From positions 27,883,183 to 27,947,182 of the forward strand of contig JASXTE010000002.1 in the NCBI GenBank assembly GCA_030280995.1: a stretch of DNA of 64,000 nucleotides, written 5' to 3'. This DNA is from Hemileia vastatrix (Eukaryota > Basidiomycota > Pucciniomycetes > Pucciniales > Zaghouaniaceae). The position numbers were made by a program, and so were the translations under genes. Below, piece by piece: positions 1 through 64,000 of this stretch (within the stretch, counting starts at the first letter, position 1; every line of letters starts with the position of its first letter). The notes under the pieces were generated by a model that saw only the letters and a program-made list of their open reading frames with translations, had not been told where the DNA came from and did not search any database.

Positions 1-2261
1 TCCTCTGTTTGTTCCACAAGATTTATCTTCTTGTCACAAACATGGCCTTTCTGCCAAGGCTTGTTGCACTTGAAGCAAGTGTTTGTTGCATACTTCTTTG
101 GTGCAACAGGGGCAGAAGGTTTACCAACCTTTTCCAGAGGTTTTTGTTGGTAAGTGGAGGGTTTCTCCAAAGGGGTCCTAGGAATGAATCTTCTTGCATC
201 ATACTTATTGTTTAGAAGTATCTCATTGCAAGTATTAATGAAAGAAGAGGGTTCTTTGGAGAACTCAGTCCTAGCCACAATCAAGTCTCTCAGAGACATT
301 GGTAATTTATAGAGGATCCTGTCCTTCCATAAATCAAACTCCATATTTGGGTCCATTGCCCTTAAGATTTTTACAAGTTTCATTAAAAACTCAATAGGTT
401 TATCAGTAGAAGAGCTATATCTGGTTTCCTCATACTGCCTTTGTTGAGCCATTCTGAACTTGGAGCCACCAAATTGTGCTTTAATTAATTTCTTCCAATC
501 CTCCCATGAATAGTCATTCCCATCCAGGAGAAAAGATTCATACCACATTAGGGCAACATTAGTGAACAAAGAAATTAATTTGGACACAATTTCCTCATCT
601 GGGAGTTTGTAAGAATTTTTTAAATTATCAATTCTGCAAATAAATTGTTGCCAATCAGAGGAAGAATCACCATCAAATGTTGGGTACTGGTCAAGTTTTG
701 GCCAATTCTTTTGATTTGAAGGAGTCTCCTTAGTACTAGCTTGTTTCTGAGTAAGAAGCAGTTGTAATTTCTCTAATTGTGCTGAAATCTCATTGTTTAA
801 TCCTTCTGTTGCAGATCCTGGTGCATCATCAGTTTTTGATGGAAACTCAGTGTTATCAACAGGTATTTCTGGATCAATTTTTATTTTAGATGAACTAGCC
901 ACAGGTACTGGTTGAGAATCCTGCACTATATGTTCCTTCACAGAATTGTCAGAATATTTTTGGTCATTTAACAATGAGTTCAATGTTTCTTCAATGGTTG
1001 TTAGTCTTGTTTTCATTCTTGGAAGACTAGATAAACTTTCATTGACAGTTGCAAAAGATAATTGATTTTTATGTTGAAAAGATGACAACTGGTCACTCAA
1101 TCTTTTCAGATTTATCTTATCTATCTCTACCTCCTGGCAACAGGCAGATACAGTATCTTTTAGTTTAGACAAATCATTTTTTATATTTTGCCATAAAGCA
1201 ATTTTCTTTTCATGGGTTGCTTTGTAATGAGACAATTCATCAGAGACTCTCTGTGTTTCACTTTTTAATGCTTGATAACCCTGATCAGTTAACAAACTAT
1301 TATATCTCTGAGTCAATTGCATATTGTTCATTATATGATTTTGCTTGGCAATAATATCTCTCAAGTGCTCATCATTAATTCTTGCTACATCCGGAGTGTT
1401 TCTCAATAAGAAAACTGAGTAACTTTCCAGACTCTCATAGAACTCAGGGTCAAGAGTTTCATCAATCACAGCCATATCAGGATTAATCATTGAGGTAGCA
1501 ATTAAAAGTAATGGATTGGATACATGAGATAACTGTCTACTATTCCCAGCCTCTATAGGTCTCAAGGTTTCATCTTGCCTTCCAGATTTACCTGAAGGAA
1601 CAGAGTCAGCCACAAGAAAAGGCACTTGAGAATCAATAGAGGGACGTACCAGGGTTTTCTGGGTATCACCATATTGGGCTTCCTTCTTCTTTTGCCTCCT
1701 TGATAAGGGTGGGGAGGAGTGGGGTTTGCCTGGGTGGGCCTTGATGGACCTACCTGAGGTAATTGATGCTGATTTTGAGCTAAGTAGTCCCACTGTGTGT
1801 TGAGCCAGTCCCACTGCCACTTGGACACTTCTACCATCTCTTGGGATTGGGGAGCCAATTGTTGTTGATCCCTGGGAGGAAGAGGTTTCCTTTTCTCTTG
1901 GAGAGATGTATTTTTTCTTTTCTCCCATTCTTCCAAGGCATCTACCCTTACCTTTAGTTTTAAGCTGTCTGTCTTTAACTCCTTTATGTGGGTTGACAGA
2001 TTCTTTATCTGCTGGGACAACGGCATCTTTTTTATTTTGAAGCCTCTTGGAAGCTCTTCTGGTGGGTTTGTCTTGGGTTTCTGATCCTGAGTATTGTCCA
2101 CTAGGATTTCTACTTCTTCCATTTCCACATCCTGTTTGGGGCAAGGATTTATTAGTTTGAGAAATTCTTCTTGTTAAAGGAGAACTTACAGAAGTAGGCT
2201 CATCATAATCAATTAAGTCTAGTTCTTCTTCATGTGCAGTAAAACCACTTTGATCAGTCAT
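1..2261 (-). CDS. E1 Gag (start of Gag-Pol), partial at window edge
   Basis: Structural Gag protein that packages element RNA in cytoplasmic particles, presumably fused to Pol as in E3 and E4. The ATG is at 2261-2259 and opens MTDQSGFTAHEEE. The first ~200 residues are Ser/Pro/Lys-rich and look disordered; they overlap a second frame. A predicted coiled-coil stretch follows. The capsid-like Retrotrans_gag region starts near residue 520 (WPKLDQYPTFDGD) and runs through FGGSKFRMAQQRQYEETRY. Near the left edge is a zinc knuckle of the form CX2CX7HXC (CFKCNKPWQKGHVC). The frame is open to base 1 in every stretch I checked. It is the only gag here without an obvious lesion, so E1 may be the youngest gypsy copy. 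Confidence 0.8.
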   Translation of the reverse strand, partial: MTDQSGFTAHEEELDLIDYDEPTSVSSPLTRRISQTNKSLPQTGCGNGRSRNPSGQYSGSETQDKPTRRASKRLQNKKDAVVPADKESVNPHKGVKDRQLKTKGKGRCLGRMGEKKKYISPREKETSSSQGSTTIGSPIPRDGRSVQVAVGLAQHTVGLLSSKSASITSGRSIKAHPGKPHSSPPLSRRQKKKEAQYGDTQKTLVRPSIDSQVPFLVADSVPSGKSGRQDETLRPIEAGNSRQLSHVSNPLLLIATSMINPDMAVIDETLDPEFYESLESYSVFLLRNTPDVARINDEHLRDIIAKQNHIMNNMQLTQRYNSLLTDQGYQALKSETQRVSDELSHYKATHEKKIALWQNIKNDLSKLKDTVSACCQEVEIDKINLKRLSDQLSSFQHKNQLSFATVNESLSSLPRMKTRLTTIEETLNSLLNDQKYSDNSVKEHIVQDSQPVPVASSSKIKIDPEIPVDNTEFPSKTDDAPGSATEGLNNEISAQLEKLQLLLTQKQASTKETPSNQKNWPKLDQYPTFDGDSSSDWQQFICRIDNLKNSYKLPDEEIVSKLISLFTNVALMWYESFLLDGNDYSWEDWKKLIKAQFGGSKFRMAQQRQYEETRYSSSTDKPIEFLMKLVKILRAMDPNMEFDLWKDRILYKLPMSLRDLIVARTEFSKEPSSFINTCNEILLNNKYDARRFIPRTPLEKPSTYQQKPLEKVGKPSAPVAPKKYATNTCFKCNKPWQKGHVCDKKINLVEQTE
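1562..2122 (-). CDS. E1 overprinted ORF2 (+1 frame inside gag), coiled-coil/WKWDW-type protein
   Basis: A second frame inside gag, +1 relative to Gag. Its ATG at 2122 lies at the same place as in E2-E5 and has good context (G at -3, G at +4). The protein has a Pro-rich N-end, the block GFKIKKMPLSQQIKNLSTHI followed by a Leu-rich helical stretch, then SKWQWDWLNTQWDYL, then HPYQGGKRRRK and a final PW. Read without splicing it continues 28 residues past PW to a stop at 1562. If the intron at 1592-1649 is removed it stops right after PW, at 158 residues, like all its relatives. Its function is unknown to me. It could be an accessory protein reached by leaky scanning. Confidence 0.6.
   Translation of the reverse strand: MEEVEILVDNTQDQKPKTNPPEELPRGFKIKKMPLSQQIKNLSTHIKELKTDSLKLKVRVDALEEWEKRKNTSLQEKRKPLPPRDQQQLAPQSQEMVEVSKWQWDWLNTQWDYLAQNQHQLPQVGPSRPTQANPTPPHPYQGGKRRRKPNMVIPRKPWYVPLLILKCLFLWLTLFLQVNLEGKMKP
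1592..1649 (-). other. E1 58-nt intron-like segment at the end of ORF2
   Basis: The minus strand shows donor GTACGT, branch-like GGCTGAC 13 bases before the 3' end, a pyrimidine-rich tail and acceptor TTCAG followed by GTAAAT. Length is 58 nt, as in E2, E3 and E5. Gag reads through it in frame. Splicing would join CCTG to GTAA and give PW-stop in ORF2. This copy is the informative one: the donor is GTACGT, so only the spliced form makes the family PW end. Confidence 0.5.
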
Positions 2262-3328
2262 TTTAAGATTCTACTGAAATGAAGGAAAAGAGACAAAATT
2301 AATTAGTCTTTTATTTTTAATTTTTATTTAACAGAAATAAAATAAAAATAAATCAAAAAAAAAATCTTTTTAGGATAAAAATCAACTTAAATAAAATTAA
2401 TAAATAAATAAAAATTTAAAACCAGGATAATGCAATCAACTGTAGAAATAAATTAGAATATCTATTAATTTTTATTTTCAGGATTTAAATCAACTAATTT
2501 ATTACCAGGATTTATTGTCAACTGAAATAATCAAATATGAATCTTTATTAATAAAAATTATTTTAACTGATTAATTAACTACCAGGACTTAATGTCAACT
2601 GAAGTAATTTAAATATGAATTTTATTACTTAAAAAGATTTATTGGATTACCAGGACTCAAAGTCAACTGAAGTAATGAAATGTTAATTATTTATTAAAAA
2701 AATATAATTGTCAGGACAATTTGTCAACTGGAACAATTAATTAATCAGGACAAATGTCAACTGAAAAATTATAATAATTATTTTATTTAATAAAATATTT
2801 TATTGTCAGGACAGTTTGTCAACTGGAACAATTAAAATTCAAATTAATCAGGACAATTGTCAACTGAAAAATGATAATAATTAATATTAATATATAATTA
2901 TTTTATTACCTCTGGAACTAAGAACAGTTATTGCTCTATTATGTTCAATCCAGGAAAAATAAAAAAAAAATATAATAATAAAATTAAATTCCAATTACCA
3001 GACACCTCCCCCTGCAAAATGAGCAAATTAATGCCACTTACAGAGTGCTGAGTAAAAGGAAATACGTAGCAAATGAAGAGTGAAGAGTAACCCACAAATA
3101 GTAATCACAATAATTACCACGATATATACGATCTTTAGTCAGTATATGAACTTAAGTTTTGGAGCGCGGTTCGATTCCCGTTCGCAGCAAAAACTTTTAT
3201 CACGTGACGTATGACGTTCGTCGTTTTCTTTCCTCCACTCGTCCTTTACAGGTGCTTCTACGCCGATGGTCCTCTCGATTACGCCTCAAGTAACGTTGCG
3301 CCGTTGATATTTCGGAAAGGTTCCCAAT
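2262..3328 (-). other. E1 5' leader with primer-binding site and CAGGA/GTCAACTG repeats
   Basis: About 1.05 kb between the 5' LTR and gag. The primer-binding site is 3314-3326 (element sense TGGGAACCTTTCC), two bases inside the LTR, which is Ty3-like spacing. From 2421 to 2880 the leader holds about nine degenerate copies of CAGGA, six to eight bases, GTCAACTG (element sense CAGTTGAC then TCCTG), 35-70 bases apart. No coding frame is supported here. The repeats could bind a protein or take part in RNA packaging; that is inference. Confidence 0.6.
2421..2880. repeat. Degenerate interspersed repeat in E1 leader (CAGGA N6-8 GTCAACTG)
   Basis: Copies are visible near 2423, 2480, 2504, 2583, 2652, 2712, 2747, 2806 and 2850. 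The two half-motifs keep a nearly fixed gap while the AT-rich DNA between copies varies. I did not see this repeat in the leaders of the other gypsy elements here. Confidence 0.55.
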
Positions 3329-4151
3329 TGTCAAGGTATACTTTTAGTCTAGAAGATTTGGTACGTAGTTCTATGAGGATTTAAAACGTTTAAATGGGTT
3401 CTCAACAAATTTGTACGTATTCCTTAATTCAAAGATGAATTTTTTACTCAATAAAAGAGGTAGGATTAAAATATTAATATAAATTATAAATTAGAATTAC
3501 GCTATTGTAAATACTAATGATATAGAATATAAGAATAAGTATTTATTTGGTTATTGTTGTAATAAAATGATTTGGTAAGATAGAATGATCAAAAGACAAC
3601 AAAAAGAGAGGCCTTTTATAGGCAAAGGAGAGACAAAGCACGGAAATCAAATTCTACAAACAGTAGGAAAAGAGAGAGAAAAAGAACATTCCAGAAAGAG
3701 TATTTCAAATAATAAAGTTATTCCAAAAAGAAGGTGTCAAAAAGATGTATTTACAGAGTATGTCAGAAATACATCAATATTTTTAATATTTACTGTAAAT
3801 GTCAATCCCAAATAAGAAATTTGATTTGTTTGTATATATTTAATATTATTTGAATATTTAAATCTTATTTTATCTTTGTATTTTATTTTCTTTAAATATA
3901 AAGTTTTAATTTTCCCAACCTGTCAATTGAGCACGGTGTTAGAGAAAAATATAAGGGACAAAATTATAATTTTAATTTTACTTATTTATGTAATTAATTA
4001 ATTTAATTTTTACATTCTGTAACTAGTTAATTTATAACTAATTTTAATGTAACTAAATGATAATTAAATAATAATTAAAGATGATAAGGTGCGGCTTCAT
4101 CCAGTAAATAATTACTTATTTCACTGGGTAAGTCTAGTAGCCTGGCTGACA
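3329..4151 (-). repeat. E1 5' LTR (823 bp)
   Basis: On the plus strand it runs from TGTCAAGGTATAC to GCCTGGCTGACA; terminal TGTCA/TGACA are inverted. On the minus strand the promoter core GCCTATAAAAGGCC lies at 3611-3624, matching the core of the E2/E3 LTRs. The short reading frame at 3585-3815 lies in non-coding LTR and is not considered a gene. Confidence 0.75.
3614..3620 (-). promoter_or_regulatory. TATA box of E1 5' LTR
   Basis: Minus-strand TATAAAA preceded by TTTGCC and followed by GGCC, the same context as in the E2/E3 LTRs (TTGCCTATAAAAGGGCC). Conservation between otherwise diverged LTRs marks it as the likely Pol II promoter. Confidence 0.6.
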
Positions 4152-4235
4152 CATAGAGTGAGGAGAGACTTAAGGATGGCATCAGAAATTATATGTCATG
4201 TGACTTTTTTAAAAATCCATCATGAATGTGATGAG

Positions 4236-4405
4236 TTTGGGATCAGGAATTAGGAACGGAAATCGGGGTATAAGAGGCAGGATAATGCATTATCATGGAT
4301 TCCTTATCCACTAGCCCCGGGGCTAGTGGATAAGAATCTTTTGCAATTAATAATGTCTGATCCTGAGAAAAAAAAATTCTGATCCCTAATTGCAGATCCC
4401 TGAAC
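4236..4405. repeat. Foldback (inverted-repeat) segment with a perfect 30-bp palindromic core
   Basis: The centre lies between 4318 and 4319. TTATCCACTAGCCCC (4304-4318) is followed at once by its exact reverse complement (4319-4333), and GATTC/GAATC extend the match with one bulge. Weaker symmetry reaches GGGATCAGGAATTAGG on the left and CCTAATTGCAGATCCC on the right. It may be a MITE or a hairpin relic. I could not define a TSD. Confidence 0.5.
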
Positions 4406-4979
4406 ATTGATACCCTCTATTATGTATATAACTTAATATTATATTGAATAATAAAATTATATAAGTATCTTATTAAATATAAGTAAAATAAGTATTATAT
4501 TAATTTTATTATTATATAAATTATATATACATTTAAATTAAGAATAATAAATGTTATATTCTATAGATTATGGCACATTTTTATGTATTTAATAATTATA
4601 AATTAATAATTATTTAATTATAAACATAAATTATAATTATAAGTATAAAGTTGGCTTATAATGTAATTAAATTAATTAATTAAATTTATATATTACATAA
4701 TACCTTTAATATCTTATTAAACATAAATATTGGGTGCTTTTTAACCCATAATTGTGTCATCAAAGTATTAAACAAGTTAAAACACTTTATTAAATAAATT
4801 ATTAATGTTTTATTCTAAAAATTAGTAATTTTATTAAAATAAATACTTTTTTTGACTTAAAATATTTAATTACTCATGTTTTATACTAAATTAATTAATT
4901 TTACTATTTTAATGTGTTAAAAAAGTTTATTTTTCATGTTTCACTTATATTGGTTATTGATTAAAAGGTTATAAGACAT

Positions 4980-6071
4980 TGTAGACAATCCTATAGTACT
5001 AGCTATAGGCCTTGACCAAGGGGGTTGGAGAAAAACCAGAGAGAAAATCCCCTTTCCCTTTAGAAAAATAGAGTGAGATTTACTTGCTAAAGTAAGTTGG
5101 TTCCTGTTTTGCTAAAGCTCCTTTTAAACACACTTGACTGCTTGATGAGCCAAGAAAGTAGTCCCCAGATAGACTACCAGACCAAAGAACTGAAATGTAG
5201 AACAAAGTCCACACCAGAGACAGCAAAGATACTTGATGTAGGCTGAAAATCCACACCAGAGACAGCAATAATACTTGCTATAGCTTGCAAGACTATAACA
5301 GAGAAAACAGTTGCCAAAGTTAAGTTAAATGAAGAACTCACTTGCAACAAACACAGCCAATTGTGGCCAGAAAACAGTGAAAACTGAGTGAGGAACAATG
5401 ATATCACCTCCGGATGGTTGTATGATGATTAAGGTTGCCCCAAACTGTCTTATTCACTATGTACACACAGACAACTAACCAAGAGCCCATGCGCACCCAC
5501 CAATCTGGCGCCTGTACCTGCCAAATTGCATAAAAAACCCTCCTGGAGTGCTTCCCAACCTCCTAAAACAGAGGCGGGCAGGCCGCCCAACATCGGAGAT
5601 GCCGCCTGAAGCGGCCCGGCCTCCCTGAAGCCAGAAAACCAATAAACCCACTAATCTACTTAGAAAAATTAGCTACAACTACTAAAACCTTTATAACACG
5701 GAATTTCACTATAACAACATTGTGACATGAAATATAGAGAAAAATTAGCTCTATCCAATGGTACTAAGCACTTAACCCTAAGACTTAAGGTTAGCCCATA
5801 AAGCATGAAAAACAAAATTAAACAGCAATCTTTTATAAATGAAAAATGAGCAAATGACCCCTTAAAACTCAGAATATGAAAAATGTCTGCAAGACATAAA
5901 ATATAGAGAAAAACCAGGGCTATCCAATGATAGTACCCACATACCCGCAGACCCAATATCCACGGAATAAAACCAGAAAAATACCCAATTCCTTAACAGA
6001 TGTCAATTAAGACATGCACAAACCGCGCCAAATCACACAACAAAGGCCCCTGCCAATGTTGGAAGACCACA
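4980..6071. mobile_element. Candidate 1.09-kb solo LTR of an unknown family
   Basis: The segment starts TGTAGACAATCC and ends GAAGACCACA, and ACAT flanks it on both sides (4976-4979 and 6072-6075). It is clearly richer in GC than the E6 LTR on either side, especially 5460-5640. It contains two short internal repeats: CACACCAGAGACAGCAA (5211 and 5252) and ATATAGAGAAAAA plus CTATCCAATG (5731 and 5900). No coding frame is credible. The 4-bp TSD is short for an LTR element, so the class is uncertain. Confidence 0.4.
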
Positions 6072-6747
6072 ACATGTTTTAAATTAAATTAGTTGTTCTT
6101 ATGTGTCTCAAACTTATTTCATTACTCACTAATTTTATGGTAACTGTTTGGGTTCAAATTGGTTGATATTTGGGCTCTAACTCATGTGTCTTAGTTAATT
6201 GTGTCATACTTCCCCTTAAATTTACTCAAACATTAGTTATTTGTTATTACGGTTTCATTACACTTTGTATATATACTTCATTGTGGCGCTTCAGAGGGCC
6301 CCTTGCCTATATAAAGTCTTTGGGTAACCCCCTGTAGCCTCACCACTTACATTACTTATTTTTTATTAACAATAAATATATATATAACTTTTATTTTTAT
6401 ATGTGGTGCTTTTTTGCCATTTGAAGTTAAAAATTAACTTTATTTTTAAGGTTGTAATAGAGAATATAATATTTATTAATTGAGAGTTTGATAGAAGAGA
6501 GAATAAATTTACTTACTTATCAATTATTGAACTTCCCTGTGAAATCCTGTGTTTTTAAGAGTCTATTACCTGATATTATCATTATTATTGTTGTTATTAT
6601 TGTTGTTGCTGTTGTTCACCTTAATATTTTATATTTCTTTATTATTCTTAATTTAGTTTTTTTTCTTTATTTCCTTTTTCCTTTCCTTCCCCCTTCTTCT
6701 TCTTTTCCCTCCTTCTTTTCCTTACCTTCTAGACAACTTGGCCAACA

Positions 6748-7123
6748 GTTTAGGGACTTCCTGAATACTTTCCAAACAAAAGATGAATGAAAAACAACAT
6801 CTGGAATGACTTCTCATAGGCAAACAAATCCAGAATTGAATACAGCTGGGCAATCAGACAATTTTACATAAGGGTAAAAAAATTCTTTTTTGATTGACCC
6901 AGGAATTGAACCTGGGTTCAGATTGTTGGGGTTATATATGGACTTTAGTTCATATACTTTGTAGTGATATAAAAATTATTATTGTAAGTTAATCTTTGTA
7001 CTTTTCAACTTTGATATTATTTTTATTACAATAACAGTGTTTTTAGCTTAATTTCTGAATCACTGCATGTAAGTTGGTTTTCCATAAATTATTTTTTCCT
7101 AGTTGACAATGACAGAGCACCCC
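6748..7123 (+). other. E6 leader, left part, with candidate leader intron; ends in TSD ACCCC
   Basis: Non-coding DNA after the E6 LTR. The primer-binding site is decayed (TTAGGGACTTCC). A candidate leader intron runs from GTAAGT at 6984 to TTTTTTCCTAG ending at 7102; E2 and E3 have the same layout. The next bases GTTGAC and GAGC match the E2 leader. At 7119-7123 ACCCC is the left target copy of the E5 insertion. The leader resumes at 63538. Confidence 0.6.
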
Positions 7124-8624
7124 TGTCAGGCTGAGGTCAAGTACAAAGACGTGAACTAGCTTGAATGGTCAGTTGTCTAGAAGATTTTTATGGTCCTATA
7201 TGAATACTGTAGTACAAATCCAATAAGTAGTAAAATATAATCAAAATTAAAGGTCTCAGTAATATAATTCTCACTATTTTTATATATGGCTTACAATCTT
7301 TGTAGTTGGTAGAAAAATAGATTTTATAATTCAGATACTATTCAAAAGTCTTATAAAAGTACTAATTGATATGTATTGTAATTTATTTGGTTATATTGGT
7401 TAATTGTAAATGATAAAGAATGAAGAAATACAACCAAAAACCCTCCTCCTTTTATACACAATGAGTTCCCCAATGATTCCCTTGATGTACCACCCAATAC
7501 ACAGTTAATGACGCCTCTAAACAACTAATAGACATGCCCATCAACATTCCCAGTAATTCCTGACATAATTAGAAGAGTAATAACCGCCAAAATCCTGTAT
7601 TAATAAGGAAAATCCATCAAAATTAAGAAATAAGATAAAAAGAGAATATATGCATAGTAAACAATAATATAAAAGCCTAAAGGGGAATTTTTAAGGTTAA
7701 TAATAGCTTAATAATAAGGGAGATTCACTGTAGAAATAATGGGGCTAATCCTGACATTATACTATGTGAAATTCCCATTCAAAAATACCCAATATTGACT
7801 GAGAAACCACCCAAAAACCCAAAAAAGAGTGTGAGATGTGGGGTAACTACATGCAGTCCTTGGCAGGTGCTTGCATGGGTAAATCCTTGACTAAATTTAG
7901 GCAAATTTAAGTGTGGTGATGAAATTAGACGCCAAGAGTAAGGTTATTCATGAAATTAGTGCATATAAACAAGGTCAATGCATTATTAATTAAGCTAGGA
8001 CACTAAATAAGCACCTGTCGCCTATTTTAGTGTGTTTCCCCACAGTGGGCATAGAATGTGGGGTAATTATAGTGTGAAAAAGCTAACTTTGCTAAAAATG
8101 AAGCTATTCACACGTGAAAAAAGCAGGCAGTATGTGGCCAGTACACAGAAGCCATTTCTGGCATAAAAAACACCAAATTTGAAAAGTGTTATTTTTATGC
8201 ATTTAAAATAGCCAAATCAATAGTCCTAAATAAGACAAATTGATCTGTCAAAGCGCATTTTTGATATTCTCAAATTTATGGCGCATATAGTCAACTTTTA
8301 AGTGAAATAAAGCGCATTTCTTGTTTTTTGCATAAAACAGTGAAAATAACAGCTTTAAGTGTACTTAAAAATTATTTAGCCTTATACTTAAGGTTCTTAA
8401 GCTTGCCCTAACATATTCCAACTTAATATTAAGTACCTAAGACTTATAAAAGGAGGATATATGCTTGTATATAAGGTGTTATAATGGCATATTTTGTATA
8501 TTATCATAAATTTACTTATGTATACTATTTGTGTACTCTTAATTATTATTCCCATGTATAGTCTATGTGTTTAACATAACTTATAAGTACTTTTTACTCA
8601 GTCCTGGGGATATACAGGCTGACA
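7124..8624 (-). repeat. E5 3' LTR (1501 bp)
   Basis: Plus-strand ends are TGTCAGGCTGAGG and ATACAGGCTGACA; it is nearly identical to 62035-63532 apart from scattered substitutions and small indels. The minus-strand TATA box is at 7450-7456. To its right, on the element strand, is the purine tract GGGTGGGCGAG, a polypurine-tract candidate next to the LTR. Confidence 0.9.
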
Positions 8625-8805
8625 CTCGCCCACCCAAAAAAAACAATAAAAAAATGATAAGTTATACATTTTTGTTTATTTATTTGTTTAATTTCAGGTA
8701 TTCAGATTAATTCTGTAGCATTAAAGATTATACTTTAAAGAAATAAAACATAATAAAATATTATGAGTACTGGTATTTTAACCCCTCAGCTGGTTGAACA
8801 GAAAT

Positions 8806-9205
8806 TTATTTCTGTTTAAACTTTTTAAGAAGGGTGGATAAATTAGAAATTTCTTTTTCAGGTATCCATTTATCAAATTCATTTGATTTCCCTTTAAATC
8901 TTAATAAATACTCAGTTACTTTTTCTTTAGTAAGGATTATTTTCTTGAGTATTTTTTCAATCTGTGCTTTTTCCACAATTTCTTCAGGTTGCTTTTTAGG
9001 CCTTCCCCTTCTTTTTGGAAATAAGTCAGGATCATTTGCATGGTAAGGTTTTAATAATGAGATAGGGAAAACTGGATGTTTCCTATCATATGGAGCATAT
9101 AATATGACTTCCACTGCATTATTACCAACCATTTTGCTTACTACAAAAGGTCCTACAAAGGGATCCTTTAATTTAACATTACCTTGTAAGTTAAAATGTA
9201 GTGTT
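8806..9205 (-). pseudogene. E5 Pol C-terminus: integrase tail with AT-hook and chromodomain
   Basis: Last ~130 residues of the E5 polyprotein. It starts at the codons for STLHFN just inside the GATAT target site and runs to TAA at 8806. It holds the gypsy integrase tail block LKDPFVGPFVVSKMVG and YDRKHPVFPISLLKPY, then the AT-hook core KRRGRPKKQP, then a chromodomain-like region (IEKILKK...TEYLLRFKGK...KWIPEKEISN). The tail probably guides integration to particular chromatin. A predicted frame that extends rightward to 9306 adds residues from the antisense strand of an inserted tRNA-like sequence; those are not part of Pol. Confidence 0.85.
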
Positions 9206-9210
9206 GATAT
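9206..9210. other. Left target-site duplication GATAT of the 46.7-kb block
   Basis: GATAT at 9206-9210 matches GATAT at 55915-55919. In the E5 integrase frame a single copy restores the expected order V-L-I-S-T-L-H-F-N across the two halves. The block between (9211-55914) begins with the TRIM LTR (TGTTGTGGG) and ends with the copia2 LTR (CTACAATA). One insertion therefore seems to have two unlike ends. Confidence 0.8.
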
Positions 9211-9233
9211 TGTTGTGGGTACACCTCGCACTG

Positions 9234-9305
9234 GTTTCCTTAGCTCAGTGGTTAGAGCAACTAACATGTCATAAGTGGTCACAGGTTCGACTCCTGTAGG
9301 GGACA
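9234..9305 (+). tRNA. tRNA-like sequence within TRIM LTR 1 (isotype uncertain)
   Basis: 72 nt that fold as a tRNA. The acceptor stem is GTTTCCT/AGGGGAC with two G-U pairs, the D stem GCTC/GAGC, the T arm ACAGG-TTCGACT-CCTGT. The Pol III boxes are good: A box TAGCTCAGTGG and B box GGTTCGACTCC. CCTTTT follows at 9310-9315 as a possible Pol III terminator. The anticodon arm is imperfect (one A-A mismatch). Strict spacing gives loop CATGTCA and anticodon TGT with A at position 33; shifted by three bases, GTCATAA would give a Met-like CAT loop. It is probably a TRIM component rather than a working host gene. Confidence 0.6.
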
Positions 9306-9427
9306 CTATCCTTTTCCTCCTTAATAGGTTATGGGCCCAGCGTTATCTGGCTAATCCCCAGGCTGCGGTAAGGTAGTTGCCTAGTCAGCTCGGTGCACGG
9401 GGGGTGTTGTGGGTACACCTCGCACTG

Positions 9428-9489
9428 GTTTCCTTAGCTCAGTGGTTAGAGCAACTAACATGTCATAAGTGGTCACAGGTTTGACTCCT
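9428..9489 (+). pseudogene. Truncated second copy of the tRNA-like sequence (TRIM LTR 2)
   Basis: The same sequence as 9234-9295 with one visible change: the B box reads GGTTTGACTCC instead of GGTTCGACTCC. It is cut inside the T stem where E4 LTR sequence begins, so it lacks the 3' acceptor strand. Confidence 0.7.
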
Positions 9490-9744
9490 CAATTATTAAC
9501 ATTTAGAAATATATTATAAAGCCATTATAAATTGATATTATCTTTATATAAGCTATAACTATATTTTATTTATCTATTTTCCACCACTAGCATGCATTTA
9601 AATCCAAGTATTGTGAGTTTTATTTGAGTATAACTATTTTATTAGTCTTCCCCTGAGGTTTAATCACTAAATCATTTATCAATAAGTAGTAGGACCATAA
9701 ATAAACACTATTATATCATACTTATATACTAGACTATACTGACA
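9490..9744 (+). repeat. E4 5' LTR remnant (last 255 bp) and primer-binding site
   Basis: It matches 26299-26553 almost base for base. It ends CTATACTGACA, followed by spacer AT and primer-binding site TGGGGGTCTTTCC (9747-9759). The left break joins TRIM sequence directly to CAATTATTAAC. Confidence 0.85.
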
Positions 9745-9787
9745 ATTGGGGGTCTTTCCTTATATTTTACTTATTATTTAGTATAAG

Positions 9788-10903
9788 TGTCAGCCAGGCT
9801 ATTCCAGGAGTCCAGTAAATGATATGTAACTTATAAGACCTGAAAGAGGGGGTAAGAATTGTATTTAATGTATATAAATTAATATTTTATTGCATAATAA
9901 AATTATATAAGTATTTTATTACATACAAGTGTTATATTAATTTTATTGGTTATATAAATTTTTTATATACATTTGAATTTAACATAATATAATATATTCT
10001 ACAAATAATGGCGCATTTTTATGTATTTAATAATTATAAATTTATATTTAATTAATTAAAAACATATATTATAATTATAAGTGTAAAATTTACTTATAAT
10101 ATAATTATATTTATATATTAAATACCATTTCTTTTAATATTAAACAATAAATAATGATGCTTCTTTTGACCTATAATTGTGTCAGGAAAAACTAATTAAT
10201 ACTGAATTGAAATAAATTACATATTTGTTGCATCATAATATTTTTTGTTTCACTTAAAAATCCTTAAATCAGACTGTACCATCTGTTTTGAATGATTTTT
10301 CTCATAGTTCCTATGTTCCAGGCTTGTTTAGTTATTCACTATTTTTACTTACTGATTTGGGAACTAATGGCGGGAAAATTGGATTCTTAATTGGGGTTTT
10401 TAATTATTTGTTTCATATCTTTCTCTACATTGTTATGTTTCACTTACTCTTTGATATACTTGTTTTATTCTATTATAATTATTGTATTTACAAATATAGT
10501 GGCGCTTCAGAGGACCCATTGCCTATAAAAGGGCCTTGGATAATCCCCTGTAGCCTCATCACTTACTATACACTCAACAAATTTAATATACTTTTACATT
10601 ATGTTTATATTTTTTTTATTAGTAATAAAATTCTAATTAAAATTCTATATAACAACTTAAAGGTTGCCTTAAGTCTGATAGTAATTATATTGTTTGCCGC
10701 GCAGAAACTCTTACTTAAATAATATTAATATTAATAAAACCAATTTTGTTGTCACCTCTCAAATCACTCGTCGTTTCTTTCTCTCAAATAAATCAAATAA
10801 TCTCAATTGTTTTTATTTCTTTTATTTCTAAACTACTATCTCCTTCTTGTCCTCCTCTCTTTTCTCCCCTCTTAGCTTATCTCTTCTAGACGACTGACCA
10901 ACA
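9788..10903 (+). repeat. E2 5' LTR (1116 bp)
   Basis: Starts TGTCAGCCAGGC and ends GACGACTGACCAACA; the E2 3' LTR ends CCGACA, so one terminal base has changed. TATA box at 10524-10530. A conserved LTR frame (10288-10722) recurs in sister LTRs, but it tracks LTR identity and crosses the promoter, so I do not call it a gene. Confidence 0.92.
10524..10530 (+). promoter_or_regulatory. TATA box of the E2 5' LTR
   Basis: TATAAAA in the block TTGCCTATAAAAGGGCC, 380 bp before the LTR end and followed by CCCCTGTAGCCTCATCACT, a plausible start-site region. The same block recurs at 18537 (E2 3' LTR), 36129 (E3 5' LTR), 45032 (E3 3' LTR) and 51042-51048 on the minus strand (solo LTR). Confidence 0.7.
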
Positions 10904-11588
10904 ACTGAGGGCCTCTCCAAACAACGACGACGATCAAGCCTGGCGACGAACAACAAACGCACAGACCACCTAGCAAAAACAAAACTTTTGCCGCGACTGT
11001 GTTTTGAACTTGGTTTCGATTTCTTAGGTTTATATTATATTAATTCTTATATTATTTTGAAGTGATTTTTCGATCACTATAGTAAGTTCACCTTTGCACC
11101 TCTCACTCATATTACTATATTTTTACTGCAATAACAGTGATTTTGGCTTAATTGCTGATTCACTGAGTGTAAGTGTTCAATTATTAAAAATTTTTTTTCC
11201 TAGTTGACCATTATAGAGTGTTAAATCCTCTTAGTCCTAGAAGAATTGACATTTTTATTAATACAAATTGAATTATTAATTTAATTTTTTTATTATTATT
11301 AATTATTGTTAATTTTGGTTGACTTAAAAGTACTTTGTGCTTAGTCCCAAATATATTGCCATATTTAATATTGGTAATTAATTGGTTGAATTAACTTGAT
11401 TGTTTATTCCTAATTTAACCTTGCAATCCATTTTTTAAAAAATTAATTTTTTTATAATTATTACTTTATATTGAAAATTTTTTTTATAATTTAATTAATA
11501 AAATTTTTTTTTTTATTTGGAGCAATTATTAACTAACTTTTATTATTTTTTTTAAAAAATAAGAAGTAAATTAAATCTTCCCACTATT
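10904..11588 (+). other. E2 leader: primer-binding site and candidate leader intron
   Basis: The primer-binding site is 10906-10918 (TGAGGGCCTCTCC), two bases after the LTR. A candidate intron of 122 nt runs from GTAAGT at 11082 to TTTTTTCCTAG ending at 11203; E3 (36683-36804) and E6 (6984-7102) show the same ends. The remainder to the gag ATG at 11589 is AT-rich with homopolymer T runs and no credible frame. Confidence 0.6.
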
Positions 11589-11736
11589 ATGTCCAACAAT
11601 TTGGCTGAAAAAATGGATAACATGCAAGTGGATGAAATTGAAATTGACTATGATGCTGATACTGTGAGTACTTCTAAAGTTGGACATAAAAAATCTTATG
11701 CTAACACAAAGAATTCACATACTTCAGGATGTGGAA

Positions 11737-12270
11737 ATGACAGGAAATGTAAACAAACCAAACCCCCTTCCCCCAGCACCACAGAAGGAAGTAAAGCCTC
11801 TAGTACCTCAAGAAGGTCTTCCAAAAGGATTCAAAATAAAAAAGCTTCCTCTGCCACAACAAATCAGCAACCTGTCCAGTGATATAAAAGAGTTGAAGAC
11901 AGAAAATATGACGTACAAAGCAAAAGTAGACACATTGTGGGATCAGGTTCAAGAACTCAGGAACCAGATTCAGGCCCAGGCCCCTCCTCAGTTGCCTCCC
12001 AATCAGCCTCAGTTTCAGGCTCAACCTTCACAGCCACCCAGCTCAACCATCCAAAATCCAAATACTATCAAAGTAGAGCAATGGAAATGGGATTATCTAA
12101 TGATTCACTACCAACAGAATGTGCAACACCCTCCTCCTCATCAGCCTGGCCCATCCAGAACACCCAATTTCCATCCACCTCCTCATCCCTACCAAAAAGG
12201 CAGGAGAAAGAAGGCCCAAGCACGATCCCAAACCCAGTCTCAGGGGAAGTTTCCTCCTCTGCCATGGTAA
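11737..12270 (+). CDS. E2 overprinted ORF2 (+1 frame inside gag), 177 residues
   Basis: Starts at ATG 11737 (context GGAAATGA), +1 relative to Gag. Content: Pro-rich start, GFKIKKLPLPQQISNLSS, a heptad-like helix (IKELKTENMTYKAKVDTLWD), a Gln/Pro-rich linker, VEQWKWDYLMIHYQQN, HPYQKGRRKKAQ, ending LPW-stop. It stays intact although the Gag frame over it has a stop at 11880. The overlapped Gag frame is low-complexity Ser/Pro, whereas this frame keeps a foldable pattern shared with E1, E4 and E5. Function unknown; an accessory or particle-associated protein is possible. Confidence 0.6.
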   Translation: MTGNVNKPNPLPPAPQKEVKPLVPQEGLPKGFKIKKLPLPQQISNLSSDIKELKTENMTYKAKVDTLWDQVQELRNQIQAQAPPQLPPNQPQFQAQPSQPPSSTIQNPNTIKVEQWKWDYLMIHYQQNVQHPPPHQPGPSRTPNFHPPPHPYQKGRRKKAQARSQTQSQGKFPPLPW

Positions 12271-12324
12271 GTAATTTGGTTGATAGTCACTTGGTTATGT
12301 TTTCTAATAAATCTTCTTCTGCAG
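12267..12324 (+). other. E2 58-nt intron-like segment at the ORF2 stop
   Basis: Donor GTAAGT directly after CCATG, branch-like TTTCTAAT, tract and acceptor TTCTTCTGCAG, followed by GTAATA. The ORF2 stop TAA overlaps the donor, and splicing re-creates CCA-TGG-TAA. Gag reads through the segment without a stop; removal (58 is 1 modulo 3) would end the Gag frame a few codons on. Confidence 0.5.
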
Positions 12325-15300
12325 GTAATATTATTGAACATGGTGAAAGAACAGTTAAACCTGTTAAAAGACAGCTTCCTGTAACCAGTAGCCCTATTGA
12401 TGTAATTAGCAAATTTTCATTTGATGAACCTTTACATTTAACTTCTACTTCTTTAATTAATCCTTCTCTTGCAATTAAAAATGATTCTGTTCCCCCTGAA
12501 ATCTATACCTTAATTGAAAAAACTTCTGAGGAAATATTGAAAGATACCCTTGATTTTAATGTTGTGAAAGACAAACATGTGAGAGATGTGTTAATCCATT
12601 AAAATGATAGATTAAATAATTTACACTTGCAATGTAAAGTGAGTTCTTCTGTACAAGATACAGCTTATTTAAAAATCAAAGAGACCTTGAATATTGTTCT
12701 TAGTCAACAAAAACAAATAAGAAGTGACCATAGAGCTATCTCAGATAGAAATATCAATCTACATAAGACCTTGAGTGAATTGAAACCCCTTATTGAAGAA
12801 AATTATTCTTTCAAAAATGAAATAAAATCTCTGCAAAATGAGTTTAAAAAGCTAAAAAATGATTTCCATGCACTAAGTACCAAACACTCAGTTTCTGAGG
12901 ACAGAAATGTTCTATCTCTTGCAAAAGTAAATGACCAGATGTCTGAAATTCCAAGAATAAGAAACTATGTGTCTGACCTGCAGGAAAAGTTCTCAACCTT
13001 AACCATCAATAATGAATTAAATGAGATTGCTGTCAATAAGCTGCATAAAAATAAAGGGAAAAAACCTGAGCAAAGTTCATCCTTTCTTCCTCATATTTCA
13101 ACCATTAAACAAACTGACAATGAGTCTGTAAAATCTTTTGCTACTAGCAAAAAATCTTGTGATGGCCATGCACCAGCTGTTTCTGTAAATAATGAAATTT
13201 CTGAACACCTGGCTAGACTTCAGGAATTATTAATAATGAATAATTCAAACCAAAAAGTGGACCATCCCAGTAGTCAGAAAAATTGGCCTAAGTTAGACCA
13301 ATATCCTACCTTTGATGGTGATTATTCCTCTGATTGGCAACACTTTATCCAAAGAATTGATAATTTAAAGAGATCTTATAAACTACCTGATGAGGAAATC
13401 GTTTCTAAGCTAATTTCTTTATTTTCCAATGTAGCCTTGATGTGGTATGAATCTGTTCTTTTAGATAACAATCATTATACATGGAATGATTGGAAATCCT
13501 TGATTGAGAATCAGTTTGGTGGTTCAAAATTCAGGTTAGCTCAACAGAGACTGTATGAAAATACTAGATATGTATCCTCCTCTGTTGAAAAGCCCATTGT
13601 TTTTCTGATGAAAATAACAAAAATCCTTAGAGCAATTGATCCAAAGATGGATTATGATATTTGGAGAGATAAAATCTTGTATAAATTACCAAATTCTCTT
13701 AGGGATTTGATTGTGGCTAGAACTGAGCATGTAAGGGAAAATTCTTCTTTCATTAATATATGTAATGAGGTACTGCTCAACGATAGATATGAGCCAAAGA
13801 ATTACCTTGGTAAATCTTATAATGATCAGAATAAACCTTCTACAAAGTTCCCAGAAAAATCTGGTAAACTCTCTGCCCCAGTTGCACCTAAAAAATATGC
13901 AACAAATACTTGTTATAAGTGTAACAAACCGTGACAGAAGGTTCATGTTTGTGACAAGAAAATTCATCTTGTTGAACAAAATGAAGACACTGATGAAGTT
14001 GAACTTGATGTCGATAATTCTTCCAGTGACTGTGAAAGTAATATCTCCTATGACAATGAATCTGTTAAAGATGTTTTAATGTTGGAACATGATGTCCATT
14101 ATTTAAATAATATATCTGAAGATTGTGTATTGAATTTATCTTCAGTAGAAAATGCTGAGATAATTAAAGATATTACTAACAATTCTATTCCTATATCCCC
14201 TTTAAAGGCACCTGTTATCATTAATGGTAAAAATGTTGATGTAGTTCTTGATTCTGGTGCTGGAGGAAGTGTAGTATCTGAAAAAGCTTTGGCTTCAGTG
14301 GATAAGGAATATTTGAGTAAATTATTACCTATAACTTCTGAAAAATGGAGAGGGTATGGTTCTACCTTATTTCCTATTGGCAAATACAAAACCTCTGTAT
14401 TCTTCAAATATAATAATGGTTTTGTCAGAGCTATTTGTGAGTTTGTTGTCATGAAAAATGATAATTTGAGCAATTGGTTTATTATGGGAAATGATATTTT
14501 AACCATGTTTGGTGTGAAACTGGACCCAGAAAATAATTGCTTTACCTTAGGAATGAATGGGAAAAGGAAATTCATAATTTCCTCTCCTAGAACTTCTGGG
14601 CATTTGTTGAAATCTTGTAACTCACTGATCCAGTGTAAAGGTAGAACAACAACTGAAATGGATGATTTATTACATGAAATAAATACCTCTTCTTTTGGTG
14701 ATCAGTTGACTAGTCAACAAAAGGATTCTATTGTTGCCTCTATTACCTCTTTCCCTATGGCTTTTGCTCATGGTTCTCATGTCTTGGGAATTGTTCAGGA
14801 AGAAATGAAAATTACCTTATCCTGTAACTTGAGTGATATTCCTCCTAGTCTTAAGAAAAAACCATATCCTGCTTCTCCAACAAAAAGAAAGGATATTGAA
14901 GATAATATTGAAACATTATTGAAAATGAATATCATTGAGAAAGTGGATGTCACCCCCAAATATTGTGTCATCTCCCCAGTCTTGATTTCTTATGAAAAAG
15001 ATAAAGCTAGATTATGTGGAGATTACAGAGCTTTAAACACTTATACTGTTGATGATATTTATCCTTGACCCAGAATTAATTCAATACATGCTACCTTGCA
15101 AGGTGCCAAATTTATTAGTTGTCTGGATGGTAATAAAGGTTATCATCAAGTTCCAGTTGAGAAAAATTCTCAAAATTTTTTGCTTATTGCAACTCATATG
15201 GGAATATATAAGTATGTTAGGATGCCATTTGGCCCTAAAAATTCTCCTTCAGTTTTCCAGAAAATCATGGATAACACTTTCCATCAAGAAATTATTCAAG

Positions 15301-17789
15301 GTTGGCTCATGGTTTATATTGATGATATTATTGTTTTTTCTAAAACCTTTGATGAACATATGATTCACTTGAATAGAGTTTTCCAAAAAATGGATGAAAT
15401 AAGTATGACCTTATCTTTAAAAAAGTGTAAATTTGGTTTTCAATCTTTGAAAGTCCTTGGCCATGTTGTGTCAGGCTTACAAATTTGTGTAGACCATAAT
15501 AAAGTTGCTGCCATTCAAAATGTGAAAGCACCAACTTCTGTAAGAGAAATCCAAAGTTTTTTGGGTATGTGTGGCTATTATAGACAATATATTAAAAATT
15601 ATCAGGTCATAGCCTTGCCTCTTACAAAACTGACCAGAAAAGATGTTGCTTTTCTCTGGAATAATGACTGTCAAAAAGCTTTTGATACATTAAAAAGTTG
15701 CTTAATGACAGCCCCTATATTGGCTCTTCCAGATTTTAACAAGCCATTTGTCCTTTATACAGATGCTAGCTTTATTGGTCTGGGTGCTGCCCTTCACCAA
15801 AAGCAAATTATTAATGATAAATCCTCAGAGGTTGTAATTTGTTATATTTCAAGAACCTTAAGAAATAGTGAATTGAAATATGGTGCCACTCAATTGGAGT
15901 GCTTAGCAGTTGTTTGGGCTCTTGAGAAACTTCATTACTATTTGGATGACCAAAAATTTCAGTTAATAACTGACTGTAGTGCTGTGAATCCCTCTTAAAC
16001 CTAAAGACACCTAACAGACATATGTTCAGGTGGCAACTTGCTGTTCAAAAATACAGAGGAAGGATGACAATTATCCATAGAGCTGGAAATGTTCACTCTA
16101 ATGTTGATATGCTCTCCAGATTGCCTCTGCCAAATAATGACTCAAATCCTGCTTATGTACCTGAAGATGATACTGTTCATATCCATGGTATATTTATAGT
16201 TGATATGGAAGAGGAGTTATTACAATTAATACTGGACTCATATGATAAAGATTCTGATTTAAATAAATTGGTTACTATCTTAAATGATCCTAAGAATGCT
16301 TCAATTCAAGCATTAATAAAAACTCTTCCTGCAAAGTACCAAAATTCTTTAAATAAAGGAAAGTTCTCTATTGAAGATGGTTATATATATTATAGAAGGA
16401 AGCTTACCAATGTAATTGTAATTCCTCCTTCAATGAAAGAAACTATCCTCAAACTTTGTCATGATGGCATATTAGCTGGTCATTTTGATCTTGAAAAAAC
16501 ATTGATTAGAATAAAAAACACTGCATGGTGGGCTAATATGTCTGAAGACACAAAATTATATGTTGAATCTTGTGATTCCTGCCAAAAATCTAAAAGGTTA
16601 ACAGGTAAGAGAGCAGGGTTATTACAACATATTGAAGCACCTAGTGCTCCCTGGCAAATCATTAATATGGATTTTGTCACTGGTCTTCCTGTTGCAGGTA
16701 AAGACAGCTTTAACTCTTGTTGGGTAATAGTGGATAGATTCACAAAAATGTGCAAATTTATTCCAACCCACAAAGATGTATCCACCAAAGAATTAGCTTT
16801 CTTATGGTGGTCTTACATGTTTAATATTATTGGTTTTCCAAAAGCCATTATCTCTGATAGGGATCCAAAATTCACTTCTGAGTTTTGGACCTCTTTGATT
16901 GATATTTGTGGCTGTGAGTTAAAATTGTCTACAGCTCACCATCCTCAGACTGATGGTCTAGCTGAAAGAATGATTCAAACTCTGGAAGATATGATTAGAA
17001 GGTATTGTGCCTTTGGTTTAGAATATAAAGAAAATGACAGATTTACTCATGATTGGGTCACTCTTTTGCCTGGTCTTGAATTTGCATATAATAGCACTGT
17101 TCATTCTGTCACTGAGAAAAAGCCTTTTGAGCTTTGTTTAGGTTATGTCCCAAATACTCCTGCTCAGATTCTCAATAATAAATTACCTAAGTTGGAACTA
17201 CACCCTGGTGTAAAATCTTTTATGCAAATGCAACAGCTATGCAGAAAACATTCTCAGAGTTGTATTGATAAAGCATTTGAATATGAAAAGAAAAGATGGG
17301 ATAAATCCCATAAAGAATACACATTTAACAAGGGTGATGAAGTGTTTATCTCTACTGTACATTTCAATTTACAAGGTAACCACAAATTAAAAGATCCTTT
17401 TGTAGGACCATTTGTTGTTAAAAGAATGATTGGTGATAATGCAGTAGAAGCTGTATTGTATTCTCCATATGATAGGAAACATCCTGTCTTTCCCATTTCT
17501 TTGCTTAAGCCTTATACTTCCAACAGTGACTTATTTCCAAAAAGAAGAGGAAGACCTAAGAAGAACCCTCAGGAAGTCACAGAAACAGCAGAAATTGATA
17601 AAATTCTCAATGATAGAATTATCACTTCTGAAAGAGGTACTGAATATTTATTGAGATATAAGAACAAATCATCTGAACATGATGCATGGATACCTGGCAA
17701 GGAAATTTCAAATCTGCCTACTCTGTTGAAAAAATACAAAAAGAAAAAATCTTAGCATTTTTTTTATTGTTTTTTTTAGAGTGAGGGAG

Positions 17790-18915
17790 TGTCAGCAAGG
17801 CTATTCCAGGAGTCCAGTAAATGATATGTAACTTATAAAACCTGAAAGAGTGGGTAAGAATTGTATTTAATGAATATAAATTAATATTTTATTGCATAAT
17901 AAAATTATATAAGTATTTTATTATATACAAGTGTTACATTAAATTTATTGGTTATATAAATTTTATATACATTTAAATTGAACATAATATAATATATTCT
18001 ACAAATAATGGCGCATTCTTATGTATTTAATAATTATAAATTTATATTTAATTAATTAAAAACATATATTATAATTATAAGTGTAAAATTTACTTATAAT
18101 ATAATTAAATTAATTAATTATATTTATATATTAAATATCATTTCTTATAATATTAAACAATAAATAATGACGCTTCTTTTGACCTATAATTGTGTCAGGA
18201 AAAACTAATTAATACTGAATTGAAATAAATTACATATTTGTTGCATCAGAATATTTTTTGTTTCACTTAAAAATCCTTAAATCAGACTGTACCATCTGTT
18301 TTGAATGATTTTTCTCATAGTTCCTATGTTCCAGGCTTGTTTAGTTATTCACTATTTTTACTTACTGATTTGGGAATTAATGGCGGGAAAATTGGATTCT
18401 TAATTGGGGTTTTTAATTATTTGTTTCATATTTTTCTCTACATTGTTATGTTTCACTTACTCTTTTATATACTTGTTTTATTCTATTATAATTATTGTAT
18501 TTACAAATATAGTGGTGCTTCAGAGGACCTATTGCCTATAAAAGGGCCTTGGATAATCCCCTGTAGCCTCATCACTTATTACACACTCAACAATTTAAAG
18601 ATAAATTTATTACGCTTATTATTATTTTTATTAGTATTAAATTCTAATTAAAAATTCTAAATAACAATTTAAAGGTTGCCTTAAGTCTGATAGTAATTAT
18701 ATTGTTTGCCGCGCAGAAACTCTTACTTAAATAATATTAATATTAATAAAACCAATTTTGTTGTCACCTCTCAAATCACTTGTCGTTCCTTTCTCTCAAA
18801 TAAATCAAATAATCTCAATTGTTTTTATTTCTTTTATTTCTAAACTACTATCTCCTTCTTGTCCTCCTCTCTTTTCTCCCCTCTTAGCTTATCTCTTCTA
18901 GACGACTGACCGACA
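17790..18915 (+). repeat. E2 3' LTR (1126 bp)
   Basis: Starts TGTCAGCAAGGC and ends GACTGACCGACA, followed by TSD ATAAG. TATA box at 18537-18543. Differences from the 5' LTR are scattered substitutions and a few short indels, so the insertion is not recent but both LTRs are easily aligned. Confidence 0.92.
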
Positions 18916-18920
18916 ATAAG

Positions 18921-19386
18921 CCTTGGGACGTGATTTTTACCTTAGTACAGCTCAAAATAACCAAATATTTGGATCTGCTGCATATTAGTGGGTCATCATA
19001 ACTCAGTTATTGCAGAAAAGAACCCTTAAAATAATTGTACTAATTTTTTATCATAAAAATTAGGTATTTACAGTAGTAACTGTATCCAATATAAACCCAA
19101 TTTCACTTGGTATTTGGACACCAATATAGCACCCAATTAAATTGGTATTTAGTTAAAGCTTGGTAAGCTACTTATTCACCCTTATAAAGGTCTAGTTGAA
19201 CTTATTATTATATTTTTAACAGATTTTTTTGAATTTTCTTATAATTTATTTAAATAAATAAAGATATAAATTCAGGGTAAGCTCCATTGCTTTTTTTATT
19301 AGTGACATAATTGCTAATATCTTTTGTCTACTAATTCCATATAGTTTTTCCTTTTGTAGACGTAAAATATTGTCATTCTTAACAAT
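18921..19386 (+). other. E4 leader, right part
   Basis: Non-coding continuation of the E4 leader after the E2 insertion, AT-rich, ending at the gag ATG (19387). It includes a short direct repeat of a CCCAATT-AATTGGTATTT type near 19090-19150. No other feature stands out. Confidence 0.6.
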
Positions 19387-19471
19387 ATGAGTGCTCCCCA
19401 GGACAGTGTAAGTGAAAAGCCTGCTTATAATAGCAGGTCTAAAGCTAACAAAAACTTTCCAGGACATCACC

Positions 19472-19933
19472 ATGGAGGGTCAACAATACCCCCAGGCAGA
19501 AAGCATGAGTATAGAGGAAAAGGATGCCCTCTTAAAAAAGATAACTATAAAAAAGATGTCTCCTCCTCTTCAGGATCAACTGTCCCACCTGGCCAAACAG
19601 GTTCTGAAATTGGAGGAATCAAAATCACTCATGTTCAAAGAGGTAGAGCAGTTGCAAAACAATTGCAAGGTAGGGTTTCAGCAGATGAATCAGGCATTGG
19701 CAGAGTTAAAGGGAGGCCATACCAGTCAGTCAAATCAGCAACCCCCTATCCAAGGCGGGTCAACTCACTCCCAGGAGAAAATCCTGGTAGACAAATGGAA
19801 ATGGGACTGGTTTCATCAACAGTGGACAAGCCACAGTTGCAACAGGGATCTGCCACCTCATCTTACTTCCTCAGCTCACCCTTACAAAGGAAAAAAGCAC
19901 CAAAAATCAGGACTGGCAACCATTCCATGGTAA
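19472..19933 (+). CDS. E4 overprinted ORF2 (+1 frame inside gag), 153 residues
   Basis: ATG at 19472 has a strong context (CACCATGG). The protein opens MEGQQYPQAESMS and has a helical stretch LQDQLSHLAKQVLKLEESK, then VDKWKWDWFHQQW, HPYKGKKHQK and a final IPW-stop. The E5 ORF2 also opens MEGQ, which ties the start to the family. It is +1 to Gag, as in the other four copies. Both the N-terminal helix and the C-terminal block are shared with diverged copies, while the overlapped Gag residues are not well kept. Confidence 0.6.
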   Translation: MEGQQYPQAESMSIEEKDALLKKITIKKMSPPLQDQLSHLAKQVLKLEESKSLMFKEVEQLQNNCKVGFQQMNQALAELKGGHTSQSNQQPPIQGGSTHSQEKILVDKWKWDWFHQQWTSHSCNRDLPPHLTSSAHPYKGKKHQKSGLATIPW

Positions 19934-19981
19934 GTAGATTACCCTCTCAGATTTAACATAATACTGATAATTACAATATAG
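19930..19981 (+). other. E4 52-nt intron-like segment at the ORF2 stop
   Basis: Donor GTAAGT after CCATG, branch-like ATACTGAT, acceptor ACAATATAG followed by GTAATT. Shorter than the 58 nt of the others but the same length modulo 3. Here Gag has a stop inside it (19954). Confidence 0.5.
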
Positions 19982-22900
19982 GTAATTCTATTGATGTTAA
20001 ATCTGTGCAAAAAATAGAGGAGGATTTAAGAAATTTAGGTTTTAGAGTAGATAAACCTGACTTGTCTTTTGTCCACAATAACAGTACTATTTATAATGAT
20101 AATACAGTTAACCCTCAGTTGCAACCACCTACTAGTGAGATGAGAAGTTCACGGGAGAGTGAGAGAATTGAAAAGGAAGACATGGAATATTTTAACAATA
20201 ATCCAACTGTCCATAGAATTGTTTCAGCATTGTGGAATAGAATGACTGATTGTGAGGAACAGACAGTTAAGCTCACTAGTGATACAATTTCATCCTTGAC
20301 ATTAAACATTTCTCAATTAGCAACACGTAACAAATAATTAGAGAAAGAACATTTGTCTCTAACTCTTAAATATGATTCATTAAGTAATAAATATAATGAT
20401 CTTTCAAACAAATTCTGTGAGTTAGAAAAATTATATGAAACACATTTATTGAAAACTGAATCAAGAACAAAGTTATCTTTTGCTCAGACAAATCAAAGTG
20501 TCTCTGAGTTGCTACAAAGATTAACTAAAGTTGAGATTGAAACTGCCAATCTACTAATGAACCAGGATAATCATAAGTATAATCAATATAATAATAATCC
20601 TTTCATTGGCAAAAGTGAATCTCATTCCTTCGCTATACCACCACAATTAAAACCATCTGGTGGTAGTGTCAAATCTGAAAATGTAAGTCACAAATCCATG
20701 CAGGAGGAAATACAAGACCATTTATCAAAAGTGAATGAGTTGTTGAATTTACCTAAGATTAGTGAGATAAAATCCAATCAGAAAAACTGGCCTAAGATAG
20801 ATCAGTACCCAACTTATGATGGGGAAGCCAGCTCTGATTGGCAACATTTTATTCAAAGAATTGACAACTTGAAATTCTCATATAAGTTACCAGATGAAGA
20901 AATAACATCAAAATTAATTTCTTTATTTAAGGATGTTGCTTTATTATGGTTTGAAGCTCTCTTGAGTGAGGGTAAAGATTACTCTTGGGCTGAATGGAAA
21001 CAACTTATTGAAAAACAATTTGGAGGTTCTAAATTCAGGCTTACTCAGCAGAGACTTTATGAGAAGACTAGGTATAATCCGTTGAATGGTGACAAACCTA
21101 TGGTATTTTTAATGAATTTAAACAAAATATTAAAAGCCATTGAGCCTCATATGGATTTTAACTTATGGAAAGATAAGATAATATATAAATTACCTATATC
21201 TGTCAGAGACATTGTTGTAGCTAGAACATTAAATGTTACTGAATATTCTGACTTTATTAATATTTGCAATGAAATATTATTAAACCATAAGTATGAATCA
21301 AGGTATTCCACTTATAAGCAAAATGTTGAACCTGTAAAAACTCAGAATTCAAAAACACTTCAGGAGAAGCAGAAAAAACCTACTGCACCTGTAGTACCTA
21401 AAAAGTATGAAACAAATACTTGTTATAAGTGTAACAAACCTTGGGTCAAAGGTCACAAATGTGAGAAAAACATAAATATTGTTGAAAATCAACGTGAATC
21501 TGAAACTGAAACCGAAAAAAGTAAAGAATCAAGTGATTATGACAGCAATATCTCATATAGTGATGAAAATGAAGTCTGTATGTTGGAAGATGATTTGTCC
21601 ATCTTTGAAAATCCAATATTAAATATGGACTCAAATGAATCTTTAATGAATTTTGAGGATGCTGAAATCATTAAGGATATACAAGCTGATAACTTTAGAA
21701 TGACACCTATCACGGTTCCAGCTATCATTTCTGGTGAAAATGTTAATATAGTACTGGACACAGGAGCTGCTGGTTCTGTTGTTTCCACTAATACATTACA
21801 CAAAATTGATAGTGAATATAAGTCTAAGCTTGAGCCACTTCAAAGTAAAAATTGGAGAGGTTTTGGATCAGTGCTACACCCCATTGGTAAATACAAAGCT
21901 GCTGTTTTCTTTAAACACCAACATGGTTATGTAAGGGTAACTTGTGACTTTGTGGTAATGGATAATACTAACTGTAGTAACTGTTTTATCATTGGAAATG
22001 ATATTCTGACTAAATTTGGTGTGAAATTAGACCCTGCTAATAACAATTTTACAATTGGCATGAATGGTAAAAGGAAATTTAAAATAAATTCTTTTAACAC
22101 AGTCTTACACATTGAGTCAGTCACAAATTCCCCGTGTAAAGGAAGAGAATCCAATGAGATGGAACTTCTGGAAACAGAAATTTCAAAAGCATCATTTGGC
22201 ACTCAGATAAGTAAAGCTGAGAAAGATAATATTTTGGAATTAATTAAAGCATTTCCAATGGCTTTTGCACATGGTACAAATGAACTTGGCCTTGTAAAAG
22301 ATCATGAAATGAAGATTAGTTTGACCTGTGATATGGATAATATTCCTGCTAGTCTTAAAAAGAAACCATACCCTGCTTCACCAATGAAGAGGAAAGACAT
22401 AGAGGATAATATTAAGATGTTATTAAAAATGAACATTCTTGAGAAGGTTGAAACTACGCCAAAATATTGTGTAATATCACCAGTGCTAATTTCTTATGAA
22501 CAAGATAAAGCAAGACTGTGCGGTGATTATAGAGCATTAAATACATTTACAGTAGATGATATTTATCCCTTGCCAAGGATTGCCTCTATACATGCTACCC
22601 TTAAAGGTGCTAAATATATAAGTTGCCTAGATGGAAATAAAGGGTACCATCAAATTCCTGTTGAAAAGAATTCACAGAACTTTTTGTTAATAACAACACA
22701 CATGGGAATTTATAAGTATGTCAGAATGCCATTTGGACCAAAAAATGCTCCATCAGTATTTCAGAAGTTAATGGATATAACATTCCATAATGAAATGATT
22801 GAGGGATGGTTAATGGTATACATTGATGACATCTTAGTGTTCTCAAAAACTTATGATGAACACTTAATCCATTTAAGGAAAGTATTTCAAAAAATGGATG

Positions 22901-25376
22901 AAATAAAAATGACCCTTGCATTGAAAAAATGTAAATTTGGGTTTGAATCTTTAAAAGTGCTTGGTCATATTGTATCTGGATTACAAATATGTGTAGACCA
23001 AAATAAAATGGCTGCAATAAAGAATATTGGCATTCCTCAAAATGTAAAGGATGTACAATCTTTTCTTGGAATGTGTGGTTATTATAGACAATATATAAAA
23101 AACTACCAATCAATTGCTGCACCACTGACCACACTGATAAAGAAATCAGAAGCTTTCATTTGGAATAATGAAACACAACAAGCTTTTGATAAGTTGAAAG
23201 AATGTTTAATGACAGCTCCTATCTTGGGATTACCAGATTTCCAATTACCTTTTGTATTATATACAGATGCAAGTTTTATTGGACTGGGTGCTGCTTTGCA
23301 TCAAAAACAACTTATTGAAGGAAAAATGTCAGAAGTAGTAATCTGCTATATTTCATGTACTCTGAGAAGTGGTGAATTGAAATATGGTGCTACTCAACTT
23401 GAATGTTTGGCGGTAGTATGGGCTCTTGAGAAGCTACATTATTACCTTGAAGACCAAAAATTTGAGTTAATAACTGACTGTAGTGCAGTTAAGTCACTCT
23501 TAAACATGAAAACTCCTAATAGACACATGTTTAGATGGCAATTAGCTGTACAAGAATACAGAGGACGGATGACTATTACACATAGAGCAGGAACCTTGCA
23601 CTCTAATGTAGATCTGTTATCTAGATTACCTCTGCCTAATAATGATGATAATCCTGCTTATGTTCCTGAGTCAGAGATTATTAACATTTATGGGATTTAT
23701 ATTGTAGATCTTGAGGATGAATTTATGCAATCAATTCTTGATAATTATAATTCTGATCCTGACTTGAGTAAACTCACTACAATATTAAACGATCCATCTA
23801 ATGCTTCAATGAATGTTTTAATAAAAACATTACCAAATGAGTATAAAGAGGCATTAGAAAAAGGAAAATTTCCATTGAGGATGGTTTTATATATTACAGG
23901 AAAAAATTAAGTAATGTAATTGTGATTCCCCCTTCAATGAAGGAGTTAATGTTAAGTATATGTCATGATGATATATTAGCAGGTCATTTTGACTACCATA
24001 AAACATTAAACAGAGTAAAAAACACAGCTTGGTGGATTAACATGTCTGAGGATGTTCAGAAATAAGTTGAAACATGTGACTCTTGTCAAAAATCTAAAAG
24101 ATTAACAGGCAAAAGAGCTGGTTTATTACAACAAATTGAGCAACCAAAAGCTCCATGGGAAATCATTAACATGGACTTTGTAACAGGTTTGCCAATAGCA
24201 GGGCATAAGAGTTATAACTCCTGCTGGGTAATTGTAGATAGATTTACAAAGATGTGTAAATTTATTCCTACCCACAAAGAGGTTTCTGCAAAGGACTTAG
24301 CTTTTTTATGGTGGACACAAATGTTAAATACAGAAGGTTTCCCCAAAGCAATAGTTTCTGACAGAGATCCTCAATTTACTTCTGAGTTCTGGACATCACT
24401 TATGGATGTTTCAGGGTGTCAATTAAAACTTTCTACAGCACACCATCCACAAACTGATGGGCTAGCAGAAAGAATGATACAAACCTTAGAAGATATGATA
24501 AGAAGATACTGTGCTTTTGGTCTTAATTTTAAAGACAATGACAAATTCACACATGATTGGGTAACCCTTATCCCAGGTTTAGAATTTGCATACAATAGTA
24601 CAGTACATTCTGTCACTGGCAAAAAGCCATTTGAGTTATGGTTGGGTTATGTACCTAATACCCTTGCTAAAACTCTTAATAAGTTACCTAGATTAGATAT
24701 CCATCCAGGTACTAAATCTTTTCTTCAGATGCAGTAAATATGCAGAAAACATGCTCAAGAATGTATAAATAAGGTGTTTGAGTATGAAAAGAAAAGATGG
24801 GATAAAGCCCATAAAGAACAAATGTTCAAAGAGGGTGATGAAGTCCTTATTTCAACACTACATTTCAATTTAAATGGTAATGTTAAATTGAAGGATCCAT
24901 TCATTGGACCATTTGTAGTTAAAAAGATGGTTGGTAATAATGCTGTTGAGGTTATTCTATATGCACCATATGATAGAAAACATCCAGTATTTCCTATTTC
25001 TCTTATAAAATCATACCATTCTAATAATACTGCTCTATTTCCAAGAAGATCAGGAAAGCTTAAACAGCAACCTGAAGAAATAGTTGAAAAGGCAGAAATT
25101 GAAAAGATACTTAAAAAGAGACACCTTACTAAAGAAAAGGGAGTTGAGTATCTATTAAGATTTAAAAATAAATCAAGTGAATATGACCAGTGGATTCCAG
25201 AAAATGAAATCTCTGATCTTAAAAATCTCTTGAAAAAATTTAAATCTAAATAATACTGTTTATTCAGTATATGTATTATAAAAATTATTTTTTTTATTTT
25301 TATTTTTATTATTTCACTCCTTAGTTTTAATTAAAATGTCTTAACATTTTTTTATTGTTTTTTTGGGGTGAGGGAG

Positions 25377-26553
25377 TGTCAGCCTAAATATCCTTAGGAC
25401 TGAGTATTTCTTATGCTTAAAATAAGATAACCTTAAGTAAATTAAGCCTATATCTTAAAAATAAGGTTAAAATAATAATATATATTATTTTATTATATAT
25501 ATATATAATTATTATTCTATTATATAACTTATAATAGTTTAAATAGCTTATCCATGGCCTAATAGTGCTTATTAAGGTGTTAATGGAGTCATAATATACT
25601 TATCTTAAGTGATATGAAGTAATTATTGACATACATAAGCTTATATGTATACATAAATCTCATATTCAGTGAAATATGCAGTATATTATGTATATTTAGG
25701 TATATAAGTGGGTTTTAGCCCCTTAATAGCCTATAACCTTTGTTTTTCTGCTTATTTTAGGTCATATGGACAAAATAAGTGGACTCACAACGCCTACAGA
25801 AGCATAGACACCTATATCAGGCGCATACACCCAGTTTGGACAACTAAAATTACTTCCTTGGATGGTTATTCACGGATTTATGGGTTGGAAGGATATTTCT
25901 GGGTTAATGTGGATGCTTGGGGATGTTATTGGGGGCTTGGACATTTTATTTGTTTCCTTTATATGCTTTTGGTTTCATTAAATCTCTTTTTGATTGTTTA
26001 TTTTACCTGTTTCTTTATGGTATCCGCTTTTATCTGGATTTTCTATTTATGGTATGGGTCTGTGTTATTATTAATAGTGATGGAGGGTCCTTACTGGAGG
26101 TCTGGGTGTTGAAACTGCTTGAAGTGGACGCCATGGGGAGGTGATGGGCCCTCACAGTGCTGTAATTGCCGGGGATAGCAGTGACATCATCTGGATTGAA
26201 GGTCTGTGCACTCCAGTGGATTTGGGTATAAGTAAGAAGGGATTTTGACGGTTATTTATCATCATTCAATTACTAAAACTCTAACAAACACTACTATACA
26301 ATTATTAACACTTAGAAATATATTATAAAGCCATTATAAATTGATATTATCTTTATATAAGCTACAACTATATTTTATTCATCTATTTTCCACCACTAGC
26401 ACGCATTTAAATCCAAGTATTGTGAGTTTTATTTGAGTATAACTATTTTATTAGTCTTCCCCTGAGGTTTAATCACTAAATCATTTATCAATAAGTAGTA
26501 GGACCATAAATAAACACTATTATATCATACTTATATACTAGACTATACTGACA
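25377..26553 (+). repeat. E4 3' LTR (1177 bp)
   Basis: Starts TGTCAGCCTAAATATCC after the tract GGGGTGAGGGAG and ends CTATACTGACA. The last 255 bp match the 5' remnant at 9490-9744. TTGGGTATAAGTAAGAAGGG near 26223 is a possible TATA region. Frames at 25708-26144 are LTR sequence, not genes. Confidence 0.88.
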
Positions 26554-26689
26554 CCTTGTTTCTTACCTTATGAATCTGGTTAACCAACTCTAGAGGTTCA
26601 GTCATTTTTTATCTAAAAAATGCAAAGAAATTCAATCTAAATAAAAATATAATAAAATTGAATAAAACTTACTGGAAGTTTCAGAATTC

Positions 26690-27240
26690 ACCAAAAAAAG
26701 TTAAAAAAATATTCTCAAAAAGTTCTAAAAAAAGAATCCAGAGGTCTCCAAAAATTCCCCAAACATTCCCAGGAATGTGTCAAATTTTCCCAAAAAATTG
26801 CACCAAAATTTACTAAAAAGAAGTGTCCCAAAAATGCCCCAAAAGTCACCAAAAAATTGTCCAAAAAGTTCCTACAAAAGTGGAAAAAAGTTCCCAAAAA
26901 ACTCCAGAAAAGCACCAAAAAAACCTGAAAATCACTTTATAATGATTTTATAACATTTCCAAATTGTTTCCAAATGCTTCTGAGTAGTTTTAGTGAAAAA
27001 AGAACCAAAGAAATCCTGAAAAATAACACCTAAATATTACTAGGAAATGCTTGGGAAAAGTTTCTGAAGTGTTATAGCAGAAAAAAAGACTAAAAATTAC
27101 CCAAAAACACCTTAAAACAAGTATAAAGTGCTTGGAAAAAATTTTCAAATGGTTTTGAATGATTCTGAAATGGTTTAGCAAAAAAAAGGACAAAAAAGAC
27201 AAAAAACCTAACAATGATGAAAAAGAACCAAAAAACACCT
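26690..27240. repeat. Low-complexity A/C-rich tract (CCAAAAA-type)
   Basis: About 550 bp in which short CC or CCC groups alternate with runs of four to six A; G and T are scarce on the plus strand in the left half. No exact unit length. On the minus strand this is a T/G-rich stretch inside the Harbinger relic, perhaps an intron. The minus-strand frames at 26715-26918 and 26990-27238 are by-products of the bias. Confidence 0.5.
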
Positions 27241-27600
27241 AATGTTAGTAAATCAAGAATAAGAAAGATGGAGAACCAATAAAGAAGGGAAAGAAGGAAA
27301 AAATAACAGATTAATCAGTTATTAAAATAAAAAAATGATAAAAAAAAGAGCAAAAAAAAACAGACAAAAAAAACACATGTCAATCAGCAATTAAATTAAA
27401 AAAAATGAGAAACTGACTTACCTTGAGAGTTGTGAAGTGAGAAGTATCAGACCAACAATGAGTGATGGAAGTGAAAGATGAAGAGAAGATGAGATATCTT
27501 AGTGAGACTGAATCTTAGAAATGTTATGCAATTTCAAGTCTGGGAGCTGAACCAAAATGAATGAAACTGGGAAATTCCATTGCACAAAATTGTAAATTAG

Positions 27601-27798
27601 TTAAGCTAGGCCTTCAAAATGAGAAAGGGTGATTGGTATTATTTTAGCATTCATAGCACTGTTTTTAGATGATGAATTACTGCTAGATTCTATTGGTGGG
27701 GGTAGTTCATCATCAGAATCAGTATCAAAATTAGCCATTAGAACAAGAGCTTGAGCTGTAGCAGTGATCTCAAGTTGATGGTGGGCTGAAAGTGGCAT
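27601..27798 (-). pseudogene. Short acidic N-terminal frame in Harbinger relic A
   Basis: 65 codons, opening MPLSAHHQLEITATAQAL, then an acidic/Ser stretch FDTDSDDELPPP. It sits about 360 bp inside the GGGGGTATCA terminus, which is where a transposase N-end would be expected. No catalytic motif is present. It may be the first exon of a lost transposase. I do not recognise it with certainty. Confidence 0.3.
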
Positions 27799-28459
27799 GT
27801 TATGTTAGTGAAAAGTGATGAAGATTAAGGGTAATTTTGTGATTGAGGTATTGATTAAGTGCTGTTAATTCACATACCTTTTTTTATGAATAAACTTTAA
27901 GGATTAGGTGAAAAAAATCTAGGTGTTGGTGCTTTTGTACCTAGTGTTGGCATCTCTGTACCTAGTGCTAACTAATCATGATGAAGAAGGCAAGTGTTTT
28001 GATGACTTGTTTGACCCAAAAGAATATGTGTTTGGGAACAAATACACTGTCAAAATACACTTGTCTAGGGCAATTGTCTTTCATTTTTCAATGGCTTGTT
28101 TGATAACTTTTTTGTGGCATGTTTATGTGGTGAATTTAGTAATGTTTGATACCCCCTAATATGCAACCCATAGTTAAATGAAAGTTGCTTGTGGGGCTGC
28201 TTCATGCAGCTCAGCCATATTTTGGTTGGAGTCAGTTAGAGCCCTTGCACAAATTCCAGAAAATAGGGATAGGTCAAAAAGCACAAAATATTACTATATA
28301 GATATAAAAATTTATTCAATTAAATGCATGTAATTTACATTAAAAGTAAGAATTAAAATATATTTCAGATTTTCATGGTGCTTAATTACATTTTTGTCAA
28401 AAAAATATGACCAAGTAAATGCATCAAATAGCACATTTTTAAGATTAAATTCAAACTAA

Positions 28460-28790
28460 TTCTAAAAATGTGCTGTTGGGGTTTCAAGAATTTTCAACCC
28501 TATGCTGGAAGTTTGAGAAATGGAAATGTTGTATATAGTGGGAGGTATATTAGCTTCCTCATCTTCATGCAACTTTAGAAACTGATCTTTGATGTTGGCT
28601 AGAAGGTTATGAGGTATAAGTGGACCACTTCTTTTATTTCATCTTTTTTTCTAAGATGGCTTCTAATTTCCTATGGGCCAGTAGAATGGTCTTTCAATAT
28701 TCCAATAAACATTCTATATGGATGCATGACTTTGCCAAATGATTGTTGAATTTTGTTGTCTTCTGAATGTGGTCCTCAAAAAGCTGACAA
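28460..28790 (-). pseudogene. DDE_Tnp_4 (PIF/Harbinger) transposase C-terminal fragment
   Basis: The minus strand reads, in alternating frames, MFIGILKDHSTG, RKKDEIKEVVHL, then LIPHNLLANIKDQFLKLHED. The pattern GILK...H...ILHN-like followed by an acidic tail is typical of the end of DDE_Tnp_4 transposases. Stops and frame changes show it is dead. Together with the terminus at 45597 it could belong to a second relic (B) later split by E3. Confidence 0.45.
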
Positions 28791-29628
28791 TAAAATCAGA
28801 ATCAAGAGGAGATAAAAGCTATTAAATTTATTGCTTTATGTAATTTATCACAGTTTGAGATTGAGGAAGGCATGACTCTTATATGATATAAAAATTCAAG
28901 TTCTGTATGATGTTTTGAGTTACAAAGTGTTATTGTCAGCCAGGCTATTCCAGGAGTCCAGTAAATGATATGTAACTTATAAAACCTGAAAGAGTGGGTA
29001 AAAATTGTATTTAATGAATATAAATTAATATTTTATTGCATAATAAAATTATATAAGTATTTTATTATATACAAGTGTTATATTAATTTTATTGGTTATA
29101 TAAATTTTATATACATTTAAATTGAACATAATATAATATATTCTACAAATAATGGTGCATTCTTATGTATTTAATAATTATAAATTTATATTTAATTAAT
29201 TGAAAAATATATATTATAATTATAAGTGTAAAATTGACTTATAATATATTTAAATTAATTATTTAAATTTATATATTAAATAACACCTTTCATATAATAC
29301 TAAACAATAATTAATGACGCTTCTTTTGACCCTTAATTGTGTCAGGAAAAACCAATTAATTAATTTATACTAAATTGAGATTAATTACATGTTTTGTTGC
29401 GTCAAAGTATTTTTTTGTTTCACTTAAAATATCCTTAAATCAGACTGTACCATCTGTTTGGAATTATTTTTCTCATAGTTCCTATGTTCCAATCTTGTTT
29501 AGTTATTCACTATTTTTACTTACTGATTTGGGAATTAATGGCGGGAAAATTGGATTCTTAATTGGGGTTTTAATTATTTGTTTCATATTTTTCTCTACAT
29601 TGTTATGTTTCATTTACTCTTTGATATA

Positions 29629-30544
29629 TGTTGAAATTTCTGCCTCTAATACCTGACCCATTCCTTACTCCAGCTTCTTACCATCGTCTCAAGTCATTCT
29701 CCTTGCTCATATCCTCTTTTCCTGACCTTTTCCGCCGAGGAACTTCAAAGATACGAGCTCCAGCATCAAGAACAACATTTCTTTCCCACCCGGAGTCAAT
29801 GTATTGATTCTGGACCTCGAGGACGTGTTTCTTTACCTGGAGTGTGAATCTTTTCCCCGGCTGGGAACTTTTTCCTTGGATGTGAACCTGTCTCTTTTTC
29901 TGTATTGTAGTTTAGTAGTTTTGTCGACGTCGTGTTAGTTTCTATTGTTTTGGATGGTGGACTTTGTCATATAATGAGGCCTCTCTTTGCCATTTCCGTT
30001 TTCCCCATCCAAATCTTTTTCTTTCTCTTTTTCTCTATTCTCTTTATCCCTTCCACTGCTTCTTCCTGTCCACTGCTTTCCCTTTTGGCCGCATCTGACA
30101 GGCTTTGCACTGTGTGGGGAGAATAGAGTCTTTTGTCCAGGTTCTTTCCTTTTCTTTTCTGTTATTTTTTCTCTAATTCTTTTAGTCCTAACCACAGCAG
30201 CTCACACTTGTGTCCCTTATAGTTTTAGCACACGCTTTGTTGTAGTTACTTGTTGTTGTAAGGTGCACAGTTGCTGATTGACCTGTGTTTAGGTATGTTT
30301 GTTTTTGCAATGAAATCCAAATCTTTTTCTTTCTCTTTTTCTCTATTCTCTTTATCCCTTCCACTGCTTCTTCCTGTCCACTGCTTTCCCTTTTGGCCGC
30401 ATCTGACAGTCTTTGCACTGTGTGGGGAGAATAGAGTCTTTTGTCCAGTTTTAGCACACGCTTTGTTGTAGTTACTTGTTGTTGTAAGGTGCACAGTTGC
30501 TGATTGACCTGTGTTTAGCTTTCCTTTGTGCTAAAACTTCTACA
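29629..30544 (+). repeat. copia1 5' LTR with internal duplication (916 bp)
   Basis: TGTTGAAATTTC to CTTCTACA. Two blocks occur twice within the LTR: a C/T-rich block with ATCTGACAG (about 30008-30140 and 30310-30450) and a block with CACACGCTTTGTTG (about 30223-30292 and 30454-30521). The solo LTR at 44394-45001 has single copies and is 608 bp, so the duplication separates two LTR subtypes. Short frames within it follow the repeats and are not genes. Confidence 0.92.
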
Positions 30545-30558
30545 GGTTATGGGCCCAG
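30545..30558 (+). other. copia1 primer-binding site
   Basis: GGTTATGGGCCCAG directly after the LTR. It is complementary to the anticodon stem-loop of initiator tRNA-Met (CUCAUAACC region), not to a tRNA 3' end. Copia-type elements are known to prime from a cut half of this tRNA. Confidence 0.75.
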
Positions 30559-30702
30559 TTGCCTAAAGCACCTCTCTCAAGAATACTTACAACAAAACCG
30601 CTTACTGAACAATAAAACAGCCTTTTCTCTCAGATTTTGGATCACCCTCTTCACATCTCATCTTCTTTCTCTCCAAATCTTTGCTGTTGACTCGACCAAA
30701 TC

Positions 30703-33700
30703 ATGGCCTCCAATCAGGATTCAAGTAAGGTTATGGTCACCCCTCTCACTGACGAATCCTATGACACCTGGGAACACATTATGCGTCTTCACTTTGAAGT
30801 TCTGGATCTTTTTGGCATTGTTTCTGGACAAGTCCCTGCCCCTGTTCCTCACAATGATGGTTCACCTTCAGACGCTGAAATCAAAGCTCAACTTGCTTTA
30901 TGGATCAAAAATGACACCAGGTGCAGGTATGAAATCATCACCAGATTGGATGATGTTAACAAGAAGCTGGTCAACACTTGCCACACCTCTGCTCAAATGT
31001 GGTCTGTTCTTGCAAGAAGACACGCCAGCAATAAAGTTGGATCACGGATTTCTCACTTTCTCTCTATGGTTACTCTTTCTCTTTCTGAAGGAGGAGACCC
31101 CAAAACTCATGTTGATGCATTCAAAGGCATTAACTTCCATATGATCCGTTCTGGGCTCATCATTCCCCAGGAAATTCTTATTTATCTCTTTTTTGCCACT
31201 CTTCCACCCTCCTTCAAACATTGGCGTGGTTTGCTCACCAGAGACAGACAGGAAATTGATCACCTGCATCTGGATGATGTTTTATCTTCTTTCCTGGATT
31301 ACGCTGCTGATGACAAAGTTGTTGATGAATTTCACAATGCTATGTCAAATGTCAATGCTCACTCTGCCTCAGCTAAATCATCAAAATCATCCAAATCCAA
31401 GGCACGCAGCAAACTCTCATGTTCTGTTCATGGTCAAAATGTTGGACATGATGACAATCATTGCTTTGTTCAACATCCTGAACTCCGTCCCAAGAAGAAC
31501 CAAGCCAACTCAGCTGCCCCATCAAAGGACAATTCCAACAAAGCAACTCCTGTTCCCCCTCCTCAGGAAGAACAACCTGATGCCACGGCCAATTGTGCTT
31601 TTGTCTTCCCTTCTGATGAAGAATTTCTTTTTACAGCTGTTGCTTGTTTGTCTGAAAAATCAAATTCTGACTGCATTATCAACGCTTCTGCTTCCATGGC
31701 TTCTCATTCCTCAAACCTTTCTCCAATTATTGATTCTGGGGCCAGCTGTCATATGTTTAACAACAGAGACAGTTTTATCAGTTTTCAACCTGTCAACATT
31801 CGAATTCAACTTGCTGGTATTGGGAAATCAATCTATGCAACTGGAAAAGGAACTGTTGCTGCTTCTGGAGGAATGGAAGGAAAAGTTTTCTTTTCTGATG
31901 CTCTTTATGTCCCTGATCTTGGAAGGAATCTCATCTCCCTGGGACGTCTTTGGAGAACTGGTTGTCTTCTCATCCCTGCACCAGTTAATCCTACATCAAA
32001 CTTCATTATTTCACGTAATGGAAAGAATTATATGGGAGGAGTCATCTCCAATTCATTATTTGAAGTTTCTGTGGTTCCACAAGGCATGTCTCCCCCTAAC
32101 TCCTCAGCTCTCTATGCAAAAGCTTCAAGTCAGTCTCTAACTCTCTGGCACAACAGATTAGGACATCCCTACGCCCCATATATTCAAAAACTTTTTAATG
32201 GAATGGCATCTGATGTATCTAGTTCTAGTTTGTCTGACTCTGAAATGCATTTTTGTGAACCGTGTGTGTTGGGTAAACAAACCCATGCTTCCTTTCCTGG
32301 CCAGTTGCCTGTTGCCAAAAATCCTCTTGAAGTTGTCCACACAGATTTATCTGGGAAAATTCAGCCTCCTTCTTTTGATGGGTCTCAGTATTACCTTAAG
32401 TTCACTGATCAGGCCACTTCATACCGTCATGTTTACCTTCTTTCCTCAAAAGCCCAAGTATTCAAATATTTCTTGGAATATAAGGCATCTGTAGAGCTGC
32501 AATCTGGCTTCAAAATCAAAAAGCTTGTTTGTGACGGTGGTGGTGAGTATATCAACTCTAGTCTGGTCAACTTTCTTAAACAACATGGCATTGCTCTTCA
32601 AGTTACGGCTCCTTACACTCCCCAACAAAATCCAATTTCTGAGAGAGGAAACCGTATTACCACTGAAAAATCCAAAACCATGATGTTTCATTCTAATGCA
32701 CCAATTCACCTATGGTCTGAAGCAGTTAAAACAGCAGTATATCTTGAAAACAGATTACCAACCAAAGCTCTTCAAAACAAATCAACTCCTTTTGAAGCCT
32801 GGAATAAATCCAAACCCAGAGTTTCACACCTCAGAGTTTTTGGTTGTGCTTGCTATGCTTTCCTTGATAAACATCAACGTCCTGGAAAGTTTTCAGCTAA
32901 CTCCAGAAAGTGTGTCATGCTTGGATATGAAGTTGGAACAACAAATTATCGTGTTTGGGACCTTGAGCTTAAAAAGATTGTTATTGCCAAATCTGTGGCC
33001 TTCAATGAAAATTTCTTCCCCTTTCTTGACTCCAGATTTAAGCGCCCTCAATGGTCACAACTGATGAAGCAAATTCCAGATCAAATTCATGACAGTCAAC
33101 CACTTCCAACACCTGGCCTTTCCTTTTCTCCAGCTCAATCTCCTTCTGAGTCTCCAACTCCTGATCCATCCTCAGGAAACATTTCTGATTCACATTCTGA
33201 AGATAATTCTCCTTCTTCTTCTTCTTCCTCTGATTTTCACATGTCAGGCACACCTTCCAATTCAACTCCTTGTCCTTCACCTGGTCACTTAACAAGATTA
33301 CCTCATTCCAATGTCCCAGATGAAGAAGGTTCCAGTCAATCTGATCCATCATATTCATCAATTGAGCCAGACAATCCAGCAGATCCTGATTATGTTCCCT
33401 CATCACAATCCCCCAGTTATTCTGACATCTCTTCAGCTGAAACATCAACTCCTGAACATTTACGTCAGATTTATTATGATCATTATCAACATGATTCCTA
33501 CTCTGATTCTCCTGATCCTCTTGGGTTATATGCAGCAAATGCCTTTGCTTTCTCTCTAGAAGCTCCCTTGCTAGCTCATGAAATTCCTGAACCCCAGTGT
33601 TATAAGCAAGCAATCTATTCCAAATATTCAGCAGAATGGGCAGAGGCTGTGAAACATGAACATCAAGCACTTCAGCGTTGTAACACTTGGAAAATTGTCC

Positions 33701-35187
33701 CCAGGCCTGAAAAAGCTAATGTAATTGGCTGCAGGTGGGTTTTCAGGGTTAAACCTAATGCTGATGGTGGTGTTTCAAAGTTCAAAGCCCGTTGTGTAGC
33801 AAAAGGATATTCTCAAATCCTAGGAATAGATTTTCATGAAACTTTTGCACCCATCGGACGGATCACTTCTCTCAGGACCATTCTTTCTTTAGCAGCTTAT
33901 TTTGACTGGGATGTTCATCAAATGGATGTAGTGGCAGCTTTTCTCCAGGGAAACTTAAATGAAACTGTTTATATGGAACAGCCTGAAGGAACACTAACTG
34001 CTGGAAATGAAGGTAAAGTTTGCCAATTGTTGCGCCCTCTTTATGGCATCAAACAAGCTCCCTTTTGCTGGAATTCACGTATAAATGACTACTTGTGCAA
34101 GCTCAACTTCTCCCCCCTTAAGTGTGATCAGTGTGTGTATGTTTGGAGAAACAAATCACAAATCTGTATCATTTATCTTCATGTTGATGATATGGTCATT
34201 ACTGGTAATCATTTTCTTTGGTTCAAAGACAAAATCAAAACTGAATTTGAGATGGATGATCTTGGTCCTGCCACTTGGATTTTGGGAATGCGTCTCACCA
34301 GGAACAGAACAGCACGTACTCTTTCTTTATCACAAGATTCTTATGCTGAAAAAGTTTTGTCCAACTGGAATATGGCCAACTGCAATCCCTGTCTTACTCC
34401 CTTATCCCCAAATGATTATCCTGTCAAAGCAACCAGTGAAGAAATTGCTGAATTCAATGCTCTAAAAATCAATTACCGCTCTGCTATTGGTGCACTCAAC
34501 TATTTGTCTGTTGCAACAAGACCTGATCTCTCTTTTGCAGCTGGTGCATTATCTCAACATCTTATTGAACCAGGTATCAAAAACTGGCTTGCTGTCAAAC
34601 ACACTTTCAGACATCTGCGTGCCACTTCATCATCATCTCTCACTTTTGGAGGAAAATGCCCAATTCCAAATCATCCATCACTCTGTCCTCTTATTTACTC
34701 TGACACTGATTATGCTGGGGATCCTGATACCAGGCGCTCAACTGGAGGGTATGTTGCCATACTCAATGGAGGAGCTATTTCCTGGAGTTCTAAAAAGCAG
34801 CAAGTTGTCACTATCTCTAGTACTGAGGCTGAGTTCAAAGGTATTGTGGATGCTGGATGTGAAGCAATCTGGCTGACTAAATTACTTACTTCCTTCAATA
34901 TTCCTAAATCACCTTCACCTTTAATCCTTGCTGACAATGCCAGTTCCATTTCACAATGCAAGGATTCACTCAGATACCGTCAAAGATCAAAACATGTGGA
35001 CACTCAACTTTGTTGGATTACTGAAAGCATCAACAAAAATCATTTTCAGCTTCAACACATTTCAACTGAACACATGGTAGCTGATCTTCTTACAAAATCT
35101 TTGGGAAAAGTCAAGCTGTCTTATCTCCTCAAACTCATGGGTCTGATATTAAGGGGGGGTGTTGAAATTTCTGCCTCTAATACCTGA
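30703..35187 (+). CDS. copia1 Gag-Pol polyprotein, 1494 residues, intact
   Basis: ATG at 30703 (ATCATGG). Encodes in copia order: Gag (UBN2-like, residues ~1-260) with an unusual finger CSVHGQNVGHDDNHC; aspartic protease IIDSGASCHM (~343); GAG-pre-integrase HHCC finger WHNRLGHP...CEPC (~482); integrase with DDE residues in HTDLSG (~545), CDGGGE (~611) and SERGN (~647), with 35 residues between the last two; a Ser/Pro-rich linker (~800-930); reverse transcriptase with HVDD (~1161); RNase H with YSDTDYAG, SSTEAE and LADNAS (~1333-1410). The stop at 35187 lies 28 bases inside the 3' LTR. All catalytic positions I can place are present. Role: self-encoded retrotransposition in cytoplasmic particles and nuclear integration. 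Confidence 0.93.
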   Translation: MASNQDSSKVMVTPLTDESYDTWEHIMRLHFEVLDLFGIVSGQVPAPVPHNDGSPSDAEIKAQLALWIKNDTRCRYEIITRLDDVNKKLVNTCHTSAQMWSVLARRHASNKVGSRISHFLSMVTLSLSEGGDPKTHVDAFKGINFHMIRSGLIIPQEILIYLFFATLPPSFKHWRGLLTRDRQEIDHLHLDDVLSSFLDYAADDKVVDEFHNAMSNVNAHSASAKSSKSSKSKARSKLSCSVHGQNVGHDDNHCFVQHPELRPKKNQANSAAPSKDNSNKATPVPPPQEEQPDATANCAFVFPSDEEFLFTAVACLSEKSNSDCIINASASMASHSSNLSPIIDSGASCHMFNNRDSFISFQPVNIRIQLAGIGKSIYATGKGTVAASGGMEGKVFFSDALYVPDLGRNLISLGRLWRTGCLLIPAPVNPTSNFIISRNGKNYMGGVISNSLFEVSVVPQGMSPPNSSALYAKASSQSLTLWHNRLGHPYAPYIQKLFNGMASDVSSSSLSDSEMHFCEPCVLGKQTHASFPGQLPVAKNPLEVVHTDLSGKIQPPSFDGSQYYLKFTDQATSYRHVYLLSSKAQVFKYFLEYKASVELQSGFKIKKLVCDGGGEYINSSLVNFLKQHGIALQVTAPYTPQQNPISERGNRITTEKSKTMMFHSNAPIHLWSEAVKTAVYLENRLPTKALQNKSTPFEAWNKSKPRVSHLRVFGCACYAFLDKHQRPGKFSANSRKCVMLGYEVGTTNYRVWDLELKKIVIAKSVAFNENFFPFLDSRFKRPQWSQLMKQIPDQIHDSQPLPTPGLSFSPAQSPSESPTPDPSSGNISDSHSEDNSPSSSSSSDFHMSGTPSNSTPCPSPGHLTRLPHSNVPDEEGSSQSDPSYSSIEPDNPADPDYVPSSQSPSYSDISSAETSTPEHLRQIYYDHYQHDSYSDSPDPLGLYAANAFAFSLEAPLLAHEIPEPQCYKQAIYSKYSAEWAEAVKHEHQALQRCNTWKIVPRPEKANVIGCRWVFRVKPNADGGVSKFKARCVAKGYSQILGIDFHETFAPIGRITSLRTILSLAAYFDWDVHQMDVVAAFLQGNLNETVYMEQPEGTLTAGNEGKVCQLLRPLYGIKQAPFCWNSRINDYLCKLNFSPLKCDQCVYVWRNKSQICIIYLHVDDMVITGNHFLWFKDKIKTEFEMDDLGPATWILGMRLTRNRTARTLSLSQDSYAEKVLSNWNMANCNPCLTPLSPNDYPVKATSEEIAEFNALKINYRSAIGALNYLSVATRPDLSFAAGALSQHLIEPGIKNWLAVKHTFRHLRATSSSSLTFGGKCPIPNHPSLCPLIYSDTDYAGDPDTRRSTGGYVAILNGGAISWSSKKQQVVTISSTEAEFKGIVDAGCEAIWLTKLLTSFNIPKSPSPLILADNASSISQCKDSLRYRQRSKHVDTQLCWITESINKNHFQLQHISTEHMVADLLTKSLGKVKLSYLLKLMGLILRGGVEISASNT

Positions 35188-36058
35188 CCCATTCCTTACT
35201 CCAGCTTCTTACCATCGTCTCAAGTCATTCTCCTTGCTCATATCCTCTTTTCCTGACCTTTTCCGCCGAGGAACTTCAAAGATACGAGCTCCAGCATCAA
35301 GAACAACATTTCTTTCCCACCCGGAGTCAATGTATTGATTCTGGACCTTGAGGACGTGTTTCTTTACCTGGAGTGTGAATCTTTTCCCCGGCTGGGAACT
35401 TTTTCCTTGGATGTGAACCTGTCTCTTTTTCTGTATTGTAGTTTAGTAGTTTTGTCGACGTCGTGTTAGTTTCTATTGTTTTGGATGGTGGACTTTGTCA
35501 TATAATGAGGCCTCTCTTTGCCATTTCCGTTTTCCCCATCCAAATCTTTTTCTTTCTCTTTTTCTCTATTCTCTTTATCCCTTCCACTGCTTTCCCTTTT
35601 GGCTGCATCTGACAGGCTTTGCACTGTGTGGGGAGAATAGAGTCTTTTGTCCAGGTTCTTTCCTTTTCTTTTCTGTTATTTTTTCTCTAATTCTTTTAGT
35701 CCTAACCACAGCAGCTCACACTTGTGTCCCTTATAGTTTTAGCACACGCTTTGTTGTAGTTACTTGTTGTTGTAAGGTGCACAGTTGCTGATTGACCTGT
35801 GTTTAGGTATGTTTGTTTTTGCAATGAAATCCAAATCTTTTTCTTTCTCTTTTTCTCTATTCTCTTTATCCCTTCCACTGCTTCTTCCTGTCCACTGCTT
35901 TCCCTTTTGGCCGCATCTGACAGTCTTTGCACTGTGTGGGGAGAATAGAGTCTTTTGTCCAGTTTTAGCACACGCTTTGTTGTAGTTACTTGTTGTTGTA
36001 AGGTGCACAGTTGCTGATTGACCTGTGTTTAGCTTTCCTTTGTGCTAAAACTTCTACA
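35160..36058 (+). repeat. copia1 3' LTR (899 bp)
   Basis: Same ends as the 5' LTR, followed by TSD ATATA. It lacks 17 bp of a short CACTGCTT-type repeat near 35588, has CTTGAGG for CTCGAGG, and is otherwise almost identical. Confidence 0.92.
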
Positions 36059-36503
36059 ATATATTTGTTTTATTCTATTCTAATTATTGTATTTACAAAT
36101 ATAGTGGCGCTTCAGAGGACCCATTGCCTATAAAAGGGCCTTGGATAATCCCCTGTAGCCTCATCACTTATTATACACTCCACAAATTAAATACTATTTT
36201 ACTACGTTTATATTTTTTTTATTAGTAATACAATTCTAATTAAAATTCTATATAACAATTTAAAGGTTGCTTTAAGTCTGATAGTAATTAAAAGTGTTTG
36301 CCGCGCAGAACCCTTACATTAAATAGTATTATTATTAATAAATCCTAAGTTTTTGTCATCTCTCAAGTTGCTCGCCGTTGTTTTCCTTTTAAATAAATTA
36401 AATATTGTATTATAATTTATTTCTTTTATTTTTCCCTTGTCCTCCTCCTTTTCTCCTCCTTTTCTCCTCTTTTCCTTACCTTCTTCAAGAAGACTGACTG
36501 AAA

Positions 36504-37193
36504 ACTGGGGACCTTTCCAAACGACGACGACAATCGAGCCTGGCGACGAACAACAAAACGCACGGACCACCTAGCAAAAACAAAACTTTTGCCGCGACTG
36601 TGTTTCGAACTTGGGTTTGATTTCTTAGGTTTATATTATATTAATTCTTATATTATTTTGAAGTGATTTTTCGATCACTATAGTAAGTTCACCTTTGCAC
36701 CTCTCACTCATATTACTATATTTTTACTGCAATAACAGTGATTGTGGCTTAATTGCTGATTCACTGAGTGTAAGTGTTCAATTATTAAAAATTTTTTTTC
36801 CTAGTTGACCATTATAGAGTGTTAAATCCTCTTAGTCCTAGAAGAATGAACATTTTTTATTAATACAAATTGAATTATTAATTTAATTTTTTTTTATTAT
36901 TAATTATTGTTAATTTTGGTTGACTTAAAAGTACTTTGTGCTTAGTCCCAAATATATTGCCATATTTAATATTGGTAATTAATTGGTTGAATTAACTTGA
37001 TTGTTTATTCCCAATTTAACCTTGCAATCCATTTTTTTTTAAATTAATTTTTTATAATTATTACTTTATATTGAAATTTTTTTTTTCTATAATTTAATTA
37101 ATAAAATTTTTTTTTATTATTTGGAGAAATTATTGACTAACTTTTATTATTTTTTTAAAAAAATAAGAAGTAAATTAAAATCTTCCCACTAGT
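36504..37193 (+). other. E3 leader: primer-binding site and candidate leader intron
   Basis: Primer-binding site TGGGGACCTTTCC at 36506-36518. Candidate intron GTAAGT (36683) to TTTTTTTCCTAG (36804), 122 nt, matching E2. The rest is AT-rich and non-coding up to the gag ATG at 37194. Confidence 0.6.
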
Positions 37194-37341
37194 ATGTCCA
37201 ACAATTTGGCTGGAAAAATGGATAACATGCAAGTGGATGAAATTGAAATTGACTATGATGCTGACACTGTAAGTTCTTCTAAAGTTGGACATAAAAAATC
37301 TTATGCTAACACAAAGAATTCACATACTGCAGGATGTGGAA

Positions 37342-37875
37342 ATGACAGGAAATGTAAACAAACCAAACCCCCTTCCCCCAGTACCACAGAAGGAAGTAAA
37401 GCCTCTAGTGCCTCAAGAAGGTCTTCCAAAAGGCTTGAAAATAAAAAAGCTTCCTCTGCCACAACAAATCAGCAACCTATCCAGTCATATAAAAGAGTTG
37501 AAGACAGAAAATATGACATACAAAGCAAAGGTAGACACATTGTGGGATCAGGTCCAAGAACTCAGGAACCAGATTCAGGCCCAGGCCCCTCCTCAGTTGC
37601 CTCCCAATCAGCCTCAGTTTCAGGCTCAACCTTCACAGCCACCCAGCTCAACCATCCAAAATCCAAATACTATGGAAGTAGAGCAATGGAAATGGGATTA
37701 TCTAATGAGTCACTACCAACAGAATGTGCAACACCCTCCTCATCATCAGCCTGGCCCATCCAGAACACCCAATTTCCATCCACCTCCTCATCCCTACCAA
37801 CAAGGCAGGAGAAAGAAGGCCCAAGCACAATCCCAAACCCAGTCACAGGGGAAGTTTCCTCCTCTGCCATGGTAA
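37342..37875 (+). CDS. E3 overprinted ORF2 (+1 frame inside gag), 177 residues
   Basis: ATG at 37342, collinear with E2. It has GLKIKKLPLPQQISNLSS, the helix IKELKTENMTYKAKVD, VEQWKWDYLMSHYQQN, HPYQQGRRKKAQ and ends LPW-stop. Most differences from E2 are conservative or lie in the linker. The stop TAA overlaps a GTAAGT donor. It is complete although the Gag frame is frameshifted further on. Confidence 0.6.
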   Translation: MTGNVNKPNPLPPVPQKEVKPLVPQEGLPKGLKIKKLPLPQQISNLSSHIKELKTENMTYKAKVDTLWDQVQELRNQIQAQAPPQLPPNQPQFQAQPSQPPSSTIQNPNTMEVEQWKWDYLMSHYQQNVQHPPHHQPGPSRTPNFHPPPHPYQQGRRKKAQAQSQTQSQGKFPPLPW

Positions 37876-37929
37876 GTAATTTGGTTGATAGTCACTTGGG
37901 TATGTTTTCTAATAAATCTTCTTCTGCAG
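37872..37929 (+). other. E3 58-nt intron-like segment at the ORF2 stop
   Basis: Donor GTAAGT, branch-like TTTCTAAT, acceptor TTCTTCTGCAG followed by GTAATA, identical in layout to E2. Gag is open across it. Confidence 0.5.
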
Positions 37930-38397
37930 GTAATATTATTGAACATGGTGAAAGAACAGTTAAACCTGTTAAAAGACAGCTTCCTGTAACTAGTAGCCCT
38001 ATTGATGTAATTAGCAAATTGTCATTTGATGAACCTTTAAATTTAACTTCTACTTCTTTAATTAATCCTTCTCTGGCAATTAAAAATGATTCTGTTCCCC
38101 CTGAAAATCTATACCTTAATTGAAAAAACTTCTGAGGAAATATTGAAAGATACCCTTGATTTTAATGTTGTGAAAGACAAACATGTGAGAGATGTGTTAA
38201 TCCATGAAAATGATAGATTAAATAATTTACACTTGCAATGTAAAGTGAGTTCTTCTGTACAAGATAAAGCTTATTTAAAAATCAAAGAAACCTTGAATAT
38301 TGTTCTTAGTCAACAAAAACAAATAAGAAGTGACCATAGAGCTATCTCAGATAGAAATATCAGTCTACATAAGACCTTGAGTGAATTGAAACCCCTT

Positions 38398-38658
38398 CAC
38401 CACACAATATGGGGGGCGGACTTGCTAGCAAGTCCGCAACCTTGGACCCAAACTCACCATAGATTGAACACACATTGACCTATTGATAAAGGAACCATTC
38501 AATCAGGGATGAACACCACTCAGCAGAACAGTTTTAGGTGGGTGTTCAAGTAGAGTTCAGTATGGGTTCAGTATGAGTTCAGTCTGAGTTCCATCTGAGT
38601 TCCATCTGAGTTCAGGTTGAGGACTTGCTAGCAAGTCCACCCCCCATATTGCGTAGTG
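38398..38658. mobile_element. CACTA-type MITE inside E3 gag (261 bp)
   Basis: Absent from the same site in E2. TSD CTT (38395-38397 and 38659-38661). The 38-bp terminal inverted repeats start CACCACACAATATGGGGGG on the left; the right end read inward is CACTACGCAATATGGGGGG. Each ends in the perfect palindrome GGACTTGCTAGCAAGTCC. A 3-bp TSD with CACTA termini points to the CACTA (EnSpm) superfamily. The interior has direct repeats of TGAGTTCAGT/CATC type (about 38560-38620) and no coding capacity. Confidence 0.88.
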
Positions 38659-41600
38659 CTTATTGAAGAAAATTATTCATTCAAAAATGAAATAAAATCT
38701 CTGCAAAATGAGTTTAAAAAGCTAAAAAATGATTTCCATGCACTAAGTACCAAACACTCAGTTTCTGAGGACAGAAATGTTCTATCTCTTGCAAACGTAA
38801 ATGACCAGATGTCTGAAATTCCAAGAATAAGAAACTATGTGTCTGACCTGCAGGAAAAGTTCTCAACCTTAACCATCAATAATGAATTAAATGAGATTTC
38901 TGTAAATAAGCTGCATAAAAATAAAGGGAAAAAACCTGAGCAAAGTTCATCCTTTCTTCCTCATATTTCAACCATTAAACAAACTGACAATGAGTCTGTA
39001 AAATCTTTTGCTACTAGCAAAAAATCTTGTGATGGTCATGCACCAGCTGTTTCTGTAAATAATGAAATTTCTGAACACCTGGCTAAACTTCAGGAATTAT
39101 TAATAATGAATAATTCAAACGAAAATGTGGACCATCCCAGTAGTCAGAAAACTTGGCCTAAGTTAGACCAATATCCTACCTTTGATGGTGATTCTTCCTC
39201 TGATTGGCAACACTTTATCCAAAGAATTGATAATTTAAAGAGATCTTATAAACTACCTGATGAGGAAATTGTTTCTAAGCTAATTTCTTAATTTTCCAAT
39301 GTAGCCTTGTTGTGGTATGAATCTGTTCTTTTAGATAACAATCATTATACATGGAATGATTGGAAATCCTTGATTGAGAATCAGTTTGGTGGTTCAAAAT
39401 TCAGGTTAGCTCAGCAGAGACTGTATGAGAATACTAGATATGTATCCTCCTCTGTTGAAAAGCCCATTGTTTTTCTGATGAAAATAACTAAAATCCTTAG
39501 AGCAATTGATCCAAAGATGGATTATGATATTTGGAGAGATAAAATCTTGTATAAATTACCAAATTCTCTTAGGGATTTGATTGTGGCTAGAACTGAGCAT
39601 GTAAGGGAAAATTCTTCTTTCATTAATATCTGTAATGAAGTACTGCTCAACCATAGATATGAACCAAAGAATTACCTTGGTAAATCTTATAATGATCAAA
39701 ATAAACCTTCTATAAAGCTCCCAGAAAAATCTGGTAAACCCTCTGCCCCAGTTGGACCTAAAAAATATGCAACAAATACTTGTTATAAATGTAACAAACC
39801 GTGGCAGAAGGGTCATGTTTGTGACAAGAAAATTCATCTTGTTGAACAAAATGAAGACACTGATGAAGTTGAACTTGATGTCAATAATTCTTCCAGTGAC
39901 TGTGAAAGTGATATCTCCTATGACAATGAATCTGTTAAAGATGTTTTAATGTTGGAACATGATGTCCATTATTTAAATGATATATCTGAAGATTTTGTAT
40001 TGAATTTACCTTCAGTAGAAAATGCTGAGATAATTAAAGATATTACTAACAATTCTATTCCTATATCCCCTTTAAAGGCACCTGTTATCATTAATGGTAA
40101 AAATGTTGATGTAGTTCTTGATTCTTGTGCTGGAGGAAGTGTAGTATCTGAAAAAGCTTTGGCTTCAGTGGATAAGGAATATTTGAGTAAATTATTACCT
40201 ATAACTTCTGAAAAATGGAGAGGGTATGGTTCTACCTTATTTCCTATTGGCAAATACAAAACCTCTGTATTCTTCAAATATAATGGTGGTTTTGTCAGAG
40301 CTGTTTGTGAGTTTGTTGTCATGAAAAATGATAATTTAAGCAATTGTTTTATTATTGGAAATGATATTTTAACCATGTTTGGTGTGAAACTGGACCCAGA
40401 AAATAATTGCTTTACCTTAGGAATGAATGGGAAAAGGAAATTCAAAATTTCCTCTCCTAGAACTTCTGGGCATTTGTTGAAATCTTGTAACTCACTGATC
40501 CAGTGTAAAGGTAGAACAACAACTGAAATGGATGATTTATTACATGAAATAAATACCGCTTCTTTTGGTGATCAGTTGACTAGTGAACAAAAGGATTCTC
40601 TTGTTGCCTCTATTACCTCTTTCCCTATGGCTTTTGCTCATGGTTCTCATGTCTTGGGAATTGTTCAGGAAGAGATGAAAATTACCTTATCCTGTAAATT
40701 GAGTGATATTCCTCCTACCCTTAAGAAAAAACCATATCCTGCTTCTCCATCAAAAAGAATAGATATTGAAGATAATATTGAAACATTATTGAAAATGAAT
40801 ATCATTGAGAAAGTGGATGTCACCCCCAAATATTGTTTCATCTCCCCAGTCTTGATTTCTTATGAAAAGGTTAAAGCTAGATTATGTGGAGATTACAGAG
40901 CTTTTAATACTTATACTGTTGATGATATTTATCCTTTACCCAGAATTAATTCAATACATGCTACCTTGCAAGGTGCAAAATTTATTAGTTGTCTGGATGG
41001 TAATAAAGGTTATCATCAAGTTCCAGTTGAGAAAAATTCTCAAAATATTTTGCTTATTACTACTCATATGGGAATATATAAGTATGTTAGGATGCCATTT
41101 GGCCCTAAAAATGCTCCTTCAGTTTTCCAAAAGGTTATGGATAACACTTTCCATCAAGAAATTATTGAAGGTTGGCTCATGGTTTATATTGATGATATTA
41201 TTGTTTTTTCTAAAACTTTTGATGAGCATATGATTCACTTGAATAGAGTTTTCCAAAAAATGGGTGATATCAATATGACCTTATCTTTAAAAAAGTGTAA
41301 ATTTGGTTTTCAATCTTTGAAAGTCCTTGGCCATGTTGTGTCAGGCTTACAAATTTGTGTAGACCATAATAAAGTTGCTGCCATTCAAAATGTGAAAGAA
41401 CCAACTTCTGTAAGAGAAATCCAAAGTTTTTTGGGTATGTGTGGCTATTATAGACAATATATTAAAAATTATCAGGTCATAGCCTTGCCTCTTACAAAAC
41501 TTACCAGAAAAGATGTTGCTTTTCTCTGGAATAATGACTGTCAAAAAGCTTTTGATACATTCAAAAGTTGCTTAATGACAGCCCCTATATTGGCTCTTCC

Positions 41601-43659
41601 AGATTTTAACAAGCCATTTGTCCTTTATACAGATGCTAGCTTTATTGGTCTGGGTGCTGCCCTTCACCAAAAGCAAATTATTAATGATAAATCCTCAGAG
41701 GTTGTAATTTGTTATATTTCAAGAACCTTAAGAAATAGTGAATTGAAATATGGTGCCACTCAATTGGAGTGCTTAGCAGTTGTTTGGGCTCTTGAGAAGC
41801 TTCATTACTATTTGGATGACCAAAAATTTGAGTTGGTAACTGACTGTAGTGCTGTGAAATCTCTCTTAAACCTAAAGACACCTAACAGACATATGTTCAG
41901 GTGGCAACTTGCTGTTCAAGAATACAGAGGAAGGATGACAATTATCCATAGAGCTGGAAATGTTCACTCTAATGTTGATATGCTCTCCAGATTGCCTCTG
42001 CCAAATAATGACTCCAATCCTGCTTATGTACCTGAGGATGACACTGTTCATATACATGGTATATTTATAGTTGATATGGAAGAAGAGTTATTACAGTTAA
42101 TACTGGATTCATATGATAAAGATTCTGACTTAAATAAATTAGTTACTATTTTGAATGATCCTAAGAATGCTTCAATTCAAGCATTAATAAAAACTCTTCC
42201 TGCAAAATACCAAAATGCTTTAAATAAAGGAAAGTTTTCTATTGAAGATGGTTATATTTATTATAGAAGGAAGCTTACCAATGTAATTGTTATTCCTCCT
42301 TCAATGAAAGAAACTATCCTCAAACTTTGTCATGATGACATATTAGCTGGTCATTTTGATCTTGAAAAAACATTGATTAGAATCAAAAACACTGCATGGT
42401 GGGCTAATATGTCTGAAGACACAAAATTATATGTTGAATCTTGTGATTCCTGCCAAAAATCTAAAAGGTTAACAGGTAAGAGAGCAGGGTTATTACAACA
42501 TATTGAAGCACCTAGTGCTCCCTGGCAAATCATTAATATGGATTTTGTCACTAGTCTTCCTGTTGCAGGTAAAGACAGCTTTAACTCTTGTTGGGTAATA
42601 GTTGATAGATTCACAAAAATGTGCAAATTTATTCCAACCCACAAAGATGTATCCACCAAAGAATTAGCTTTCTTATGGTGGTCTTACATGTTTAATATTA
42701 TTGGTTTTCCAAAAGCCATTATCTCTGATAGGGATCCAAAATTCACTTCTGAGTTTTGGACCTCTTTGATGGATATTTGTGGCTGTGAGTTAAAATTGTC
42801 TACAGCTCACCATCCTCAGACTGATGGTCTAGCTGAAAGAATGATTCAAACTCTGTAAGATATGATTAGAAGGTATTGTGCCTTTGGTTTAGAATATAAA
42901 GACAATGACAGATTTACTCATGATTGGGTCACTCTTTTGCCTGGTCTTGAATTTGCATATAATAGCACTGTTCATTCTGTCACTGAGAAAAAGCCTTTTG
43001 AGCTTTGGTTAGGTTATGTCCCAAATACTCCTGCTCACATTCTCAATAATAAATTACCTAAGTTGGAACTACACCCTGGTGTAAAATCTTTTATGCAAAT
43101 GCAACAGCTATGCAGAAAACATTCTCAGAGTTGTATTGATAAAGCATTTGAATATGAAAAGAAAAGATGGGATAAATCCCATAAAGAATACACATTTAAC
43201 AAGGGTGATGAAGTGTTGATCTCTACTGTCCATTTCAATTTACAAGGTAACCACAAATTAAAAGATCCTTTTGTAGGACCATTTGTTGTTAAAAGAATGA
43301 TTGGTGATAATGCAGTAGAAGTTGTATTTTATTCTCCATATGATAGGAAACATCCTGTCTTTCCCATTTCTTTTCTTAAGCCTTATACTTCCAACAGTGA
43401 CTTATTTCCAAAAAGAAGAGGAAGACCTAAGAAGAACCCTCAGGAAGTCACAGAAACAGCAGAAATTGATAAAATTCTCAATGATAGAATTATCACTTCT
43501 GAAAGAGGTACTGAATATTTATTGAGATATAAGAACAAATCATCTGAACATGATGCATGGATACCTGGCAAGGAAATTTCAAATCTGCCTACTCTGTTGA
43601 AAAAATACAAAAAGAAAAAATCTTAGCATTTTTTTTATTGTTTTTTTAGAGTGAGGGAG

Positions 43660-45406
43660 TGTCAGCCAGGCTATTCCAGGAGTCCAGTAAATGATATGTA
43701 ACTTATAAAACCTGAAAGAGTGGGTAAGAATTGTATTTAATGAATATAAATTAATATTTTATTGCATAATAAAATTATATAAGTATTTTATTATATACAA
43801 GTGTTACATTAAATTTATTGGTTATATAAATTTTATATACATTTAAATTGAACATAATATAATATATTCTACAAATAATGGCACATTCTTATGTATTTAA
43901 TAATTATAAATTTATATTTAATTAATTGAAAAATATATATTATAATTATAAGTGTAAAATTGACTTATAATATATTTAAATTAATTATTTAAATTTATAT
44001 ATTAAATAACACCTTTCATATAATACTAAACAATAATTAATGACGCTTCTTTTGACCCTTAATTGTGTCAGGAAAAACCAATTAATTAATTTATACTAAA
44101 TTGAGATTAATTACATGTTTTGTTGCGTCAAAGTATTTTTTGTTTCACTTAAAATATCCTTAAATCAGACTGCACCATCTGTTTGGAATTATTTTTCTCA
44201 TAGTTCCTATGTTCCAATCTTGTTTAGTTATTCACTATTTTTACTTACTGATTTGGGAATTAATGGCGGGAAAATTGGATTCTTAATTGGGGTTTTAATT
44301 ATTTGTTTCATATTTTTCTCTACATTGTTATGTTTTATTTACTCTTTGATATATTTTTTTTATTCTATTCTAATTATTGTATTTACAAATATATGTAGAA
44401 GTTTTAGCACAGAGGAAAGCTAAACACAGGTCAATCAGCAACTGTGCACCTTACAACAACAAGTAACTACAACAAAGCGTGTGCTAAAACTGGACAAAAG
44501 ACTCTATTCTCCCCACACAGTGCAAAGACTGTCAGATGCGGCCAAAAGGGAAAGCAGTGGACAGGAAGAAGCAGTGGAAGGGATAAAGAGAATAGAGAAA
44601 AAGAGAAAGAAAATGATTTGGATGGGGAAAACGGAAATGGCAAAGAGAGGGCTCATTATATGACAAAGTCCACCATCCAAAACAATAGAAACTAACACGA
44701 CGTCGACAAAACTACTAAACTACAATACAGAAAAAGAGACAGGTTCACATCCAAGGAAAAAGTTCCCAGCCGGGGAAAAGATTCACACTCCAGGTAAAGA
44801 AACACGTCCTCGAGGTCCAGAATCAATACATTGACTCTGGGTGGGAAAGAAATGTTGTTCTTGATGCTGGAGCTTGTATCTTTGAAGTTCCTCGGCGGAA
44901 AAGGTCAGGAAAAGAGGATATGAGCAAGGAGAATGACTTGAGACGATGGTAAGAAGCTGGAGTAAGGAATGGTTCAGGTATTAGAGGCAGAAATTTCAAC
45001 AATATAGTGGCGCTTCAGAGGACCCATTGCCTATAAAAGGGCCTTGGATAATCCCCTGTAGCCTCATCACTTATTATACACTCCACAAATTAAATACTAT
45101 TTTACTACGTTTATATTTTTTTTATTAGTAATACAATTCTAATTAAAATTCTATATAACAATTTAAAGGTTGCTTTAAGTCTGATAGTAATTAAATATGT
45201 TTGCCGCGCAGAACCCTTACATTAAATAGTATTATTATTAATAAATCCTAAGTTTTTGTCATCTCTCAAGTTGCTCGCCATTGTTTTCCTTTTAAATAAA
45301 TTAAATATTGTATTATAATTTATTTCTTTTGTTTTTCCCTTGTCCTCCTCCTTTTCTCCTCCTTTTCTCCTCTTTTCCTTACCTTCTTCTAGACAACTGA
45401 CCGACA
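43660..45406 (+). repeat. E3 3' LTR, split by a copia solo LTR
   Basis: LTR parts 43660-44393 and 45007-45406, about 1134 bp without the insert and second target copy. Starts TGTCAGCCAGGC after tract GAGTGAGGGAG and ends ACAACTGACCGACA, followed by TSD GTTAT. TATA box at 45032-45038, just right of the insert. Confidence 0.92.
44394..45001 (-). mobile_element. Solo LTR of the copia1 family (608 bp) in the E3 3' LTR
   Basis: Reverse-oriented copia1 LTR without the internal duplication: plus-strand start TGTAGAAGTTTTAGC, end GAAATTTCAACA. TSD ATATA at 44389-44393 and 45002-45006. A solo LTR usually arises by recombination between the two LTRs of one element. Confidence 0.93.
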
Positions 45407-45411
45407 GTTAT

Positions 45412-45597
45412 GCTTTGGAGTGCTGTCAAATCAGTGAAGTAAGCCCTTAATGTAAAACCAGCACTTTTTGTTGAGAAAGTGCTGATTTGAGTGAAATAAG
45501 TGACTCACTTCAGTTTTGAATTACACCAGTGTTGGGGTTAGTGCGTTTTGAAAAGCTGCACTTAGATAAGTGCAAATTTTCCAGAACTGACACCCCC
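45412..45597 (-). mobile_element. PIF/Harbinger-like relic B, right end
   Basis: Sequence to the right of E3, ending GACACCCCC followed by TAA (45598-45600), similar to the relic A end at 28156. With the C-terminal transposase fragment at 28460-28790 on the other side of E3 it could form one internally deleted element into which E3 inserted. It includes small inverted matches such as AAGTGCTGATTTGAGTGAA. Confidence 0.35.
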
Positions 45598-45634
45598 TAA
45601 TATCTTTACATTTCAACTTTAATCTTGTATCACC

Positions 45635-45940
45635 ATGAATCATGCGCTATCTAAAATTTTTAAAGTTTCTATTTCTATAACCCCAGCTATGAAAGATGAA
45701 CTTGGTGCCCAAATTTGTAACAATCTTCTAACTGATGATGCTCATAGAAAATTAACTTTTTTCATTCATTCTTTTTATCTTTAATGCTTGGTCAAATGGC
45801 AATATATGGATGACTGAATATTTTATGATTAGACTATTACTCATGAAAAATTATTTGTTTCATATTCCCAAAAATGTTTTTTTTGAAACCTCAAAAAAAA
45901 ACTTTATAAATATCATATTTAGAATATACAGATACTTTGT
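45635..45940 (+). pseudogene. Unrecognised decayed reading frame
   Basis: ATG at 45635 in good context (CACCATGA) opens 49 codons (MNHALSKIFKVSISITP) to a stop at 45782. From about 45780 another frame carries on for some 50 codons (WSNGNIWMTEYFMIRLLL) to 45940. The two look like pieces of one frame after an indel. I do not recognise the family; it may be a gag remnant. Confidence 0.2.
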
Positions 45941-46946
45941 TTAAACATTTTTCTGGTGGCCAGAATAGTAATAGCAATTATGTTATGGCTGTTAGGTTTA
46001 AAAAGGGATTTATTCAGACTTATTTAAAGCCTCTTCAAAGCCTTTGATTCCGGTTCAAGCCTTGATCGTAGTTCAAATATAAAGTTGTAGGGGACTCTGA
46101 AATAGGGGCCCTTTTCATTTTTAAAATTTAAGAGAACAATTATAAGTAAGTTAAAAACTGAGGAAGGTGAGGGTGCTGACGGGTGAGAGTGAAGCTCAAT
46201 TCACTAACCTTGTGAAAAAGATCTACAAGGAGACGGTGAAAACATGTCAAGGAAAAAGAATGACAAAACCTTCCGTTAATATAAAAATTTTAGCAGTGTT
46301 TACATGCTTGATTCAGGGAAAGAAGGGCTTAGGAGAAGGAATAATGTAACTCATCTTGGTGACATGTGGACATATGGGAAAGAGGAAGATATCAAGGTGG
46401 GTGTAAGGAAAAAAAAGATATGAAAAAGTGGGGAAAAAACTCATGAATGGCAGATAAATAATCACAGAGAAAGCCATTTGAGGAAAATGCTACCCTAGTT
46501 GGCAGCTATGGATATCTCTAAACGGTGATTTGGAAACTAAGGGACAGGGTAGAGTGCGATGCATATGCGACTTGGATGAAAACTGATGATCTGGAGCTTA
46601 AAATAATAAAAGTCGGCTATATACTTCATTTCTTCCAGGTAGACGATTTCGAAAAAAACTTGGATACTGATCATGATGACTCCAGAAACCATGGAATTCG
46701 AATCAATATTCATGAAGGATTAGACAATGTGCTATATAGAGACACACAAGTGGGGAGAGAGAGAGGGAGAGAAAGATTGTTTAGGCAACAGAAATAATTC
46801 AATAATTTGTTTGGTAAGGGCATCAACCACTGTGTCTTTAAACCCTTTCATTATGCATACTTTAATGAAAAACGCACATCTTTCCCTACCACTGTTCTCA
46901 TTACACTGCAATAAATGTTCGTTTCGTCTTGGGGTGCAACAATGCC
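45941..46946. other. Unassigned sequence, no supported gene
   Basis: Mixed relic-like DNA. Short frames (46167-46349, 46525-46797, 46727-46972) show no motif and no stable composition. There is a short GA-rich tract near 46756-46776 (GAGAGAGAGGGAGAGA). I see nothing else to report. Confidence 0.5.
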
Positions 46947-47053
46947 GCAACAATTACGCGACAGTTATGTAACAATTGTTTTTAGCACTTAAAAGTTTTA
47001 AGTGAGTCTTAAATGCAAAAAACAATTGTTTTCAACTGTTGCGTAATTGTTGC
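46947..47053. repeat. 37-bp inverted repeat around a short loop
   Basis: Left arm 46947-46984 and right arm 47017-47053, both beginning (inward) GCAACAATTACGC and containing AACAATTGTTTTT; a few mismatches. The loop holds AAGTTTTAAGTG-like DNA. It would form a strong hairpin and may be a MITE or the end of the Harbinger relic next to it. Confidence 0.6.
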
Positions 47054-47257
47054 GCCTCATGAAACAAAAATGATTCGTAGTATTAACTCATTTGACAAAT
47101 CAGTAATTCATCAAATTTCTCAAAACTTCTCATCAAAATATGCAATTTAGCACTTTTTGAGGAAAGCTTTCAATTATTCATTAACTCACGCGCCATTTTT
47201 TCATCAACCCATTCCACTTGCTGAACCTCACGTCACGGCACTTTTTATCACTAATCC

Positions 47258-47530
47258 TCATCCTTTTAGGTATTTTCTTAAATAAGGCTCTTGTCGTTCG
47301 AAAGCGTCGCTCAAATATATTATGTCAGGGTAGATAGGTTTGGGCTCAAAATAATCTCTCATCAGGCAATTATTTCCTGCTAGTCGCTCACGGTTGATAA
47401 CTTCTTTCTTTGGTTTGGTGGTATGCCTAGTGATAGTTGAATTAGAAATATTTGTATTTATTGATGATTGAATAAAGATTTCCTCCTCTTCTATGTCCAT
47501 TACTTCATCTAAAAGTTTGAGTAGTAACAT
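47258..47530 (-). pseudogene. PIF/Harbinger transposase N-terminal fragment, frameshifted
   Basis: The minus strand opens MLLLKLLDEVMDIEEEE and continues NRERLAGNNCLMRDYFEPK, PIYPDI. It then leaves the family frame; one base over, the next residues read IFERRFRTTRALFKKI. The order R-x-G-x-x-x-x-L-x-x-DYF-x-x-x-P-x-Y then FxRRFR-x-x-RxLF is the usual start of Harbinger (DDE_Tnp_4) transposases. The frameshift is near 47320. The catalytic core is not found nearby. This is the clearest protein trace in 45.6-49.4 kb. Confidence 0.55.
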
Positions 47531-47794
47531 GGTAATACAAGTGTGATGAAAAAAAATTGTTTTGTGAGTTTGGGGAAAAAATAATTTGCTTCTAGTGAAT
47601 GAAACGGTGGTTTGTGTCTCTGCGTAACTTCCATATTGAATGCTACTATGTATACGGTGGTGGTTGCCCTTATTTCAGTAGTTTAAGACGCAAGTAATAT
47701 GCAATTAATTCTTACCGTTTTGCTGAAACAATGGTAGATGATGCTCTAAGCATCGGACATAATCATGAAGTACAGAACAAAACATGTCATCATA

Positions 47795-49140
47795 GTAGAA
47801 AAGTTTGCAGTCTTCCAAGCTCTCCCCCCATCAAAAACATGAGCTTGGGTCAGCTGATCTATTCTTTTGGCAGAGGAAGGAAGACAAGAAAACGGCAAGC
47901 TTTTGACAAATAGCTATATATTTTACTGTGTTGCAATAGCATCAAGTTTTAGCACGTTTAGATATGCTTCTTCTCACTATGCACATTAGATTGTTGAGAA
48001 CTCAGGGGCATAACCAAAATATCTTGGCAAGATACAGCTATTTGAAAAAGGTTTGCGGTTTTCTAATCTCCTCTCCCCCGCCAAAAATATGAGTTTAGGT
48101 CCGCTCACCTATGCTTTTGGCGGGGGATGAGATGCAAGAAAATTGATTTTTTTTTCCAAATATCTGTATCAGATGTCAGATATGCAAATATAATTTTTAA
48201 AACATTACCAATAATTGACTACAGCCATGTCACAAAAGCTTGCGGAATTTTGGACAAAAAAATTAAAGCTTCACTCACAAAAAAATAATTTTTCTATGTA
48301 AAAGGGGGCACCCCCAAGCTATCCTTGACCCTTTTAAATAGGCAAATTATTTTTTGATGAGAGAAACTTTGATTTTTTTGTCCTAAATTCTGCAAGCTTT
48401 TGTGACTTGGCTGTACTACAGCCAGATCCGAAAACATTGAGACAAAAATAAAAAATTTCAAAAATTTATTGACAGCCCCAAAAGTTGAGCTGCAATATTT
48501 TGTGACGTCTTCAATTCACTTTGTGGCAAATTGAAGATATAACCATATTGGAAATGCTTGGCGCAGTTTTGCGAAAAAATTCCAAAGCTTTTGTACAGAT
48601 CAATTGACATTTGACAGGATATTTAGCTTGCATTCACCAAAAATTTGTCAATTTCACTGTCAAATGTCAATCATTCTGTCTAAAAATTTTGATTTTTCTT
48701 GCATAGATGCAGCAATATGGCTGTACTGCAAAACATGAAAAGCTCCCGGGCTTCTTGTCTCCGATCCCCAGCCAAAAATATGAGTTTAAGTTGCTTTAGC
48801 ATGGAAATAAGTGGCAAGAGACCCCCAAGCTTTTCCGGTTAAGCTGTATCAAAAAAATACTGCAGCCCAACTTTTGGGCTGTCAATAAATTTTCTAAAAT
48901 TTTCAATTTTGTCTCAATGTTTTTGGATCAGGCTGTAAAGCCATATTCGAAACGGTTGGTGCAGTTTTACGAAAAAAATTCAAAACTTTTGGTCAGCTCA
49001 ATTGACATTTGACAGTAAACTGAGCCTCCCTTTACCAAAAATTTGCCAGTTTCTCATTCAAATGTCAAGCATTTTGTCTAAATGTTTTGATTCTTTTTGC
49101 AAAACTGAACCAACCGTTTCGAATTTGGCTGTATGTCTGT
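47795..49140. repeat. Array of long imperfect hairpins (at least six units)
   Basis: Paired arms (approximate): 47798-47850 with 47855-47911; 48031-48087 with 48114-48170; 48219-48292 with 48344-48416; 48418-48502 with 48850-48940, enclosing 48543-48617 with 48656-48721 and a weaker pair at 48735-48845; 48941-49015 with 49054-49130. Arms are 55-85 bp with perhaps 75-90 percent complementarity. Recurring words are GCCAAAAATATGAGTTTA, GACATTTGACAG and GTCTCAATGTTTT. No coding frame. The remaining 49141-49386 shows nothing. Transcription would give a multi-hairpin RNA. Confidence 0.7.
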
Positions 49141-49386
49141 CGACAGAATGCCCAAAATAACCGAGGTGAAATTAGATCCGAAAAAAATCTACAAATAGAT
49201 ATATTTGACGTCTTTGACTTGATTTGGTTGCGCAGTTGAAAAAAAACATGTGTGGATATGATTGGTTTATACTATAGGTGTTGGCGGTTGTCTTCAAAGT
49301 TAATGATAACCAGAATTAATCAACGAATGAATTGTGTACATACAAGATTTTGTTGGTTACAAAGAACAATTACATCCAGTGTATAT

Positions 49387-49520
49387 TGTTAGGTTACACT
49401 CAACTGTGCCGCAGTAACCCTAAGTTGTATATATATATATGGTGTATGGAACATGATGAGAGATCTAATTATTGGTAATAAAGATAACATATACATAAGA
49501 CATCAACGGTAGCTACAATA
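49387..49520 (+). repeat. copia2 5' LTR (134 bp)
   Basis: TGTTAGGTTACACTC to GTAGCTACAATA. The end at AATA is set by the primer-binding site that follows. The start and end resemble those of the TRIM LTR (TGTTGTGGGTACACC...CCTTAATA). Confidence 0.9.
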
Positions 49521-50029
49521 GGTTATGGGCCTATAAAGCGCTTATTATTATTATTATTATTATTTTTCCTTCTTTCTTTTCTCTCTGCCTTCACTGTTAT
49601 AAGACTAATTCCTGGTCTAGTCAACCATCAATACAAAATAGACTAAATTACGTCTAGTCAACCTTTTTGTTCTCTTTTCCCACTATCTCTTATCTTTTTT
49701 TTCCTTTTTTTCTCTCCTTCATCTTTTCTCTCTACGTTTCCGCTTCTCAACATTTTTTTTCTTCTTTCTTCTTTTCATTTTCTTTTTTTCTCTTAAGCTT
49801 ACCTTTTGACGATTAGGTCAGAATCTTGGCCAGATCCTGAAGTGTACTTGCGGACACGCAACTACTCCGAAAGTTTCTCTTAATCTATCCTTTTTTTTTC
49901 TTTTTTTTCTCTTTCTTTACATTTTCTCTCTCTATCTATTTCACTTTCCTTCCAAATATATATAAATATAAAAAATAAAAATAAAAATAAATTAAATTAA
50001 AAAAAAAAAAACCTTTTAACTATTTCATA
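49521..50029 (+). other. copia2 leader with primer-binding site
   Basis: GGTTATGGGCC at 49521 matches the initiator tRNA-Met anticodon region, as in copia1 and the TRIM. An ATT-type microsatellite follows (about 49543-49563), then a long C/T-rich tract with TTTTCTCTC runs to about 49940 and an A-rich stretch before the gag ATG. No gene. Confidence 0.7.
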
Positions 50030-53000
50030 ATGTTGTCAAACAACCCAAGAATTGGAGACAACAAAACACCAACCCCAGCCCCACGAGACCTACCACCACA
50101 TCAATCAAATAGGGCCTCGTCAACAAATACAACAGCCTCTTCTTCTCACAGAACACAAGCTACCAACAAGACCCCTGTGGCGCCAGTCCCACCCAACACC
50201 GGAACAACCAGCGGTACAGCCACTCCCCTACCCCCCATGCAATCAACGGGCATGAGCTTATGGGATCGAGATGAACGCAGACACGTTACTCAGTCCATCA
50301 CTAGTATCAAGCAAGAAATTAAAAGTTGGACCAATATATTGAGAACAGATGGATCCAACTTCAAGGCCTGGTACAATGAAGTCAAGCTCATGCTGGATGA
50401 ATACATTGACGATAGCTTTTACCCTCTCCAAATATTGACCGACACAAACACATCTAAAGAAAAAATTGCAAGATGTGCTATGATCAACTCGGTGGCACCA
50501 GAAATCAAATCGCTAGTTGTTGACATCAAACCTGTTGCTCTTCTCTATCAGGAACTGGACGCACGCTTTAATGTTCCGTGCAAAGCATCTCAACTTAACG
50601 TGTGGGACGAACTATCAAGCTTTAGTCTAAAAGATTTTGGGGATCCATTACTACTCATAACAAAATTCAAAGAATGTCGGTCAGTCGTCTAGAAGAAGGT
50701 AAGGAAAATAGGAGAAAAGGAGGAGAGAAGGAGGAGGACAAGGGAAAATAAAGAAATAAATCACAATAATATATATTTAATTTATTTGAGAGGGAAACAA
50801 CGGTGAGCAACTTTGAGAGATGACAAAAACTTAGAATTTATTAATAATAATATTATTCAATGTAAGGGTTCTGCGCGGCAAACACTTTTAATTACTATCA
50901 GACTTAAAGCAACCTTTAATTTGTTATATAGACTTTTAATTAGAATTGTATTACTAATAAAAAATATAAACGTAGTAAAATAGTATTTAATTTGTTGAGT
51001 GTATAATAAGTGATGATGCTACAGGGGATTATCCAAGGCCCTTTTATAGGCAATGGGTCCTCTGAAGCGCTACTATATTTTTAAATACAATGATTAGAAT
51101 AGAATAAAACAAATATATCAAAGAGTAAATGAAACATAACAATGTAGAGAAAAACATGAAACAAATAATTAAAACCCCAATTAAGAATCCAATTTTCCCG
51201 CCATTAATTCCCAAATCAGTAAGTGAAAATAGTGAATAACTAAACAAGATTGGAACATAGGAACTATGAGAAAAATAATTCCAAACAGATGGTACAGTCT
51301 GATTAAAGGATATTTTAAGTGAAACAAAAAATACTTTGACGCAACAAAACATGTAATTAATCTCAATTTAGTATAAATTAATTAATTGGTTTTTTCTAAC
51401 ACAATTAAGGGTCAAAAGAAGTGTCATTAATTATTGTTTAGTATTATATGAGAGGTGTTATTTAATATATAAATTTAAATATATTATAAGTCAATTTTAC
51501 ACTTATAATTATAATATATGTTTTTCAATTAATTAAATATAAATTTATAATTATTAAATACATAAAAATGAGCCCTTATTTGTAGAATATATTATATTAT
51601 GTTCAACTTAACTGTATATAAAAATTTATATAACCAATAAATTTAATGTAACACTTGTATATAATAAAATACTTATATAATTTTATTATGCAATAAAATA
51701 TTAAGTTATATCCATTAAATACAATTCTTACCCACTCTTTCAGGTTTTATAAGTTACATATCATTTACTGGACTCCTGGAATAGCCTGGCTGACAAAGAA
51801 TGTGTTGAAAAATTCAAAAGCCATGGACCCCAAATTAATGAAGACACCGTTCTAGGCATACTTCTCCAGCAAGCTATGAAGAGTGACCCAGTTTTTTACG
51901 AGAAAGTATTGGAGGATAATGAACTAAGTCTTCGTGGGTCTGGAGAATACCCAACATACATAGAGCAACAGCGAGTGATGTCCAATGTGTGGGATAGACT
52001 AAAAGCTGGAAAGGCCCTGACATCTAAACTGACGGATACCTCTCCTACCTCATTGACAGCACAAACAGCTGGATTATCAGTAAGCCAACAGTCGGCCGCT
52101 GAAGAATTGGAACCTCCAGCAGCAATGATCACCAAAACTCCTTTATGCTGAAATTGTAACTCTGCAGATCACTTACAAGCTGACTGTCAACGACCACCTA
52201 CCTTTGGGAATCAAATACGCCAAAATATAGCGCCAATGCCACCCCCAGGACAACGCTTTCAGGCATTTTATCCAATCCTTGCACCAGTCCCAATGGTTCC
52301 ATCATATCTTCCCCGACCAAATATACCCAAAAACCCGACTACTAAAATGGACAGCTACCGTCCAACATACCCGAAACAACTGTATAGAACTGTTCCACGC
52401 CCACAAGCTCCGAATCAAGTTGCAAGCAAGCAAGCACAAATATTAGAGGTCATAGATGATCAACCTACAGCGGCCTCCGTACTGGTAGAGCAACTACCAC
52501 CTGCAGCGTCGGGTAACAATGATACTGTTGTGCTTGATTCTGGAGCTACACATCATTTAACTGGAAATCTTGACCTGTTAGTTGACTTTATACCTTTGAA
52601 AACTCCTATTCCTCTCACAGTGGCAGCTGATGGCGATCAAAATTTTATTACAGGAATGGGTACGATGCAGTTTATTGGGATACATGGGGAGATTATTAAC
52701 GTCGGACCAGTCCACTATTGTCCAAAAGCAATAGGTATGCTAATCTCTCCTGCTGCCTTACTTAATGGGAAGTTGCTGATGACAACCTGCGACAATTCAT
52801 TTATATTTTGGAAAGATGGACTCCAATGGTTAAAGGCAGAACGTGTAAATAGAATGTGGCTTTTTCCTCCTCCAATTAATCAAACCCTTCGCTCATTAAA
52901 AACATGTAGACAGCAACACACAATAGCTGTGACAGACAAACCTAATCTTCTAATTCCGCCAACCACGCCCTGTAAACAAGCCCAAGCGCAATCTATTGTG

Positions 53001-55612
53001 AAACTAGACATTCCAACAGTCGAATTACCTGGGGTCATAAGGACCAAAGACGAGGAAGAACTCTATAACTGGCACTGTAAGTTTGGCCATGCTAGTTTGA
53101 GACAACTGAGAAGAATGATAGCGGGTAAAATTGCTCATGGATTACCGGAAAAGCTCCCACCTGGCAAAATTGTATGTCATTCTTGTAGAGTTTGTAAGAG
53201 CAAACGGCGATTCTTATTAAACTCAACAAACAGAGACCCGGAAAAACTAGAGATCCTCACTGCTGACCTGATCAGATCCCTAGAGGAGGAAACGTTTGCT
53301 AACGGCCTATATGCCCTTACTATTCAAGACATTTCAACCTCATATGGCGAATGTCACATAATTTCTCAGAAGTCAGAAGCAACAGAAGTAATAATAAAGA
53401 CGTTTACTCGTCTGCAAAATCAAACAAATAGATATGTGAAAATTTTCCGGTCAGATAATGGTGGAGAATTCAAAAACAAAAGGTTAGTATCCTACTTTGA
53501 AGAGAAAGGTATCACCCATGAATTAACGCAGCCATACTACCATGCACAGAATGGTCATATTAAACGATTCAACCAAACGATAGAGGAAATTGGAAGGACG
53601 GTCCTACATGAAAGTGGCCTGCCCAAGTTCTTCTGGGGCTTTGCTTATAGATGGGCCGCATATATCCGCAACCGACTTCCCAATGTAACGAGTAAAACAA
53701 TAACGCCTTATGAGGCAATGTTTGAGCTGAAACCTCAACTTGATCTCCTCAGATGCTTTGGTGAACTCGCATATGTTCATATTCCCAAAGAAACACGTAG
53801 AAAATTAGATGACTGGGCTAAACCATGCTTAATAGTTGGATACCCTCAAGGTTCAAAGGGATGGCTTTTTTGGGACCCTACTGACAAAAAGCTCCTTTCC
53901 TCGGCATGGGCTGACTTCTCCATGCCTGGCAAAACAAAGACTGATAGTAAGATGTCCATTGATCATATAGTCAACACTGTTTTGCCAGACCTCATATCTC
54001 TAGGTAACTTCTCACAAGAATGCAAGTATGAAGATCAAGAATCTTTAACTGCTGCCATTGAAAAAAACTCGGCCTTCTTTGCACTGCCAGCACCTAAAAC
54101 GTACAAAGAGGCTATGAGGTCACCCTTTGCTAATGAATGGAAGGCCGCTTGCGAAGAAGAAATAAGGAATCTGATAGAGATGGATGTGTGGGAACGCTGT
54201 AAACCACCAGAGGGAGCTCGAATCTTAGATGCACGATGGGTCTTTGCTGAAAAACGGAATGCTGACAATGTAATCATACGAAGAAAAGCAAGATATGTAG
54301 CGAAAGGCTTCAAACAAGTGCCTGGTCTAGATTTCACTGAGACCTTTTCTCCAACAGCTACCTTTGTTTCTCAACGTCTTATTCTTACTATTGCAGCCAT
54401 TAACCAATGGCCTGTCCACTCTTTTGACGTCACCGCTGCATACCTGCATAGCCCTTTACAAGAACAACTATGGGTAAGAGATCCTCAAGGTTTTGAAAAT
54501 AGAGACGGACTTGTTCTCAGGCTTAAAAAGGCCCTGTATGGTACATGTCAAGCTGCCAGATGCTGGTGGCAACATCTACGCAGCACACTCCAAGATGCCG
54601 GTTATCATGTATCTCAATATGACGACAGTGTGTATTTCTTGTCGTCAAACAGAAACAAAACGTTTATCTGGATACATGTAGACGACGGCTTAGTAACTGG
54701 AACCTCAATCGAATGTCAAAAAACCCTGGAAAACTGTCTTAAAAAAATCTCAAGATTAAGTGGGAATCTGCGCTTGACTCTATAGTGGGCATCTCAACAG
54801 TAAGAACAAATGAGGGCTTTCTACTGAACCAAACACATCTCATTGATAGAGTACTGAACTCCAGTGGGCAACCGTTAATCTACCAAGATACTCCACTTCC
54901 GCAGCATTGTCATCTTGTCTCGAGTGCTGATTCCTTTGAACCCCTTTCTCCTAAGGAATATCTTTCAATCATAGGATCGTTAAGTTATATTGCCACTGGA
55001 ACAAGGCCTGACATTTCCTTCACTTTCAATCTACTTTCAAGATTTGCCAAATGCCCACAAGAAATTCATTGGACAGCTCTTTGACACTTGCTTGGTTACC
55101 TATCAAATACACGAGCAAAGAAATTGTTCTTAGGTAAACAATCAAAGCTCACAGGAAAGTTAGAAGCTTATTCAGACTCAAATTGGGGAGGTGAGACTTC
55201 ACGATCGACGGCGGGCATGGCTATATTACTGCAAGGGTCATTAATTTTTTGGAGCTCCAAACGAATGCCTTGTGTCGCCACCTCAACCAGTCATGCCGAA
55301 CTTATGGCATTAAGCTACACTGCAAGAATTGGAATATGGATTAGAAACCTTCTGCACGAACTTATTGACTTCATGGACCCCCTGGTGCTTAAGTGTGATA
55401 ATCAGGCCACAGTGAAAATAGCATCCGATCAGGCATCAAACAAGCAAACGCGGCATGTGGAAAGGGATTTCTTCTATGTCAATGAACAGTTGTTCAAAAA
55501 GAAGGCAACTCTAGTGTGGGTAGAGACAAGTGATCAGTTAGCAGACATTTTGACGAAAGGTCTGGGTAATATATTACATAGTAGATCTTGCGTTAAACTG
55601 GGTTTGAGATAA
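50030..55612 (+). pseudogene. copia2 Gag-Pol polyprotein, broken
   Basis: ATG at 50030. Gag is interrupted by a solo LTR (50675-51795) and resumes in the frame expected after removing the LTR and one TSD. A stop at 52149 lies within the zinc knuckle (C-stop-NCNSADHLQADC; TGG to TGA likely). Then: protease VVLDSGATHHL (~52540), HHCC finger (WHCKFGHAS...CHSCRVC), integrase, reverse transcriptase with HVDD (~54677), a frameshift in the A7 run at 54741-54747, a stop at 55082, and RNase H (SDSNWGG). In integrase the third catalytic position is Lys (NGHIKRFN) 35 residues after SDNGG's Asp, where Glu is required. The integrase would be dead even if translated. Confidence 0.88.
50675..51795 (-). mobile_element. 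Gypsy solo LTR (E2/E3 family, 1121 bp) inside copia2 gag
   Basis: Plus-strand start TGTCGGTCAGTCGTCTAG, end AGCCTGGCTGACA: an inverted E2/E3 LTR. TSD AAGAA at 50670-50674 and 51796-51800. Minus-strand TATA box at 51042-51048. It inserted after copia2, and the internal part of its parent was lost. Confidence 0.94.
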
Positions 55613-55780
55613 TTAATTACAGGTGTAGTTTCAAAGAGCTGGGGCGGGCTAGATATATATATTTTTTTTTCTTTTCTTTCTCCTTTTTTTCTCTTTTCTT
55701 TATTCTTCCTCCTGCACACCTCTAAAAGCAGTTTTTTTTTTACCATTTTTTTCCTCTCTGCAGCTTGTTGAGGGGGCGGG

Positions 55781-55914
55781 TGTTAGGTTACACTCAACTG
55801 TGCCGCAGTAACCCTAAGTTGTATATATATATATGGTGTATGGAACATGATGAGAGATCTAATTATTGGTAATAAAGATAACATATACATAAAACATCAA
55901 CGGTAGCTACAATA
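55781..55914 (+). repeat. copia2 3' LTR (134 bp)
   Basis: Same as 49387-49520 except CATAAAACATC for CATAAGACATC. It abuts GATAT (55915-55919) and then E5 integrase sequence. Confidence 0.9.
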
Positions 55915-58900
55915 GATATAAGGACTTCATCTCCCTTTTTGAATTCAAATTATTTATGAGATTTATCCCACCTTTTCTTTTCATATTCAAATGCTTTTTG
56001 GATGCATTCTTCTGCATGCTTTCTACACATTTGTTGCATATGAATAAAGGATTTAGTACCAGGGTGTATATCTAACCTTGGTAATTTATTTAAATGATTT
56101 ACTGGGGTATTTGGTACGTATCCCAGCCAGAGTTCAAATGGTTTCTTCTCTGTTACAGACTGAGTTGTGCTGTTATAAGCAAATTCAAGGCCAGGAATTA
56201 ATGTTACCCAGTCATGTGTGAATTTCTCATTGTCTTTGTATTCTAATCCAAAGGCACAATATCTTCTGATCATGTCTTCTAGAGTTTGTATCATTCTCTC
56301 AGCCAGCCCATCAGTTTGTGGATGGTGTGCTGTAGACAATTTCAATTGACAACCTGTTACTTCCATCAAATATGTCCAGAACTCTGAAGTGAATTTAGGG
56401 TCTCTGTCAGAGATATGGCTTTAGGGAACCCAGCAGTATTCATCATCTGAGTCCACCATAGTAATGCCAAGTCTTTAGCAGATACCTCTTTATGGGTAGG
56501 GATAAATTTACACATTTTTGTTAATCTATCTACTATTACCCAGCAAGAATTGAAACTTTCTTTTCCTGCTAATGGCAAGCCAGTTACAAAATCCATGTTT
56601 ATTATTTCCCATGGAGCTCTTGGCTGCTCTATTTGTTGTAAAAACCCAGCTCTCTTCCCAGTTAATCTTTTAGATTTCTGACAAGATTCACATGTTTCAA
56701 TGTATTTTTGTACATCTTCTTTCATGTTTATCCACCAGGCTTTGTTTTTAACTCTAGTTAATGTTTTGTTAAAGTCAAAATGACCAGCTAAGATGTCATC
56801 ATGACAAGTACTTAACATTAACTCTTTCATAGACGGTGGGATCACTATTACATTACTTAACTTTTTCCTGTAATATATATATCCATCTTCAATTGACAGT
56901 TTACCTTTTTCCAATGCATTTCTATACTTTGGAGGCAAGGTTTTAATTAATGCACTCATGGAGGCATTAGTTGGATCATTTAGAATGGTAGATAGTTTAG
57001 TCAAATCTTTATCAGATGAATAATTTTCCAATATATTTTGCATAAATTCTTCCTCTAAATCCACTATATAAATCCCAAATATATGTATAACCTCATTTTC
57101 AGGTACATAAGCTGGGTTGTCAGCATCATTTGGCAAAGGACTTCTGGATAATAAATCCACATTAGAATGCAATGTTCCTGCTCTGTGAGTGATTGTCATT
57201 CTTCCTCTGTACTCTTTTACAGCTAGTTGCCATCTAAACATGTGGCTATTAGGGGTTTTCATGTTTAGTAATGATTTTACTGCATTGCAATCTGTTATAA
57301 GTTCAAACTTCTGGTCTTCCAGATAGTAATGAAGTTTCTCCAAAGCCCACACCAGGGCTAAACATTCTAGCTGTGTAGCACCATACCTTAATTCTGTTTT
57401 TCTTAAGGTTCTGGATATATAACAGATGACTACTTCAGATAATTTTCCATTTATTATCTGTTTCTGCTGTAAAGCAGCACCTAACCCTATGAAGCTTGCA
57501 TCAGTGTACAAGATAAAATGTAGGGTGGAATCTGGCAGTCCAAATATTGGAGCTGACATTAAACATTCCTTTAATTTATTAAAGGCATGTTGTCTTTTAT
57601 TATTCCAAATGAAAGCTTCATTTTTCCTGATTAATGTTGTTAAAGGAGCTGCAATGGATTGGTAATTTTTAATGTACTGTCTGTAATATCCACACATACC
57701 CAAAAAACTTTGAACCTCTTTTACATTTTTAGGTATACCAATGTTTTTTATTGCTGCCACCTTATTCTGGTCAACACAAATTTGTAATCCAGATACCACA
57801 TGTCCAAGTACTTTCAAGGATTGAAATCCAAACTTACATTTCTTTAATGCAATTGTCATTTTTATTTCATCCATCTTTTGAAAGACTCTTTCCAGGTGAT
57901 TTAAATGTTCATCATATGTTTTTGAAAACGCTATGATGTCATCAATATAGACCAAAAGCCATCCTTCAACCATTTCCTGATGGAAAACACTATCCATTAA
58001 TTTTTGGAAGACTGAAGGCGCATTTGTTGTGCCAAATGGCATTCTCACATACTTAAATATACCCATATGTGTGGTTATTAATAAGTAATTTTGAGAATTC
58101 TTTTCCACAGGAATCTGGTGGTAACCCTTGTTTCCATCCAGACAGGAAATGTATTCTGCTCCTTGTAAGGTAGCATGGATAGAAGCTATCCTTGGTAGAG
58201 GGTAAATATCATCTACAGTGTATGTATTCAGAGCTCTATAATCACCGCATAATCTTGCCTTATCTTTTTCATAATAGATTAATACTGGTGATGTACACAA
58301 TAATTAGGTGTTGTGTCTACTTTTTCAACAATACCCATTTCTAACAACATTTTTATGTTGTCTTCAATATCTTTCCTTTTTGCAGGAGAAGCTGGGTAAG
58401 GTTTCTTTTTCAAGCTGCCAAGAATATTATCCAAATCACAACTTAAAGAGATTTTCATCTCATGGTCTTTGACCAATCCTAGTTCATTTGAACCATGAGC
58501 AAATGCCATAGGATATGATTTAATCAATCTCAAAATATTTTCATCTTCAATTTTTGAGAGTTGAGGACTGAAAGAGGTCTTTTGGTTTTCATTATCCAAT
58601 TCAACCATTTCAGTGGTGGTTCTTCCACCTTGCAGTTGTTCTTCTCTAGGAGAAATGGCATACACTGAGTTTTCAGAACATATTTTAAATTTTCTCTTAC
58701 CATTCACGCCTATAGTGAAGCAACTGTTTTCAAAATCTAGTTTAATGCCAAATTTTGTCAATAAATCATTGCCAATAATAAACCAATCACTACAATTTTT
58801 ATTATCCATAACTACAAATTCACACACTACTCTAACATATCCATTATTATATTTAAAGAATACAGCAGTTTTGTATTTGCCAATTGGATTTAATACTGAA

Positions 58901-60772
58901 CCAAAACCTCTCCAGTTCTTTTTTTGAACAGGTTCTAGTTTTTCCTGGTACTTACTATCAAGTTTCATTAATGTATTAATAGAAACTACACTACCTGCAG
59001 CCCCAGTGTCAAGAATGGCATTCATTTCTTTTCCACATATAATAACAGGTGCTCTGATAGGTGTTATTTTGTAAGTATCATGAGTTACATCTTTAATTAT
59101 TTCAGCTTTCTCAATGGAAGTTAAAGATGTGTCTGTATGAGGTATAGCATCATTCAGGAACATTATATCCTGTTCTAATACAAATATCTCATTTTCATCA
59201 TCACTGTAAGATATGTTACTTTTGCAATCCTCACTGGATTCCACATTCTCATCTTCATGATTACTTGGTTCAGAATTCTGTGAGGTTTCAATAACATTTA
59301 TTCTTTTCTTACACGTGTGACCCTTAAACCAAGGCTCATTACATTTATAACAAGTGTTATTCTCTTGTCTTTTAGGGACAAGGGGAGCTGAAGGTTTTTT
59401 CTTCTCCACTGGCAATTTACTTGTAGTAGGTTTTACCACATCAACACTTTGTCTGTAATTGTTATACTTGGTTTCATACTTGTGGTTTAATAATATCTCA
59501 TTGCATATATTAATGAATCCAGAGGTATCTCTGATGGTTTCAGTTCTAGCTACAATAATGTCTCTAACTGATATAGGCAACTTGTATATTATCTTTTCTT
59601 TCCACTCTTCATAATCAATTTTTGGATCCATGGCTTTCATGATTTTTATTAAAGTCATTAAAAATACCATGGGTTTATCTCCAGCATTTGGATTATATCT
59701 GGCTTTTTCATACAATCTTTGTTGAGTGATTCTAAATTTTGGGCCACCAAATTGCCTTTCAATTAGTGCCTTCCATTCATTCCAGGAGTAATCAATTACC
59801 TCACTCAATACAGATTCAAACCATAATAAGGCCACATCTGTAAATAAAGATATTAACTTTGAAGTAATTTCTTCATCAGGTAATTTGTATGAAAATTTTA
59901 AGTTATCAATTCTTTGTATGAATTGCTGCCAATCAGATTTTGAATCCCCATCAAAAGAAGGGTACTGATCTAACTTAGGCCAGTTCTTTTGGTTAGTTCT
60001 TGCTTCCCTAACCTAAGGAATATTCAGTAATTCACTTACTTTGGAAAGACGATCATTTATTTCATCTTTTACTTATTTACTGTTCTCAGAGCCCATGACA
60101 CTATGTTCATGTTCCATCATTGGTGTTTCATTTGCGTGTTTCATGAAAACAGGTACTCTTGCCACATAAGAAGTGTTATCTCTTATTTTTTCACTATTTT
60201 TCAATATTTTTGCTACTTCTATTTCTACTCTTTGTAACCTATCCTTTATTACAGGTACATGAGTCAGAGTATCATTTATATTTGAAAAAGATAATTTAAC
60301 ACGTCCCTCAATGGTAGCCATAACATTCTGAGTATGTTCTAATTTATTTTTTAAATTTCAATCTCAGAATTCAATCTTTTATTCTCATTGACTAATTCAT
60401 CATTTGAATTTTCAATAATTTTTAATCTATTGGGTGTGGTACTCAATGATTGTGTTAGCTGTAATAATACATTTTCTGTATTATTGTTTGACTCCTTTGA
60501 GAACTCTTCCAATTTTTCAATTCTCAATAATAATTTACTTATTATTTTTGATTCCATTGGATTCTCTTTCAAAAAATATTCTATTTTTTGTGTGTCCAAC
60601 TCAGAAGACTCATCATTTGATTTCATTTTTATATTAATATCATTATCCTAGCGATCAATAAAACTATTTACATTGTCCTCATTTAAAGACAAGTTCAACA
60701 TATTTTTTTCAAATTAATAATCCTTTAAATCTTTATCAATTATATCCAATATTTCCTTATCAATCTCATTAC

Positions 60773-60830
60773 CTATAAGTAATTTATTGTCAGGTTGATA
60801 CAATTGACTATGAGGAGTTGGATGAATTAC
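60773..60830 (-). other. E5 58-nt intron-like segment at the ORF2 stop
   Basis: Minus strand: CCTTG then donor GTAATT, branch-like ACCTGAC, acceptor ACTTATAG followed by GTAATG. Gag reads through without a stop. Same length and layout as E1-E3 despite strong divergence of the bases between the signals. Confidence 0.45.
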
Positions 60831-61276
60831 CAAGGTCTTATCCCACTTCCCCTGCCTCTCCTTGCCTTTCCCCTGTAAGGGTGACTGCTGGAGCCCTTCT
60901 GTTGAGTATTGTTGTAATTTTGGGCGTACCAATCCCATTTCCATTTGCTTACTGTGATTTTTTGATCCTCCTCTTGGGCTGGAGGTGTTGCTATGGAATT
61001 GGTGGGTGCCACTGATGGTGGTTGAGCCTTTATGTCCACTAGAGCTTGGTTGACTTTGATGAAACCTTGAGCTACTCTTTTCTCCAGATTGTTGATCTGG
61101 TCCACTATATTGTTGACTCTTATTGTCAAGGTGTTCAGTAGGCTGGATAGGGAGTGAATTTGTTCTTGTAATGTATTTTTTGCTTTCTTTATTGAAACTT
61201 GCTTTAAAAGCCTTTCCCTTTCCCCCAGAGACATTGGCGGAGTGTTGTTTTTTATGGGAGAGTCCTGGCCCTCCAT
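60827..61276 (-). CDS. E5 overprinted ORF2 (+1 frame inside gag), 149 residues
   Basis: ATG at 61276, protein opens MEGQDSPIKNN as in E4 (MEGQ). Helical stretch LQEQIHSLSSLLNTLTIRV and VNNIVDQINNLEKRVAQGF, then VSKWKWDWYAQNYNN, HPYRGKARRGRG, ending IRPW-stop. It is +1 relative to Gag, like the other four. It is intact although E5 Gag-Pol has many lesions. Confidence 0.6.
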   Translation of the reverse strand: MEGQDSPIKNNTPPMSLGERERLLKQVSIKKAKNTLQEQIHSLSSLLNTLTIRVNNIVDQINNLEKRVAQGFIKVNQALVDIKAQPPSVAPTNSIATPPAQEEDQKITVSKWKWDWYAQNYNNTQQKGSSSHPYRGKARRGRGSGIRPW

Positions 61277-61364
61277 TTGAATGTCCTGTAACAGGTCTTT
61301 CAGCTCTAGGTCTTAAGTTATAAGGTTTTGCCTTATTACTTACAATGTCATTGTTGTCACACAT

Positions 61365-62034
61365 TTTTATGTGGAATTTCTTCTAAAGAATTGAAAGTTT
61401 AGATATGAAAACTTCAAAAGGAGTTTTATCAGTATTTATCAATACCTGAAGACAATTATATTGCTTACTTATAGGTATGAAGTGAATTTCTAAGTGCCAA
61501 AAGTCAAATATGTTTTATGTGGTCACTTGATTTAACTGGTCTACAGTATGTAGCCATGATTTTATATTTAAAAAAGAAAATTTGTCAGTAAGATTCTTTC
61601 TAAATATTAAATGAATTTTACAACCCAATAAAAGGGGATTAAGAGTCCTGTTAAAAGAAAACAATTAATCAGTTTAATTGTTTATTATCTGCAAAGATCA
61701 CAAATTTAATTGGTCTATTGACAGACTCCCACTAAGAACAATTTTATGTTAAATTAGTGGTAAAAAATTTTATCTGCAAAAATCACAAATTTAATTGGTC
61801 TATTGACAGACCCACTAATAACAATTATATGTTAAATTAGTGGTAAAATTGTCGATTCAATATCACAATTTTATTATATAACAGGGCTTCTTTTTCTGAA
61901 ATCACTATATAAGTGACCCAACCTGTTGTAATTATCCAAATATTTCTATAGGGATTTTATTTACTTGTAGCCTCTCTTTGAATTTTTACTTACTGGAAGA
62001 TAACCAACAGAATTCTTGAGGAAAGGCCCCCAAT
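61365..62034 (-). other. E5 leader with primer-binding site and 85-bp tandem duplication
   Basis: Primer-binding site 62020-62032 (element sense TGGGGGCCTTTCC), two bases inside the LTR. A tandem pair, 61686-61770 and 61771-61848, shares ATCACAAATTTAATTGGTC and TATGTTAAATTAGTGGTAAA. The rest is AT-rich and non-coding. Confidence 0.7.
61686..61848. repeat. 85-bp tandem duplication in the E5 leader
   Basis: Two adjacent copies, the second a few bases shorter, with under ten differences. No coding content. Confidence 0.75.
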
Positions 62035-63532
62035 TGTCAGGCTGAGGTCAAGTACAAAGACGTGAACTAGCTTGAATGGTCAGTTGTCTAGAAGATTTTT
62101 ATGGTCCTATATGAATACTGTAGTACAAATCCAATAAGTAGTAAAATATAATCAAAATTAAAGGTCTCAGTAATATATTTCTCACTATTTTTATATATGG
62201 CTTACAATCTTTGTAGTTGGTAGCAAAATCGATTTTATAATTCAGATACTATTAAAAAGTCTTATTAAAGTACTAATTGATATGTATTGTAATTTATTTG
62301 GTTATATTGGTTAATTGTAAATGATAAAGAATGAAGAAATACAACCAAAAACCCTCCTCCTTTTATACACAATGAGTTCCCCAATGATTCCCTTGATGTA
62401 CCACCCAATACACAGTTAATGAGGCCTCTAAACAACTAATAGACATGCCCATCAACATTCCCAGTACTCCCTGACATAATTAGAAGAGTAATAACCGCCA
62501 AAATCCTGTATTAATAAGGAAAATCCAACAAAATTAAGAAATAAGATAAAAAGAGAATATATTCGTAGTAAACAATAATATAAAAGCCTAAAGTTGAATT
62601 TTTAAGGTTAATAATAGCTTAATAATAAGGGAGATTCACTGTAGAAATAATGGGGCTAATCCTGACATTATACTACGTGAAATTCCCATTCAAAAATACC
62701 CAATATTGACTGAGAAACCACCCAAAAACCCAAAAAAGAGTGTGAGATGTGGGGTAGCTACATGAAGTCCTTGGCAGGCACTTGCACGGGTAAATCCTTG
62801 ACTAAATTTAGGCAAATTTAAGCATCGTGATGAAATTAGACGCCAAGAGTAAGGTTATTCATGAAATTAGTGCATATAAACAAGGTCAATGCATTATTAA
62901 TTAAGCTAGGACACTAAATAAGCGCCTGTCGCCTATTTTAGTGTGTTTCCCAACATTGGGCGTAGAATGTGGGGTAATTATAGTGTGAAAAAGCTAACTT
63001 TGCTAAAAATGAAGCTATTCACACATGAAAAAAGCAGGCAGTATGTGGCCAGTACACAGAAGCCATTTCTGGCATAAAAACACAAATTTGAAAAGTGTTA
63101 TTTTTATGCATTTAAATAGCCAAATAAATAGTCCTAAATGAGACAAATTGATCTGACAAAGCGCATTTTTGATATTCTCAAATTTATGGCGCACATAGTC
63201 AACTTTTAAGTGAAATAAAGCGCATTTCTTGTTTTTTGCATAAAACAGTGAAAATAACAGCTTTAAGTGTACTTAAAAATTATTTAGCCTTATACTTAAG
63301 GTTCTTAAGCTTACCCTAACATATTCCAACTTAATATTAAGTACCTAAGACTTATAAAAGGAGGATATATGCGTGTATATAAGGTGTTATAATGGCATAT
63401 TTTGTATATTATCATAAATTTACTTATGTATACTATTTGTTTACTCTTAATTATTATTCCCATGTATAGTTCATGTGTTTAACATTACTTATAAGTACTT
63501 TTTACTCAGTCCTGGGGATATACAGGCTGACA
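62035..63532 (-). repeat. E5 5' LTR (1498 bp)
   Basis: Plus-strand ends TGTCAGGCTGAGG and ATACAGGCTGACA, followed by TSD ACCCC (63533-63537). Minus-strand TATA box at 62361-62367 (TGTGTATAAAAGGAGGAGG). It matches 7124-8624. Confidence 0.9.
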
Positions 63533-63537
63533 ACCCC

Positions 63538-64000
63538 TCTTAGTCCTAGAAGTATTTTATTTTTGACATATTAATATATGTTCATAGTAAAATAGTTAAT
63601 TTTCAATATAAATATTGTTGACAATATTTTGTCCAATATTATAAAAATCATACAGTTATTTTGAAATAGAAATAAATTGTGTGTATATTGAAAATTTTAT
63701 TTGACATATTGATTTATTGTCAAAAAATAAAATTTAATTTTTAATATAAATATTTGTGACAATTTTTGTCCAATATTATAATAATCATACAATCATTTTT
63801 AAATATATATGAAAGTGTGTATATTAAAAATTTTATTTTGAAATATCATTTATTTCTGATTAAAAATTAATTTGATTTTGTCATTTATATTTGGTATTAT
63901 TGGTTAACAATTATAGCATTTTCTGCTTAGTCCCTATTTTTGCCATTAATTTGGTATAATTTATTTTGGCAGACCATAATAATACTTTTTGTATTTAGTC
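63538..64000 (+). other. E6 leader, right part, to window edge
   Basis: Continues the E6 leader interrupted at 7123: TCTTAGTCCTAGAAG matches the E2 leader (11230-11244). It is AT-rich with a degenerate repeat of TTGACA-TATT and GTCCAATATTATAA-AATCATAC (63625-63655 and 63767-63795). No coding frame; gag would lie to the right of the window. Confidence 0.6.

Follow-up and report, generated by a model that had tools for sequence, protein, structure and literature searches.

The gag regions of five LTR retrotransposons in the window, the whole stretch of 64,000 nucleotides of Hemileia vastatrix DNA analysed here, carry a second coding frame, and its product, ORF2, is very probably (we put this at about 0.88) a real, selected protein encoded by exon 2 of a spliced RNA. 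The frame, +1 to Gag, is present in all five gag copies (E1 to E5), and the encoded proteins are related. E2 and E3 are sister copies, and E1 to E5 represent four sequence groups, here called families. Comparison of copies across the genome shows, at the level of DNA sequence, the intron boundaries, the exact loss of intron 1 in three families and protein-level selection on ORF2. That the spliced RNA is translated we infer from the same sequences. In the proposed scheme one start codon would give two proteins from the same DNA. In unspliced RNA the Gag ATG would be read through both small introns into a Gag-Pol polyprotein of about 1950-2060 residues, while removal of intron 1 (55-64 nt) would join the same ATG and 7-25 common residues to the second frame of exon 2, which is ORF2. 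Intron 2 appears to be removable too, as traced for E2 and its relatives, and because its boundary restores the same ORF2 stop, loss of intron 1 from the RNA would preclude Gag-Pol. Splicing would act as a switch: unspliced RNA would provide Gag-Pol and the genomic RNA, and spliced RNA would provide ORF2. The features, in window coordinates, are the following.

9786..10904, + strand: 5' LTR of E2 (self-BLAST, 95.2% to 17788-18916)
17788..18916, + strand: 3' LTR of E2 (self-BLAST, 95.2% to 9786-10904)
2190..2261, - strand: E1 exon 1 (predicted splice anatomy)
2132..2189, - strand: E1 intron 1, 58 nt (30 junction places; exactly these bases absent in 4/4 fetched copies)
1650..2131, - strand: E1 exon 2, ORF2 frame
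1592..1649, - strand: E1 predicted intron 2, 58 nt, GTACGT donor (kept in 4/4 fetched intron-1-less copies)
11589..11663, + strand: E2 exon 1, Gag ATG plus 25 codons common to Gag-Pol and spliced ORF2 (spliced copies L188, L189)
11664..11727, + strand: E2 intron 1, 64 nt, frame-switching, GTGAGT...CTAAC...CAG (17 junction places, control 0; exactly absent in 2/2 fetched)
11728..12266, + strand: E2 exon 2, ORF2 frame, including the originally reported ATG at 11737; the Gag frame passes in the other phase
12267..12324, + strand: E2 intron 2, 58 nt, GTAAGT...CTAAT...CAG, starting within the ORF2 stop TGG TAA (26 junction places, as pattern matches; control 0)
12325..12334, + strand: start of E2 exon 3 (GTAA...), which restores TGG TAA on splicing
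37194..37268, + strand: E3 exon 1 (predicted splice anatomy)
37269..37332, + strand: E3 intron 1, 64 nt (predicted splice anatomy)
37333..37871, + strand: E3 exon 2, ORF2 frame
37872..37929, + strand: E3 intron 2, 58 nt (predicted splice anatomy)
19387..19407, + strand: E4 exon 1 (predicted splice anatomy)
19408..19462, + strand: E4 intron 1, 55 nt (7 junction places, control 0; exactly absent in 2/2 fetched)
19463..19929, + strand: E4 exon 2, ORF2 frame
19930..19981, + strand: E4 predicted intron 2, 52 nt (kept in 2/2 fetched intron-1-less copies)
61344..61364, - strand: E5 exon 1 (predicted splice anatomy)
61286..61343, - strand: E5 predicted intron 1, 58 nt (predicted splice anatomy)
60831..61285, - strand: E5 exon 2, ORF2 frame
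60773..60830, - strand: E5 predicted intron 2, 58 nt, GTAATT in the window copy (GTAAGT in 20/20 capsid-chosen family copies)

The host elements are Ty3/gypsy LTR retrotransposons. LTRs lie on both sides of E2 gag-pol, and in the E4 polyprotein the gypsy-type domains RVT_1, RT_RNaseH and RT_RNaseH_2 score above the Pfam cut-off, with RVP at 20.5 bits slightly under its cut-off of 20.7. By eye, an integrase can be read 3' of RNase H, followed by a chromodomain-like tail. In the genome copies the capsid frame continues as a single Gag-Pol frame. Stop-to-stop frames, counted by eye among the best 150 matches listed per query, measure 1962 codons in 28 E4 copies, 1976 codons in 22 E5 copies, 2060-2062 codons in 14 E2 copies and 2010 codons in 33 E1 copies, and because of this length they are taken to begin at the Gag ATG. 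Of 30 E4 loci chosen by ORF2, 12 have a Gag frame without stops over the whole fetched sequence from its ATG on.

Gag and spliced ORF2 would share the Gag ATG and then 7 (E4, E5), 24 (E1) or 25 (E2, E3) codons before donor 1, a GTAAGT or GTGAGT placed at a codon boundary. Acceptor 1 is CAG/GAY (the slash marks the boundary), 9 nt 5' of the originally reported ORF2 ATG. Intron 1 measures 58 nt in E1, 64 in E2 and E3, 55 in E4 and 58 in E5; all these lengths are 1 mod 3 and therefore removal brings the Gag ATG into the ORF2 frame. At the other end of exon 2 the ORF2 stop TGG TAA doubles as donor 2 (TG/GTAAGT), with GTACGT as the differing donor 2 of E1. Intron 2 is 52 nt long in E4 and 58 nt in E1, E2, E3 and E5. 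GTAA stands directly 3' of acceptor 2, and splicing restores TGG TAA in all five copies. The ORF2 protein is identical with or without intron 2 in E2, E4 and E5. A joining of ORF2 in frame to downstream Gag through a later acceptor was considered as well and dropped, the conserved acceptor restoring the stop.

Two minor observations concern this boundary. In E2 to E5 the ORF2 stop codon is encoded twice, before and after intron 2 (for example around 12267-12324 of the window). In the E1 family, ORF2 would end in PW if intron 2 were spliced; with intron 2 (1592-1649, - strand) kept it reads on, to 213 codons in the intron-1-less copies L184-L186, and acquires a leucine-rich hydrophobic tail. 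This tail may be a chance product of pyrimidine-rich intron sequence.

The splice signals were followed in copies chosen by capsid similarity and blind to ORF2, ORF2-chosen copies being unsuitable since they are selected for ORF2 similarity. Queries taken from the capsid region further 3' in E4, E5, E2 and E1 were run against the genome, and the 5' gag was fetched from 40, 20, 40 and 10 copies, respectively. These were hand-picked, non-randomly, from the 150 best matches in each query listing, those of E2 and E1 being confined to the plus strand; 107 of the 110 loci were usable (L106 was partial, L149 and L168 gave no match). In another count 13 of 16 E5-type rows were parsed. Across the four families donor 1 reads GTRAGT in 104 of 107 copies and acceptor 1 reads CAG in 104 of 107. 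Donor 2 is GTAAGT in 94 of the 97 copies of E2, E4 and E5, and GTACGT in nine of the ten E1 copies. YAG/GTAA is found at acceptor 2 in 96 of 97 copies of E2, E4 and E5, the families covered at this site. A branch motif CTRAY lies 18-27 nt before the intron end in seven of eight family introns, the exception being intron 1 of E5, against a background in gag-pol of 79/819 control AGs and 4/46 YAGGs (binomial 5.5e-7). At seven donor sites Val-Ser is spelled GTRAGT, with 0.087 expected at each, a circular figure in that the sites were found by GTRAGT; the second site of E1 encodes Val-Arg.

Genomic copies from which the introns are missing provide a further line of evidence. The 25-26 nt exon 1-exon 2 junction was searched in the genome with at most two mismatches for the E1, E2 and E4 families. 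It occurs 30 times for E1 (5 exact), 17 times for E2 (15 exact) and 7 times for E4 (4 exact), 54 sites in three families, and the reversed-pattern control, which addresses composition only, gave 0 in each case. The exon 2-exon 3 junction of E2, which marks loss of intron 2, occurs 26 times (19 of them exact; none in the control) and is also present in 6 of the 17 E2 intron-1-less places, always at a spacing of 543. Eight of the 54 intron-1 sites were fetched (4 E1-type, 2 E2, 2 E4), and the other 46 as well as all 26 intron-2 sites stand as pattern matches. In 8/8 fetched copies the predicted intron 1 is exactly missing. The sole other gap in the covered part is one base in intron 2 of L189 (the tabulation covers gaps), and outside intron 1 identity to the window copy is 88-99%. 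The Gag ATG reads into ORF2 in all eight, and in seven to PW or further; in L189 the reading halts at a stop after 45 codons. Intron 2 is present in all eight. Some junction sites lie in pairs separated by about 8 kb, and some have common variants; the sites are therefore not independent. A single chance deletion is nevertheless unlikely, because three families and several sequence variants lack intron 1. The intron-less copies speak for the formation and reverse transcription of spliced RNA, and not for its translation; it is through the junction places in the E1, E2 and E4 families that ORF2 can be read as encoded by spliced element RNA.

A two-base variant beside the junction is common to 11 of the 30 E1-type intronless sites, including L187 (G000 C121:36803150-36803900), which is 88% identical to E1. 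These 11 sites may descend from one spliced ancestor. The lineage seems to have spread without the intron, in spite of a Gag ATG that now opens ORF2, and it was perhaps mobilised in trans.

The two overlapping frames both seem to be kept open. When ORF2 was fixed and its synonymous codons were shuffled, the Gag frame acquired on average 4.5-8.1 stops against 0 or 1 observed (P <= 0.004 for each copy). With Gag fixed, the ORF2 frame acquired 1.4-1.9 stops on average against 0 observed (P 0.04-0.13 per copy; 0.008 for the four families combined). The third frame has 11-14 stops in the window copies. Among the capsid-chosen copies, 83 of 107 (for E5, 5 of 20) have no indels when compared with the window copy; Gag is open in 71 of these. 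The original prediction named two ways in which it could fail, stops in the +1 frame as frequent as in the third frame and substitutions neutral for ORF2, and on both counts the second protein held up. The ORF2 frame is open in 73 of the 83 indel-free copies and the third frame in none, and the frame-wise comparison of substitutions in 91 of the 107 capsid-chosen copies finds ORF2 constrained, with Gag and the third frame giving no signal.

This comparison sets exon 2 variants seen in at least two copies, which are mostly transmitted, against singletons, which mostly reflect decay after insertion. In the ORF2 frame, shared variants comprise 45 synonymous and 45 changing ones against 78 and 198 among singletons (Fisher test, one-sided, p=0.0002; 0.0005 when stratified), although shared variants are not phylogenetically independent of each other. 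The corresponding counts in the Gag frame are 23 and 67 against 63 and 213 (p=0.35, stratified 0.89), and in the third frame 12 and 78 against 53 and 223 (p=0.93). One shared stop lies in ORF2, against 6.7 expected, and none in Gag, against 5.4 expected; singleton stops number 12 in ORF2 (20.6 expected) and 16 in Gag (16.9 expected). Taken by family the one-sided p values for ORF2 are modest, 0.09 for E1, 0.018 for E2, 0.021 for E4 and 0.44 for E5, where the test has two shared variants only. A positive control was run on the capsid region of loci chosen by ORF2 (24 of 30 for E4, 22 of 28 for E2): the Gag frame gives p=0.0001, the two other frames 0.63 and 0.97. Exon 2 appears constrained as ORF2 protein, because shared variants spare ORF2 amino acids, while the overlapping Gag stretch would be held open with residues that carry no constraint detectable in the shared-versus-singleton test. 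Between families, too, it is ORF2 whose protein is conserved. This conservation, together with the selection on the frame, bears out the original proposal of an accessory protein that overlies gag and is common to the four groups, and the earlier remark that ORF2 is more alike than the overlapped Gag holds both between families and in shared variants. The suggestion that ORF2 might be the older frame fared less well: codon usage is nearer to pol in the Gag frame than in ORF2 in all four families, a weak sign that Gag is older.

Spliced ORF2 comprises 185 residues in E1, 205 in E2 and E3, 163 in E4 and 159 in E5, and ends P-W-stop. Its net charge is -3 to -14 near the N-terminus and +4 to +8 over the last 40 residues, and it has a W-x-W-D motif and an HPY-basic block. 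AlphaFold models, built with five sequences, contain one long helix (36-84 in E5, 39-80 in E2; block pLDDT 88-97 in the core) and a weaker second helix that bears W-x-W-D (pLDDT about 50-70), with the remainder disordered; mean pLDDT is 66 and 63, with low confidence beyond the long helix. The models thus hold one confident helix and no globular domain. Against Pfam the four ORF2 types gave nothing above the gathering score, and only sub-cut-off matches, many of them to coiled-coil families. An ORF2 profile found no match among 5.8 billion predicted proteins and IMG/VR. This absence says little about other fungi, because the gag-side part of the same element likewise found no match.

Several other readings of the frame have to be set against a protein made from spliced RNA. 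The original prediction pictured ORF2 as translated by leaky scanning, and a matching internal ATG does exist in all five window copies. In E4 there are no ATGs between the Gag ATG and the ORF2 ATG, and the latter lies in ACCATGG, a strong start context; at -3 the base is G in E1 to E3 and C in E5. However, other ATGs intervene in E1 (4), E2 (7), E3 (7) and E5 (1), donor, branch and acceptor signals are conserved around the ORF2 frame, with splice signals in each of the four families, the codons ahead of the ORF2 ATG (D-V/I-x-M) are similar in the ORF2 frame, and intronless genomic copies occur in three families (E1, E2, E4). Translation from an own internal ATG on unspliced RNA, by leaky scanning or by reinitiation, is hence very unlikely. 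The chance that ORF2 simply reflects Gag codon use and yields no product we consider almost negligible: its openness given Gag is not very improbable in single copies, as the shuffling shows, but ORF2 is the conserved frame between families and its amino acids are spared in shared variants. Splicing might also serve only to withdraw RNA from Gag-Pol production, as in BARE- or copia-like RNA pools, with the ORF2 peptide being incidental. Splicing of intron 1 would indeed abolish Gag-Pol, and BARE1 has a small (104 nt) alternative intron in gag that shifts the frame and abolishes pol, the spliced RNA encoding only Gag (PMC3735527). Such a control of RNA pools would not predict conservation of, and selection on, ORF2 amino acids, and we give it very little credence. 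Unlike in BARE1 and copia, the spliced RNA here would encode a different protein without capsid, the frame stopping before the capsid domain.

If ORF2 is a spliced and selected protein, its role can be approached by comparison. Rev of HIV-1 and Rex of HTLV are small basic regulators made from spliced RNA. The influenza proteins NEP and M2 have the start and a few residues in common with another product and are then spliced into another frame of the same segment, though influenza is a segmented RNA virus and unrelated. The closest coding plan is that of CERV in Cer1, a Ty3/gypsy-related element of Caenorhabditis: according to PMC10309623, CERV is made from spliced RNA, has its N-terminus in common with Gag and then uses another frame over gag, and Cer1 runs from gag to pol without a stop. 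The same paper describes a potential leucine zipper, a candidate NLS and a basic patch, M and G domains, a length of 517 residues from five exons and a requirement for CERV in the export of unspliced genomic RNA, and it treats Rev as well (PMC10309623). ORF2 likewise uses the Gag start and then another frame overlapping gag, and its long helix and the positively charged last 40 residues are candidate counterparts of the leucine zipper and basic patch. In contrast to CERV, it has 159-205 residues, one frame-switching intron and the W-x-W-D and HPY-basic motifs. We do not file ORF2 as CERV, because M and G domains are absent, as judged by length and models, and the likeness drawn here is one of coding plan. 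From Rev and Rex it differs in host and element class, and RNA binding and export are only proposed for ORF2. Gypsy elements with spliced transcripts are known from Ogre, CRR and Bagy2, where splicing joins or separates ORFs or yields env RNA; unlike here, an overprinted accessory protein is not described for them in the portion of PMC3735527 consulted. Literature searches, covering listings of open-licence PMC papers, turned up no comparable accessory protein, overprinted or spliced, from LTR elements of fungi.

Because CERV has the same coding plan, a CERV- or Rev-like role is proposed tentatively for ORF2: an oligomeric RNA-binding regulator that would free unspliced genomic RNA for nuclear export or from further splicing, in the manner of CERV in Cer1 and Rev in HIV. 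The acidic N-terminus, the coiled-coil-like long helix, W-x-W-D and the basic C-terminus could fit such a role. A real, spliced ORF2 might instead be a Gag assembly or nucleocapsid-like partner, assist integration or counteract host silencing; taken together, these other roles have about an even chance. A coiled coil, a basic C-terminal tail and a tryptophan motif are compatible with many partners, and ORF2 has no known family above the Pfam threshold; production solely from spliced RNA would, on the other hand, suit a regulator of splicing or export, by analogy with what PMC10309623 reports for CERV. A possible, though doubtful, extension of the regulator role is that these LTR retrotransposons independently evolved a retrovirus-like early/late switch, in which spliced RNA would yield ORF2 first and unspliced RNA, let through by ORF2, would then serve Gag-Pol and packaging. 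Overprinting of ORF2 and Gag would allow both states to use a single start codon.

As a rule, gag-pol is all that is read in an LTR retrotransposon. In the four families described here, which are abundant in one very large genome, gag would harbour a second, fast-evolving yet selected protein, which suggests that gag in such elements may be misannotated. The coding plan as such is known from CERV; new here is ORF2, a small overprinted protein that would be made by splicing with one frame-switching intron. ORF2 is a concrete candidate for the handling of unspliced genomic RNA by an intron-bearing element, and the copies that have lost an intron form a natural record of spliced RNA copied back. 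Together with the nematode CERV, ORF2 points to more than one origin of overprinted spliced accessory proteins outside retroviruses.

The window contains further repetitive features. The gag of E3 has about 260 extra bases relative to E2 at 38398-38658, with flanking parts 94.6% and 97.2% alike. A copia-type element (29629-36058) with one frame of 1494 residues (30703-35187) is inserted in the 5' LTR of E3, and the two terminal repeats of this element, at 29629-30544 and 35160-36058, share 98% identity. An antisense E2-type LTR (50675-51796, - strand), 88% identical to the E2 LTRs, lies between the frames of a second copia-type element (49991-55612, + strand). Finally, a direct repeat pair of 1.5 kb (7124-8624 and 62035-63532) is 97% identical across a distance of 55 kb.
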